From Rhizophagus irregularis (Eukaryota; Glomeromycota; Glomeromycetes; Glomerales; Glomeraceae), in assembly GCF_026210795.1 (NCBI RefSeq), contig NC_089438.1, positions 1,385,501 to 1,449,500 on the forward strand: a stretch of DNA of 64,000 bases. Reading direction: 5' to 3'. Below, in pieces: positions 1-64,000 of this stretch. Position numbers and translations under genes: made by a program. The notes beneath the pieces are model-generated. The model saw nothing but the letters and a program-made list of their open reading frames with translations, searched no databases and had not been told where the DNA came from. Position 1 is the stretch's first letter, and each line of letters begins with the position of its first letter.

Positions 1-1900
1 AATTTCCATTTCATTTTTCATATGAGTTTTCTTGTAAATTTTAAAAGTTTTATGAATTTTTAAAAGTTTTCTTGATATATGTTAAAGTAATAATTAAATA
101 TTAAAAAGGGATAAGGAGGAATAATTATGAATTGATTAGATATTCTTGTGCAAAAAGAATAATTTGTATGTTTTGATTGTTTCATATGATATATTAGATT
201 CCAGATCAATTTTTCCCTTTTCAAAATATTTTTTTTTGGACCTGCGCACTACTAGAGCTTTCATTGGTGAAGAAGAAATAAGAAGCTACTAAGCCAATAC
301 CAGTTGTAGATAAAATTTTATTTCTAAAAAGAGACTATGCTATCCTGTATCAGTTTACTTTTGTGTGTAACATCATTGATAACAATGAAAAAGAAAAGAA
401 AGAAAACTTAATTCTTTCTTACGGAATATTGAAGTCGAATTAGTGAAAAAAAAATATGATAAAAATCATATTAATGACCATAATAAACGAATTTCCCAGA
501 TTTTCGTATATTTTTACTATATTATCTATATTATTAGTATTCAATCACTGAATTGAATCCAATTACTACCTTGTTTTGATGTCATCCATAGTAGTATTCA
601 TCAATAATGGTAATAATGGTATAAATTGTTTTTAATATTAAATTGTAAGTTCTTGAATTGTCTGTTTACTTAATTATATTTAAAAAAATGTATAAATTCA
701 TAATAGTATTATTTTAAATTGATAATAAGTTGAAATTAATTCCTATTAAGCATATGTTAAGAGGAATGTTTGCTAAATCTGGTTGAAAGAATATTAAATT
801 ATTTTAATCTTTAGTGTCCTTCCATGATATTCTTTATTTTGTCTATAATACTAGTGTAATAGTAAAATACCTTTAATAAATTAAATGGTTTTAAATACTC
901 TATTATAAGGATTGATAGTATTATAAAAATTTTTGATATGAAAAAAGTTAAAATAAAGTTCATCGAACGACATTGGCCAACAAACAAAAGTATTTAAACT
1001 GGGTAAGCAGCTCTAATGCCATTTTAGTTAACAGTTATATCTGCTATATTTCTTTTTGTAGTGTAATAATTATACTTTTACTTGGACCTCTAGTTGAATA
1101 TTGTAAAGTTATTCCCTAGTTTACGAGTCCTTCCAATTTCAGTTTTATTTCTGAATTCATCCATCCATTAAATGCAGTAATATCATCAATCACAGCTTTG
1201 CATATCAATAATTGATTTGGTTAATTGATTTACTGATTTTGAAAATATTATTTACTTAATGGATTATGATATTAATGAATTACTCTAAATTTACGAATTT
1301 CTTTATGTGATGCAATAAAAACTTGCCATTCTAACCTTGGAAGTACTATTAATAGTCAATTTTTATTTTAATAAATTATTAAATATATTTTATATAAAAT
1401 AAATAAAATAATAAATTTTACTATCAATTCCAAATAGTGAAGACATATTCCTATTTACTTCGGGTCTACTCAAAGTATAAACAATAATATCAAAAAGTTT
1501 AAATTATTCTATTATAAAGGGATCATTATAAATAATGTATTTATTAACACATTTTGTTGTTATATTCCTTAAAATATGTATTAATTAATAAAAATTATGG
1601 AGAGCACTTATTATAATAAATGAGAAAAGTGCACTCAAAATTGAATGAAATGCACTTCTAAAAAATGACTTGACTAAGTTTCTATTATGGCTTGAAAGAA
1701 AGGCACTTGTAAGTAGTTACTTTAACTAATAGTGCCTAAATATATTATAGTATTATAAAATTATTTGTATTAAATGTTTCTGGTAAATAATCATATAGGT
1801 ATTTTGAATTTTAATTTCAGGGTAGTTACTTATTATTGTAATAGAATAATGAATTAGACTAATAATCCTACAATAAATATGAAGAATTTATCAGGAGAGC
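1..1900. other. AT-rich stretch with no recognisable gene
   Basis: Very AT-rich DNA with frequent stops in all frames. I see no convincing exon, RNA gene or transposon end here. Confidence 0.5.
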
Positions 1901-2134
1901 TTATGTAATTTCGTATATATCCGCGGATTTAGCAGATGCACCATTTAAATCCACAACATCCTCACTCTCCAAATTAATTATTTTATTATCATATTTGTTT
2001 GTCAATTTTTTGCTTTCCGGAAATTGCTCATTAGCCTCGCATACATTAAGCTTTCTCAGTTTTATCTCTAAGCAAGCTTTCTCTGCATAAGCACCAAGGT
2101 ATAACTCATCAAAATTTATCAAAGATTTTCCCAT
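1901..2134 (-). CDS. small hypothetical protein, 77 aa
   Basis: An open frame of 77 codons with a balanced, protein-like composition: charged residues mixed with Leu, Val and Ile, and a segment reading ESEDVVDLNGASAKSAD. It starts with ATG and has no signal peptide or membrane segment. I do not recognise the family. It could be a small gene, a terminal exon, or a relic of a larger gene together with the open stretch just upstream on the same strand (2380-2622). No splice model could be settled. Confidence 0.3.
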   Translation of the reverse strand: MGKSLINFDELYLGAYAEKACLEIKLRKLNVCEANEQFPESKKLTNKYDNKIINLESEDVVDLNGASAKSADIYEIT

Positions 2135-2379
2135 TTTGATGACAAGATTTGTTATGAAATGCCTTATGATATAATACGAACAACTCCCATTGTTGCCAAA
2201 GCATATAATTGATACTTGAAAGATATTATCTGTAATCTCTAAATCAATGGATATTATTTCTTAATACTGTATTTTCAGACTGTACAGTAGGTCTTTGTAT
2301 ACGTTGATAAGAATTACGATATACAAGATTCATCAAATCCTTGATATTCAAAAAAACCATAGTGATTTTTAAAATATCA

Positions 2380-2622
2380 TTATATATAAACAAATAAAAA
2401 GAATGGCATGTACATAAGAAATGAACCAGGGCGTTTACGTCCAACACGCTCCAGGTCTTTTATTTTTATATTTTCCAGATTGTCCATAGATTTAACAGGA
2501 ATCCTCTTAATATTATAACATAAAATCTTTGTAGCAAGTTCCATATTATTTAGCACGTATTGCCTAATATTATATTTTCTATTGAGTTCAAAATTAATTC
2601 TACCAAAGATATTGTTAAAAGT
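2380..2622 (-). pseudogene. possible exon or relic upstream of the 77-aa frame
   Basis: An 81-codon open stretch without a convincing start that reads, among others, NRKYNIRQYVLNNMELATK and DLERVGRKRPG. The composition is more protein-like than the surroundings. A second short stretch in another frame near 2250-2350 (reading YRNSYQRIQRPTVQSE) lies between it and the 77-aa frame, so the three may be pieces of one decayed or spliced gene. No family is recognised. Confidence 0.22.
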
Positions 2623-3187
2623 TTATAGTCTTTTAGTTTTTCAAAGAATTAATTTTTAGATCAAAAGCATTTCATAAAGAGTTGTAAAATTGTATAATAT
2701 AGTTTAATTCAAAATAATTATTAAACAGGTATAAATCTTTTGTTATTTGTTAATTAGAAAGGTTTAAAAAAAATCTACTAAAGTTTTTCCAAATGAATTT
2801 TCAGAAATTTGTAGATTGCAAATATAATAATAACCTTTAATTTCAACTTTAATATAGTTTCTTCAGAGAGTCTTTTGGATATTGTCTAAAGTATATTCTT
2901 GAATATAATTATTATCATTTAGTAATTGATTTTGAACTTTAGCAATTTGATATGTATGATTCACTTCTAATTATAAAGTTCATATTAATATAGTATAAAT
3001 TTAATTCTAATCCAAATTGTCTGGGTAGTCGATTAAATTTTTATTCTATTATATGATTTGGTTAGGTCTTGTAAAAACATCATTATATTTAGTAAAGTTT
3101 ATAATATAATATTTTGATTGGTTCATCTTTTTATTCTTCATAATGAATAATATGAATATCCGCGTCTCTTTTTGTGGTTTTTTCCAG

Positions 3188-3348
3188 AAATCGTATGTGA
3201 TCCCACTTTGGACGTGTCAAAGGTAAAGAAAACATCTGCTGAGTATGTTGATGTTTTTCGTGGTAAGCTAGAATTTCCATATCGGGAAAAGGATCCGCGT
3301 ATTAAATATTACATTGAGGATTTAATGTATTGGAAAAATGTTGTCTAA
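3188..3348 (+). CDS. orphan terminal exon, about 53 codons
   Basis: A pyrimidine tract ending in TTTTTCCAG is followed by an open stretch of about 53 codons that ends in TAA. It reads CDPTLDVSKVKKTSAEYVDV and later YREKDPRIKYYIEDLMYW, a plainly protein-like composition in otherwise AT-rich noise. It looks like a last exon behind an intron acceptor, but I find no matching upstream exon, so it may be the stranded 3' end of a broken gene. The family is unknown. Confidence 0.4.
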
Positions 3349-3430
3349 TCTATTTTTAATGGTTTAATCAATGTAATTAATTGAAGTTTCATGACCCATT
3401 GGGCCAATATTTCATTTGGAATAATGTAGA

Positions 3431-3600
3431 ATGATCAGTAATCTTTTATCATATATATAATCATAAAACTTTCCTATAACCCATACTACAGTTAAGCATT
3501 CTAACTCTGTGGCAGTGCAGCTGGTAACAATGAACTGCTTGCATAATAAGTCTAACCAATCTTTAGGTATTGGAAATTTCATTTTACTTCTATCAAGTTT
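3431..3600 (-). pseudogene. degraded Ty3/gypsy RNase H fragment
   Basis: On the minus strand a short open stretch reads TATELECLTVVWVIGKFYDY. This matches the conserved RNase H start of Ty3/gypsy pol proteins (family pattern ITELECLAVVWAIEKFRHYIYG). Outside about 45 codons the frame breaks up and no integrase or RT is attached, so this is a decayed scrap of an LTR retrotransposon. Confidence 0.55.
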
Positions 3601-6157
3601 TTACAAGCTCCATCACCAAAAATGGATTTGTTTTTGGCAAGTGTTAATGTTTAGACCATGTTCATAAGTCTTTATATATTTCTCTTGGAAGTATATCTAC
3701 ATTTTCTAATTTAGAAAAATTAATTTGATATAGGATATATGCATTAAGGAATTTAATTAATTGTTCCTTGAAGTTAACACTAAGTTATTTTGTAATTGAG
3801 AACATCAAAAGAAATAAAATAAGTAATGTACCTTAAATTATTTCATATCTGAAGAAATATAATTTAAAGTTAAGTAAATTTTTGGTAGTACGTGAAATTG
3901 ATAATATTTTATATAAATTTATAAATTATTGTCAAAGATTCTTTCACTTAAAAAAGATGGGTTTAAATGAGTCTAACCAGTCCTAATAATATTATGTTGT
4001 TTTTCAATAATAATTTTCCTTTATTATTTAATACAGAAAATTTACAAGATATTGTTATACATAATTCTCTTCAAAGTATAAAATAGTTTTGGCTATATAA
4101 AATTTAATAAAAAAAATAAAAAACAGATAAAAAGGGGAAAAGGAAAAAAAAGGGTAATCAAAGATCAAAGATGAAAAGATGAACATATTTATATATATTT
4201 TAAATTATGATTATCTGAGAACTTTGCCACATATTTGTCAAAGCCTAAAACATAGCCACTAACTGTTTGACAGAAATGTGATATCATATGTCAAATCAAA
4301 AAAAAAAAAATTGGCTTATTTAAAACAATAATATAAGATAACAATAGATTTTTAAAAGAATGGGGAAAATATAAAATGTAATTATTTATAGTAAGTGTTT
4401 GTATTATAAACTTTTACTTTTTAAGTTAGAATGAATATTAACATAAACCAACAGAAATTCTGGGTTAAGATATAAAATATATTGAAATGCTACGGTAAAA
4501 AGATGATCCCAATTAATTAATAACAATTATCGCAGGAATGTTTTGAAGTTTCATTTGTACAAGTCATTATTAAAATAAATATCGTTACTATACATTATTT
4601 TTTTTTACAATGAAATGGATGAAATTGTTAAAGTAAGAGCAGGAAAAAATTTAAATCTGTGCTTCTTTAATACTAATTTATTATGAACGAAAAACAATCA
4701 AAAAGTATGGATGTGTATAATCATATTATTTAAAGTCTGATTGGTCAGTTTAAAACATCCTTCATTGTGATGATATCCGGTTTACAAATAATTTTACCTA
4801 ATTGAAGGTATAAATTTTTTGCCATCTCCATAAAAATATTCGAGAGTGGTAACTCTTTTCCAATAGTATTAAATAACTTTGAATTGTTTATTTAATATCT
4901 ATATTTAAAAAAGTTTTTTTTACAGTCAGTATTTCAAGCTTAAAAACAAAATAAAACAAGTGAATAAAAGTTGGATATTATTTTTGATCCTATTGATTCA
5001 ATGATATTAATCAAACACATGAAGTAGTTTATTTCATAATGTTTCATGAAAAAATAATTTTGTGATAAAGTTTTTTCATTAATCACAGATGTATATATAG
5101 TAATATAGCATGAAGTTTTCATATACTTTATTATAACAATTAAAAATTTGAAATCAGGAAATTTGTGAAATCTTATAAATTCGGTAAATCAGGAATGATC
5201 AGCATTTACAGTCGACTACATGAGTAAATTTCTTTTAATTATTATCTGGGCAGTGCATCAGTGCATGGCCACAGCCTGATTTCTCATTTTATTTTTTTTA
5301 TTTCAAAACAGGCATTAATTTATTTTATTTTAGAATTAAATTTCATGTCAAATCTTAATAACCTTTTTTTTTTTAATAATATATTAATTATTTCACTTAA
5401 TTTTTGCCAATATCAGGTTACAGGTGGATAGTGTTAAAAATTCTCTCAAATTAAAAAACATAAAGTGGCTCTTTAGGGACAATAAGATGATGTTCAATAA
5501 TAAATATTTTGTAGTATACGGCTTATACCCATGGCTTAGTTATGACCAAATTTTGATTACTCACTTTTTAAAACTGGACTTTAAAAGAACTAAAATTTTT
5601 TACACATATTATTTGTTTGCGATTTCAAGAGATAAGCTTGTGATCTTTTAGCAAATGTTATGATACGTTAAAAATAATCTGTTATTATATTGTACTAGGA
5701 AACGGATACTGTTATCAAGTCCGAAGCGCAGTTATCATTGCCACATATCACGTGCTGGACGGATAACAGAACATTTGTGAAACCGATACGAATAGTATAT
5801 AGTCCTTCGTTATTATACTTCAGACAAAGGTCATCATAGGGGGGAATAATTATTAAATTTGTTTCACAAAAATGCGAATCTGTGGGCCTTTTTTTATTTG
5901 GCTATACGACCTATACGTGTACAATAGTTATTTGTTTTTTTTTAAAAAAAAAGTTTCATATCAATATAATATGAACAAACATTACCAAGGATTTCATCGT
6001 ATTTAATTTGTAGAAATATTCAAGGTTTTGGTAAATGACTTTAAATTAATAGTTTTTACCAAATTTCGATGAATTAAACAATTATTATAGCTAAACATTT
6101 AATATAGTGAACGATGCAAAGCTCCAAATTACTCTGGGATTATACAATTTGACTATA
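3601..6157. other. AT-rich gene-poor stretch
   Basis: Only short chance-like open frames occur, with low-complexity A/T runs such as those near 4300, 5360 and 5935. I see no supported feature. Confidence 0.4.
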
Positions 6158-6386
6158 CAAAGCTGCTGTCACGTTATAATTGACGCTTATTATAAAATAG
6201 TTTTTTTCATAATCATATTTTTTAGATTAAACTTTTTTAAGCTTTCTATATTTGAATATTTGAAATAATAATATTATTATTTTCTTTATAATTTATATGA
6301 TTGCTCAACTAAATAATATATATAACTGATAAAATTTTTAAAAAAAAAATATTATTAAAAAGAATAAAGTATAAGCGATGGACTCC
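6158..6386. repeat. dispersed repeat, inverted relative to 29941-30143
   Basis: The sequence from CAAAGCTGCTGTCACG to GATGGACTCC matches, with many substitutions and indels, the reverse complement of 29941-30143. Shared landmarks include AAAGCTGCT, TATAATTGACGC, TTTAAGCTTT, AACTGATAAAA and GATGGACTC. It is a diverged dispersed repeat of unknown class, perhaps an old miniature element. Confidence 0.5.
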
Positions 6387-8168
6387 AATATTCAAATATC
6401 AAAATCAATTTCATGTGTAATATATCTTATATTTTTAATTTAAAGAAATTAGTGTTATTAAGATCATACAAATTATGTAAAATTTTAATATTTTACTTAC
6501 TTTTATTAATGATACATTTTTCAGAATTTATATCAATATCCAACTCAAATTGTTTCGTAATATAATCTAAATAATGAAAACAAAATAATTAAATTAAACA
6601 TAAATTATTTTTATTGTAAATACGCAAAAGATTTTACCATTATTTTCATTTTCGGTTAATTTAATCTTTTTAATAATTTTGTCTAGAAATATTTTATTTA
6701 ATTAGTAAATAGTGAATGATGTTTATATTAATCCCCTGTTGCACTAAGTATACTAGTTAGCTGAGTTTATTAAGAACTATATAATTTTTACGATTTTTTC
6801 CATTATTCTACCTAGTCATTTTTGGGTCATCAATCCAAATAACCTTATAAATTTTATTAAACCTCCTTCAGGAATAAACTTTACATTTGTGACCAGCTAA
6901 TTTATTACCACTAATTAATGTATGTTTGATAAAATCATCAATAACTTTGTCCCCACTTGTATATATACTGATTTCGCTTTATAACAAACGCAACAAATCT
7001 GATGATTTTTATTTAAATATTTCTGCATAACGATTTTGTTTAATTGTGGTTTGTTTTGGCAGGCTTAAAGATGTGTTGCCTTATAATAAAAATCAATTGT
7101 GTGTTTATAATTTGTTAATTGTTCCATCATTAATTTTTTTTAAAAAAATATCTCTTTTGCTTGAGATAAAAACTCTAAATATATATGTTTTATTTTAAGC
7201 AAGGACGAACTTAGAAAATTCTATAATAATATAATATTCGTAGAAGTTTCTAATTATAAAGATCGGCTGGGTAGCTAATCTAGAACTGTAACATGAAAAA
7301 GATTTTTCGAATGGATTTTTAATAAGAATTCCAACAAAGAATTCTATAGAAGCGTTACATGCTGTAAGAGGATGGCTAGAATTGACCGTTATTTAATTAG
7401 AATTTTATAGAAGCGTTACAGGCTGCGAGGGATTTAATTATTAGGATTTTTGACTTCATGTCATACTCCTTTTTAAATTTTTCAAATGGGAAATGTGTAA
7501 CGTCATCTATAGACTCAAAGAATTTTTATTACTTAAAACAGTTTATATGGCGTTCATATAACTTTCGTAATACAATGTTAAATTTGTTACCATTTTATTT
7601 TGATTTCTTACAAAGTGAAAAGGTAGTGAACAAATCATCAGAAATCTATCATTAGGAGTGCTGCTATTATTGTGATTTTATTTAATAAAATAACAAGTAT
7701 TCTCGGACATTCGTATTAAATTCTTTATTTGAAATATAAATCGAATTCTTCTTAATATCAAATAATGGAAGTCCCTCGAATTTAATTTATTGAAAATCTA
7801 TTATACTGAATTTTTAAAAAAATTTCATTCTAATAAAACTAATATACACTATAATTTAATTTTTTCATTTTAGTTTTAAGTCATAGAGGTCATTAAAATA
7901 TTTTTAATTGAACATATAAGACTTCAGCCGGAATTAAGATTTTTATAATTCTGGCCAAAATTAAGATTTACCGCATCACGTTACTTAAATTTTATTGGTT
8001 AATGACCGGGATCCGGTTTATCGAATCATTTTTACTATAGCTAGTTAGAAAATTGATCCAATATCAATCTTTTACTAGTAAACTCTGGTATATCAAAACT
8101 ATTTTAATAAACGTGATTTGGTTTCAGCAAAACGTCCGGTTTAGGCCCAAATCCGGTTTATCGAAGAT
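6387..8168. other. AT-rich stretch; insertion-site repeat near its end
   Basis: No supported gene. The final 150 bases contain two further copies of ATCCGGTTTATCGAA, the sequence into which the LTR element at 8173 inserted. Confidence 0.4.
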
Positions 8169-8172
8169 CCGG
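8169..8172. repeat. 4-bp target duplication (CCGG), left
   Basis: CCGG directly precedes the left LTR and recurs directly after the right LTR at 15738-15741. The word is palindromic and short, so it is weak evidence alone, but the related solo LTR at 39414 is also flanked by a 4-bp repeat (TTAT). Confidence 0.6.
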
Positions 8173-8766
8173 TGTAACACCTGAGCCCATAGAGAATTAC
8201 CTCAGGTATTAACAAAATGACTCTTTATTAATAATATAAATATATACAATAATATGCTTGGTTTAATAACATTAAATAACAAAATAAATAATTCATAACA
8301 AAATTCGTCTAATTTTCTCCCAAAAGGTGATCTTCACGCCCTTTTATGTTTGTTTTTGTGTAACTAAATTCATAATTTCAATTCATGGATTTAAATTATT
8401 AAAGTATTTCCATTGTTTTAAAGTATTTCCATTATCTTAATTTTGTATCCATTTGATCATCATAAACTCCTGAATTATGATTTATAATATTAACGTAGTG
8501 ATCAACAAATTACTCACTTGACATCTCAGATCACTTGATTTCATTCAATTTAGTATCTTTCGGATCTTCATTTATCCTTAAATCTCGTGACTAATAGTTT
8601 AAGGTCATCACGGACCAATTACCTTAATCCATGTGATTATTAGTTTAACGACTTCTCGGTCCAATTAAAATAAAAATAAAAATAAGTTAAAATTTTATAC
8701 ACTAAGACTAAATGTAATACTGCGCCTCACAATTAATAAATTTACTAGATATACTACGGCATTACA
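8173..8766 (-). repeat. 3' LTR, 594 bp
   Basis: Begins TGTAACACCTGAGCCC and ends CGGCATTACA on the plus strand. It lacks the 9 bases TGTTTGCCA present in the other LTR and otherwise appears identical to it. Confidence 0.9.
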
Positions 8767-8778
8767 ACTATCCCCCGC
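8767..8778 (-). other. polypurine tract
   Basis: On the element's sense strand the bases GCGGGGGATAGT lie directly before the 3' LTR, as expected for the plus-strand primer of LTR retrotransposons. Confidence 0.65.
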
Positions 8779-9103
8779 ATAAAAATTTAATGCCCACATT
8801 AAATTTATTCTAAAAATCGAACTCGTGTCTCGAAGTGGTAGGTGCGAATTATACCACTAAATCAAACATGCATTGTCACTTGACTCAGCTGCGTTTTAAA
8901 TATTCCTTTTTGCTGCGTCTATATCTGCGGTTTATCATGTGTTTGTTAAGTCTACGGTTTTCCTGTACCGGATTTCACTTCGGTCTTTCTTAGGAAATTT
9001 TCATTAGTTTTTCCTATTTTCGAAAATTATTTTTATGTCATGTGATTTTATTTCACATGATTATAAATTATCTTTATTTTTCTAAGTCCATTGATGATAG
9101 TTA

Positions 9104-10885
9104 TCATTTACTCATCGGTGTATGGTAAGTCTTTAATAATTCTCCATTTACAGGTATCTTCTTGATGACACCTTTAATATTTTTAATTCTATAAGCTCCA
9201 TTCGGTAGTATTTCATGAATGTAAAATGGTCCTAACCATTTTGATTCTAATTTTCCAGATAGTTGTTGTGCTTTGGCTTTATCATAGAGTAGTATTTTAT
9301 CTCCAATTCCAAAGGTGTGTTCTTTGCTTATTTTTCTGTCATGATACTCTTTTTGTTTTATTTGAGATTTCAGTATTTGTTCTTTGGCTTCATGTCGGAT
9401 TTTTGGTAGTTCTTCTAATAATCCAACTATTCTATCACTTAGGTTAATTTCTTTGATATTTTCATCCATTATTGTCCGTACATTTCTTCCGTATGTTAAG
9501 TAAAATGGTCGAATTCTTGTTGAACTATGCTTTTTATTTCGGTAAGCAAATAATATGGGTGCTATCCTTTGATCCCAATCATCTTTGGTTGATAATTTTG
9601 CTAATGCTTGACCTAATGTTCGGTTGAATCTTTCAACAAGTCCGTTTGTCTCTGGATGATAACTTGTAGAAAAATTCCATTTAATTTTGAATTTTTCCAT
9701 TAATTCCTTAATCATTTCATTATTGAAATGACTTCCTCTATCACTCAATATTTTCATTGGACATCCATGTCTACAAATGATGTCTTCATAAATAAATTTT
9801 GATACTTCTTTGGCAGTTGCTTCTTTTACTGCTTTGGCTTCTGGCCATTTTGTAAAATAATCCATTGCTACTATGATGTATTTATTACCATTTGTTGTTG
9901 TGTTCAATGGTCCAACAAAGTCAATCCCGATTTGATACCATGGTTCTACTACTTTAATTGGGTGTAATTCATTTTTCCCTTGTGGTTTTCCTCTTCTTTG
10001 ACATTCATCACATGTCCTTACATATCTTTCAACATCATTCAGCATATTTTCCCAATAATATTTATCTTTTAAATTATCATAAGTACTTTTGATTCCCATA
10101 TGTGCCGATAATTCATGACTGTGAGCTAAATATAGTGCTCCCATCTTTTCAAAGTCTTCTATTATTCTGATGTTTTTACCATTTTTCTCAATATGCTTTT
10201 TACCATCAGTTACTCTGATGTTATCCTTAATCTCAACATTTTTAACCTCTATTGGTGGTTTATCTCCATCTAATTCTATTATTTTATTATATACTCTTTC
10301 CCAATCTGTGTCATTATTTGATATTTTAATATTAGCATATTTTTCTCTTTCGTAAATATCTTGACATTCTTTAAATGATTTCACCATCTCCATATATCTT
10401 TCTTCATCTAATAATGGGTATGATGTTTTATGTCCTTGATCCTTTTTCGAATATTCTCTACCTTTGTAATTTTCCCAACATTTTTCATTTTCTAAAAATA
10501 TCACTATTGATTCATCAATTATCCTTTTGTTCCTAAATACTTCCTTTTCTAATAGGTGATTCTCATATCTTGTTATGTATCCTCTGTCGAATGATGGTGT
10601 TTGTTGATAAAAGTACTCACTATAGGGACTTTTATCTAATATTAACCAATCCTCATTATCATGTTCTTCCATTCTCCTGTTGATTTGTTCGACAACTTCC
10701 TTCCTGAATTCCCATTCTATACCTTTCTTTGGTATTTTATACTTATCATTGTCCTCTCTTCTCCTTTTAAAGGTGTTAAACCTCACACTTTGTCCTACTT
10801 TTTCAAATTCTTTTATAAGTTCATTTACAATGAATGTTTTCCCAGTACCATCAACTCCACATATGATTATTATTTTAGGTCCCAT
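9104..10885 (-). CDS. thymidylate-kinase-like domain fused to Ty3-type integrase, 593 aa
   Basis: Residues 1-205 form a P-loop nucleotide kinase domain. They contain the Walker A motif GVDGTGKT (10-17) after a hydrophobic beta strand, then LDKSPYSEYFYQQ (83-95), which resembles the DRYxxSxxAYQ signature of thymidylate kinases, and a long lid/helix region. Residues 250-300 hold an HHCC zinc module (H257, H262, C292, C295). Residues 315-425 hold the integrase core with D322, D382 and E418; the D382-E418 spacing is exactly 35. Residues 525-590 carry a GPY/F module (WLGPFY at 550-555). The kinase would phosphorylate a nucleotide, and the integrase would insert the element's cDNA. A kinase in this position is not part of the usual Ty3 pol order (PR-RT-RH-IN). 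The ATG overlaps the end of the 79-aa frame by 11 bases in another frame, so reinitiation or frameshifting may couple them. Domain calls are by motif; the nucleotide substrate is inferred only from family resemblance. Confidence 0.88.
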   Translation of the reverse strand: MGPKIIIICGVDGTGKTFIVNELIKEFEKVGQSVRFNTFKRRREDNDKYKIPKKGIEWEFRKEVVEQINRRMEEHDNEDWLILDKSPYSEYFYQQTPSFDRGYITRYENHLLEKEVFRNKRIIDESIVIFLENEKCWENYKGREYSKKDQGHKTSYPLLDEERYMEMVKSFKECQDIYEREKYANIKISNNDTDWERVYNKIIELDGDKPPIEVKNVEIKDNIRVTDGKKHIEKNGKNIRIIEDFEKMGALYLAHSHELSAHMGIKSTYDNLKDKYYWENMLNDVERYVRTCDECQRRGKPQGKNELHPIKVVEPWYQIGIDFVGPLNTTTNGNKYIIVAMDYFTKWPEAKAVKEATAKEVSKFIYEDIICRHGCPMKILSDRGSHFNNEMIKELMEKFKIKWNFSTSYHPETNGLVERFNRTLGQALAKLSTKDDWDQRIAPILFAYRNKKHSSTRIRPFYLTYGRNVRTIMDENIKEINLSDRIVGLLEELPKIRHEAKEQILKSQIKQKEYHDRKISKEHTFGIGDKILLYDKAKAQQLSGKLESKWLGPFYIHEILPNGAYRIKNIKGVIKKIPVNGELLKTYHTPMSK

Positions 10886-11114
10886 TTTTATATAATTCTG
10901 ATAATTTTAGCTCGTTTACCTTACTTAATATTACCTCTATTTGTAATATTTCCTCTTGAGTTTCCAATATTAATGGTCTTTCTTCACTATCTTCAAAATT
11001 TTTGGTTTTGAATTTATAGTTATAATTTATCCTGTTTAATTCCTTTGTTATACCTTCTAAATTTTTGATTATATCCTTTATTTTGTGATTTGTATTTCTT
11101 ACCACTTGTTCCAT
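10875..11114 (-). CDS. small coiled protein of the LTR element, 79 aa
   Basis: A 79-codon frame rich in Lys, Glu, Ile and Leu, with heptad-like spacing in the first 35 and last 30 residues, suggesting helix or coiled coil. Its stop lies inside the start of the kinase-integrase frame (11-base overlap). No known domain. It could be a separate small protein or the 5' part of a frameshift-linked polyprotein. Confidence 0.5.
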   Translation of the reverse strand: MEQVVRNTNHKIKDIIKNLEGITKELNRINYNYKFKTKNFEDSEERPLILETQEEILQIEVILSKVNELKLSELYKNGT

Positions 11115-11181
11115 TTTTATTTTTGAAAAGTAACTCTTTTACCCATCTATTTATATTATTCTTGATAAGGCATCTGCATTT

Positions 11182-12177
11182 TTATTTTCTTTTCCTACAA
11201 TTTCCACATACTAAAAAGTCCTCTGTTAATATCAATTCTATCCTTATCCTTAGGTCCCACATTCTTCGTATATCTTTGTCGGTGAACCTTCCACCCATTT
11301 CTTCAATTTTTCTTTTTAATGATTCCACTGTCCATTCGACATTATCCTCTATTTTTATTTCATAATGTATACTACCATCACTGTCCTCTAATTCATAACT
11401 TTCAGGACTAGCACTTTCTGGGTCCTCAGGTTCCCTTGTAAATTGTTTGGTATCAATAAATCTTTGTCTTACTTTTGATACATATCTTATCCATGCATCA
11501 CCTCCTTCTTGCGTGTCTGTCTCACATCTATTCTGATATTCTATCTGGAGTAATAATTCAATTACCTCTTCTTTCCTCAACAGATCTTCTGTTTCTTCAT
11601 ATAATAGATCCCTGAATAACTTCATTGCTAACTTCTTAACATGTATTGCTTTCATTTCATTTTCCAATATCGTGTTATACCAATCCCAAAATTTTTGAAA
11701 TCTATTTTCAACATCCCAATCTTCTAAAATGTATCCATGTTTCATTATTTCTGGACATCCTATTAATCGATCAAATACTTCATTTTCCAAGTTTCCTTCA
11801 ATACAATCCCTTACAATTACTACAATTATTATTCTCAATCCTTTTTCCTTCATTTTTGGTTGTTGTCTGTACCCTATTGATTCAATTATTCTATCTACTA
11901 TATTCCTACATTTTCCCTTATGTATTGTATCCTCCCTTTCTCTATTGTCCATACTTAATAAATTCAATAATTCTTTATGTGTTACATTATTGTACATTAG
12001 TATTGTATCCTCGAATTTAAATAAAGCATCCCAAAATTTCTTGAATGCCGCTGATACTTCTCTTTCTATTGGGTTACATATTTCACATGCTAAACATTCC
12101 TCTGGTTCTATCACTCCTAGGTCATGTTCTTGTTTATGGTTTATATATTCAGCGTTCCAAACATGGTACCATTCCAT
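11182..12177 (-). CDS. unknown protein of the LTR element, 331 aa
   Basis: An intact frame with an ATG start inside the element. It has a short Cys cluster near the N terminus (CLACEIC, about residues 28-34), a Glu/Ser-rich acidic stretch near residues 240-265, and a C-terminal CGNC close to the end, so it may bind metal. The middle is mainly helical in character with Trp-rich spots (KFWDWYNTI). I find no RT, RNase H, protease or gag motif. It lies between the 235-aa frame and the 79-aa frame on the same strand, in the position where RT would normally be encoded. It may be a structural or replication partner of the kinase-integrase, but nothing in the sequence proves this. Confidence 0.7.
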   Translation of the reverse strand: MEWYHVWNAEYINHKQEHDLGVIEPEECLACEICNPIEREVSAAFKKFWDALFKFEDTILMYNNVTHKELLNLLSMDNREREDTIHKGKCRNIVDRIIESIGYRQQPKMKEKGLRIIIVVIVRDCIEGNLENEVFDRLIGCPEIMKHGYILEDWDVENRFQKFWDWYNTILENEMKAIHVKKLAMKLFRDLLYEETEDLLRKEEVIELLLQIEYQNRCETDTQEGGDAWIRYVSKVRQRFIDTKQFTREPEDPESASPESYELEDSDGSIHYEIKIEDNVEWTVESLKRKIEEMGGRFTDKDIRRMWDLRIRIELILTEDFLVCGNCRKRK

Positions 12178-12356
12178 TTTTAATAAAATTTTATTTACGG
12201 TTTATTTTATTTTGATCACTTTTTAATTTATACTTTTAAGACGATAACCTTTATTTATATTTTATCCTTTAATATTTACATGTTTCCTCATTTTACATGA
12301 TTTTCAAACATATCTTTTGATAAATTATCCTTATTCTGTCATTTTACTCCATTATT

Positions 12357-13064
12357 TTAATTCCTAAAATGTCCGATTATCTCCTTCTTTTCTGATTCTG
12401 TAAATTTTATTATTGTTGTCACAAATGTTTCCTTTATTCTATTTATTTTGTCTTGTCCGATTTCAATAAATAATTCATATATTTTTACAGCTCCTTGCAT
12501 CCTTTCCTTTAATGCTCCCCTTACTCTAAGTTTTTCTTCAGCATCTTCATCCCCTTTTACTAGTAGTCCCATCATTTCATTGTACAAATCTCTCCTGGCT
12601 GTTTGTTCTGATTTCTTCTTCCTTCCTTGATTCTTCATTTCCTCCACCTTTCGTTCAAAATCTCGTCCGAGAAAATACCATTTTTGAATTGCTCTGGAGT
12701 TTATATCTCCTAAGTCAAGATATTTTTCCACTAACTTTTCTATATCATTAATTTCCTCATTCTGATTGTCAATTCCAGTGAATTGACTTTCTAACGTCAT
12801 TCCCTCATTTCCTTTAATTGGTGTGCTCACTTCTTTGATAAATTTTTCCACTTTATCTTCTTTTTTATTTTTCTTTATCTCAGCATTTTCTTCACAGACT
12901 CCACAACTTTTTCTTTTCCCTCCATTATTAGTTGTCTTTTTAGCTAGGATTTTCTTTTCAATTATGACCTCATTTTTATCATGTATTTCTATTTTAATCT
13001 GTTCTTCACCTCGTAAGTATTTTCCCAATTCTTCTTCAGTTAAATTGATTTTATGTACAATCAT
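12357..13064 (-). CDS. unknown basic/acidic protein of the LTR element, 235 aa
   Basis: First protein of the element after the leader. It is very rich in Lys and Glu, with a CGVC pair near residue 54 followed by a lysine-rich run (KKNKKEDK) that could be a nuclear localisation signal. The C-terminal half is predicted helical by composition. Its position is that of gag in ordinary LTR elements, but no gag motif or CCHC knuckle is visible, so the gag role is only a guess from position. Confidence 0.65.
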   Translation of the reverse strand: MIVHKINLTEEELGKYLRGEEQIKIEIHDKNEVIIEKKILAKKTTNNGGKRKSCGVCEENAEIKKNKKEDKVEKFIKEVSTPIKGNEGMTLESQFTGIDNQNEEINDIEKLVEKYLDLGDINSRAIQKWYFLGRDFERKVEEMKNQGRKKKSEQTARRDLYNEMMGLLVKGDEDAEEKLRVRGALKERMQGAVKIYELFIEIGQDKINRIKETFVTTIIKFTESEKKEIIGHFRN

Positions 13065-13134
13065 TTTAATTTCTTGTTATAATTATTATTATTTTATTAT
13101 TATCGTTATTTTGTTATATTTTGAAATAATAAGT

Positions 13135-13152
13135 GGGAGATCCAAATCTCCC
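13135..13152. repeat. hairpin motif, copy 1
   Basis: GGGAGATCCAAATCTCCC folds into a hairpin with GGGAGA/TCTCCC arms. The same motif in the same AATAAGTGGGAG context recurs at 14029-14046 within the leader. Confidence 0.6.
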
Positions 13153-14028
13153 TCCTATATTTATATTTTTCCTTGGTCATGTGATTTTTGTCAATCTTCC
13201 TATTTTTATTACTTATTACATCATTCATCTTGATGTTAATTTCATTCCATTTTATTTTTTCAACATTCTTTTCACATCCATTTTATTTTATAAATTTCAA
13301 ATTTTCCAGAGTATCCATATTAATTCGATTTCAGAAATTCATTTTGTACATTCTTAATACAAAATCCACTTTACATTTTCTGAACTTCATAAATTTTATT
13401 GTTCATCTCATCCATCATTTTTTTTTTTTTTTTTTTATGTTCAAAATTCCCTTTACTATAATAAAATTCTTCTGTAGAAATTTTCCTTTATTTTTCCTTC
13501 ACGCCATTTATTCTCCACACAATTTATTTTTCCCATCTTTTCTTGGAAATCTAATTATCATTTTATCCTCTTTTAGTAATTATTACTTCTATTGGTCCAT
13601 TTAATTTTAATTTATCCTTTACTCCTTATTATGGTAACTTTTAATCTTATCGGTTCTCCTTTTCTTTTATTTATTTTATTTTGTGTAATAAATTACATCA
13701 TTATATAATTACACGATTAATTGATCTACATAACTTACTGTACTATTTGTATTACCTCATGTGATTTGACTTGTCTTACCTACATTTATTACACTTACTG
13801 CACCATCTTGTGTTACCTCAAAAATATACAAATAGTACCGCCTTTCCTTTTATCTCTCACCTTTTCGTATTTTCTTCAATTATTTTCTTTTGGTAAGTTT
13901 TACTGTGCCTTGTGTAATATTTATTAGTCACCTGACTTGTGTAATACATGTGATTCATATCTCTCACATGTCTTGTACTACTCACATGATCTTGTGTATT
14001 ATTTTACTGCACCATTCATTTAATAAGT

Positions 14029-14046
14029 GGGAGATTCAAATCTCCC
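14029..14046. repeat. hairpin motif, copy 2
   Basis: GGGAGATTCAAATCTCCC, the second copy. It differs by one loop base from copy 1, about 0.9 kb away. Confidence 0.6.
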
Positions 14047-14427
14047 TCTTTCATATACTCTTACTACGCCTCAAATTCTATTATATCCTAAAATTTACTG
14101 TGCTTTGATAATCTTTAATTAATAATCTCGACACCTGTGTTGACATTTTATATAATTTTACTGCGCTACAAAATCTCTTATCATTTATATCCTTCTTTTA
14201 TATTTTATTTGACCTATACTGGGCTTGCCTTTACCTCATTTGTTCATTACTGAGTATGGTAGTTTACAGGTTTGTACAAATAAATTTATATTCCATAAAA
14301 TTTTCCAACCTAAGGTTGGGATGTGTTTCCATATTTGATTTATCTCTTTCCTGTAATTTTCATATTTGTCCAGCAAATATTATTTTAATTTTTGTTAACG
14401 TTAATCATGATTTTTCTTGGGTACCCT

Positions 14428-14619
14428 CACACAGAATTGTTTTTGAAAGTTCACACAGAACTATTCTCAATTGATCACACAGAATACCTCAATTGAGTTC
14501 ACACAGAAAAAGCTCACACAGAACTATTCTCAATTGATCACACAGAAAACCTCAATTGAGTTCACACAGAATTATTCTCAATTGATCACACAGAAAACCT
14601 CAATTGAGTTCACACAGAA
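14428..14619. repeat. tandem repeats built on TCACACAGAA
   Basis: Three 48-bp units alternate TCACACAGAA with CTCAATTGAT and CTCAATTGAG, and are flanked by extra TCACACAGAA words (eight or so in all). The sense strand of the element reads TTCTGTGTGA. The tract sits about 0.5 kb inside the 5' LTR and could bind a protein in DNA or RNA form. Confidence 0.8.
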
Positions 14620-15116
14620 TTACCCTACCATCGTATTTATAGTGTCAGTTTTTGGGTACACTTTTTATCCTTAACTTAACCTCAATTATTTATAAAAATT
14701 ATTTTTAATCCTTAATTCATGGAACTTATTTACAATATTCTATTAAAACCCCTTCTAACTTGATTAGCCTCGCATTTCCCTTGATAATCAATTACTACCA
14801 TACATATTTGGTTCATATGTATGAAAATTATTGCAATAATAATTTTTCATTGACCAAATTAATACCTTTTACATTGGTAACCATTATTTTCACGTATCCT
14901 TTAAAATATTTGACTTTATTTTATTAACATTTGTCATTAATACACCTTAAATTCTTTTTTAACCAAGACTTAGAACTTTTAATTTTATAATTCCTTAACT
15001 TCGTCGATCCTTTATTCGTAACTTCTAATGATCACGTGGGGGTGATCATTTTCTTTTCTCAGAGATCCTGTACTTATAACCTGTAGTGATCATGTGAGGA
15101 TGATCACTTTTCCTTT

Positions 15117-15132
15117 CTCGGAGCATGCACCA
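15117..15132 (-). other. putative tRNA primer-binding site
   Basis: On the sense strand TGGTGCATGCTCCGAG begins two bases after the 5' LTR. It starts with TGG, the complement of a tRNA 3' CCA end. I could not name the tRNA. Confidence 0.55.
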
Positions 15133-15134
15133 CT

Positions 15135-15737
15135 TGTAACACCTGAGCCCATAGAGAATTATGTTTGCCACCTCAGGTATTAACAAAATGACTCTTTATT
15201 AATAATATAAATATATACAATAATATGCTTGGTTTAATAACATTAAATAACAAAATAAATAATTCATAACAAAATTCGTCTAATTTTCTCCCAAAAGGTG
15301 ATCTTCACGCCCTTTTATGTTTGTTTTTGTGTAACTAAATTCATAATTTCAATTCATGGATTTAAATTATTAAAGTATTTCCATTGTTTTAAAGTATTTC
15401 CATTATCTTAATTTTGTATCCATTTGATCATCATAAACTCCTGAATTATGATTTATAATATTAACGTAGTGATCAACAAATTACTCACTTGACATCTCAG
15501 ATCACTTGATTTCATTCAATTTAGTATCTTTCGGATCTTCATTTATCCTTAAATCTCGTGACTAATAGTTTAAGGTCATCACGGACCAATTACCTTAATC
15601 CATGTGATTATTAGTTTAACGACTTCTCGGTCCAATTAAAATAAAAATAAAAATAAGTTAAAATTTTATACACTAAGACTAAATGTAATACTGCGCCTCA
15701 CAATTAATAAATTTACTAGATATACTACGGCATTACA
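15135..15737 (-). repeat. 5' LTR, 603 bp
   Basis: TGTAACACC...GGCATTACA on the plus strand, near-identical to 8173-8766 with one extra 9-bp segment. CCGG at 15738-15741 repeats the left target site. Confidence 0.9.
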
Positions 15738-15885
15738 CCGGTTTGTCGAATTTCACCGTAGTCCAAAATTAACATAAATTTCTTCCAATCTTTTCGTTTT
15801 TTGAAAATATCGATCCAAATACTTGATAATTTTCACCATTATTTAAATCTTTTTAAATCTTTCAAATCGGTAATTCCTGTCATTA

Positions 15886-16071
15886 TCATCTTTCAATATA
15901 TCTTTGTTGTTCGACTCCAAGGATCTTATAAAAAGGAATAATATTATCAGATTTAATAATTTCCAGATTATTGTCAGTGTTTCGAATCCAATTATGTAAG
16001 TCATTTTTTTCAATAATCCTTTTGACCTTCTCCCCTTTTAATAAGTAACGTGTTTCTTTATTAACAATCAA
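15886..16071 (-). CDS. small hypothetical frame, 61 aa
   Basis: A 61-codon frame with ATG start and protein-like composition (KGEKVKRIIEKNDLHNWIR). It lies just outside the LTR element, has no recognisable domain, and could be an exon or relic of the interrupted locus. Confidence 0.25.
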   Translation of the reverse strand: MIVNKETRYLLKGEKVKRIIEKNDLHNWIRNTDNNLEIIKSDNIIPFYKILGVEQQRYIER

Positions 16072-18726
16072 AATCTAAAATATAGATTATATGAAAATTT
16101 TGAAACACCTAAGACATTTGTCCAGACACAAATGCCAATCATTTATCTAATCTAACTATCTATCTAATGAAATCTATACTATTCTAACAACTAAAACAAA
16201 AAAATATTATATCGAAAAAAAAAGAAAAAAAGAAAGGAATTAACACTTTTTTTGCAAAAAAAAATTTACTATTATTTAGCAATAACTGAAGTCCTAGCAA
16301 CAAAACTTTTTGTGCAGCGTGTCCTTCTTCATACATCATTTGCTAAACATAGACAATAGTATTAATAAAAAATTTAAAATTTACCAACTTGAAAAATTCC
16401 TACACTCTCTAATTTAGTGGAATTCTCGAAACTTGAATTATCTATTATTAGAAGATGTTTGGCCATTTGTCCACGTATCTGACATATCTAATACTCTCCC
16501 CAAATAAATATTCAAGGTCCAACTTGAAATGATCATCAGGTGATGCAGAGCATAAACTTTTTATTCAATTAATAACTTATATAATCTGCAAAATCACCTC
16601 ACCTACTAACATCCCTATTGGTTCATTTCTTCTCCAAAATTTTCTTTTTTTGACCAGAAAACGGGATGAAATCTTTCTGAGCCCTCCGAAGCCGAAAAAT
16701 TCCGAGAGAAACAAAAAAAAACCAAGTGCGTATTTTATAAAAATGTGAAGATTATATCTACGGGTAGGTAAAAGAGTGACAAACGAGTTGGACGTAAGAA
16801 ACGTGTTAAAATGAGAACTTTATATATATACTAAAATCTTCCAAGTCTTTTTTCTCCTCGTAAAAAATTTTTGTCGAGGGATCGACAGGAGAGTTTTTTT
16901 TTTCGACCTTTCCCTTTTAGTTAATAAATATGAAATATTTAAATTATCAATATTTTATTATAATCAAAAGTTGTACTAAGTGCTGATAAAATACGATCAA
17001 TAAACATTAATTATTTCTTAAAATTATAATAAATGATATTTTAATACCCTTGTTATTATTCACCCATATTATTTTATTTTTGCATAACTTTTTTTCTTTT
17101 AACTCCGTTAATTACAATATATTATCCTATTTAATTAATCATAATAATATATGATTGAAACAAGTTTTTTATAATATTTATAATATTATTCAAACAAAAA
17201 ACATTTACTAATCATCACCATCACGCCATTGTGTTAAAAATCATAAGATTATTTGATTGAACAATTAGTAATTTTATTCGATTAGAGTGGCCAAAGAGCT
17301 AAGTAACAATATAAACAATACTGTAACAATAAAAAAGAATATTTTAATTTTTTTTTATTTTTGTAATTGTTGTTTTCCAAATTTAGATGAATGTTTAAAA
17401 ATCTTATCAGCAATCTAGCCGATTAATGCACGTAATGCTAAATAATTTTAATTATCGACTAAGAGCTAAAAATGTTTAAGTTTGAATTTAACATCTGCAG
17501 GAGCATGTGTCGATCGTTTCATTTATTTTTAGTTTTTTTACATAGCCCACCATTCTTTTTTATAATATTTAAGTAAACCCCTTACATATTGAAAAGTATC
17601 CAAGATTGTATTTATGTAATCGGCCTAGTCGAATGGAATTTTTTTTTTTTGTCTTTCTTATGAGGCCAATGAATTTCGTGGAATACGGGTTCAAATTAAA
17701 ACGAAATATGATTCCTTACATGTAATATACGTTAACAAAAATAATTTTTTTTAAAAAAAATAAAGAATAATTATGAATTATGAAAGTGATTCTTCAAGAT
17801 GTAGAAAAGTTTATTATATTATATAATTAGAAAATACTAATAATTAAATTTAAAAATAATAGTAGTTTCACAAAAACAAAAGTTGCTAAATCAATTATCA
17901 TTTTATTCTATCTGAATATTTTCGAACGGTACTAGAATTTCTAACTTCTATTAAATTCTTGGTTCTTGGCTGAGGCTAAATACTAAGTTTTTACTTGGCT
18001 CTAATTGCGATCTTTGTTAAATTCGGCCAAGATTTTATGATCTGCAAAACACAGATGTGCGACTTGCTTCGGAATAAATTTTTAGATCTTTTGGATTTTT
18101 GTGCGTGTAACCATATCATATATACGATTTGAAAGATTTGATATCAAATTTTCACACACACGAGCCAAGAGAGAGAATTATGTAAAAGTAAAAGATAAGG
18201 AGATAAAGAAATGAAAAAGGGGAATCGCGTTTACTTTGACGCGAAAAACAATCGCGATATGATTGAGTAATTATGAATAAACAAATCTTTCTTTCTTTAT
18301 TTTATTCGTTCGCAAGCAATTAAAATTCCTTGAAAAAAAAAAATAAAAACATTACATACGCCAAGGATATATCCAGATAATTTATTGGTTATCATTGAAA
18401 GGTTTTTTTACCTTAATTTCGAATGCACTAATAATTATATATTTATTTATAATCAAAATTTCAAATTATGCAAAGGACTTTACCGATTTGTTAACATACG
18501 AGTTTTAATTATTTGGTAAATTTTATCTATTTTTAAATTAAAGATTATATTGATGAATTTTTATATAAATATGATGCTTCTTTTCTTTCAGTTTTTTTCA
18601 AGTCAGCTTAATATCTTGAAAAGAAAAAAACAAAGTTACATATAATAACTGTCTTACTATAAAACAAAAAAATAGAGATATATTATCCCAATACCCTTTA
18701 GAAATTTTCGCTCAAAACCTCGTAAA
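16072..18726. other. intergenic, upstream of the secreted repeat protein
   Basis: No supported exon. A TATA-like TTTATATATATAC occurs near 16808, but no frame follows it. The last 150 bases, rich in A and with TACTATAAAAC near 18655, are the likely core promoter of the gene at 18727. Confidence 0.4.
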
Positions 18727-19491
18727 ATGAAGCTCTCTTACACTCTAATTTTGGCTATAAATTTAGCCCTTTTCGCTACTAGTTCCATTGCCACACCAAT
18801 TGGAAACATAGAAAATGGTGTTATTAATAAAAGAGGCGATAAGGATAAACATAAACCAAAAATTCCTCCTCCTCCTCCTGGTAAATTTCCTGATAGCCTC
18901 AAAGGTGGAGATTTTGATGGTCCAAAAGGTCCAAAGGGTGAAGATTTCGATGGTCCAAAAGGCCCAAAGGGTGAAGATTTCGATGGTCCAAAAGATCACA
19001 AGGGTAAAGATTTTGATGGCCCAAAAGGCCCAAAAGGTAAAGATTTCGATGGTCCAAAAGTTCTCAAGAGTAGAGACTTAGATGGTCCAAAAGGCCCAAA
19101 AGGTCCAAAGGGTAAATATTTCGATGGTCCAAAAGGCCCAAAGAGTGAAGATTTCGATGGTCCAAAAGATCACAAGGGTAAAGATTTCGATGGCCCAAAA
19201 GGCCCAAAAGGTAAAGATTTCGATGGTCTTAAAGATCCCAAGGGTAAAGATTTCGATGGCCCAAAAGGCCCAAAAGGTAAAGATTTCGATGGTCCAAAAG
19301 GTCTAAAGAGTAGAGACTTAGATGGTCCAAAAGGCCCAAAAGGCCCAAAGGGTAAAGATTTCGATGGCTCAAAAGGCCCAAAGGGTGAAGATTTCGATGG
19401 TCCAAAAGATCCCAAGGGTAAAGATTTCGATGGTCCAAAGGTCCCGGTCCTAAGGATGGACCAAAATTTCCCCCTAAAGCAAAATAAATAA
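18727..19491 (+). CDS. secreted DFDGPKGPKGK-repeat protein, 254 aa
   Basis: Single-exon gene. Residues 1-22 are a typical signal peptide (MKLSYTLILAINLALFATSS then IA). A short propeptide ends in Lys-Arg at 35-36, a KEX2-type cleavage site. After a proline run (PPPPP, 47-51), residues about 61-240 are ~15 imperfect units of about 11 residues of the form GPKGPKGKDFD. A higher-order repeat of 80 residues is visible: LKSRDLDG recurs at 113-120 and 193-200, 240 bp apart. The product is highly hydrophilic, Gly/Pro/Lys/Asp rich and collagen-like without the Gly-X-Y rule. Such secreted repeat proteins with a dibasic site are known among fungal wall proteins and candidate effectors; the role here is inferred. 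The last ~15 codons (VPVLRMDQNF) read out of the repeat frame; see the separate note on a one-base slip at about 19436-19441. Confidence 0.85.
   Translation: MKLSYTLILAINLALFATSSIATPIGNIENGVINKRGDKDKHKPKIPPPPPGKFPDSLKGGDFDGPKGPKGEDFDGPKGPKGEDFDGPKDHKGKDFDGPKGPKGKDFDGPKVLKSRDLDGPKGPKGPKGKYFDGPKGPKSEDFDGPKDHKGKDFDGPKGPKGKDFDGLKDPKGKDFDGPKGPKGKDFDGPKGLKSRDLDGPKGPKGPKGKDFDGSKGPKGEDFDGPKDPKGKDFDGPKVPVLRMDQNFPLKQNK
18907..19440 (+). repeat. 33-bp tandem repeats inside the secreted protein gene
   Basis: Units of about 33 bp (GATTTCGATGGTCCAAAAGG core) encode the DFDGPKG repeats. A 240-bp superrepeat is superimposed. In-frame expansion or contraction is expected. Confidence 0.85.
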
Positions 19492-20090
19492 AATTTTAAT
19501 CTAAAAAGATATTATAACTTACAAGTTTATAGTACTTATGCCATTAATTAGTTTAGAGATATGATTAATTTACATTATAATTCCTTAAATTCGCTGTATC
19601 GTATTCTATTAATTTTTATTTTTTCTATGAATAAATGATAAGTAAAATCGTATATTTATTTCAAATTAAATTTTCATGATACATGGTTTTACCAACTCGT
19701 AATCAATTTACAGAGTTAGGCTAATAAGTAACTAAATGAAATTAATAATTTCTTTCAAATCGTATTAATCAATATTGCCATTAATCTAATTGCTGAAAGT
19801 AATTATCTAATTGTGAGCCATCTGTATTAATTACGTTTATTAACCAACTACTTGTTCTAATTAATAAAATCATTCCAATATAAATTTTTTCGTAATCTTC
19901 AGGATAGGAATATGAGTAAAATAATATTATATACTCCTACAATAAAAGATTGAAATCTCTCATAGAAAAATACCAATAATGTATACATAATTTTTGAAAC
20001 CATTATACCAACAAATTCAAATATGTTTGAAGTTTTGAACTATCATGTACATGCTTCGAAGAGTACCAATTGCTGTAGCAAATAATGGGT
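19492..20090. other. intergenic, 3' of the secreted protein gene
   Basis: AT-rich with no exon-like frame. AATAAA-type signals follow the stop at once and again near 19630. Confidence 0.4.
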
Positions 20091-20094
20091 CTGG

Positions 20095-20270
20095 ATCATT
20101 TCACCGACAGTTTTGAAATCCTAAATTTCTAATCCACTTCCCCTTATCCTAACCCTAATCCTTTACCTAGCCTAATCCTAACTCTAATTTTCTTACCTAA
20201 CCCTAACTTTAATCTAAATTCCCTTGTCGGTGAGATGATTGTTGACGAAACGTCTGTCGGTGAGATAATT
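20095..20270. mobile_element. miniature TIR element with CCCTAA-like interior
   Basis: Ends TTTCACCGACAG at the left and CTGTCGGTGAGA at the right form terminal inverted repeats. The interior is a degenerate array of CCTAACCCTAA-like words. It is the intact relative of the split copy whose ends are at 49472 and 59282, sharing the right part TTTTCTTACCTAACCCTAAC and the TCGGTGAGATGATT motif. Confidence 0.65.
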
Positions 20271-20936
20271 ATTTCTTGCGGCGAAGTCTTAAGTATTTCC
20301 AAGGTAATTTCGCAGTATGTGAACTGTCTATTTCGGACTGTAGTTTCAATTGAGATAACGTCTCGTAAACTTCATTTATTTACAGGCCTCCAACTTGGAT
20401 AAAGTTGTAGATATTCTGAAGAACTGGTTCCATTTTTTTATATGATCTAAATCAAATGCCTTTTGCATATGTCCGCTTGATAACTCCCATAAAAGAACAC
20501 TAAGCTATAAATATCAGATTTCATATTTCGCTCATAACTTGGATTGCAAAGATACCATAAACTATTTTTTCAGATGTAACCTTGTTTGAGTATTCTTAAG
20601 TACTATAATAACTAAGATGTTGCGCGTATGCTTAATGATTGAACAATAATAAATATTAACTTAGATAAATCAAAGAAAAAAAATAATTTAATTTTTTAAT
20701 AATTAAAATTAATATAATTCATACCTTGCAACAAATTTTATAAATTTTCGATTCTCCCAATTAGCTTTTTAAATATTTTATCAATACTTTCTAGATTACT
20801 AAATTTATTAAATCTGAAAAATCAATGGTATCTTACCCATTAATCTTTTCATATACCCATCATTTCAAATTTTAATTATGAACAATATCTGTGATCTGTA
20901 TCTGACTATCCGTATGTCAAGCCGTTCAGGTCAAAA

Positions 20937-21154
20937 GTCCGCCGCTATTGTAGCAGGTACCTGCTCATGCTAAAAGTTCATCATGATCATGCCCAAAGAT
21001 CATGCCTAAAGTTGATCATGATCATGTTCATGCACATGCACATGATGAAACTTTTCTGTGCCTACGGCGCCTCATATCTTCCGTGAATCCAGTAGGTATC
21101 TGCTGTGAAAACTACAGGTACCTGCCACAAGCACCCGCTGTAATAGCGGCGGCC
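20937..21154. mobile_element. fold-back miniature element
   Basis: GTCCGCCGCTATTGTAGCAG at the left matches the reverse complement of the right end (GGCCGCCGCTATTACAGCGG), and GCAGGTACCTG recurs inside both arms. The centre has CATGATCATG and CATGCACATG words. At 218 bp it is markedly more GC-rich than its surroundings. It lies 230 bp upstream of the Argonaute start and may overlap that promoter. Confidence 0.6.
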
Positions 21155-21383
21155 ATATACTCGATTGGTCTCATTCAACATTTAAAATATTTTTTTTAGG
21201 TTAATGATCAGATATACCTAACCAACCCCAAACTTTATTTGCCGTACACAATTATTAAAAAAAAAAATTTATATCTTAATATTTTCCTACCAATAAAAAA
21301 AATATTTTCCTTTATCTCAAGTCACAAAAAAAAAATAAAAAATATTTTTTTTTATTATCATTATTCTCTTCGTTAATTTTATA

Positions 21384-24300
21384 ATGTCAAAAGAAACTTT
21401 TCAAATTATGAAAAGACCAGGTTTCGGTAATAAAGGAGTACCGATAAAAATTCAAACAAACTTCTTTGAAGTTACTAATAAGATACCGAAAATGAAAATT
21501 ACACATTATGATGTAACGATATTTCCTGAGGTCCCTCCGCGATTAAATATTAATAGGAAAGTATTTAACCATTTTTCAGAGGAAAACCAAGTAGACCTTG
21601 GGGGCGTAAAACCAGTATTCGATGGTACATATTTGAAAAAAAAAAGATATATATTTTTCGTTACAAATGTCCAAATATTGAATAATGCAAAACGAATAAA
21701 ACGAATGTAATTTTATAATATAGAGAGATACCAAAATTGTGTTATGTAATTCTTTTTTTAAAATTATTAATGCTATATGATGTTTAAATATATGCTTGTA
21801 TTTAAAGAAGGAAATAGATACTTACTAACTAATAACAAATGTTTGTAGGAATAAAAAATATGTTTACACACAAGCCATTGCCATTTAAAGACAGAAGTTT
21901 TTATGTAAAAAACGTAAAATATCTTGAATTTTATTTTTTACTTTTTTTTGACTTTTTAAATTATTTAAGTTTAATTATCATAATTAGGTAGAATTAGAGG
22001 AGGACAACATGCCCATGGGTAGTAAACGTCCATTTCGAAGATTTACAATTAGGATAAGAAAAACTAGAGATTTTTTCATGGAAGACCTATTCCGATTTTT
22101 ACACGCAAAAGGCAAGATGACCTGGAATTGCAAAATGGGTAAGTTTTTTTTTCTTTATTTCTTTAATAAGAATGAATCTCATAATGGATTATAATAATAT
22201 TTATGTTATAAGCAATAACGGCAATGGGCGTCATTATCAGTCATGAGATTTTTACAAACCATCCTACTATACGTAATTTATTTTATACTTCGCAGGGAGC
22301 TATACCCCTCTTTGGGGGTATAGAGGCTTGGCCAGGGTATTACCAATTAGTACGTCCCACAATGGGAAAAATGATGATAAACATAGATTCAAGTGCTACC
22401 ACTTTCTATGAAGGTGGTCCACTTATTCAGATGATTGTAAAAATATTGGGTCTTAGATCTCCCAATGATCTACGTAAAGGATTATCAGATAGTAAGGACC
22501 GTCGAAAAGTTGAAAAGATAATAAAAAATCTTAGGATAAGTGATAATCATATACCGGAAAATAGACGAAATTTTAAGATTGAAAAATTAACTCGAAGTTC
22601 AGCTTCAGACACTACGATTAATAGAAATAAGATCGATGTGGAAACCTATTTTCAAAAAAAATACAAAAAACGTTTATTATACCCATTTCTCCCTTGTGTT
22701 GTTGTAGGAAAAAATTATTATCTTCCGATAGAAGTTTGTGACGTAATTCCGGTAATTATATTTTTATCTAGTGACATAATATAAGAATTTTTTTTTATCA
22801 TATTTATTTTGTATAGGGGCAACAACACATACGGAAATTGAATGAAATACAAACAGCTGACATGATTAAATTTACTTGCCAACCTCCGAGTGCTCGGGCA
22901 AATAAGATCCTGGCTAGTCTCAATATATTAGATTATCAAAATAACGAATACCTTAAACAATTCGGGATGGAAATATCAAACGATATGACTGTGGTAAGTT
23001 TGAAATATTATTATTGCATCATAGGAATGTATCATCAATAACGCGAATTTACAGGTAAACGCTAGGATTCTTCCCACTCCAATAATTCAGTACCACCAAA
23101 CATCAAAGGAGAATCGTATCGAACCGAAAGGTGGAGAATGGAATTTACGAGATAAAAGAGTAGCAACAGGTGCTACCCTTGGTTCATGGTCAGTTTTGGC
23201 CTTTTTAAATGAAAAGGAATTACCTGATAATATTATTATTGCATTCTTGAGAAAATTTTTTATTACATGTCAAGATACGGGAATGGTAAGTTAAAACCCA
23301 TTTCAGTATTATTCATTCAAGTTTCTAACTAATATTATTTAATCATTTATCTTTAATAGAATATTCTAAATAGATTTCCTCCTATATGTCGCGAAAATGG
23401 AAATACTGAAGAATCATTAAGAAAAGCCTGGTTGAGGGCTGGCAATAATGCGAAAGTTAAACCTCAGCTTATTCTATGTATTCTCCCACATAGATCAGTT
23501 TTGTATGGCGAAATTAAACGTGTTAGTGACACAGTTATTGGTGTCGCAACACAGTGTGTCCTAAGTAAAAAAGCGAAAACCCTGAAAAAACAATATCTTG
23601 CAAACATTTGCCTAAAGATAAACGTTAAACTTGGAGGAGAGAATTCATTTCTTATTCCCGAACATATTCAATTTGTGGCAGATGAACCTACTATTTTGAT
23701 GGGCGCAGACATTACTCATCCTTCGCTTGGTAAATTGTATATTTTTTTTTTTCGTATGAATTATTTTACTAATATATTTATGTTTCTCGCATATCTCTTC
23801 AGGTGGTTACATAAGTCCATCTTATGCTGCCTTATGTGGTTCTATGAATGCTAGGGCGTCACGTTATGTAGCATCACTTAGGGTTCAAACCGGTCATACT
23901 GAAATAATAAAAGATTTAAAAGATATGGTTAAAGAATTGTTAAAAACATTTTATCAAACTCATAGGTTAAAACCTAAAAAAATTTTATTTTACCGAAATG
24001 GAGTTTCAAAGAGTCGATATATTGATGTGCTAGGGAGTGAACTAACCGCGATTAAAGGTAATTAATACATATTATTCTTAGATTTATTCACACTTTTCGT
24101 TAATCTATTTAATTATTACAGGCGCGTGTAAAAGTCTTGAGACTAATTATGAACCCACTATCACGTTTGTTTTGGTAAAGAAGAGACGCCACACACGTTT
24201 TTTCCCAATGGAAAGTAAATATACTGATAGAACGGGAAATTGTCTTCCTGGTACCGTTGTTGAAACGGACATTACACATCCATTTGAATTTGATTTTTGT

Positions 24301-24868
24301 AAGTAATTAAATTTAAATTGATGTATAAATTTTGTAGCATTTCTAAATGACTTTAAATTCTTACCAGATTTATTAAGTCATGCTGGAATAACGGGGACGT
24401 CTCGGCCAACTCATTATCAAGTTTTATATGACGAAAATGGATTTGATGCAGATGGGTTAAGTAATTTAATCTAATTTAATAATTAATTGTTATACGTAAC
24501 TAATATATAATTAATAATTTAGGTTACAAACGTTATCTTATAATCTCTGTCATACTTATGCGCGTTGTACGCGTGCAGTATCTTTGGTAAGATTTTAAAT
24601 TGCATTTGTTATCATTGTATGCAGTAAATGATAAATATCGTATTATATTTAAATAATTTAAATAGGTACCTCCGGTATATTACGCCCACTTAGCTGCCAC
24701 CAGGGCAAAATTTTACTCATCCTATGACTTCGATACGGGAGAAACCACATTTGAAGCGGTAAAGGAAGCACTACGAAAGGTAAATTAAGGATATCTCAAA
24801 TGGGAATTATTCTCAATTATCTCATTTCTATAATTAACTCCACCTTTTAGGTTATGTACTTTATATAA
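21384..24868 (+). CDS. Argonaute protein with Asn in the catalytic tetrad, 13 exons, 826 aa
   Basis: Exons: 21384-21624, 21849-21904, 21988-22138, 22213-22751, 22817-22993, 23055-23285, 23360-23729, 23803-24057, 24122-24298, 24368-24455, 24523-24586, 24666-24779, 24851-24868. All introns are GT-AG; the sum is 2481 bases, in frame throughout. The N domain opens with [20 protein letters not shown], and linker and PAZ regions follow. The MID pocket keeps Y514, K518, Q530, K551 and K555 for the guide 5' phosphate. The PIWI domain has D582 (GADITHP), E622 (GHTEIIKDL) and H791 (YYAHLAA), but the third acid is N654 (FYRNGVS instead of FYRDGVS). The protein should bind small RNA yet may lack slicing. 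The last exon gives the family-typical end VMYFI. Without the last splice the frame would end KVN, which fits the family less well. Large Argonaute families are known in Glomeromycotina. Confidence 0.92.
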
Positions 24869-24885
24869 AAACACCGTTTTCGTAA

Positions 24886-24891
24886 AATAAA
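24886..24891 (+). terminator. polyadenylation signal of the Argonaute gene
   Basis: AATAAA 18 bases after the stop codon. Confidence 0.45.
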
Positions 24892-25235
24892 GTTATTAGA
24901 AATGAAAATTTTTACCTTTCTTTATTTTATAAGAAGTATGGAATCGTGTATTTAAACCAAAAAAAAATCTATTTTAAATTTTAAATTTTATCAATTGAAT
25001 TATTTCGGGTTAAAAATATTTGTAAATGGTATTTAAACTAAAAAAAAAAAAATTTTTGTATTTATATCGGAGATTGGCTTTATAAAATATAATTGCCAAC
25101 TGTTACAATAGTGTTGTGTACTTGTGTTAATAGGGAGATTTAAACTTTGTTTTATTTCTATGCATTTCTTAAATGTGCTTTAAAGCACTAACTTAAACGG
25201 TTAACAAAGAAATGCGTGTTACCTAAAAAAAACTA
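24892..25235. other. intergenic stretch
   Basis: AT-rich with A/T runs; nothing recognisable. Confidence 0.35.
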
Positions 25236-26012
25236 ATAAAGATTTAGACACACTATATACAACCCAACCTTTGTAGACTCGGAACGTATTACAAATTTTT
25301 ATTTTTATTTTTATTTTTTTTTTTTAACGGTAAAAGCAATACGTACTATCTTTTTTTTTAATTTCTTTATTTGACTTTTTAGGGACTATTCAGATCTTAG
25401 AAATGTAGGCTTTCCGTACATGGGTAGATTCTTTTTGATCTTTTTATCTCTTTAACATTTGCTAATTATCCATTTTCTTTCTTTTTTAAAAAGATAAGAT
25501 ATATCTTTGAAGGCCGCCATGATTATGAGCACCATAAAAGACTGTGGTCCTACGTGATCCTTTTACATGGCATGTAAGAGACTGATAATCATTATCTTTA
25601 GTTATTTATACTTCCAAAAATAATATTAAAAATATTATCTAAATGAGAAAAATCTATTGTATATTGCTGTTATATGATTTAGTTGCACCTAAAAAGTATG
25701 GTGTGATAGCGTGATGCACGAGATCTATGATAAGCAAAATAATTGAAAAAAATAAAATAATAAAAAAAAAGAAAAAAAACTTTGATAGTTTTTCACATAA
25801 TCCAAACTTTTAAAATCAATTAAATTTCTTCAAAATTCCTAACAAAACAAATCAGTTCGAAGTTATCCATTCCATCTATCGTAACAGCTAAACCCACTGA
25901 AAAAACAGATTGAACCAGTTAAAGGTTCTATTTGTATATAAACCGTGTAATAAAATAAAAAGGTTTACATATTATCATAGGATCTGATTGGAAATTAAAA
26001 ATAATGTGTAAT
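25236..26012. repeat. left arm of a large diverged inverted duplication
   Basis: Pairs in inverted order with 42541-44110. Landmarks near both ends match: GATTTAGACACACTATATAC corresponds to the reverse complement of GTATATGAGTGTCTAAATC, GATCCTACGTG-type words and AACTTTGATAGTTTTTCACA match, and TTACATATTATCATAGGATC matches near the inner end. The right arm holds about 0.85 kb of extra sequence. No coding capacity seen. Confidence 0.6.
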
Positions 26013-26439
26013 ATTGAGAAAAATGATCAATTATCGAGTTTTTCTCAGAAAATTTTTTATAGAGTAAATTATGTAAACATTTGGTTATTCCTTCAAATGC
26101 ATTGTCAAATATTGATGACAACTTAAATTTATTTATTTGTAATACAAAAATTTTAATACATTGTTCCCAAATTTCATTAGTTTACTTGTGTGGATATATT
26201 TTGCTAAAAAGAAAAATAATAGTGAAACTAAAAATTGATAATAAATAGTTAATTCGCTTGGAGTTCCATGTGTATAAAAATGTAATCACGTGATTCATGA
26301 TGGAAAAAAAAAGCTCGTTATTCTATATCTTAAATCCTGACTTCATTGATAATCCGGTTACTTTGTTAAACATGCATAACCACAATCATCTATTCTTCTT
26401 TAACCATATGATAAAGTATATTAAATAGCCGTAAATAGT

Positions 26440-27069
26440 TGCAGCAAGAATTCAGGCGATGAGAGAGGCGACGTTGAGAGAAAGAGGAAAGAAAAGACAG
26501 AAGGCGGAAGGAAAGGAGAGAACAAAAATGAATGGGTTGCATCCTGCAGTCGAAGTCACGTGATTCACGTAAAAAATTTTCCGATAACAAATTTACGCGG
26601 GGTGCGGCGAGGCAGCAGAATGAGACAATGAGTGACCGGATTTTGGACTGACGGCCCCTCCCAAACCAACCGTACCATTAGGTCGAATTGCTTTTAGCTT
26701 AGTGTTTAACATAGGGGTTTTTGATTAGTTTAGAATTCACAAACTTACTAACTTGTTTTTTGTAGGGAACCGTGGGGAAGAGGAGGGATAAAATTGGGCG
26801 AGATGCTGTTTTTTTTAGTTTATTTTAGGTTTTTTGGGGGATTTCTTCACGTTAGGTATGAGACGAGGTTTTTATTTATTAATTGTGTGTTCGTGCAACT
26901 GCATATTTTAGTGCATATGTCTACTGTGTGCTCCTGGTAATGTATTTAGATAGGTCTTTTTGCTATAGAGCTGCCAACTATCTGGTTGGCTTCTCTAAGT
27001 ATTTCTAAATATTATATATGTACTCGTACTAAATTTAATAAAGAAATGCGTTGCAAGAAAAAAAAAAAA
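26440..27069 (+). mobile_element. candidate retroposon ending in a poly(A) tail
   Basis: A segment of higher GC content ends with AATAAAGAAATGCGTTGCAAG followed by A13. A 3' hairpin (26967-26996) with arms GCCAAC/GTTGGC and AGAG/CTCT lies about 60 bases before the tail, as in 3' ends of some LINE and SINE families. No ORF and no clear target duplication; the left border is approximate. Confidence 0.35.
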
Positions 27070-27319
27070 GTCGTACATAGTTCCAAAAAAAATAATTAAA
27101 ATGCGTTTATGCAATAAAGCACTACATCCACTATATCCTATAATTTATCATATATGCGGTCTTTATACATAATTTTTATTAAACTAAGGTCTAGCTATAA
27201 GCTATAGCAAGTAGCAACTATACATTAATTATATGATCTATCTCTAATAACTTATAGCGCAGCCCATACAGTAGTTTCTACATGATCAACCGTAAAATAC
27301 TGCGTAAACCCTCGTATTC

Positions 27320-27493
27320 TCACGTGAATCCTTGTAGATCTGGACTTTTGTGTCCCACACTACGGGAACACATCCTCTGCAAGTTTATGCCATCATCAAA
27401 GCCATCAATTGCCTCATCATTCTCTTCAACCATTGGTTCTTCAAACCTCTTAAACCTTCCATTTTTAGTCACCATATGCGATAACATCTGCAT
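27320..27493 (-). CDS. small frame or exon relic, 57 aa
   Basis: On the minus strand an ATG-initiated frame reads MVTKNGRFKRFEEPMVEEND and later CSRSVGHKSPDLQGFT before TGA. It stays open for a further ~15 codons upstream of the ATG. The composition is clearly protein-like in an AT-rich background. The family is not recognised; it may be the surviving end of a larger, possibly transposon-borne gene. Confidence 0.4.
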   Translation of the reverse strand: MQMLSHMVTKNGRFKRFEEPMVEENDEAIDGFDDGINLQRMCSRSVGHKSPDLQGFT

Positions 27494-27499
27494 GATTGT

Positions 27500-28684
27500 G
27501 TAATAGTTTATTTTTCTCGGAACAATTAGTATACTGAATTTAAATATAAATATGGTGAAAAATGATGCAACCCTTAAAAAAATAATTTTATCATCATGTA
27601 CTATTTGTTATCCTCAACCTTAAGTAATTACATACACTGTTCTTGTTTATATATTAAAAAAGTCATGAAATATCAAAGTGAAAGAAAACTTTTTAAGGTA
27701 AATTTTGAAGTTTGTTAAATAAAGTTTATGTTTATAAAATTTTAATTTTAATTTTAATTTTTAATTTTTTTTTTAGATTGAGGAAATAATAATAAATTAT
27801 AAAAGAAAAACATTTGTCCAATATTATTGGGTAAGTTTATTAGCTTGAAAAAAATTATACCTTACAACAAATTGTTTTAATGTGAATTATTTTTACTCAT
27901 ATTATTATCATTCCAATTAGGATTGAAGATATGGTACAACTTTCATATCTGGAGATGAATGAATGAAATTAGTTTATAAAATACGAAGAATGGATTCCAT
28001 ATATTCTAATGATAACTCAAAGAAAATTTATTAGAATATGAAATTTATAAATTAATTTTTGAAAATTGTAAGTTGTAAAAATGTAAAGCATTTTTATTTA
28101 AATACTTTGAAATGGTTTGGATGAAATTTACAATTTAATTTTTAAAAAATTTATAAAAATGTAAAATATTATACTTAATTTTATAACTTATGAATAGTAT
28201 GTTTACCTAGTGTAATGATGTTAGAATCTTTCTTTGTATGAAATTTATAAATTAATTTTTTTAGTTATTGTGAAAATGTAAAATATTTTTATTTGTATAC
28301 TTAATTTTATAACTTATAATAAAATAGTGTGTTTACCTAGTGTAATGATGTTAATGAAAAAGAAATATATCTTCAAATATTTCATGGAAACTTAATAAAA
28401 GAAAAATTTTGGGAAATTACACATCCAAAACAATTTAAAACATTTGGAATACAAGAAAAAAAAAACAAACAAACAATTCACATAATTGTAAATTACCAAT
28501 AAAATATTTATTCTTTTATAACAAATCAATCAAACATGTTAATAAAGTTATCACCAACTTTGGTCAATGTATTTATTATATAACAATCATTTTTGCCATT
28601 GATAAAGATTTAAATTTTACAAAACCAATTTATTTATTCAATAAAAAAAAAAACAAAAACTAAATTCAATTAATTTATAGTACA
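27500..28684. other. AT-rich intergenic stretch with a short internal duplication
   Basis: The motif GTGTAATGATGTTAGAATC/GTGTAATGATGTTAATG with preceding TGTTTACCTA occurs twice about 130 bp apart (near 28200 and 28335), within a diverged tandem duplication. No gene seen. Confidence 0.4.
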
Positions 28685-29125
28685 AAAGCTTTATATAATA
28701 ATAAAAAATTTTATCTTATACAATTTGAAATACTTCACTTCTTTCACAATAAATTTATTTTCAGTTGTTCTATCGATTTTTCATAGAAATTTTTTTTTTA
28801 CTACAATAATAACTACAAAATTAATAGTAAGGGTCGTCCTCAATATAGTAAAATCATTGTACGAAATAATGGACCGTTAAAAATCCCATTAAATGTAGCA
28901 TAATATTCATTCATTATAGGACTTAAAATATAACTCTCAATTCTATCATCGTTATTAAAAAGAGAATATAAATTTAACTACCATCAGATATCGATTATAT
29001 CCCCTGAGAATTTCGCTACTATCTTTTACTTTAATAACGATATTGATTATCCCAAATTTCATGAAATTTATCGCTTGAAAATTCATTACGAGACCCGCAA
29101 ATAATAATTTGAAATCATAAGAAGA
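28685..29125 (-). pseudogene. degraded TLDc-domain relic
   Basis: Pieces in shifting minus-strand frames read CGSRNEFSSDKFHEIWDNQ, then VIKVKDSSEILRGYN, then ESYILSPI and NGPLF, in the order of a TLDc domain (family pattern: SRDGF...FH..CD....V.I.KV...ILGGYNP...S.IFS). Stops and frameshifts separate the pieces. Fungal TLDc proteins, often with BTB or kinase domains, are numerous in Glomeromycotina. This is a decayed 3' portion without the upstream domains. Confidence 0.55.
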
Positions 29126-29221
29126 AGTTAACATTTCTGTCTGTCAATCCATTTTGAGATTAATAATTTTGGAATCAACAGTTCTTAGTTATACGATGTT
29201 TTGATTTATCACAAGGGGTAA

Positions 29222-29439
29222 TACCGTATAGCACTGCCTAAGAGACCCCCCTATCTGCGTACCCCACTATAATATACCCGGGTATGATATGTGGTTAAAA
29301 AATCTTAATTCTAGTAAGAATTCGGCTAATTCTGGCCAATTTTTCCATATTCCATACAAGATACCCCCGGGTATAATTCAATTTTTAAGTTGGTGAAATT
29401 GATATATACCCGGGGTATTTTAGGCAGTGCTATACGGTA
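29222..29439. mobile_element. miniature element with perfect 18-20 bp TIRs and TA flanks
   Basis: TACCGTATAGCACTGCCTAA at the left is the exact reverse complement of the right end. If the outer TA is the target duplication, the element is 29224-29437 (214 bp), as for Tc1/mariner-derived miniature elements. The interior carries several CCCGGGTAT-like palindromes. Confidence 0.8.
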
Positions 29440-29940
29440 CTTTAAAAAAATATTATACGGAAATGTATAGAGGTTAAATCGTAAAATTTAATAAGGTAAT
29501 AGAATTTATTTCTTTGAATAACTTGTTGTTCAGATGAATAATTCTGGATTTTGAGTAAAGTCCCATTTAATTATATGTTCTCAAACCTCGACTTCACTCA
29601 TTTGAAGATTATCATTTGAATAATTGAAATTATAAGTTTTACGAAGTTGGAAAAGAAATTTGGTGATTTAAAATCCTTATTAAATCAGTACACTATTTTG
29701 AAGTTCCCATGAAAAAAAAATCAAAACCTGTTTGATAAATGAAAATGAAATTTTGTTCCATTTGTTTTTGATCAAAAGTTGATTGTAGTCATTATGATTA
29801 ATTCCTGAAGATTAAGTTCTCTGGATTTTAATTATCTGAAGTATCATATTCTTTCATAAGAAAGACTCCCACTATAAATGTATCTAAAATATAAAATTAT
29901 ATACATTTTTTTTTTAAAAAAAAAAATTATAAAGTTATTA
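29440..29940. other. AT-rich intergenic stretch
   Basis: No gene, repeat or element end recognised. Confidence 0.35.
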
Positions 29941-30143
29941 GAGTCCATCATTTAATATTATTTTTTTTTTATTTTTTAAAAAAAAGTTTTATCAGTTTAA
30001 TATATATTAATTAATTGAACATTATGTAAACTATATATTGATATTTTAAATATAGCAAAGCTTAAAAAAAGTTCAATACAGAAATTATGATAAAAAAAAA
30101 CTATCTTATAACGAGCGTCAATTATAAAGTGGTAGCAGCTTTG
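29941..30143. repeat. dispersed repeat, inverted relative to 6158-6386
   Basis: Reverse-complement match to 6158-6386 with many substitutions. Confidence 0.5.
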
Positions 30144-32450
30144 AAAAGTAACGCCTACGGTTAAGCAAAATGATAATTTGGATATCTCATCGTCACTCGA
30201 ATATATTTTAAGTTTGGGTGATAACGATTCTATGTCTTTTCGACAACTGATGGTTAAGACTGCTTTTTTAGTAGCATTAGTAACGGCTAGCCGCCCTTCT
30301 GATATAGTTAGAAATCTTTACACTCCAGTTAGCGAGTAGATTACCTTTTTGTGAATGACCATAGGAGCAAGCGAGTGAGCGAGCAGAGCGAGTGAGCGTA
30401 GTAATCCACACCTCTAACATAAAAGTAAACTTGTCACTCTGACACATTCTCAAACACACGAGTACGTGTAAAATTGTATAATCAATCCAGCGTAATTTTA
30501 GAAGATTTGTTTAGAATTCTGTACATGCAAGTTAATATAAGACGTGATCACAAAAAATCAATGTAAATTTCACCTTACCAGAATAACTTAAAGCTTGAAG
30601 GCATCTACGTCACGTGATATTTATTAACGTTGCCTCGGGAAGCAGATTCATTTTAATAGTTAACGAACGAAAATTTGTATAATAAGACGTCAGTATGAGT
30701 GAAAAATTACGTGTATAAGCTTTTTATTTGCGGATATGTTTGTAATTTTGGTTATTCGAGTATATTAAACGAAAAAACACGTGTATGTGTGTACATGGTT
30801 ATCAATATTTATAAGTTATCAACGATTAATATCACGATTATTAACCAATTATAGCAGATGATTGTAAAGATTTGGTCACGTAGTGATCAAATCTGTCCAA
30901 TCAGAATGCTAGAATTGGTTAATAATAGTATATTTATCAACGCAAAGCACAATAACGATATACGATATTATCGTGCCCATTGACTTTAGCTTAATTATAG
31001 CTTAACGTTAATTATAGCTTATTTTTGATTTTTTAAAAATAACAAAATTATCGGCAATTATATTTAATTTATGGAGCACGATAATAGTATATAATATCAT
31101 TATCTTTTTCTAATTCTTTATATCGATCAACCAATGAAAATTATTAAAGCGATATTGGAAATTCATTAAAAAAATTTTTTTGTGATATCTTTATTTTATT
31201 AGTTAAATGGGGGACAGGAATAATCTTGATATTTACTAATTTATATAAAGTAATTTTTCTTATACCATTTTATAGTTTTTATTTATTTTATCGTTAAGAT
31301 AAGTGCTAAGATATAATATTGGAGAAAATCTTTTACTGAAATTGAATTAAACCCTTATGAATTTATCCAAATATTTGAATAATCTATTTATAACTAGGAA
31401 AACGGAAAACGTTAAAGCCCATCGCGTTTATTTACTCAGTATCTTTTTTTATTAAAACATAACAGACAAAAAAAATTGATTACGAAAAATAGCACAGGTA
31501 GGTAAATAAAACTAGGAAACGGGAACTGTTGGAGTGTCCGAAGCATTATAATTACATGATCATCAATAATTGTAATATTAAAAAAAAAATTGTAACAGTT
31601 AGTGTGCATACTCCCGAAGATGCTCCTAAACACTTAATCTATTGATATTCTAACAATGCAGTCATAATTAATATAGACTATGAAAATGTAGCTTAGATAC
31701 CTGTTCCAAGGAAGATTATTTCGGTAACTTTATTTGAAGACATAAAAATGATTCAGTTTGATCAAATTTCTGATCATATTAAAAATTCTTGTAATATTCG
31801 TCTAAGATATCTCACTAAAAACTTTTGTTCTAAGCCACAATATAATCAGTTTTCACCCTTAATATAATTTTCAACAGTACTTCTTCTATCAAAATAAGTA
31901 AAAGTTTAACCCTTTCTGCTTAAAGTTTTACTCATTTATTTATTAAAGTTTTGTTGATATCACGGAGTTACGCGTTTGTATATTATTTTTTAGCTATGCA
32001 AAATCAATATCAATATAACAGCTAAATTTGTATATATGTAACACGAAATTTTATTCGTCGACCAGGCTATAGTACAGAACGACATTGCATTTGAAATGCG
32101 TAGAAGTAGAATGTCCTCATACTTCGGACAATAAGCAATTACAAAATCATCAGTTACAAGGTATAATCAAAAAAGGAAAAAGCAAGGGCTAAAATGTAAG
32201 GTGACGTCAGCGGATGGAAGGAAGGAAAATTGCATGGGTTACCACAAAATCGTCTAATGCAGTACAGTAGAATGTCCTTCGCTAACTTCGCTAACGCTCC
32301 GGACAATTAACGCGCATAGAAATCATGATAACAAAAAACAATTTTTTTTTTTTGCTTTGCTATAATGTAAACAAATATACGGGTAAAGTTACAAAGAAGA
32401 AACCTAATGCTCGCTTCATTGAGTGTAATTATGTAAATCCTAACTAACTA
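30144..32450. other. intergenic stretch with short duplicated motifs
   Basis: Contains a GCGAGTGAGCGAGCAGAGCG simple repeat (about 30370-30398) and paired TTAATTATAGCTTAACG words near 30990-31020. Two related segments with AGTAGAATGTCC and CGGACAAT lie near 32110 and 32268. No exon is supported. Confidence 0.35.
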
Positions 32451-32459
32451 TCCTCTTAT

Positions 32460-33345
32460 TCTATGTTAAATTTAATAACAAAAGTATTGTTCATTTTACA
32501 ATAAACAATGATACAATATATCGTCAAATTGTCAGTTTGTCTTATTTTTATGGAGGATATGTAACAGATGAATTGTTTTGTGCTTGGCCGAATATCACTA
32601 CTAATCTCAATAATAATATGAGTGAAAACATTATTTCATAATTTTAGTGATCTTTTTTGTAACTCTCATACTATTCCTAATAATTTACTGTCGTGACGGC
32701 AAGCCTAAATTAATTTTCAATAATTATATGTGAAGAACCGATCATATGAAGATAATTATGGAAGTTTAGAATATAAATTGGAATTAAAACCAAAACTAGT
32801 AGAACAACTACTCAATCCAATGAAGTTCGTCTTAAAGTTTTTTTCACATATATTTTCAAGACGATGGCATGTGCCATGACTATTACATTGTATAGTTTGC
32901 GAGATTTGCTAAATTTAGAACAACAAGAATATATAAATAATTGGAGATTAATAAATTTCACAAATTTCTTTATTTTTAGAATGCAAAAACGTGATGAATA
33001 TGTATTTTTTTTAATCTTTATATTAAAAGGGGTTTAGCACAAAAATATAATTTTTCTTGCATAAATTGTAGAAAAAGTTTAAAAAGACATTTTGCAAGAA
33101 AAAATATGTTTCATCTGCTGGTGTTCCATTAATTGAAAAAGTTAACAAAAGATCTGAAGAATCTGGAAGGGTTCAAATTTTGGAAACTTTATTACGAGAT
33201 TATCATTTAAGTTATTATTTGAAGAAAGTTAAAGATGTTAAAACTAAACATAAAAAACTCGTTAAAAAATATGATGAAAGTAACAGGCAAGACAAAAAAA
33301 ATACAGAAAATACAAAACTTAATGCTATTATAGTTTTTATAGTTT
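32460..33345 (+). pseudogene. pseudogene copy of the membrane-protein gene at 36615
   Basis: Collinear, diverged match to exons 2-5 of the gene at 36615-38099: AATATCACTACTAATCTCAATAATAA against AATATTACTACTAATATCAA, then TATAAATTGGAATTAAA, and GGGTTCAAATTTTGGAAAC near the end. Intron remnants such as ATATTAAAAG before GGGTTTAGC remain, so this is a genomic duplicate and not a retrocopy. In-frame stops (for example TAG in GGGTTTAGCAC), frameshifts and an insertion in the first part destroy the frame. Exon 1 with the first membrane segment is not found. Confidence 0.75.
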
Positions 33346-33601
33346 GAATAATACAATCAGCCCTCAATACAGCGAGCCCTTCAAGTTTTCACCTCAAATT
33401 CGTTATAAGATTATAATAATTTAATTGGATGTTATCACGTGTCGAGAAAATATAGTTAGTTATTATGATAATAGTATCAATACAACAGATTAGTGAAGAT
33501 TTACTTAATTAAAGAATTTGATTCTTTAAATGTAAAATAATTTATTATGTTTAATGTACACTTCAATCGATTAACTTGTTCATTGTTCGGCAATAAATAC
33601 T

Positions 33602-33717
33602 TGTTATTCCATGGGTATCAATGAATAACTGAAATATTCACCGATGCCTTGGGGCCCCCCGAAGGGAGGGGAGCATCGGTGTATATGGAGTATTTACTAG
33701 ATACCCATGGAATAACA
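33602..33717. mobile_element. palindromic miniature element A
   Basis: TGTTATTCCATGGGTATC at the left is the exact reverse complement of GATACCCATGGAATAACA at the right. Inside, CACCGATGC and GCATCGGTG form a second hairpin around a GC-rich loop with GGGGCCCCCC. About 116 bp. Confidence 0.7.
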
Positions 33718-33734
33718 GGTTTATCTCATTGTGT

Positions 33735-33840
33735 ATGGCGTATACACCAATGGATTTTATACTTTTTTATACTTTTTCTATACCGGTGGAATAATTTGCA
33801 AAAAAATCCATCGGTGTATACATAGTACCGATGGGATAAT
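33735..33840. mobile_element. palindromic miniature element B
   Basis: GTATACACCAATGGATTTT near the left pairs with AAAATCCATCGGTGTATAC near the right. It shares the CACCGATGG-like word with element A next to it, so the two may be one compound element or relatives. Confidence 0.55.
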
Positions 33841-34362
33841 AATAATCATTCATTCGAGCTAATCTTTCATGAAACGACTTTATGATTCAAGAATATAGAT
33901 TTCTTTAAAGAAGGATTCTCATAGGAAAGTTCTGGGATAAAAATCGTTAATTGTCTTTGTGACTTAAATGGCTAAGCGCCTAAGCCTTTTTTAGATATCT
34001 TATATGGTATTAAAAAAGATTAATTTAAAATATATAAACTTTTAAGTTCAAGATATGTGCCGTACACATATACGCATCAATACATAATTTTGCCTGTTAA
34101 TATGATTTGATAAAAAGATGATGTGACAATTGCCATATCGTAAATATTATTATGATTGTTGATTCTGTTTATAATAAAGTCTGTCGTGCTTTAATTATAA
34201 AGAAATTATACATATTTTGGATAAATTCATAAGATTTTAATTTAAAATGTCATGAATTTTAAAAAAGGTTGTCTCTAATATTATATCTCTCTTTTATGAT
34301 AAAATAAAACAAAAATAAAAAAAATAAAAAAATAAAAAATAAACAAATAAATAAATAATCAA
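33841..34362. other. intergenic stretch, 3' of the membrane-protein gene
   Basis: No exon seen. Low-complexity AAATAAA tracts near 34310-34355 may serve as 3' processing signals for the minus-strand gene that ends at 34363. Confidence 0.35.
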
Positions 34363-36136
34363 TTAATTCATAAATTTAACATTCTTGATATATTCTACTA
34401 ATAAAATAGAAGTTTTTTTAATAAATTTCCAATATCGATTTAATTTCTCAGAAATTTTTTCATCCTTTTCTTCTTCTTCCTCGTCATCATCGTCGTCGTC
34501 ATCCAGATCATTTGAGTATTCATATTCCAAGTTATTCAAGTTAGGATTAAACTTCACTAAAAAATTAAATGAACATTAAGTGATAATTATTGAAATTCAA
34601 AAATAAATGAAATAGAAAAAAATGTAACAATAATACTGTACTTACAGAGAAGTATATGATTTTTACCAAAATTTCGATGACATAAAATCATATTTATGAA
34701 CGTCAATCCTATAAAAATCAATCCTAAGAATCCTGTATTAAACAATAAATAATTTAAAAATTGTTAAATTACAATGGATTCTTTAAATTAAAATTTAATA
34801 AAATAATAACTTACTGCTTATCGGAAACGCAGGCGCAAAACTGCTTCGAAGCTTTAGCCAAAAATAAAAATGAAGACATTGTACAATAAGGGCACCATAA
34901 ATTAAAAAAATACTAAACTTCAATTCTTTTCTGATCTAAATTCATTAAAAATTAATAAATTTTTATATAAATAGCTTTTAAATAAATAAATAAATATACT
35001 TACAATTTTTAAGCTTAACAATAAAGTATATAATGACAAAAAATTTATTACTATAATACTTAACCTAATAGGACTTAAATAATGAATATAGTTACCACCA
35101 AACACACTCACTAGATAAGGATCATAGTAAATACTACTAATACTAATTAGATGAAATACGATAATAAAATGTAATATTATATACAATAAGAAATTATAAA
35201 ATTTGTATATAATATAAGATTCTAATATTAAGAAATGTTAATATATATGAAAAAAAAATGGATTAAGAATTAGTACTAATAAACAATTTTTATAACAAAT
35301 AATACCTACTTTTTATCTTATCATTTGGTATGAAGATTTTGGTACGTGAAATAAAATCCCAGTATCTAAATTTAATAATCATTAAAAAAAAATTGCTTAA
35401 AAAATTTATTAAAAAGATGAATTTCAACCTACTCATTTTTCCACGTCATAAAAATTAATATAATATATAGAATAACAAAAACTATTATTAAAACAATAGC
35501 AATAATATTTGGAATAATAAATGTTGTTCTGTATTTCTTCTCATCAAACTCATTTTTTAATCCGTTATCTTCGTAAAACTTTTTAATAACGTGAAGTTTT
35601 GTAACTTTACATGAAATTTTTTTTTTTTAATAATGTTATTAGAGAATTAACGTAAATTGATGATAATGATAATGAAGAAATATAAATTATAGTACTTGAC
35701 AATAAAAGAATATCGTAATAATTATTATCTACCAAGGCATTATTGATTTCGCTCTTACGGAGTATGATCGTGTAACGATAAAGACTCGCAAAATCAATTA
35801 AAATAATACATTGTATCACATTTACCACACAAAAAGCTGATAAATAAAGTAAAGTTTTTTTAAAAAACTATTTTATAAACGAAATAGAAAATTTTTTAGT
35901 ATATTAAATATAAAAGTAAAATAAGTTAGTAAAAGAAAGTAACTTACGGTATAAATTCCTGATATAAAGATTACAGAGACAAGTATAATCAAACAGTCTG
36001 ATCTTATTGGTAATATAACTATGCCTATAATGTAAATTATAATTTCAGTAAGAAATATTCCTAGGAATATAATATTAAAGTAACGATTTCGTTTATTTCG
36101 CTTATGCTTTTTTTCATCGTTCGAATCGAAATCCAT
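34363..36136 (-). CDS. polytopic membrane protein, 7 exons, frame broken at an A12 run
   Basis: Exons on the minus strand: 36136-35948, 35867-35433, 35365-35310, 35221-35004, 34935-34815, 34732-34646, 34556-34363, all with GT-AG introns. The product would have about 432 residues. The N terminus is short and basic (MDFDSNDEKKHKRNKRNRY). Eight to nine hydrophobic segments follow, for example IIFLGIFLTEIIIYIIGIV and FIIPNIIAIVLIIVFVILYI. The C-terminal cytosolic tail has a run of seven Asp and five Glu followed by a helical segment. Exon 2 keeps its phase only if one A is removed from the homopolymer A12 (T run 35617-35628), so this is either a sequencing slip or a genuine disabling frameshift. 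Family not recognised. It is divergent from the plus-strand gene at 36615, about 480 bp apart. Confidence 0.7.
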
Positions 36137-36180
36137 TTTTTTTTAAAAAAAAAAAAAAACTTCAAATAGACAGTGTAATT

Positions 36181-36498
36181 TTATAATAAATCATTCAGTG
36201 AACTAACTATACATGTACTGTAGATCAACTCATCTAATGAATAATTGATCGGCGTAGGTGATTGTCCCGGACCCCACACGATACCAATTATAGACTTTAA
36301 TTGAAAATATAAAAAAAGTAAAGTCGTCAAATTTCGATGTTGCGCAAAGAAAAGAAACTGGTTAAATCTGTTTATAGATTTTAGTGTTGTTTGGGCAGCA
36401 ACTTTACTAGACCTTGTTTCCCAATTATAGAAAGAAACAGGTAGATTCCAAAAAATATCGTATGGGCTGATTTGACGCATTGCATGTGATAATTTCAT
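36181..36498 (-). CDS. hypothetical frame between divergent genes, 105 aa
   Basis: An ATG-initiated 105-codon frame reading YDIFWNLPVSFYNWETRSSK and IIGIVWGPGQSPTPINYS. The composition is protein-like and it contains one moderately hydrophobic stretch. No domain recognised. Its position, just upstream of the minus-strand membrane gene and in the promoter region of both neighbours, makes it doubtful. Confidence 0.3.
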   Translation of the reverse strand: MKLSHAMRQISPYDIFWNLPVSFYNWETRSSKVAAQTTLKSINRFNQFLFFAQHRNLTTLLFLYFQLKSIIGIVWGPGQSPTPINYSLDELIYSTCIVSSLNDLL

Positions 36499-36614
36499 AG
36501 TAAATGGGAATTGGTTACTATTGGTATGATGCAGTCAAATCGGTCCATATGTTAGGCTTGGATCATAATAAAACCTCTTTTGCAAAAAAATAAAACTTTA
36601 TTTCTACAATAAAA

Positions 36615-38099
36615 ATGTTTTTAAGCGCAATATATAATTATCGATCAACTGAACCGGTTTGGTTTAGATTTTTTCGAGGTTTTTTTGCTATTACTCTCAC
36701 CGGGATAATCATATATTATTCAGTCAATCAATATCTAAGACTTGATAAAGAAGCCTTTATTACTATAAAGCTTGAATATTCTACTGGTAGGAAAAAATTT
36801 TATAAAGAATCGAAATTAACAATAAATAAAATAAACACACATATTTTCAAAAAACAGGATATATACTTAACATGAGTATATGTACCGAAATTTCCAACGA
36901 GATTAATAACGTTAAATTTAATGTGCTCCCTGAATTTTATGGAGAACTGACGTTATCTAACGATACAATAAACCATCAGAATGTTAGCTTGTTTGATATT
37001 GGATATTCTTATTCTTGGCTAAATATTACTACTAATATCAATAATAATATTAGTGAAACCATATTTCACAATTTTAGTGATCCTTATTGTAACCCTCATA
37101 CTATTCCTAATAATATATTGTCTTTAAATTTTGAATCATTTCAATATTTACTTCCTTACAAACCTGATCTAATTTTCAATACTGATAAATATAATATTAT
37201 TAACAGTATTAAAAATGATGATAATGACAATATAGGGATAATAGAAACAATAACTCATTTTTCACTTTACCTAGGAAGTGCTTATATTATATCTTACAAA
37301 CCGATTATTATTAACAATGAAGATACTTTTGGAAGTTTAAAATATAAATTGGAATTAAATCTACAATTAGAACAACTACCCATACAATTAGAATCCAATG
37401 AAGTTCGACTTAAAGTTTTACCAATCGAACTTTCATATTCGAGAATTGCTAGATTTGAATCAACAAAAATATTTGGTTGTAAGTATATTTTCTTATGTTT
37501 ATTAATGTAAATTCAGTCAAATTAATATTTTTAATTTTATTAGATACAGATTTAATATCTAATCTTGGAGGTTTCTACGGTGCTATAGTTGGTAAGATAC
37601 AAATCATGTTTTAAAAAAATTATACATATACAGTTTAATAAAATTAATGTGAATTTTATAGGAATTTTTTGTTTATTTTTTGGAATGCAAAAGCATGAAC
37701 CATGGTAAGTAATATATATAATAATTAAGAAATTATTTTTTACATATTGTATATTAATTAATTTTTCTTTTTATATTAAAAAGGGGTTTGGCACAAAAAT
37801 ACCTTTTTTCTTGCTCGTATTGTAGAAAAAGTTTAAAGAGAAATTTTGCAAGAAAATATGTTTCATCCTCTGGTATTCCATTAGTTGAAAAAGTTAATAA
37901 AAGACCCGAGGGATCTTCTTTAGAGGAAAGGGTTCAAATTTTGGAAACTTTATTACGAGATTATTATTTAGATGATTATTATCTTAAGAAAGTTAAAGAT
38001 GTTAGAACTAAACGTAAAAGTCTCCTTAAAAAATACAAAGAAATCAACAGACAAGATAATGAAAATACAGAAAATACAGAATTTAACTCTTTAGTTTAA
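36615..38099 (+). CDS. two-TM membrane protein with coiled C-terminal tail, 5 exons, 399 aa
   Basis: Exons: 36615-36786, 36858-37478, 37544-37591, 37662-37704, 37784-38099; GT-AG introns; 1200 bases in frame. A short N-terminal segment precedes a first membrane helix (about residues 20-40, FFAITLTGIIIYYSV). Next comes a ~220-residue domain with many Asn-X-Ser/Thr sites, probably lumenal or extracellular. A second membrane helix follows near 268-290 (LGGFYGAIVGIFCLFFG). The C-terminal ~105 residues are basic and then form a likely coiled coil (ERVQILETLLRDYYLDDYYL). A diverged pseudogene copy lies 4 kb upstream on the same strand, so the gene belongs to a locally duplicated family. Function unknown; a receptor or anchor role would be only a guess from topology. 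Confidence 0.82.
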
Positions 38100-39413
38100 T
38101 GAAGTTCAAAATTATTAAAATAAGGTTTTTAGAACGATTTATGCTATTTACTTTATTTATTTGGTTTATCCCAGTATTTTCAATTTGATTTTAAAATCAC
38201 TATCAACATCACTATTGTTTTCTTGATTGCCCTTCTCCTGTAAGAAGGATATGTTCAAAATGTCCACTTCATTGCAAAGGAAAGATTGTCATTCACTTAT
38301 ATATATATAGTTCGTATGTTCGTATATGAATAATATATTCAGCTCTATTAATTATTTGCATTTTTCTTATTTTATCATAATAAAGTTCAACACAAATGAA
38401 CATTTTTTCTAATTTGCAAATATATGGGTGAGATATATATTGCTCATGTTCACTAAAATTAAGTCACATAATTTCTATTTTATTGTACAATTACAAATAC
38501 ACAGAATCATGAAAACGATTTTCTAATTAATACAAGAGTCTCTAATTTTATTTAAGAACAGAAATGATGTTTACTTGAATATGAGTTTTGATCATCCAAC
38601 CCAGTCACGCACGTGATAGTTCTGCACGTGATGGTTACTTGTAAAAATGTTAACAAGTTAACGTTAAACATGACAGGGAGCTATAATTATAGTATTATTA
38701 GAACTGTAATGATTCTGACTTTTTTTAATTAAGTTGATTTATACTACCATACAGTATCATAATTATGATAAATAGTTTTTAAGAATTTCTAAATTTTAAC
38801 TGGTGGAAAAATTACTGGTAGATCATGTGATTGTGTATTAAATATTCATGTGATTTATTATGACGATGCAATTTCATTTGGCTTGCTTCGCTCACCGGGG
38901 TTTTTCTAGCCAAACCATAACTTTCATTTTATTTGCAAAATTTTTTATTATATTTAACATATCTATAAAAAAAATGAGAAATTACTCTTAACTAGCTATT
39001 AACATAATTTTTTTTATTATTTGGTAAAGGATGTTTATTTTGCTTGTTAATCATTTTAAGCTTAATTATCTGATTGTTGTTTATTTTTTGTTCAGAATAT
39101 ATTTAAATAATAATACAGACAGATTGTTTTTTACTTGATAAAGCATTTATTTAAAATTTTATCATCCGATTGTTGATCATGACAAAAAAAATTATTCAGT
39201 TTTTCACATGATTTGCCAAAATTTTTATCCCACAATTTTTTAGTAAAAGAAATTCTATAAAAGTGTATTATGACCTTATGCGGCGCGACTGGCGCGTTAA
39301 CGTTATTGACTTGAAATGACATGTCATGATAGGTTAACGTTAACATAAGATTAGTTTTTGAGTGATTTCCATTAAGATGCTGATCCCGTCTTTGGTATTG
39401 ATTTGCTGATTAT
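38100..39413. other. intergenic stretch
   Basis: AT-rich with CACGTGAT words near 38610-38630. No exon or element end recognised. A 71-codon open frame on the minus strand (39131-39346) is not convincing. Confidence 0.35.
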
Positions 39414-40059
39414 TGTAATGCCGTAACTTACCTAGTAAATTTATTAATTATGAGGCGCAGTATTATATTTAAAATTAGTGTAAAATTGTATTTTAATTGG
39501 TCCGCAATGACATTAAACTATGAAACAGATGATTAAGGGATTAACGTCCGAGATGACATTAAACTAGAAGATAATTGGGTCAAGTGATTAGTTGGTAAAT
39601 CATAAAGAACATATATAATTAGGAATTTATGTAATCATTACTATGATCATTTTGGATATGATGACAAATACTAGGGAATGATGGTTGTGATTAACGAACG
39701 AAAGAAAATGAAGTACCAAATTCTTTTAAAAAGGAATGAAATCCGACGTCCTCAAGAAATGAGGTTAAGAATTTTGAAAATAAGTAATAATTATAATTTA
39801 CTTTTAGAATAGAGGATTTCGATTCTTTTTGCCTTTTTCTTATGATGAAAAAGTGTCATATTAATTAATTTAATGGTATTATTGAAAGGGTTCTAATATG
39901 GGAAAATTATCGCAATTTGAAAATTTAGGATAAATATTTAATTGTTATTTAACATTATTAAACCAAGCATATTATTGTATCTATTTATATTATTAATAAA
40001 GTATTATTTTGTCAATATCTCAGGTGGCAACGTGACTTATCACGGGCTTAGATGTTACA
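39414..40059 (+). mobile_element. solo LTR of the kinase-integrase element family, 646 bp
   Basis: Starts TGTAATGCCGTAAC and ends GGGCTTAGATGTTACA. It matches the reverse complement of the 594/603-bp LTRs end to end, with landmarks GAGGCGCAGTATTA, AAACCAAGCATATTATTGTA and TATCTCAGGTGGCAACG. It is flanked by TTAT on both sides (39410-39413 and 40060-40063), the same 4-bp duplication length as the full element. Its orientation is opposite to the full copy. It presumably arose by LTR-LTR recombination. Confidence 0.88.
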
Positions 40060-40289
40060 TTATATAATACATCATATAAATTCGAATCAAACTTTTCTAT
40101 TTTAATATGATCGACAGCTAACAAATCTTTGTTTTAAATAAATAAAAAATTAGGTTGGGTTCGTCTGTCTGAGTAGTTTACTATGGTAGATAGGGGAGCC
40201 ATTAGTTCTTTTTAGTTTGTATTATTTGTATCAATGGTTTTGTACTGTTTACTTTTAATTGACTTACAATCTTAGCGCAAAAAAAAAAA

Positions 40290-41485
40290 TAATAAATTTT
40301 TTATTTATGAAAAAAATAGTTTTCCAATATCAAGTATGTAGTAGAATAACATAAAAATATCAATATTTTCAATAATATTATAACGCTAAAGTCCCCATAA
40401 GTTCTATCTCATGAAATAGAGCTTTTAGATCATCCTGCAAATTTCAAGAAAAGAACGTCTTTATGATAGACATTTTTTATTTTTTTTAAAAAAAAAATTT
40501 TCGTTGAATTATCTGGGAACTTTTGTAAAATTTTCCTGTGCCATTAAAAAATAACAAATTATGAATTATACGCATAGTTTGACCTTTTTCTTCACTTTGT
40601 TGTTCTCTTTATTAAAAAAAAATTCGCACAGTACTTTTGTTAAAAAAATTATCATTATCAAAAAAAATTGAAACGCATTTACTGTCTTACCCGTAACTTT
40701 GTTTTTTCCTGTATCATTAATAACAATCCGTTTTTCTATAATGTACAGTACTTTAAATATATTGACCTTTATTTTGTAATCGAAAAATAAGGTTTAAATT
40801 TTATACGTAACGCACCTCCTATATTATATTATATTATATGTAAAAGTCAAAATTAGTATTATAAACCCTTTTTAGTCTTATAGGTAAAGTTGTAGAGCAG
40901 GCAAAAATACGCATAGACCGTGTACTTTAAAGGTTCTATAATAAGTACATAAGGTTTGCACCGCGTTTATTCAAAAAAAAAAACGAAATTTATGATATTA
41001 CGTGTCACAAATGATTGGCAAATTTACTATATAATAATTTCCAAAAGGGGGGTGCGTTGCAACGCCCCTGCGTAAAAATTATTATTTCCATAATTTAATA
41101 TATGAAACATTAAACAAAGATTTTTTTTCGACATATCATAACAAATAATAATTTCCTTTCTCTGTTCTAAAATTGGAAACAATGATGAAAATCCATGAAA
41201 TTGCCTATTTTGTAAACTTAATACTATTAAACGCATATTACACATTTTCCCTCCATTTGCTGTTTCAAGCACACACCACTTAGAGGAATTTGTAACATGT
41301 TTTGAAAATGCGAAAGGATTTCATTTCTTTAAAAGGGATTAAAGAAAATTAAAAAAGTTTAATTAATTGTCCGGAGTGTAAGCGAAGGGCTATTTTACCT
41401 AGTAAAACTTGTGTTAACCCTTGTTTTGTCACAGGACTCCTGAATACCAGCGTGCGTGGCGCACATATAAGCCTTCGTACTTAGT
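40290..41485. repeat. ~1.1-kb sequence, direct copy 1
   Basis: Collinear diverged match to 47150-48265. Landmarks are TTTTCCAATATCAAGTA, AAGAAAAGAACGTCT, TTATGAATTATACGCATA, TTAATACTATTAAACGCATA and GAAAATTAAAAAAGTT. This copy contains the GC-rich palindrome GCGTTGCAACGC near 41050, which copy 2 lacks. No conserved reading frame. Confidence 0.75.
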
Positions 41486-41574
41486 GTACATCAAAATTTT
41501 AATATGAAGTTCCTTACAGTAATTTGCAATTTGCAATTCTAACCGTTCTAAATTATAGTAGAAATCACATTATT

Positions 41575-41943
41575 TGTAAATTGTTCCTGAGATAACCAAA
41601 CCCTTTTTTTTGATCATTTTTTCCACGATAAGTGGTATCCTTTATGGTATCATTGCACCTTTAGATCCTTTTCTCTATAAAAAATTTATTCTGTGTTTTT
41701 TTATTCCATGTTATTTCCGTAAATGTATCATATTCACGGAGTTTTTACAGAAATCACGGATAAAATTTTTTACAGGGTTTGTATTACGACCATAGCAAAC
41801 GATTTATTACAATGTTCCTGAAATAATTCATAGTAGTTAGTAAATTGATTCAGGACTCATTTTTGCTTTTGCTTGTGTATTTGTAATTTCCAAAACTTTT
41901 TTTTGCTTTTTTTCACTCTTTTGCGACCACAAACTGCAAGCTA
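41575..41943. repeat. 5' fragment of a Tc1-like element, related to 62710-62948
   Basis: Shares AAATTGTTCCTGA, TCCTTTATGGTATCATTG and TTTGCGACCACAAACTGCA in the same order with 62710-62948. There the sequence continues into a degraded Tc1/mariner transposase; here it stops. Confidence 0.55.
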
Positions 41944-42540
41944 GGTGAGGTGCTCTTTATATAGAAAAGTTTTACGTATTACGTAAAATTTCGTCAATGA
42001 AATCACTTCTCAGAATCTCAGTTAGGGTAAATTTAAAAAAAAATTTTGTCACAATCGATCTTAAACATTCCCTTAAAGTCCAAGGTAAAAGAAATGATCA
42101 AATTTATGGATATGACATCATCCGGATCCTGAACTCCTGATACACCTGTATACAAAAAAAAATTGCCTACAAATACGCTTATTAGAAACTATTAGAAAAT
42201 TAGCCATTAAGACAATAAATCTTTTTATTTTACAATAGTTTTTAAAAAAAAAGATTATTTCAAAGAATAAATTTTCGTTTACAACTTTTAAGGCAAAGGT
42301 TCTAACTTCAAACTTATCAAAGTTAGTGTGATTTTATTTTGTAATTATTGGAATACATAAAAATGGTAGATTACGGAATAAAGGATAAAAAAAATATGAA
42401 TAGCGACTCGAATTATTAAGTAATTTGATAATTATAAATAATTATAATAATACTAATGAAAGTTGGGCACAATGTATTAAGATTTAAAAGTTGTAAACTA
42501 TAGACATATCAATAAAATGGTTATTGAAGAAGTTTACAAA
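41944..42540. other. AT-rich intergenic stretch
   Basis: No supported feature. Confidence 0.35.
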
Positions 42541-44110
42541 ATTTACACAATGTTTTTAATTTCCAATCAGATTCTATGATAATATGTAAAAACTTTTATT
42601 TTATTACATTATTGTACAATTAGATTTAACAGATTTAACCGGTTTTCAGTGACTTCGGCAGTTGCGATAGATGGAATGGATAAATTAATGATAACTTCAG
42701 TCCGATTCATTTTATTAGGAAATTTAATTTTAAAAGTTTAAATTATGTGAAAAACTATCAAAGTTTTTTTTTTTTGATTGAATCTTAATTGCTTTTCTTC
42801 AATATGAAAATTTTTTTGCTTATTTATATCTTTTTCATAGATTTCAAACTTTTGGTGTGCATTATGCACATTTTTAGACTTTTAGGGGCTGAAACAAGGT
42901 ACCTAAATCATGTATCAATAATATACACTAGATTTTTCATTTAGACAATATTTCAATATTTTAATATTATTTTTAACTATGATTCCGTGTTGGAAATATT
43001 TTTTAAAAGTTCAGTATGAGTATACCATTTTATTGTAATTATTGTCCGGAGGACAAACTTTATGAAAAATTGACTGTCTGTCACATAAGGATTTCCGTTT
43101 GTCCCGCTACATTGGATGAATTGATATTGTTAAGCCAGTTCTTTAACGTTTACAAACGTAAACAAAAGGAAAAGGGTAAGTAGAAGGTATATAGATATGC
43201 GTGTATAATTGATAGATAAACTATATGTATAATTACTTAATGAATAATCTAATCAGACGTGTAGTATAGCGCTTTACGTCGGCATATACTCCCAACACGA
43301 ATAAAGGATTAAACAAACAAAAAACTAAATTCACTTTTAGTTAAATGCAAAATATACACACTTAAACAATGTACGTCAAACGACCAGTTTATATATTATA
43401 ACCATAAAAACCTTTTTTATTAGAAAACTCTATTGAACTACATTTTACTCTAATTAATGTTAACTATATCTAACATATAATACATATATACTATGTGAAC
43501 TACAGTATATAAAATATGTATACTATATTTACTATGTTTGACATATTTGACAAAACATAGATCGGCAATCCCGTGATAACCCGTATTTTTTATTTAATAG
43601 ATCGGTATGGTACCGGCAATATTATCGTCGATCGATAAAATACTGGTAACAATATCAAGTATTCTTTAAATATTCTATATATATTTATCGAAAAAGTCAA
43701 TAGCTTTGGAAGTGCAAATAACTAAAGATAATCATCGATCCACAGCACACGCGAAAGGATCACGTAGGACCGCAGTACTTACGGTGCTCATGATCATGGC
43801 AGCGATCAACATTATAAATACTGCTGTAATCAATCAAATCTTTTTTATTTTTTCAAATTATTCTTAAAAAAAAGATAAAGAAACAAAAAGAAGCAAAAGA
43901 AATCTACCCACGTATGAAAAGCTTACATTTCTAAAGTCCGAATAGTCCCAAAAAAGACACTAAAAAAAAGTCTAAAATAAAGAAATTAAGAAAATAGTAC
44001 GTACTATACCCTTACCGTTAAAATAAAAAAAAAGAAAAATAAATATAAAAATTCATAATACGGGAACGGCTTTCTACAAAGTTTGGGTTGTATATGAGTG
44101 TCTAAATCTT
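42541..44110. repeat. right arm of a large diverged inverted duplication
   Basis: Reverse-complement partner of 25236-26012. Inner end ATTTCCAATCAGATTCTATG, then AACTATCAAAG and TTATGCACA, outer end GGTGCTCATGATCATGG and GTTTGGGTTGTATATGAGTG. About 0.85 kb (roughly 42880-43735) has no counterpart in the left arm and appears to be inserted. Confidence 0.6.
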
Positions 44111-45323
44111 TAATATAACGAACATATAAAAAAATTTTTCGTTATTAAAGTTTTGGTAAATTAATAATAACTTACTCCCTATATTATAATTTTTTAAATA
44201 AGTATCCGCGAGTCGTGTCATATCCCGGTCCTAAGTACCAATATAATCTGTTGTTATTCCTCTCTATGAAGGCATGAGCTGAAATAAATGGGTAATCCAC
44301 ACCTTGCTCGATTTATCATATGGTCGCTCAGAAATTATTTCCTTTCCTAAATGTATTACCAAATTTATCTGCACTATACTGTATCTTCACGTTCAATGAG
44401 ACATCCAAATATTTGTTGTATCATTTGTTTCTTTTTACATTGATCATCGAAACCTAGCTGGTTGACTTATGCTAGGGGTGAAAAGGAGGAATTAAGTATT
44501 TCTACCTGTTTTACTCAAAACTAAAGGCAAATAATTAAGATATCACTAACCATATTTGAGTTAGTATAATTAGTAATAATATTTAGCAAGTTCGGTATTT
44601 TAAGTTGATGAACCATTAGCTTTTTTATGACAAAGCTTCTTCTTTTGTCATAATAGACAATGAAGCACGCTTTTGATTAAGACATGGTACATTTTTTGTT
44701 AGTATATTTATATCTTATTATTATGTGTGAAGTACGATGGTTTTGATTTACACCTACAATAACAATTTTATTATTTATAAATATGTTATTTTAATATTAA
44801 GAATAATCCGGTAGAAAATTCTTGTAATCGAACATCTATATCGGTTACTAAATTTAGATTTCGGTATTTGTAATATCGTTGAAATTTATAATCTCATAAT
44901 GATAAAATTGATTATGACTCGAGAAGAAAGTTTCAATTGGTTATCGCGAATCATTTTATTGAGTTCTAATCGTAATGAGCCATGAAATTTTAAATTAAAA
45001 CATATTGAATTATTTTATTTCGTAACTTACTACTTCAGTTGTTTCATTCGTTAGAAGGAAAATTTATTTTTATTAAATTTTTACGTTATTTATTAAAATA
45101 ATTGGTTTTCTATTATAATTATATATTTTCTCTAAAAAAAATTGCTTAAAATCCATTTTTAAATTAGACGATGTGTGAATACTTTGGCACACTTGATTCT
45201 CTTATTACTAACTTTCTTCCGGGTTCAAATTCCGGAGGGGTTGGTTCGTATGTTACTATTTAAAGAGTTAATTAATTATTAGTAATGAGGGAAAAATTGA
45301 ATAATGAGAATGAAGAATAAAAT
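44111..45323. other. intergenic stretch, 3' of the 6-exon membrane gene
   Basis: No exon seen. Near 45225-45242 the sequence TTCCGGGTTCAAATTCCGGA resembles a tRNA T-arm, but no matching acceptor stem or anticodon arm is found. Confidence 0.35.
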
Positions 45324-46716
45324 TCACATACTGTAATGTGACATATGTCTACCGAAATTTTTATGACACCTAATCGTGTTCCATGTTGATAATGCCAAAA
45401 CAATCCAACATAGACACGCTATTATATAAATATATTTTTTAAAAAATGAATTATTAGTATAATTTTTATATTAATTTACTAATTTAAAACAATATAAATT
45501 ATGTGAAATTATTATTACCGTATATTAAAAATGCACACATAGGCAAATTATATTGAAAGCACTGTAACGGATGATCTGCTTTTATCAATACATTAACTCG
45601 TTTACAGAAACTAGCCATATCAAAATATAATAATATGACTTGAATAATATTTCCTACATATACAATACACATCATATAATGTTTCTCGTCCCTCACCTAA
45701 ATATGTTGATGTATAAAACAAAATTGTTTAATATAATAACATTATATTAAAGAGCAAAAATAATGTACTTACACCTTTGAGCATAAAGTATGAATAATAA
45801 ATAAATATTATGTTGAGTGGCACTTGATAATTGATAAATACGTCTCTAACACTAATTCGTCTTTTTGTTAGTGCGATCAGGTTTATACCACTTATTCCTA
45901 CCAAATAAGCAAATAACAATAATTCTATCATCATAATCTGCGCATGAAACAATGGAAATTGGACTTCATATATTGCATGCATTTCTAAGCCAAAAAAGAA
46001 AAAGAAAAACTTAGAAACTAAACAAATATATATACGCTGAAGGATTTGAATTATTTTACCTTTAATCTCATCATGTCTAGAATTTTTGAATCTATATACT
46101 AGAGGCCATATTCTAAGTTAAAAAAAAATGAAATAAAAAATGAATTTAATTTAATATTTTTTCTTTTTTTTTTAGTTACATAAAAGAGATTATCATTTAC
46201 TTTTTCTTCCATATTAAGTACACATATAATGTATGTAGTAATTGAAATAATATTGAAAGTGCAATTAAAAAAGATGATCCTATTGTATAAAACTTTAAAT
46301 CTGCAAAACATGAGACAGTATGGTCTCTACAATTAAAATATTGAGTATAAAAATTAGCTATTCCTCCAGCAACAGGAAACATATGTACACCAAGGAATGC
46401 TAATCCATGATAAACGGTTCTACCATAGAACTACAAATAATAAAATAAATTAATAACCGTATTAAATATTACATTAAACAATCTTCAGCATAAAACATTA
46501 TATTACCATAATTATCCCTGATATTATAGGAAAAAATATTAATGGAATAATTATAAAATGAATTTCGAAATTTCCTGCTAAGATTAAGGAGCCAACGAAC
46601 AGAAAACTATATGTGACCATATCTATAATGAATGTATACAAGAAAAACTTTTCTATACGCTTCAATTCTCCATAAAATTTACGAAGTATTCTATAAAGAA
46701 CAACTAGTGAATTCAT
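45324..46716 (-). CDS. polytopic membrane protein (7-8 TM), 6 exons, 325 aa
   Basis: Exons on the minus strand: 46716-46507, 46430-46201, 46112-46060, 45984-45773, 45696-45519, 45418-45324; all introns GT-AG; 978 bases in frame including TGA. The predicted membrane segments in order are FLYTFIIDMVTYSFLFVGSL, IHFIIIPLIFFPIISGIIM, GLAFLGVHMFPVAGGIANF, IGSSFLIALSILFQLLHTLY, MIELLLFAYLVGISGINLI, LNIIFIYYSYFML, MCIVYVGNIIQVILLYF and a last weaker CWIVLALSTW. Charged loops such as RFKNSRHDEIKE lie between segments 4 and 5. The arrangement resembles a seven-helix receptor or a small transporter, but no family motif is recognised. A minisatellite lies just upstream of the start. Confidence 0.75.
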
Positions 46717-46757
46717 TTTTAGGGTAAGTTAAAACCAAGAGACCAGCTGATGGATAA

Positions 46758-46915
46758 AAAAGATAACAAGGAGATGAAAATTATTAAGACAATGAAGAGA
46801 TGAAAATTTAAAATAACGAAGAGATAAAAGTTATTAAGATAACGAGGATATTAAAATAACGAGGATATTAAGATAACGGGGATATTAAGATAACGAAAGG
46901 ATGAAAATTATTATA
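46758..46915. repeat. minisatellite in the promoter of the 6-exon membrane gene
   Basis: Degenerate tandem units of about 17 bp of the form AAGATAACGAGGATATT, mixed with longer AACGAAGAGATGAAAATTATT units. The tract starts 42 bases upstream of the minus-strand start codon. Confidence 0.7.
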
Positions 46916-47149
46916 GAAAAAAGGAGATATCTACTATGAAGTACCTTTTTTATAATGTCAATAATTAATATGATTTATGAGCGCGTATTTATATTTTAAA
47001 TACAAAGGAATATTATTCCCTTGTTCATGGTAAAACGCACTTTGTATTTAGAGCTTTATATTTACAAAGTATCTTTGATGTTTCTAAAACAATGACGATC
47101 ATGCAAATTAAAATACCACAAACCCTAAAAACGTTTATAGTAAATTAAA

Positions 47150-48265
47150 AATTTAATTTCTTTATTTTATGAAAAAAATAATTTTCCAATATCAAGTACG
47201 TAAGTAGAATATCATAAAAATAGAAATATTTATGATGACACATTATAACGTAAAGTTTCCCATAAGTTATATCACACGAAAATAGGGCTTTCGGATCCAC
47301 TTCAAGAAAAGAACGTCTATAATAGAGCCTAGACATTTTTTTGTTAATTGTAAAAAAAAAATTATTATTGCTGAATTCTCTGGGAACTTATAAAATTTTC
47401 TCCTACTATTAAAAAAACAATTTATGAATTATACGCATAATTTGACCTTTTTTTTTTGTTAAAAAAAAATCATCGCCCTATAAAAACGAAAGGTGTTAAA
47501 TTTGTTTTATATCTGTGCTCATGTGTAATAAATGTCTAAAAAAGCACCATTTTATCCGATTTATGTCTTATTACAAAAAAACAAAAATTAAACAAAATGG
47601 TGCTTTTTTAGACATTTATTACACATGAGTACGAACTTTTAGCACATTTCGTTTTTATAGGGTCGTTATAAAAAAAATTGAAACGCATTTACTGAATGTA
47701 TGCAACTCGGAACTTTTGTCTTTTTTCTGTATCATTACTAATAACAATCCGTTTTATCATAATGTATTTTACCTTTATTTTGTAATCGAAAATATAATCG
47801 CAGTCAAAGTATACACGTTGGCATGAGTGCGTCTACAATCATTTCTAAAAATAATAATTTAATACATGAAACATTTAAACAAAAGAATTTTTTTGACGTA
47901 ACAAATAACTCTTATATTCTAAAACTGGAAACAATGTTGAAAATCTATGAAATTGCCTAATTTGTCAACTTAATACTATTAAACGCATATTACACATTTT
48001 GCTGTTTCAAATATACAAGTAATACAACACTTGGGTAAATTTGTAACATATTTTGAAAATGTGAAAGGATTAAAAGGGATTAAAGAAAATTAAAAAAGTT
48101 AATTAATTTCCCGGAATGACTTTTTACCTAGTAAAATTTGTGTTGTCCCCTGTTTTTGTTCCGTCACAAACAGGACCCTGAATAGTGAGTGAAAATTATT
48201 TAGATTGGTTGCTTTAAATTTATGAAATGAGGCGCATATATAAACAAAATTTCGTACTACATAAA
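47150..48265. repeat. ~1.1-kb sequence, direct copy 2
   Basis: Diverged direct copy of 40290-41485, interrupted by a fold-back element at 47476-47662. No conserved reading frame. Confidence 0.75.
47476..47662. mobile_element. fold-back miniature element with CCCTATAAAAACGAAA ends
   Basis: The perfect 16-bp terminal inverted repeat CCCTATAAAAACGAAA extends into a nearly complete hairpin: TCATGTGTAATAAATGTCTA and AAAAAAGCACCATTTT occur on both arms. The element is absent from the corresponding point of the direct copy at 40290-41485. TCG on both sides may be a 3-bp target duplication. Confidence 0.8.
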
Positions 48266-48964
48266 TTAAAAGTTATTAATAAAATAATTAAATGTAAGAA
48301 TAAAGGTTATAATAATGTTTTAATAAAATAAAATCCTTAAAATTATTCATTATCATTAAAATTAATACCGAATTAATATTTTTTCTTTGCATAATTTTTC
48401 CTGCACTACTTCAAAAAATTTACACATATATATTATTTACTATTTATATTTTACATATACTATATATTATATACATCCTATCCTTATGATATGTGTGATA
48501 TTACAGATCAATTAATAATTGCATACCAATATTTTTTGCAAAAAAGGAATTTGTATAACTGCACGACGAACGTTAAAAAAATTTGACGACATCATTATAC
48601 TGTATATATATTCACTTCCTATTTTCTTTTTTTTTTTTTGAGTATCATCATTATATGTAACACTACCTATATTGACTCCTGAAATATTGTTATTTTTATT
48701 TTTATTATTATTTCACAAGGTTACATGACTCTTGAAATATACCAAATAATTAGACATTAGACACGTAGATCACGTAACACAATGATTACCAATAAAATTT
48801 CTGATTTCACGTGATAATCAATTTTAGTTGTATTTGATTATTTTTACGATTTTTATTGGCTCACTAAATTATGCTACCTGTTTAATAAATATTCGTATTC
48901 TGAATAAAATCTAACAAAGACAATTTCAAGTTAGTTATGTACATAATTACTTTATTGTAATATA
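48266..48964. other. intergenic stretch
   Basis: AT-rich with a T13 run near 48640. No exon or element end recognised. Confidence 0.35.
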
Positions 48965-49466
48965 CTATTTAATACCTGAAATTGATTCTACAAGTTTCAC
49001 AACATATGTATCTTTATTATTATTGTATTCAATTCTTTCTGCTTGTTCAAGTGGAATATCATCATCAGATGGCAAATCAAATTCATTTTTAATGTCAGAT
49101 TCCATTTGTAAGTACTCATTAAATGATCTTGTTAATTCATGAAAAAATACTCATTGAAACAGATCCCAACCTTATAAAACATTCTTGATGGTACATGTCT
49201 ACAGATGAGTACAGTACATATAAAAATATTGTTATTACTACAATAATCACAAATTGGCCTTGATTTAATGGATGAGAGGAACTATAGCCCAGGTAGCACT
49301 CCAATAGGTAATCTTTAGTAAGTGGTGGGAGTTTCAGTTTGTTTATTAATCTTGCACCATCTATTTTTATTTTGATTTTCCTTGATTTTCTCAAAAAATT
49401 GTAGGAGAAATATTACCATCTGCTTGTTATCAAATCCGATATGATCTTTTGGATGCAAAAGACGGG
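48965..49466 (-). pseudogene. coding fragment downstream of the nested transposon block
   Basis: Several same-strand open stretches with protein-like composition. One is a terminal stretch (48965-49105) reading ESDIKNEFDLPSDDDIPLEQ and ending in TAG. Another is an 85-codon stretch (49137-49394) with a membrane-like segment (FVIIVVITIFLYVLYSS). The stretch next to the transposon reads LLHPKDHIGFDNKQM. I could not join them with clean splice sites, so this may be a decayed or interrupted gene. Another fragment (59290-59455) lies on the same strand beyond the 9.8-kb insertion. Confidence 0.4.
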
Positions 49467-49471
49467 CCTGG
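49467..49471. repeat. possible 5-bp target duplication of the outer element (CCTGG), left
   Basis: CCTGG here and at 59283-59287 flank the outer TIR element. Confidence 0.45.
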
Positions 49472-49782
49472 CTCATTTTACTGACAATCATTTCACCGAC
49501 AATTATCTAATCCTAATCCACTCACTCTAACCCAGTAATAGCAAATGACCAGGTCATTCATTGTCATTTGAGTCATTTAGATTTAATTCAGGCCAAATTT
49601 ATGATACCGGCCAGAATTACAAATTTATATTATCACGTGATATAATTTTTATCCTCAAAACAATGAAATTACATAGATAATTTAGCCAGAATTATGATGT
49701 AATTTTTAAATGATTAGGTCTTGACATTGAAAATTCTTTGATCACGTGACAATTTTACAAATCATTTCCTAAATATCACTAA

Positions 49783-49800
49783 AAATATCATTCCTTACCT
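49783..49800. repeat. 18-bp LINE target duplication, left
   Basis: AAATATCATTCCTTACCT here is repeated exactly at 58466-58483 directly after the A-rich tail. Confidence 0.85.
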
Positions 49801-49940
49801 GGAAAAAAAACTCTTTCCGACGATCGTAAAATACCAAAAATTCACAGAAGAAATTTTCGTTAAAAAACGCATTTCTTTATAGACAAGTACCATTTTCTTC
49901 ACCAGTTTTGGCCTCTACGTTCTCTTCGGAACATTATCAT

Positions 49941-52175
49941 ATGAGTTTTAATATTGGAAAAAAATTTTCAAAAAAATTCCTAAAAAACATAGAAAAATCT
50001 TATCGTTCGGTAACTAACGAAGAAGATATATACTATACGTACTCTTCACCAAACACAGTTAACAATATGTCTAACCGTAAACCTAATAACCTTCCTGAAC
50101 CAAATATCGATAAAGTACCTACGGACTGTCCTATGGAAGAAGTTATAGCTACTTCTTTAACTCACGACCTCTCTCACAGCGAAATTGAACTCACATCACG
50201 TGACCTATCAAAAAATGATACTCACACGCAAACACCAATCAACGAAAACTTGACTAATATGGAGGAAGATCCTTCGGAACCTAATCCAGATAAAGGAAAA
50301 TCACCGGAATCACAAACAGCCACACAATCAAACTTACCAAATGCGATTCCAATGATCGTGCTAACTGATATTTTTACACAAACATCACAAGCTCTTAACA
50401 AAGCACACAAAGGATTTATTCCCAGAGATAGTTTTAAATCTGATCTTTCAAACAACGAAATAATTAACTTACTAAAAACGGCATTTATCCGTGACAGTAA
50501 CGCCTTCAAATTTGAATCCAACGTAACTTCCACATACAAATATTTTACTATATATTTTAGAACATGGGACTCACTTAAGCAATATATAGAAAAGAGCCCT
50601 GATAGCCTTAAACAGGTTAAAATATACGAATTAACCAATGAAGCTATCAACACCTTATTGGATCAAAAATTCGCTAACTTGGACGCAGCAGTCATAAAAA
50701 TTATGGATATACCTTATAATTATGACACATCAATGCTTATTAAACACCTTGCTATCAAGACCAACAGCAATATTATAGACCATAAAGAACTCAAAAAACT
50801 GCCAAGAAAATTACCTAACCGCAACAATCGTGGACGCCCGATTTTCATCAAACCGGCATACAAACAACTAATCGTACGCTTCGATAAACAATCCGCCTAC
50901 GATTATTTCATGAAAGAAAACTATTGGAGCTTAGAAATAGAAAATTTCGTAGTAAGAATTCTACCAGGCAATCAGAATGACCCTGAGTATCAAAAACGCA
51001 CCAGTAAATATTTTAAAATTACTGGACTACCACTCAACACAACAGCTATGGATCTTAATCCACTTATCAAACATGTATATGGACGTACTTGTACGTTCAC
51101 ACAAACGACTCGATATTCAACTATGAAAAACGCTTACGTATATGTTTCACCAGAAAATTACCCTGATAACGCTACGGGAGGCGCGTCTTCACTATTCGAG
51201 AACCACAACATCTATATCATTCCAGGGCATATATCAGCCAAAACTTGCAACACTTGTGGATCCCCTTTACATATTTCTCAAAACTGTGACGATATAAACT
51301 TCAAAACAACAAGTGATAACCGTAAAATATATAACAAAAGATTTATTGATAGAAAAGAAGAAAAAATCACTATCCACGAGAACCACAAAAACAGATACAA
51401 TCACATGATTTCTCTTAACGCTAATAAAAACTCAAACTCATCACAAACCAACAACAAACGTTCATCATCACAAACAGATACCCACAATATAAGATCACTA
51501 CCTAATAAATCACAATACCCCCGTCAAACAAGACAACCATACAACAAAACACACAATATGAACGATATTAATAACTGGGACGAACCCTCTACATCTACTC
51601 CTCAATACCAGCATCAGCACACATCAAATGATGAAATAGACAAAAGAATCATAGAGCTAGAGAAACAAATACAAAATCTCCTAAATAATATTAAAACTTT
51701 ACAAGAAGATAAAGTTAAAACGGATAAAACAATCGCTGACATCCATCACAACGCTAGCCTAATGAACACATCACTTACGAATGTGAATACAAGACTAGAT
51801 AAATATGATTCAATCCTCGAACGTCTTACCACTAACATTAGTTTACTTAGTAAGAAAGAAATTTTATCCACACAAGAATGCCCTCGTAAAATATCCAAAA
51901 AAATTACACCATATGATCAAACTTCGTACAGATCCACCAAATCCAAATACAACCTTAGAAATAACAAAGACTACAACAATTCAGCTGAAGATAGTGAATT
52001 TGTCCCGGCAACAGAAGATGACACTGATGCCCCTGACGACACTGCTATGTCGGACGGTGCCATTTTCGAAGGCATAATTGATAAAACACTAGATGAACCC
52101 GTGAAAAATGACACTTTTACCGTCAAATCTTATAACCCATTGAACCTCCTCCCGAGCTTCAACGCGACACGCTAA
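49941..52175 (+). CDS. LINE ORF1 protein with CCHC zinc knuckle, 744 aa
   Basis: I place the start at the first ATG (49941); the frame is open slightly further upstream from a TTG. The N-terminal 200 residues are polar and acidic. The middle part has two stretches with RRM-like character. A zinc knuckle CNTCGSPLHISQNC (C-x2-C-x4-H-x4-C) lies at about residue 437. A polar Asn/Ser/Gln-rich linker follows, then a coiled coil near residues 570-640 (IIELEKQIQNLLNNIKTLQE) and an acidic tail. LINE ORF1 proteins bind the element RNA to form the ribonucleoprotein. At 744 residues it is longer than most ORF1 proteins. It ends 113 bases before ORF2, in another frame. Confidence 0.88.
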   Translation: MSFNIGKKFSKKFLKNIEKSYRSVTNEEDIYYTYSSPNTVNNMSNRKPNNLPEPNIDKVPTDCPMEEVIATSLTHDLSHSEIELTSRDLSKNDTHTQTPINENLTNMEEDPSEPNPDKGKSPESQTATQSNLPNAIPMIVLTDIFTQTSQALNKAHKGFIPRDSFKSDLSNNEIINLLKTAFIRDSNAFKFESNVTSTYKYFTIYFRTWDSLKQYIEKSPDSLKQVKIYELTNEAINTLLDQKFANLDAAVIKIMDIPYNYDTSMLIKHLAIKTNSNIIDHKELKKLPRKLPNRNNRGRPIFIKPAYKQLIVRFDKQSAYDYFMKENYWSLEIENFVVRILPGNQNDPEYQKRTSKYFKITGLPLNTTAMDLNPLIKHVYGRTCTFTQTTRYSTMKNAYVYVSPENYPDNATGGASSLFENHNIYIIPGHISAKTCNTCGSPLHISQNCDDINFKTTSDNRKIYNKRFIDRKEEKITIHENHKNRYNHMISLNANKNSNSSQTNNKRSSSQTDTHNIRSLPNKSQYPRQTRQPYNKTHNMNDINNWDEPSTSTPQYQHQHTSNDEIDKRIIELEKQIQNLLNNIKTLQEDKVKTDKTIADIHHNASLMNTSLTNVNTRLDKYDSILERLTTNISLLSKKEILSTQECPRKISKKITPYDQTSYRSTKSKYNLRNNKDYNNSAEDSEFVPATEDDTDAPDDTAMSDGAIFEGIIDKTLDEPVKNDTFTVKSYNPLNLLPSFNATR

Positions 52176-52288
52176 TTGTTGATCCTAAATCCTCAACATA
52201 TATTTGGACTTATCTACGATTCTCCCTTTTTGATTTCAACGTTTTAATTGTTTTTTACACATCATTTTAACTAAAATATTTTTTTATT

Positions 52289-55200
52289 ATGGAATACACC
52301 AATTTTATTAACACGGTTGGCGTCGAAAACCAACCTTCATTTCAAGTGCCTATTAATTTTTCATCTTCTTCTTCAAAAAATATAGAAAAAACACAAAAAA
52401 ATACATATAATCAAAATACCAAAAACAACTATAACAATAACAACAACAATAGTCATCACAGCTCAGGCTCTACATTTCATACTTCTGATACAAACGACTT
52501 ACCTAACGAAGAACACATTACTAATTTACACGTTGTTAACACTGATAATGACTATTTTATAGATTACCTTAAAATTGGAACTATCAACATCCAAGGAGGT
52601 TACAAAGCCAAATTAATTGATATTATCAATTACTTCGTCACACACAACTTTAACATTCTTGGCTTAACAGAAACACAATATTGTCACAAACATGAAAATA
52701 ATAAATTAGTCGAAAGACACCCTCACCCAACTAATAAAAATTTATCTATTTATATAATTCTAGACGCTAATGGAGATAATAAGGGCTCTGGCGTCGGGAT
52801 AATGCTTACCAGTACTCTATACCAACACGTACATCAAATACGTTTTTACAAAGGTCGCGTGTTAAATATTGAATTGGGCTTCAAACGTGACCACAAATTG
52901 AACATCACATGTCTATATTTACCTGCTGGAAGAGACAAACAAACCAATATTATTAAAAAAGACTGCAATCAATTCATCGACCAACTATACAGTGCACAAA
53001 ACATTAATGATGATAATCACAAATACTACAATCTTATCATGGGGGACCTCAACTGCTACCCAAAAGAGAAAAATAATCTTAATCACCATATTATTCAGAT
53101 GGCCAAATTGAAAGGCTTTAAAGACATGGCAAAATTCCATGCTGAAAACCATACTCCAGAAATAACTAGGCTCACACATAGAATAGACTATATATTTGGA
53201 AATACCAATATCCTTAACGCATCAATTCATACCTTTGCACAACAAATCCCACCATCACATTTCACTAGCGACCATAAAGCAGTGATTACATTATTACAAA
53301 ATGACCTTTTCAAACGTTCACGACATCGTCAAGGTAACAGACGATATGAACAAAAAGAGAAACCAAATTACTCACTAATGAATGATGATTTATGGGAAAA
53401 TTACAAATCTCATTCAAAAATATATTTTAAAAACCGTTTCAAACATATAGATTTAAACAACATTTCGACACAAGACGATTTGGACCATATTTGGAACATA
53501 TTTGAACACAGTCTACATAACATTAAAAAATCACATATTCCTCAAAAGAAAATAACACCTCAAGAACACCATCATTTATACCCTCTACACATTCGACAAC
53601 TGAACCACCACGTGATCACTTTATATAAAACAAAACAATTTCTTAATTTAAAACATATTTATATCAGGAATAAAATGAAAAAACCAACAGATAAATCCTT
53701 ACTTATCTCACTTATTCCCGATTCAATGTGGACCTTATATTTCAAAAATTGGAAAGTTCATCGTGATCACATACAAAAAATAGCACGTTCAATGGATTAC
53801 GACATTATATTAAATAATTTTATAACACAAGAAGATTTCTATGCACAAAAAACAGAAATTTATAAACTATATAATTATTTAAAACAAAAAAGAAATGATG
53901 AATTATCACAATGGAAAACTGAACGTATTGAACATTTTATCAATCAAAGAAATTTTGATTTATCAACTAATCAAACAAAAATGATCAACTCTATACTTCA
54001 ACGAAAACCTAGAAAAATTACTTTAGACCGATTAATTATCAAAGATAACAATAATGTTAATGTATTTACTAACAACCCCCAAATTATACAAAAAGAAACT
54101 ATTAAACATTATCAAAATATAGGTAAACATGATAATCAAACATCATACCATTCTATCGACGATTTACCCCTACCATGGCGCACGATATATGATCCGGTCA
54201 ACCACCATTCAAATAATGATTGTTGGGACATACTTCAACAACAGATTGATATTTCTGACGTATTAGCCGTCTTGAAAAATTCTCCTCTTAACAAAGCACC
54301 TGGTCCTTCACAAATTACTTATGAAGACTTGAAACACCTACATAAAGACGTATTAATATTACTTACTCAGATGTTTAATCTATGTATCCATTTAGATACG
54401 ATACCCACAAAATGGTGTGACGCTCTGCTATTCCCAATACCGAAGCCACATGATTGGGATAGTAAACTTACGAATACAAGACCTATTACCCTTTTAGAAA
54501 CGACAAGAAAATTGATGGTCTCAATTTTTTCTCAAAGATTAAATCATTCATTAGCGAAACACAACATTTTACAATTCAACAACCGTGCGGGCGTTCTGGG
54601 ACAATCATGTTTAGAACCACTGTTCCAAATACAACATTCAATCGAACATGCCCGCATTCATAAGAAACCACTATGGATTGCCATTCAAGATTTGTCAAAG
54701 GCTTACGATAGAGTCGATATTACATTATTACGATTAGCTCTGCAACGTATTAAAATTCCGGAAAAGATAATCACTTTTTTTATTAATTTATTTTCTAACC
54801 GGTACAACTCCATCATTTTACCAAATGGAAATTTAGCATCATATAAGGTCTTACAGGGTATAGACCAAGGCGAAGTAGTTTCACCGCTTTTATGGAACAT
54901 ATATTACGACCCCCTGTTCTATCACATCAATCAACTATCACATCTTGCTTATAAGTGTGATACTACGAAAATCAAAAATATTTATCACAAAGATTCCGAC
55001 ATCACTCACCATTTTGAATTATCTCTGGTCGGATATCTCGATGACACCACCTGGTTTAGTCCCTCTCTAGAAACACTTGAAACTAAACTAGACATTGCAC
55101 ATTCATTTTATGATTTAGCAAAAATTAAAGTGAATATTGATAAATACAAAATCCTTACGAATCAGCGATTAGGTAATGATAGAAAAATCGTACAACTCAC

Positions 55201-58200
55201 CATCAATGGACAAATTACAGATGTTGATATCGTCTCAAAATATAAAGGCACAAGAATCTTAGGATTATATATCAACCCTTTAGATAGACACCAACAAACG
55301 TTAACCAAAGCACGTTCGATCATTATGAATCACGTAATCACAATGCGCCACAAAAAAATTGCACATGCTCACGCAATATATATTATTAACAAAGTTATTT
55401 TTCCAAAGTTGGAGTATCTTTTTCAGCACACGATCTTAAATTATACCCAAGTACAGAAACTGGTTGTACCTCTCAAAAAATTATTCAAAAAATTTTTTTC
55501 TTTACCACTTAATACGGCAGACAACATCATTTACAATAACATGTATCCACACATTGATAATTTGATGGACCTACTAGTCAAATCACAATTAAATGCACTA
55601 TCGGCTCTATTCAATACTGATATCCTAAGACCTATAGCGATTCAAAAACTGGATATTTTAACTCATGAGCTTTGGTATCCAGGAATACCTCACGATACTA
55701 ATAAATATATAGGTAAAATCTCCTCACCAAGCTATTTATCAAAGAGTTTATCTTTACTACAACAATATCAAATTCACTTGGATCCCACCATTAGCTATGG
55801 CATCATAGGGGGACATACACCAATAGTGGAATACCTTTCAAACTTATCTTCTAATGATTATAAATCTTTACGAAATAAGAGGATCATGTATATAGACCAA
55901 CTAGTATCCGCAGACGGTAACTACCTTCTGACTTGGAATGAAGTAAAACGTCTAAACAATAATAATTTTAGAGGACCTAAACCAAACTGGTTTAAAGTAT
56001 TAGAAAATGAATTTACCCTAAGTAATTATCGTACTTTGACTTATCCGCTTAACGACAATTACACAATTCCTGCACGCTTACAACAAATCCCTGATCAATC
56101 CCTGGGTAATCATAGAAAACGTAATGAATGGACATATCATTGGGACGCTAGATTACAAACTTGTATTATGGGAAAAACATATATACAAGATACCGATACG
56201 AATAGTTCCATTACTATCATGGAACATTATTTACCTTATAATAATTCTTTAATATCAAATAATATTACCCCTCAGATACCACATTCTTTACCCTTAATTT
56301 TAACTCCTTGTCCAGGTTGTCATCTTAATGACCATAGTTTAATTTTACAAGACGCACGTATTAAATGTTCAATCTCTACACGTACAAATCGTCTTTCAAC
56401 CTTCAACACTTTTAATCACCTAAACCAAGAACACAAAAGATTTAAAAATCTTCTCCTGTCTAAATATTATGTTAGCACCAAACCTTTACATCAAATTAGA
56501 CATAGTGCATATAATATTTACTTATCTCAACATAACGTTAATATAGTAACTCCCATCACCACAACATTAGAAATTCCATCGTTACATGATGAAAATCATG
56601 TTTTACGACAATTATCGTCCGTTATAGATTCTGCCCTTTTATGTGACGATAATATTAAATTAATTTTAATAGATATAGCTTCAAAATTCTTTTCTTATAC
56701 TAATTTTCAATTTTATTCAGATGGTTCTGTTTCAGATATAGGTACAATTAATAGTAAATCTGGGTTCGGCTGGATTCAGACAGATCCCCTTTTACCACAA
56801 CTTTCTTTTTCGGGATCTACAATTTTTTTCCCTTCTTCTTTTAAAAGCGAAAGCTTTGCTATTTTGACAATTTTATTAGTTTTACCTCCCAACGCCACAT
56901 GTGAAATATTCACTGATTCACAAAATTGTATAGATACCTTTAATCAACGACTAGGTTCACCCTCAATAAGTCCCCGACGTAGGCTGAAACAAAATAATTT
57001 CTTAATATGGGATCTTATAATGTGGTTAATATCACACCATCACCTCACGATCCAACTGAGAAAAGTTAAAGGACATAGTAATGACAAGGCTAATGATCAA
57101 GCAGACGCCCTAGCTAAACAAGGCAGATATTCGCTCGATCCGATCATCATTAATCACAAATTTTTTCATCAAAGCTCCCTCGCGCTTTTCAACTACAATC
57201 ATATTAGCGTAATTGATCGTAATTTACGCAAATGGAGTAACATACCCATTCAATCTAGAATTTTCAATATGGCTATGAACAACAGCTCACTATCACCCAT
57301 TAACCATCAAATAACATACGGCGACATCGATTGGATTTATACCAAACAATGGATCAATTCTAATCCTTTTGACATGCCCACGTCATCTAAATTATCTAAA
57401 ATTCAATCTAATAGACTCAAGAAATCTACTTTTACATATCCAACAGGCAACATTTTACAGCGCAATTACCCCAACCTTTATCCTCTAGGCCGTATCCACT
57501 GTACAGAATGCTCGATCGATGAAGATACTAATGCACACATTGGTTTATGTCCATCTCATCGTCAATCTATAACGTCGCTCCTAACCAAATTCAAAAAGAA
57601 TCTAATTGATCTTCTTAGGAACGAAGGCACTAGCAATATATCCTTTGACATAGAATCAAGGGTCAATAATTCTAACATGTTCAAAGTCCTCCCAGACGTC
57701 TTAGACGTGGCTCGTCTATTGGATACTACAGATCACATACGTATCCCACGAGAACAACCTTGGATTTTATTATTACACCACCTCATCCCTCGGGATTTAG
57801 CTGTATTTTTTGATAATTATTTCAGCAAAGCGGCGGAAAGGTCGCGTTTCCTGATACAATATGTCACCAATTTTATTTCGGAACTGACAACTATTACTTG
57901 GTCATCACGTTCCCGCTCGTTTAAAAAATGGGAAAAAAGTCTAGACATTACTTTAAAGAAAAAGAAAAATTATCGAAAACACACCGGCATTACTTCTGCC
58001 AGGGCGTCTTCATCGGCCACCACCTCACCTCCTAACGTTACCCATAAGCGACGAAATCGATATACTCGTTATTATCACAACAAAGTTCTACCATATTACA
58101 AAGAAAAAGTCAATTTTGACGTGTCCGCGTGTATACGCTGGACGACCTGTAATTTTTTACATAGTGGTTCTTGGGAATCTTATAGAGATAATCTCTTATT

Positions 58201-58237
58201 TAATTTAGATAATTTCTCCCTGTACAATCCTTTTTAG
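52289..58237 (+). CDS. LINE ORF2: endonuclease, reverse transcriptase, RNase H, 1982 aa
   Basis: After an Asn/Ser-rich N-terminal 90 residues comes an APE-type endonuclease: N100 (GTINIQGG), E128 (GLTETQ), D253 and N255 (MGDLNC), D328-H329 (SDHKAV). The reverse transcriptase spans roughly 630-1010, with NKAPGPSQITYE, D807 in SKAYDRVD, the QGIDQGEVVSPLLWN block and the YLDD active site at 916-919. RNase H near 1470-1620 has D1478 (YSDGS), E1521, D1543 (FTDSQN) and D1606. A Cys/His motif follows (CTEC then H and C, in the DTNAHIGLC region). The enzyme nicks the target and reverse-transcribes the element RNA there. The length, 1982 aa, is well above the 1000-1300 typical of LINE pol proteins. 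About 450 residues between RT and RNase H and about 370 after RNase H have no recognised function. The frame is intact. Confidence 0.93.
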   Translation: MEYTNFINTVGVENQPSFQVPINFSSSSSKNIEKTQKNTYNQNTKNNYNNNNNNSHHSSGSTFHTSDTNDLPNEEHITNLHVVNTDNDYFIDYLKIGTINIQGGYKAKLIDIINYFVTHNFNILGLTETQYCHKHENNKLVERHPHPTNKNLSIYIILDANGDNKGSGVGIMLTSTLYQHVHQIRFYKGRVLNIELGFKRDHKLNITCLYLPAGRDKQTNIIKKDCNQFIDQLYSAQNINDDNHKYYNLIMGDLNCYPKEKNNLNHHIIQMAKLKGFKDMAKFHAENHTPEITRLTHRIDYIFGNTNILNASIHTFAQQIPPSHFTSDHKAVITLLQNDLFKRSRHRQGNRRYEQKEKPNYSLMNDDLWENYKSHSKIYFKNRFKHIDLNNISTQDDLDHIWNIFEHSLHNIKKSHIPQKKITPQEHHHLYPLHIRQLNHHVITLYKTKQFLNLKHIYIRNKMKKPTDKSLLISLIPDSMWTLYFKNWKVHRDHIQKIARSMDYDIILNNFITQEDFYAQKTEIYKLYNYLKQKRNDELSQWKTERIEHFINQRNFDLSTNQTKMINSILQRKPRKITLDRLIIKDNNNVNVFTNNPQIIQKETIKHYQNIGKHDNQTSYHSIDDLPLPWRTIYDPVNHHSNNDCWDILQQQIDISDVLAVLKNSPLNKAPGPSQITYEDLKHLHKDVLILLTQMFNLCIHLDTIPTKWCDALLFPIPKPHDWDSKLTNTRPITLLETTRKLMVSIFSQRLNHSLAKHNILQFNNRAGVLGQSCLEPLFQIQHSIEHARIHKKPLWIAIQDLSKAYDRVDITLLRLALQRIKIPEKIITFFINLFSNRYNSIILPNGNLASYKVLQGIDQGEVVSPLLWNIYYDPLFYHINQLSHLAYKCDTTKIKNIYHKDSDITHHFELSLVGYLDDTTWFSPSLETLETKLDIAHSFYDLAKIKVNIDKYKILTNQRLGNDRKIVQLTINGQITDVDIVSKYKGTRILGLYINPLDRHQQTLTKARSIIMNHVITMRHKKIAHAHAIYIINKVIFPKLEYLFQHTILNYTQVQKLVVPLKKLFKKFFSLPLNTADNIIYNNMYPHIDNLMDLLVKSQLNALSALFNTDILRPIAIQKLDILTHELWYPGIPHDTNKYIGKISSPSYLSKSLSLLQQYQIHLDPTISYGIIGGHTPIVEYLSNLSSNDYKSLRNKRIMYIDQLVSADGNYLLTWNEVKRLNNNNFRGPKPNWFKVLENEFTLSNYRTLTYPLNDNYTIPARLQQIPDQSLGNHRKRNEWTYHWDARLQTCIMGKTYIQDTDTNSSITIMEHYLPYNNSLISNNITPQIPHSLPLILTPCPGCHLNDHSLILQDARIKCSISTRTNRLSTFNTFNHLNQEHKRFKNLLLSKYYVSTKPLHQIRHSAYNIYLSQHNVNIVTPITTTLEIPSLHDENHVLRQLSSVIDSALLCDDNIKLILIDIASKFFSYTNFQFYSDGSVSDIGTINSKSGFGWIQTDPLLPQLSFSGSTIFFPSSFKSESFAILTILLVLPPNATCEIFTDSQNCIDTFNQRLGSPSISPRRRLKQNNFLIWDLIMWLISHHHLTIQLRKVKGHSNDKANDQADALAKQGRYSLDPIIINHKFFHQSSLALFNYNHISVIDRNLRKWSNIPIQSRIFNMAMNNSSLSPINHQITYGDIDWIYTKQWINSNPFDMPTSSKLSKIQSNRLKKSTFTYPTGNILQRNYPNLYPLGRIHCTECSIDEDTNAHIGLCPSHRQSITSLLTKFKKNLIDLLRNEGTSNISFDIESRVNNSNMFKVLPDVLDVARLLDTTDHIRIPREQPWILLLHHLIPRDLAVFFDNYFSKAAERSRFLIQYVTNFISELTTITWSSRSRSFKKWEKSLDITLKKKKNYRKHTGITSARASSSATTSPPNVTHKRRNRYTRYYHNKVLPYYKEKVNFDVSACIRWTTCNFLHSGSWESYRDNLLFNLDNFSLYNPF

Positions 58238-58465
58238 ATTCACTTAGACCACATATAACTTAGTGCTAAAGCCTTTTCTTTGGTCCATTGGGATGTGATG
58301 TCGTGTTAGGGACTCCTCCGGGTTCGTTAAAGGTACCAGAGTGGCGCTGTCCTCGGGCGGTTTGATTATAGCTTAGTATTAGATAGCGTTCGACTTTTGT
58401 TTTATCTTTTGTTCTTGTCTATCTTTCTGTAATCTTGTTCACGTGGTTTTTAAAAAATAAAAAAT

Positions 58466-58483
58466 AAATATCATTCCTTACCT
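58466..58483. repeat. 18-bp LINE target duplication, right
   Basis: Exact copy of 49783-49800. Confidence 0.85.
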
Positions 58484-58488
58484 AACCC

Positions 58489-59138
58489 AACAGGGCGGAC
58501 ATGCATTATATCACAATGTCGATCACTTGCCGATCATGATATAAGTGATATCACGTTAAATTTGAAGCTTTATTCCAAGCAATAAATGTTCTGACAATTT
58601 ATGTTAAATTATTTTATTTAATAGTTTAATTTATCAATAAATTAATATAAAAGTATTGTGGGAAAATAAGGTGTGTTTCCAAAGTTAGATTTTACGTCAA
58701 ATTTTCAATAATTAATATATATGCTATATATATATATGCCGATCATCTGCTAACGTGACTTTGAAGCTTCGGGCGAAGCCACAGATCTTTGGGCGAAACT
58801 TGAAACTTTTACAGTATATTATTTAGGTATTCAAGAATCAATGGCTAAAATAAACCTGGATAATTTTTGATAACCCAAAAGTTATCATTAAATAAATGTT
58901 TACAATTATTGTAAAATTAATATATATCTGATATTTGACAAAATCTTTATGAATTATTTTAAGAACTAATTTATTAACAATAAATAAAATAAAGTAAATA
59001 AAATCGAAATTTTATACATTATTATGTAGAATTTGTGAAAAAACTAATTCAACAGTATTTTTTTATGTGATAATATTGGACAAGTGATCGGCAAAATGAT
59101 CAGCAATATCGTGATAATATGGGGATGTCCGCCCTGTT
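58489..59138. mobile_element. 650-bp non-autonomous TIR element, complete copy
   Basis: Begins AACAGGGCGGACAT and ends ATGTCCGCCCTGTT, a perfect 14-bp terminal inverted repeat. It is flanked by ACCTAACCC on both sides (58480-58488 and 59139-59147). The CAGGGCGG-like ends resemble hAT termini, but the apparent 9-bp duplication lies in a telomere-like repeat and is not decisive. Interior paired motifs include GATCACTTGCCGATCATGAT and a CTTCGGGCGAAGCC hairpin. No frame. A second, nearly identical copy starts at 63702. Confidence 0.85.
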
Positions 59139-59282
59139 ACCTAACCCTAATTCTAACCCTAATTTTCTTACCTAACCCTAACTTTAATCATAAATTCCCT
59201 TGTAGGTGAGATGATTTTCGGCAAAATACGTCTGTCGGTGAGATAATTGTCAGTAAAATGATTGTCAGTAAAATCAATGCGA
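59139..59282. repeat. right part of the outer TIR element with CCCTAA-like array
   Basis: ACCTAACCCTAATTCTAACCC and related words, then the TCGGTGAGATAATTGTCAGT end region that mirrors the left end at 49472. Confidence 0.7.
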
Positions 59283-59289
59283 CCTGGGA

Positions 59290-59455
59290 GGCGACTCTTT
59301 GTATATAGATGTTCTATACGCTTGTAATCTGCTGGTCTTCTTTCAGGAAGTCGTTCTTGTGTAAATTTACGTACTATGTAAAAATCATCTTCATCGTACG
59401 TATGGTTGAAGATGATTTCTTGATTCAATCTATTAATTGCGCACCAAGAGCCGCA
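59290..59455 (-). pseudogene. coding fragment upstream of the nested transposon block
   Basis: A minus-strand open stretch of clear protein-like composition, reading EIIFNHTYDEDDFYIVRKFT and ERLPERRPADYKRIEHLYTK, runs directly into the transposon boundary. Beyond it the frame continues only into transposon sequence. It looks like the 5' part of a gene cut by the 9.8-kb insertion; the 3' part may be at 48965-49466. Family not recognised. Confidence 0.45.
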
Positions 59456-60470
59456 AAAAATTCATTATTATTCCTATGATAATCCATGCCTTAACCATTC
59501 TCTAGCTACTTTTCCAGATGTATTTCTTCAGACTAAAATATGATGGAAGTTTTCAACAAACAATTGCAATTGAGATTTAAGAGTATTAATAATTGAGTGG
59601 ATGTTGAATTGAAATCCAATATTGGATATCAGATATAAAAACAAGCATCACTTTGTCATAATTTTTTCGTCCAAACCTTCTTATTACTATCTATAAGCGA
59701 CAGACAGACTCAGTGTATGAAATCTATTTGTGGAATTTGCGGAGCGCATCCTACTTTTAATTATACATAATTCTAGTTTGCGCATAGCGCAACTTATAAT
59801 TTTAAAATTTTATATTTAAAAACTTAAGATTTTGCAGATACAGTATTAGGGTGTGCAAATTGGATTTGTTTTTGCGCAAATTGCATGTGACTTTTGTTGC
59901 GCATTGCGCAAAAAGTATTTGACTTGAATTTCATATCCAATAAATAAAATAGTTTTTGTATAAATTTATACCAAACGGGCTCATTGGCTCGAAATTAGCT
60001 CAAATTTATGTCCAAATTTAAGCCAATCTAGAGCCAATTATATACAGATGAGCTCATTCGGTACAAATTTATACAAAAACTATTTACTGGAATACACTGA
60101 TAAGCGTCCTTCTAAATAATATAGAATATACATCCAATGTAACAGGAACCAAATTGTCTAACAAATCTATGAATGTGCGATACCCAAAATCTCTTGATAC
60201 AGTTATATAATTTTTGTGCATTATAGCTAATTGCAAATCCGGTCATGTATTGTGAATAAAAAACACTTTAAGTAATACAGCATCAACGCCATTTGGGTTA
60301 TAAATAATGGAATTGGTGCGACACTACTTGTGTTAAATGAACAGTTGCGTGATTGATAAATGTTTCATGATAAAAGAATTAAAAGTTAGTTTCGCTAAAA
60401 ATAATTTTAATTTTTAAAATTAATATTTGAATGCTCATAAATTACAAAATACATACATAAGTTTTCTAGC
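59456..60470. other. intergenic stretch with TTGCGCA and AATTTATACAAA repeats
   Basis: Several TTGCGCAAA/GCGCATAGCGCAA words lie near 59770-59910. An inverted pair (AAATAGTTTTTGTATAAATT near 59947 and its complement near 60064-60083) encloses a CTCATTGGCTC/GAGCTCATT region. This is possibly another small fold-back element at about 59938-60092. No gene. Confidence 0.4.
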
Positions 60471-60582
60471 ATTCCCTATAAAAAAATTCTGGGAAAAACT
60501 CCAATAAATGATCATTTTTCTAGTTTTTATTCCAAAGAAACTCAGACATGTGATCATTTATCTGAAAAATTTTTATAGGGAT
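60471..60582. mobile_element. short miniature element with CCCTATAAAAA ends
   Basis: ATTCCCTATAAAAA at the left is mirrored by TTTTTATAGGGAT at the right, and inside TGATCATTT pairs with TGATCATTTATC. About 112 bp. The ends match those of 47476-47662 and 61193-62701. Confidence 0.6.
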
Positions 60583-61699
60583 TATCTGAATATATTTTTG
60601 AACTGTCTGTTCATGCGCTGCTCCTATTTATTTTCTTATTATTATATACAGTTTGATATGTCACGCTTATGCCCATACTTGAAAGAGTATTAATTCCAAC
60701 TATTTGTACCAGCAGTACCGGTCATATACTACAATCAAATAGCAGCTTTATTTAGTCCACCAACTTGTTTGTTTCGCAATGCTGCCATTTGATAACAAAG
60801 CATCATGACTTTGCCTTAATTGTTGTCTTGTTTTTTATTTTTTTTCATCAGGGTTCATACTAGATCTAAATAAAATATCAACACAAAGCTCTGGGTCACG
60901 AGTTTCAATTAGATAAACAAATTCATCAGCACTTTTAATTGGTAAGTTGATGCCAGTAAAGTTATTCTTTGTCGTTCGTTCTATTTGATTTGATTGTTAA
61001 AAAATTTAGGAAAGCGTGTGGATTCTGTTATTATTTTACAATTATAATTAGAAACAAATACGTAATTATAATTGATTTTGAAAACAATTAAATTTTACAT
61101 TGTCATTGTTGCTACCATTATTTTCATTATTTTGCAATTTCTTTTTCAAGTTCCTTAATTTGCAATTTGCAATTATAACCATTCTATCCATTCCCTATAA
61201 AAAAATTGGATACGTTTTTTATAAAGTTTTTATACGATTTTTTTTTCCTTAGAAATAACGTATCATAATAGGATACGGAAAAATGCACAATTCCGTATCA
61301 CTAAAAATATGGTTTGGATACGGAATTTGCACGGGATTTATATGGAATTTACATGATTTGATCACTTATTTTATCACGAAATTTATACAATTTGGTCACT
61401 GAATTTACTATTTATATTACAGTTTACTATAATTGTATTTACATAAATCTAATTTCACTTTATTAAATTAAATAAAAAATAAAAATAAACAAAGTACAAA
61501 TACATTATGAAAATTCCCTCCTTATTAAAACCACCTATTGCAACTAAAATTATCTATAAGTTCAGGTTCATTTGGAGTCAAACAACCTAAAAGAACAAAA
61601 AAAAAGATTGGAAACAAAACTTCCCCTCATATAGTATCTGCAATCGTCCAAGTCACCAAAGGTCAGCATTCCTACAAAAAAAGAAAGAGAACTCCAGAA

Positions 61700-61985
61700 T
61701 GTCTGACCTACATAAAAGAAAAGAATTATGAGGCGTCTAATAAAAAAGAAACTAAAACAACAAAATAAATCTAAAACTGACCTACAAAAAAAGAAGACTC
61801 TGAAGCAACAAAACTGAAGCAACCTACAAAAAGAAAAGAATCTGAACCCAACTTACAAAAAAACAAGAAAATTTGAACTGACCTAAAAAAAGAAAAAAAT
61901 CCTGAATCATCCCACAAAAAGAAAAGGACTCCCAAACTGATCTACAAAAAAGAAAAAAGAAACTGAATATTCTCACAAAAAAAAT
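61700..61985 (+). repeat. degenerate ~30-bp minisatellite
   Basis: About nine units of the form CTGACCTACAAAAAAGAAAAGAA with variable spacing. The frame covering the left part (61538-61768) is Lys-rich and explained by the repeat. Confidence 0.6.
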
Positions 61986-62400
61986 CTGCTGGCCTATGAA
62001 ATTAAATATAAATAAAGAAGAAAGGGGAATAAAGAATAAACCAAAAAAAATATTTTTTTAAAAAGAGGGGTAACGAAGTTAGGAAAGTGAAAAAAAATTT
62101 TTTTTTAAAGGGAGGACGTCAAAGTTAGAAAAATAAAAATTTTTTTATAAAGAGGAAATAGAAATAGAAAGAAGAAATTTTTTTTAAAAAAAAGAAGAGT
62201 GGGAATAAAAGAAAAAAATTTTTCAAAGGAGAATGACGAAAAAAAATTTTTTTAAAGTGAAGTACGAAAAAAAAAATTATTTTTAAAAGGGGGTGACGAA
62301 GAAAGAAGAAAAATTTAGAAAAAATAACAAAAATAAGACAAGAGAAAGAGAAAGGAAAAGAAAGACAGAAAGGAAGATCGGAAGATCAAACTCATCAAAG
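61986..62400. repeat. strand-asymmetric purine tract
   Basis: The plus strand is almost only A and G, with T runs, in units such as AAAGAGGGGTAACGAAGTTAG and AAAGGGGGTGACGAAGAAAG, each followed by A/T runs. It looks like decayed tandem units of 60-70 bp. Confidence 0.5.
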
Positions 62401-62709
62401 TAAGGGTTTATATAAAAAACAAAAAACGTATCATAACAAAACAATAAACAATCATGTGATCTCGTCTTATGATACGGAATTTTTGTAAAATTATCTTCTA
62501 AAAATATTAAGTTTAAAAATTCCGTATACATTCCGCATGATTAATTTTTTCCGTATACATTTCTTATACATTAGTTTTTTTAAAAAATGTTCAAAAATGA
62601 ATTGCTTATTAAATATACGGAATTTGTATATGGAATCTATAGAAACGTACATAAAATGTATACAAAACGTATCCTTTCCGTATACATATTTCTTATAGGG
62701 ATTCTATTG

Positions 62710-63535
62710 TAATAAATTGTTCCTGAAATAAACGAACCCTTTTTCTTGATCATTTTTATATGATAAGTAGTATGTATCCTTTATGGTATCATTGTGCCTT
62801 TAGTTCCTTTTGTATTACGATTAATGTCCTTGACATAATTCATAACCAATTTGACGTTTAATGGTAGTTTTGATGTTTCGGAAATAATCTGTGTAATTTC
62901 CGAAATTTTTCTTTGCTTTTTTCACAATTTGCGACCACAAACTGCACATGGCCCTTAGAAAACCATTAGTTAGTAAGTCAACCTGAAAAAATTCGTTTAA
63001 ATTGGGCTCGTGAAAGACGTTTTTTGGACTGTAGATTACTGGAAGGAAATTGTATGGAGCGATGACTTTATTCCAAAATGATGGAAAATTCATGCATGGC
63101 GTCTTCCAAAGAAAAATATGATGCTAGCAGTTAGCTGCCTTACTTCGACTGTCAAACATGGTGGTGGCGGAGTCATGATGTGGGAGTGGGTGTTTCTCCT
63201 GGTATGGGTTAGGTCCTTTGGTGAGAATTGATGGTAAGGTTAATAGTGAGATATATTCAGGAGAAACAAGATAACGCACATACCAGCGTATATAAGAACG
63301 CAAACCTTCATGGAAGATATGGGAATAATTTCACTTCTATGACCGGGACAAAGTCCGGATATTAATCCCATCGAACACAACACTTATGGGACGATCGCAT
63401 TCGAGCAAAAGAAAATCATCCAAAGAATTTGGAAGCTAAGAATTAGAGGTCAAAAGCTCGTTAACAGCATGGAAACTGAATAAAAGAAGTAATAAAGCCC
63501 GCAGCAACCCTACTAAGTATTGAACAATATTTTAA
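62710..63535 (+). pseudogene. degraded Tc1/mariner transposase
   Basis: In shifting frames the plus strand reads RKPLVSK, IRLNWARERR, DYWKEIVWSDD, TVKHGGGGVMMWEW, then QDNAHIPA and GQSPDINPIEH. These are the conserved Tc1 blocks in order, including the first catalytic D in WSDD and the second in QDNAH. Frameshifts and stops separate them. The first 240 bases match a fragment at 41575-41943. No clear inverted termini could be set. Confidence 0.8.
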
Positions 63536-63701
63536 TTAAATTTTTAGGCACAAAATCATAAATATTTTATTAAGTTATTATTATTTTTTTTAAAAAAAAA
63601 TAGCGAATTATATTAAAAACTTAAGGTATAACAATTTTTTAATTTTTGCAAAGTTTTTGAGTTTATTTTTTCTTTATTATGTTCAGTTTTGCGTAGCAAA
63701 A

Positions 63702-64000
63702 AACAGGGCGGACATGCATTATATCACAATGTCGATCACTTGCCGATCATGATATAAGTGATATCACGTTAAATTTGAAGCTTTATTCCAAGCAATAAAT
63801 GTCCTGACAATTTATGTTAAATTATTTTATTTAATAGTTTAATTTATCAATAAATTAATATAAAAGTATTGTGGCAAAATAAGGTGTGTTTCCAAAGTTA
63901 GATTTTACGTCAAATTTTCAATAATTAATATATATGCTATATATATGCCGATCATCTGCTAACGTGACTTTGAAGCTTCGGGCGAAGCCACAGATCTTCG
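63702..64000. mobile_element. second copy of the 650-bp TIR element, cut by the window end
   Basis: AACAGGGCGGACATGC onward is nearly identical to 58489-58795. The differences seen are single substitutions (for example GTCCTGAC for GTTCTGAC) and a shorter TA run. This indicates recent mobility. Confidence 0.9.

Follow-up and report, generated by a model that had tools for sequence, protein, structure and literature searches.

The window, i.e. the entire stretch of 64,000 nucleotides of Rhizophagus irregularis analysed here (contig NC_089438.1), contains an LTR element in minus-strand orientation, composed of the following features ("P" numbers denote related proteins):

8169..8172 (no strand): left target-site duplication CCGG, adjoining the left LTR
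8173..8766 (minus strand): 3' LTR, left copy, 594 nt, ends TG...CA (repeat search and alignment)
8768..8778 (minus strand): polypurine tract GCGGGGGATAG, immediately ahead of the 3' LTR
9104..10240 (minus strand): remainder of the 593-aa ORF, an integrase carrying H2C2, D-D35-E and GPF, frame unbroken
10241..10885 (minus strand): first 215 residues of the 593-aa ORF, a thymidylate-kinase-like domain bearing a Walker A, a DKSPYSEYFYQ and a GRE motif
10875..11114 (minus strand): 79-aa ORF, starting MEQVV; 26 aa resemble the P0116 N-terminus at 50% (E 0.003)
11151..11195 (minus strand): remnant of an RNase H C-terminus, GKENKNADALSRII and stop, overlapping the 331-aa ORF in a different frame; deletion junction
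11182..12177 (minus strand): 331-aa ORF, truncated N-terminal part of a 5' protein of the lineage, with 27 residues of P0163 missing
12357..13064 (minus strand): 235-aa ORF, a 5' ORF of the lineage, 41% identity to residues 3-191 of P0211
15117..15132 (minus strand): primer-binding-site candidate, beginning TGG, 2 nt past the 5' LTR
15135..15737 (minus strand): 5' LTR, right copy, 603 nt, equal to the left copy plus one 9-nt insertion (repeat search and alignment)
15738..15741 (no strand): right target-site duplication CCGG, adjoining the right LTR

In the alignment the two LTRs show 0 substitutions and a single 9-nt indel, and the element is a recent insertion. TG..CA ends combined with a short target duplication are as in Ty3/Metaviridae. 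No tRNA was found to pair with the primer-site candidate, ARAGORN giving no tRNA within the window, and the folding of a two-hairpin region 3' of the primer site barely beats that of shuffles (z -1.08; 29 of 200 shuffles at least as good). The near-identical LTRs, polypurine tract and 4-bp duplication of the original prediction are all present, as is its primer site, which we list as a candidate.

The 593-aa ORF (9104-10885, minus strand) carries kinase and integrase in one frame, and the motifs predicted for it could all be located: GVDGTGKT at residue 10, DKSPYSEYFYQ at residue 84, H2C2, D322, D382 and, 35 residues further, E418, and GPF. Against Pfam the whole protein matches Integrase_H2C2 (1.5e-17) and rve (9e-11), besides Thymidylate_kin (0.0036, under the family cut-off). 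The 331-aa ORF has 57 relatives, every one bearing an organism name belonging to Rhizophagus; its region is also present in three kinase proteins, and it is probably a piece of the gag of this lineage. The remaining frames (331, 235 and 79 aa) had been described as free of RT, protease and gag motifs, and none was detected, either with Pfam, where the 331- and 235-aa ORFs match 0 families at E≤1, or with a tblastn search of the window using 15 proteins of the lineage, which finds no RT inside the element and which also missed the short RNase H remnant. That the 235-aa or 331-aa ORF conceals an RT was rejected, both matching no Pfam family and resembling proteins of the lineage's 5' coding region, not RT. 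The claim that RT and RNase H are lacking holds for RT but overlooked the RNase H remnant at 11151..11195.

This remnant, which lies upstream of the 593-aa ORF, comprises the final 14 codons of an RNase H of Ty3 type. Its 12 residues GKENKNADALSR are identical in 12 of the 31 proteins that fit a wider pattern (218 compared), always N-terminal to the kinase. Of the Ty3 order PR-RT-RH-IN the window copy, without RT, has kept just the integrase and the end of RNase H, and this end lies over the truncated 331-aa ORF, i.e. a remnant of the lost region sits at the junction, as in a deletion derivative.

Kinase-bearing proteins number 45 in a search that covered proteins of up to 1015 aa. RNase H is N-terminal to the kinase in 40 of them; RT is also visible in 24 of those 40, and 8 of these 24 possess a protease in addition. 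The order PR-RT-RH-KIN is found in 8/45 and RH-KIN-IN in 4/45 proteins, while kinase and integrase share one protein in 7/45. The best match of the RT-RNase H of P0124 among solved structures is Ty3 (4.7e-106). The P-loop is retained in 36/45, the DKSPY motif in 39/45 and the GRE motif in 35/45 kinase proteins. Mean identity over the 105 pairs of 15 pols is 79% for RT, 72% for the connection, 74% for RNase H, 77% for the kinase and 47% for the linker, the last drawing on a small number of alignment columns in many of the pairs, since the linker is missing from one group; the kinase is about as conserved as RT. The Pol of the lineage appears to run protease, RT, RNase H and thymidylate-kinase-like domain, followed by an integrase that forms either a separate ORF or one protein with the kinase.

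Thymidylate kinases carry a motif of the DR-x3-S-x3-YQ type. The domain has both a Walker A (GVDGTGKT) and a motif of this kind, DKSPYSEYFYQ, which lines up with LDRYLYSTIAYG in the enzyme from an Oceanotoga phage, K replacing R. The phrog_761 thymidylate kinase profile matches 8/8 sequences (best 1.5e-16), including the window domain (1.6e-12, residues 3-198 of 215), and is the best viral family profile. Pfam Thymidylate_kin (PF02223) also matches 8/8 sequences at E≤0.1 (best 4.5e-8), with P0003 over the curated cut-off (30.2 vs 27). For the window domain alone, Thymidylate_kin (4.3e-4) stays under this cut-off (20.4 vs 27) and is outranked by the generic AAA_28 (3.9e-6), which exceeds its own (27.6 vs 27). 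Among NCBIfam models dTMP kinase scores far under its cut-off for P0003 (29.7 vs 83.25), is slightly behind a MeaB GTPase model in the case of P0124, and with the window protein (0.0012) is behind PRK08233, of unnamed function (2.5e-5). A PDB profile search with the kinase places FtsY P-loops on top (2.3e-5) and the first thymidylate kinase at 0.11; hhalign with E. coli Tmk gives 60%, on the P-loop alone. The likeness to known thymidylate kinases is distant. Phages gave no tblastn match to the P0124 kinase at E≤0.01, and plasmids none to that of P0003 at the same threshold; the phage matches are weak (E up to 10). No kinase relatives were confirmed in viral contigs (593-aa protein; kinase alignment), where peptide-pattern scans reach close relatives alone, or in bacterial and archaeal genomes with a scan of the same reach seeded by few short peptide patterns. 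Phage thymidylate kinases provide the best viral family profile for the domain, but no single phage record matches it at E≤0.01, and their genes are free-standing; 2 of 5 examined adjoin a dUTPase gene.

We consider the element to be probably a recent insertion of a non-autonomous copy, internally deleted, from a Rhizophagus lineage of Ty3-type (Metaviridae) LTR retrotransposons, in whose full elements the kinase most likely supplies dTTP. The deletion would have fused the N-terminal region of the 5' (probably gag) ORF to the terminal RNase H codons, with a second, in-frame deletion of 27 residues adjoining the junction. It would have spared the LTRs and leader, the 235- and 331-aa ORFs of the 5' region, the 79-aa ORF and the ORF for kinase and integrase. 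If the deletion preceded insertion, the copy would have moved with RT and capsid provided in trans; if it followed, this would be merely a damaged copy. The original prediction of a distinct RT-less LTR family is unsupported, because the RNase H end survives, a truncated 5' protein of the lineage makes up the 331-aa ORF, and the relatives have RT-RNase H ahead of the kinase. It had named copies with RT between the same LTRs and a kinase private to this copy as findings that would speak against it; the former is largely borne out, by the RT-bearing relatives and the surviving RNase H end, whereas the kinase extends well past this copy (45 proteins, besides the cluster of P0001). That the kinase-integrase form is instead a long-lived, amplified RT-less family, borrowing RT and capsid of its relatives while selection preserves kinase and integrase, is unlikely. 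The fused ORF is multicopy or occurs in many strains, because P0001 (593 aa, 98% identical to the window protein) represents 47 member sequences, and both the intact kinase and integrase motifs of the window copy and its substitution-free LTRs would suit such a family; however, cluster counts are silent on whether those copies have RT upstream, intact frames are explained without selection if the deletion is recent, and P0002 (6 members), with kinase but without integrase core, looks like ordinary decay.

Doubtful, though to be taken seriously, is a kinase domain that acts on nucleic-acid ends or has a structural or regulatory function in Pol as a P-loop part. The distance of the profile from characterised thymidylate kinases would agree with it, as would the Gordonia phage records among the weak matches (E 1 to 6), some of which say polynucleotide kinase and others thymidylate kinase, and the precedent of bovine immunodeficiency virus, whose dUTPase-related protein is required though without activity according to the account in PMC4261571. 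Against it stand the retention of Walker A, DKSPY...YQ and GRE in most kinase proteins and the match of the thymidylate kinase profile over nearly the entire domain. Integrase-only DNA transposons of the Ginger type have terminal inverted repeats and no LTRs; the presence of an integrase, the absence of RT and the 4-bp duplication would fit one, but about 600-nt direct LTRs, the polypurine tract and the RNase H remnant rule it out as exceedingly improbable, and positions 7000-17000 contain no inverted pairs of at least 25 nt. Retroelements are known to take up host genes, yet a chance capture in the window copy, without any role in the lineage, is scarcely credible and is ruled out by the same domain in the same place in 40/45 proteins and by its RT-like conservation.

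The likeliest role of the kinase would be to supply dTTP for cDNA synthesis, and the earlier suggestion of a raised dNTP supply is judged plausible. The kinase would most likely ride with RT in the particle and phosphorylate dTMP and perhaps further dNMPs, which would make dTTP available at the site of minus-strand cDNA synthesis. The sense strand has an A content of 0.44 in the element and in the leader, 0.43-0.48 in the three long ORFs and 0.375 in the LTR, compared with 0.36-0.41 for five further ORFs in the window; minus-strand cDNA would therefore be about 44% T. This A-richness is the composition of a single element and may reflect a general retroelement bias.

The element resembles Ty3/Metaviridae in its LTRs, its H2C2-DDE integrase with GPF and the Ty3-like RT-RNase H of its relative P0124, but differs in the kinase between RNase H and integrase and in a window copy without protease and RT, no capsid being found. 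BARE-2, Morgane, LARD and TRIM are non-autonomous LTR derivatives, many of them non-coding or defective in other parts; the window copy shares with them an internal deletion and would likewise need proteins in trans, but retains an intact integrase ORF with kinase. To our knowledge, dUTPase is the nucleotide enzyme known in retroelement Pol, and in the open-access literature, judged by titles and abstract openings, no LTR retrotransposon with a nucleotide kinase was found described. According to the accounts in PMC4261571 and PMC5408684, non-primate lentiviruses possess a dUTPase between RNase H and integrase, i.e. a captured enzyme of nucleotide metabolism in the same slot of Pol; the latter account also places dUTPase in bdelloid and basidiomycete LTR retrotransposons, in bdelloid elements between PR and RT, unlike the kinase of the present lineage. 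The lineage enzyme differs from all of these in being a P-loop kinase-like domain. It is conceivable, at somewhat less than even chance, that a Ty3-type clade of arbuscular mycorrhizal fungi carries a working thymidylate kinase in Pol as a packaged dTTP supply for copying A-rich RNA where nucleotide pools are poor, in resting spores and hyphae; this would be a second answer, reached independently, to the problem addressed by lentiviral dUTPase. With a kinase in this slot, about as conserved as RT, a direct test of dTTP limitation of retroelements would become possible in a eukaryote. Elements whose Pol has an unusual architecture make up part of the repeats of arbuscular mycorrhizal fungi, and some pieces of the lineage are catalogued under host-like names, e.g. 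thymidylate kinase.

The LTR retrotransposon copy that lacks its own reverse transcriptase (RT) is bounded by LTRs of 594 and 603 nt, whose alignment shows zero substitutions and a single 9-nt indel. CCGG flanks both ends, a purine tract lies just ahead of the 3' LTR, and a primer-site candidate beginning with TGG is found 2 nt past the 5' LTR. Its features are:

8173-15737, minus strand, LTR element, delimited by LTRs and flanking duplication
9104-10885, minus strand, 593-aa ORF (kinase-integrase)
10875-11114, minus strand, 79-aa small ORF
11182-12177, minus strand, 331-aa ORF
12357-13064, minus strand, 235-aa ORF

All motifs that the original prediction claimed for the 593-aa protein are present and intact, including a spacing of exactly 35 residues from the second Asp to the Glu. 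In a first protein search (8000 best candidates scored), the best 120 of 878 matches include a 593-aa cluster from Rhizophagus irregularis DAOM 181602, P0001, which groups 47 member sequences and has 98% identity (9 differences) to the window's 593-aa protein. The window is on this ground assigned to R. irregularis itself or a very near relative.

The leader contains two tandem 9-bp hairpins of the GUGAUCAU / AUGAUCAC type (15027-15108, minus strand) directly past the primer-site candidate, a possible packaging or dimer signal; this region folds only slightly better than its shuffles (z -1.08). A 37-nt hairpin-like motif (GGGAGAT...ATCTCCC) occurs twice (13127-13163 and 14021-14057, 86% identical), and tandem repeats containing CACACAGAA, with alternating units, occupy 14422-14619.

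Querying with the kinase part of the related protein P0057, among candidates 319-1015 aa long, yielded 45 proteins, whose named organisms are R. irregularis and R. clarus; five jgi entries (P0121, P0128, P0130, P0132, P0139) are already called thymidylate kinase. According to local phmmer, with KIN the thymidylate-kinase-like domain, RH RNase H, PR protease, IN integrase and GAGN a region like the 331-aa ORF, their architectures are RT-RH-KIN (16/45), RH-KIN (9), PR-RT-RH-KIN (8), RH-KIN-IN (4), KIN-IN and GAGN-RH-KIN (3 each), KIN and PR-KIN (1 each). For several kinase pols the integrase probably lies in an ORF of its own, about 395 aa long. P0129 pairs with P0037 and P0134 with P0030 on contigs of equal size, which suggests, without proving, a shared contig for each pair.

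The kinase is conserved in these relatives. Across 15 of the 24 RT-bearing kinase proteins (nine shorter, truncated or near-duplicate ones left out), many of them closely alike, mean pairwise identity is 79% for RT, 72% for the connection, 74% for RNase H, 77% for the kinase and 47% for the linker, the last resting on 7-8 columns for pairs with the linker-less group. Between groups, RT and kinase identities are 71% and 73% (P0124-P0134) and 72% and 64% (P0134-P0145). RT identity correlates with that of RNase H at 0.95 and with that of the kinase at 0.60 over 105 pairs. P0141 and P0142 combine an RT like that of P0134 (90-91%) with a kinase like that of P0145 (90-91%), which suggests that element groups have swapped kinase modules.

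Translation of the stretch separating the 331-aa from the 593-aa ORF reveals GKENKNADALSRII-stop at 11151-11195, the C-terminus of a Ty3-type RNase H. GKENKNADALSR recurs without a single mismatch, on the N-terminal side of the kinase, in 12 of the 31 proteins matching a wider pattern (among 218 collected). The 331-aa ORF has 57 relatives; its alignment to P0163 spans 358 residues, with a single 27-residue gap at the C-terminal end of the window's 331-aa protein. Three relatives (P0183, P0204, P0218) extend beyond the 331-like region into what, judged by eye, appears to be a gag capsid, and the 331-like 5' protein is labelled here as putative gag; a Pfam scan of P0218 found no family. In P0211, the sole match to the 235-aa ORF among proteins gathered by searches with other parts, a 235-like part precedes a 331-like part. 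The retained RNase H end, the relatives of the 331-aa ORF and the layout of P0211 together show that the 5' ORFs are members of the Rhizophagus Ty3-type lineage and that a deletion spans from inside the 5' protein to the RNase H end. A 331-like part is likewise joined to RNase H-kinase in P0146, P0151 and P0152, which may reflect similar deletions or else gene-model joins. Outside the element, 3418-3510 (minus strand) shows a short match to the RNase H of P0145 (45% over 31 aa, E 4e-4).

The phage profile phrog_761 (thymidylate kinase) matches all eight kinase sequences compared (best 1.5e-16; window kinase 1.6e-12, residues 3-198), and Pfam Thymidylate_kin matches all eight at E<=0.1 (best 4.5e-8). 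In Pfam, the best model for the window kinase is the generic AAA_28, above its cut-off, with Thymidylate_kin below its own. NCBIfam TIGR00041 (dTMP kinase) matches the search-derived protein P0003 at 4.8e-7, far short of the model cut-off, and for P0124 a MeaB GTPase model is slightly ahead of dTMP kinase. Comparison with solved structures is led by P-loop similarity (FtsY first, adenylate kinases at 0.015, thymidylate kinases from 0.11). In profile-to-sequence alignment, five phage thymidylate kinases reach 92-95% probability, four across 87-105 columns and that of Yoloswag across 35, covering the P-loop only; E. coli Tmk reaches 60%, confined to the P-loop. A dUTPase gene adjoins the kinase in two of the five phage records.

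The kinase would be produced as part of Pol, taken into the particle along with RT, and would there increase dTTP close to the template. The sense strand of the element is 44% A and 27% T (2-kb leader 44% A, LTR 37.5% A; five other window ORFs 36-41% A), so that minus-strand cDNA would need much dTTP, a correlation from one element. According to PMC4261571, the lentiviral dUTPase sits between RNase H and integrase, and the likeness to the kinase of this lineage draws on that description. The same paper describes an inactive yet needed dUTPase version in BIV, which also underlies the alternative that the kinase domain does not act as a nucleotide kinase.

Elsewhere in the window, a related family is represented by a solo LTR (TGTAATGCC...TGTTACA, 39414-40059, plus strand), which has TTAT at either side and about 72% identity to the element LTR over ~174 aligned positions. 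At 49908-58237 (plus strand), a 755-aa ORF precedes one of 1982 aa carrying RVT_1 (1.7e-21), and the pair looks like a LINE-type element, and an ORF with ArgoL1 and PAZ at 22224-22784 (plus strand) is a piece of an Argonaute gene. A diverged direct duplication (32626-33322 / 37056-38086) consists of blocks 81-92% identical, about 4.4-4.8 kb apart.
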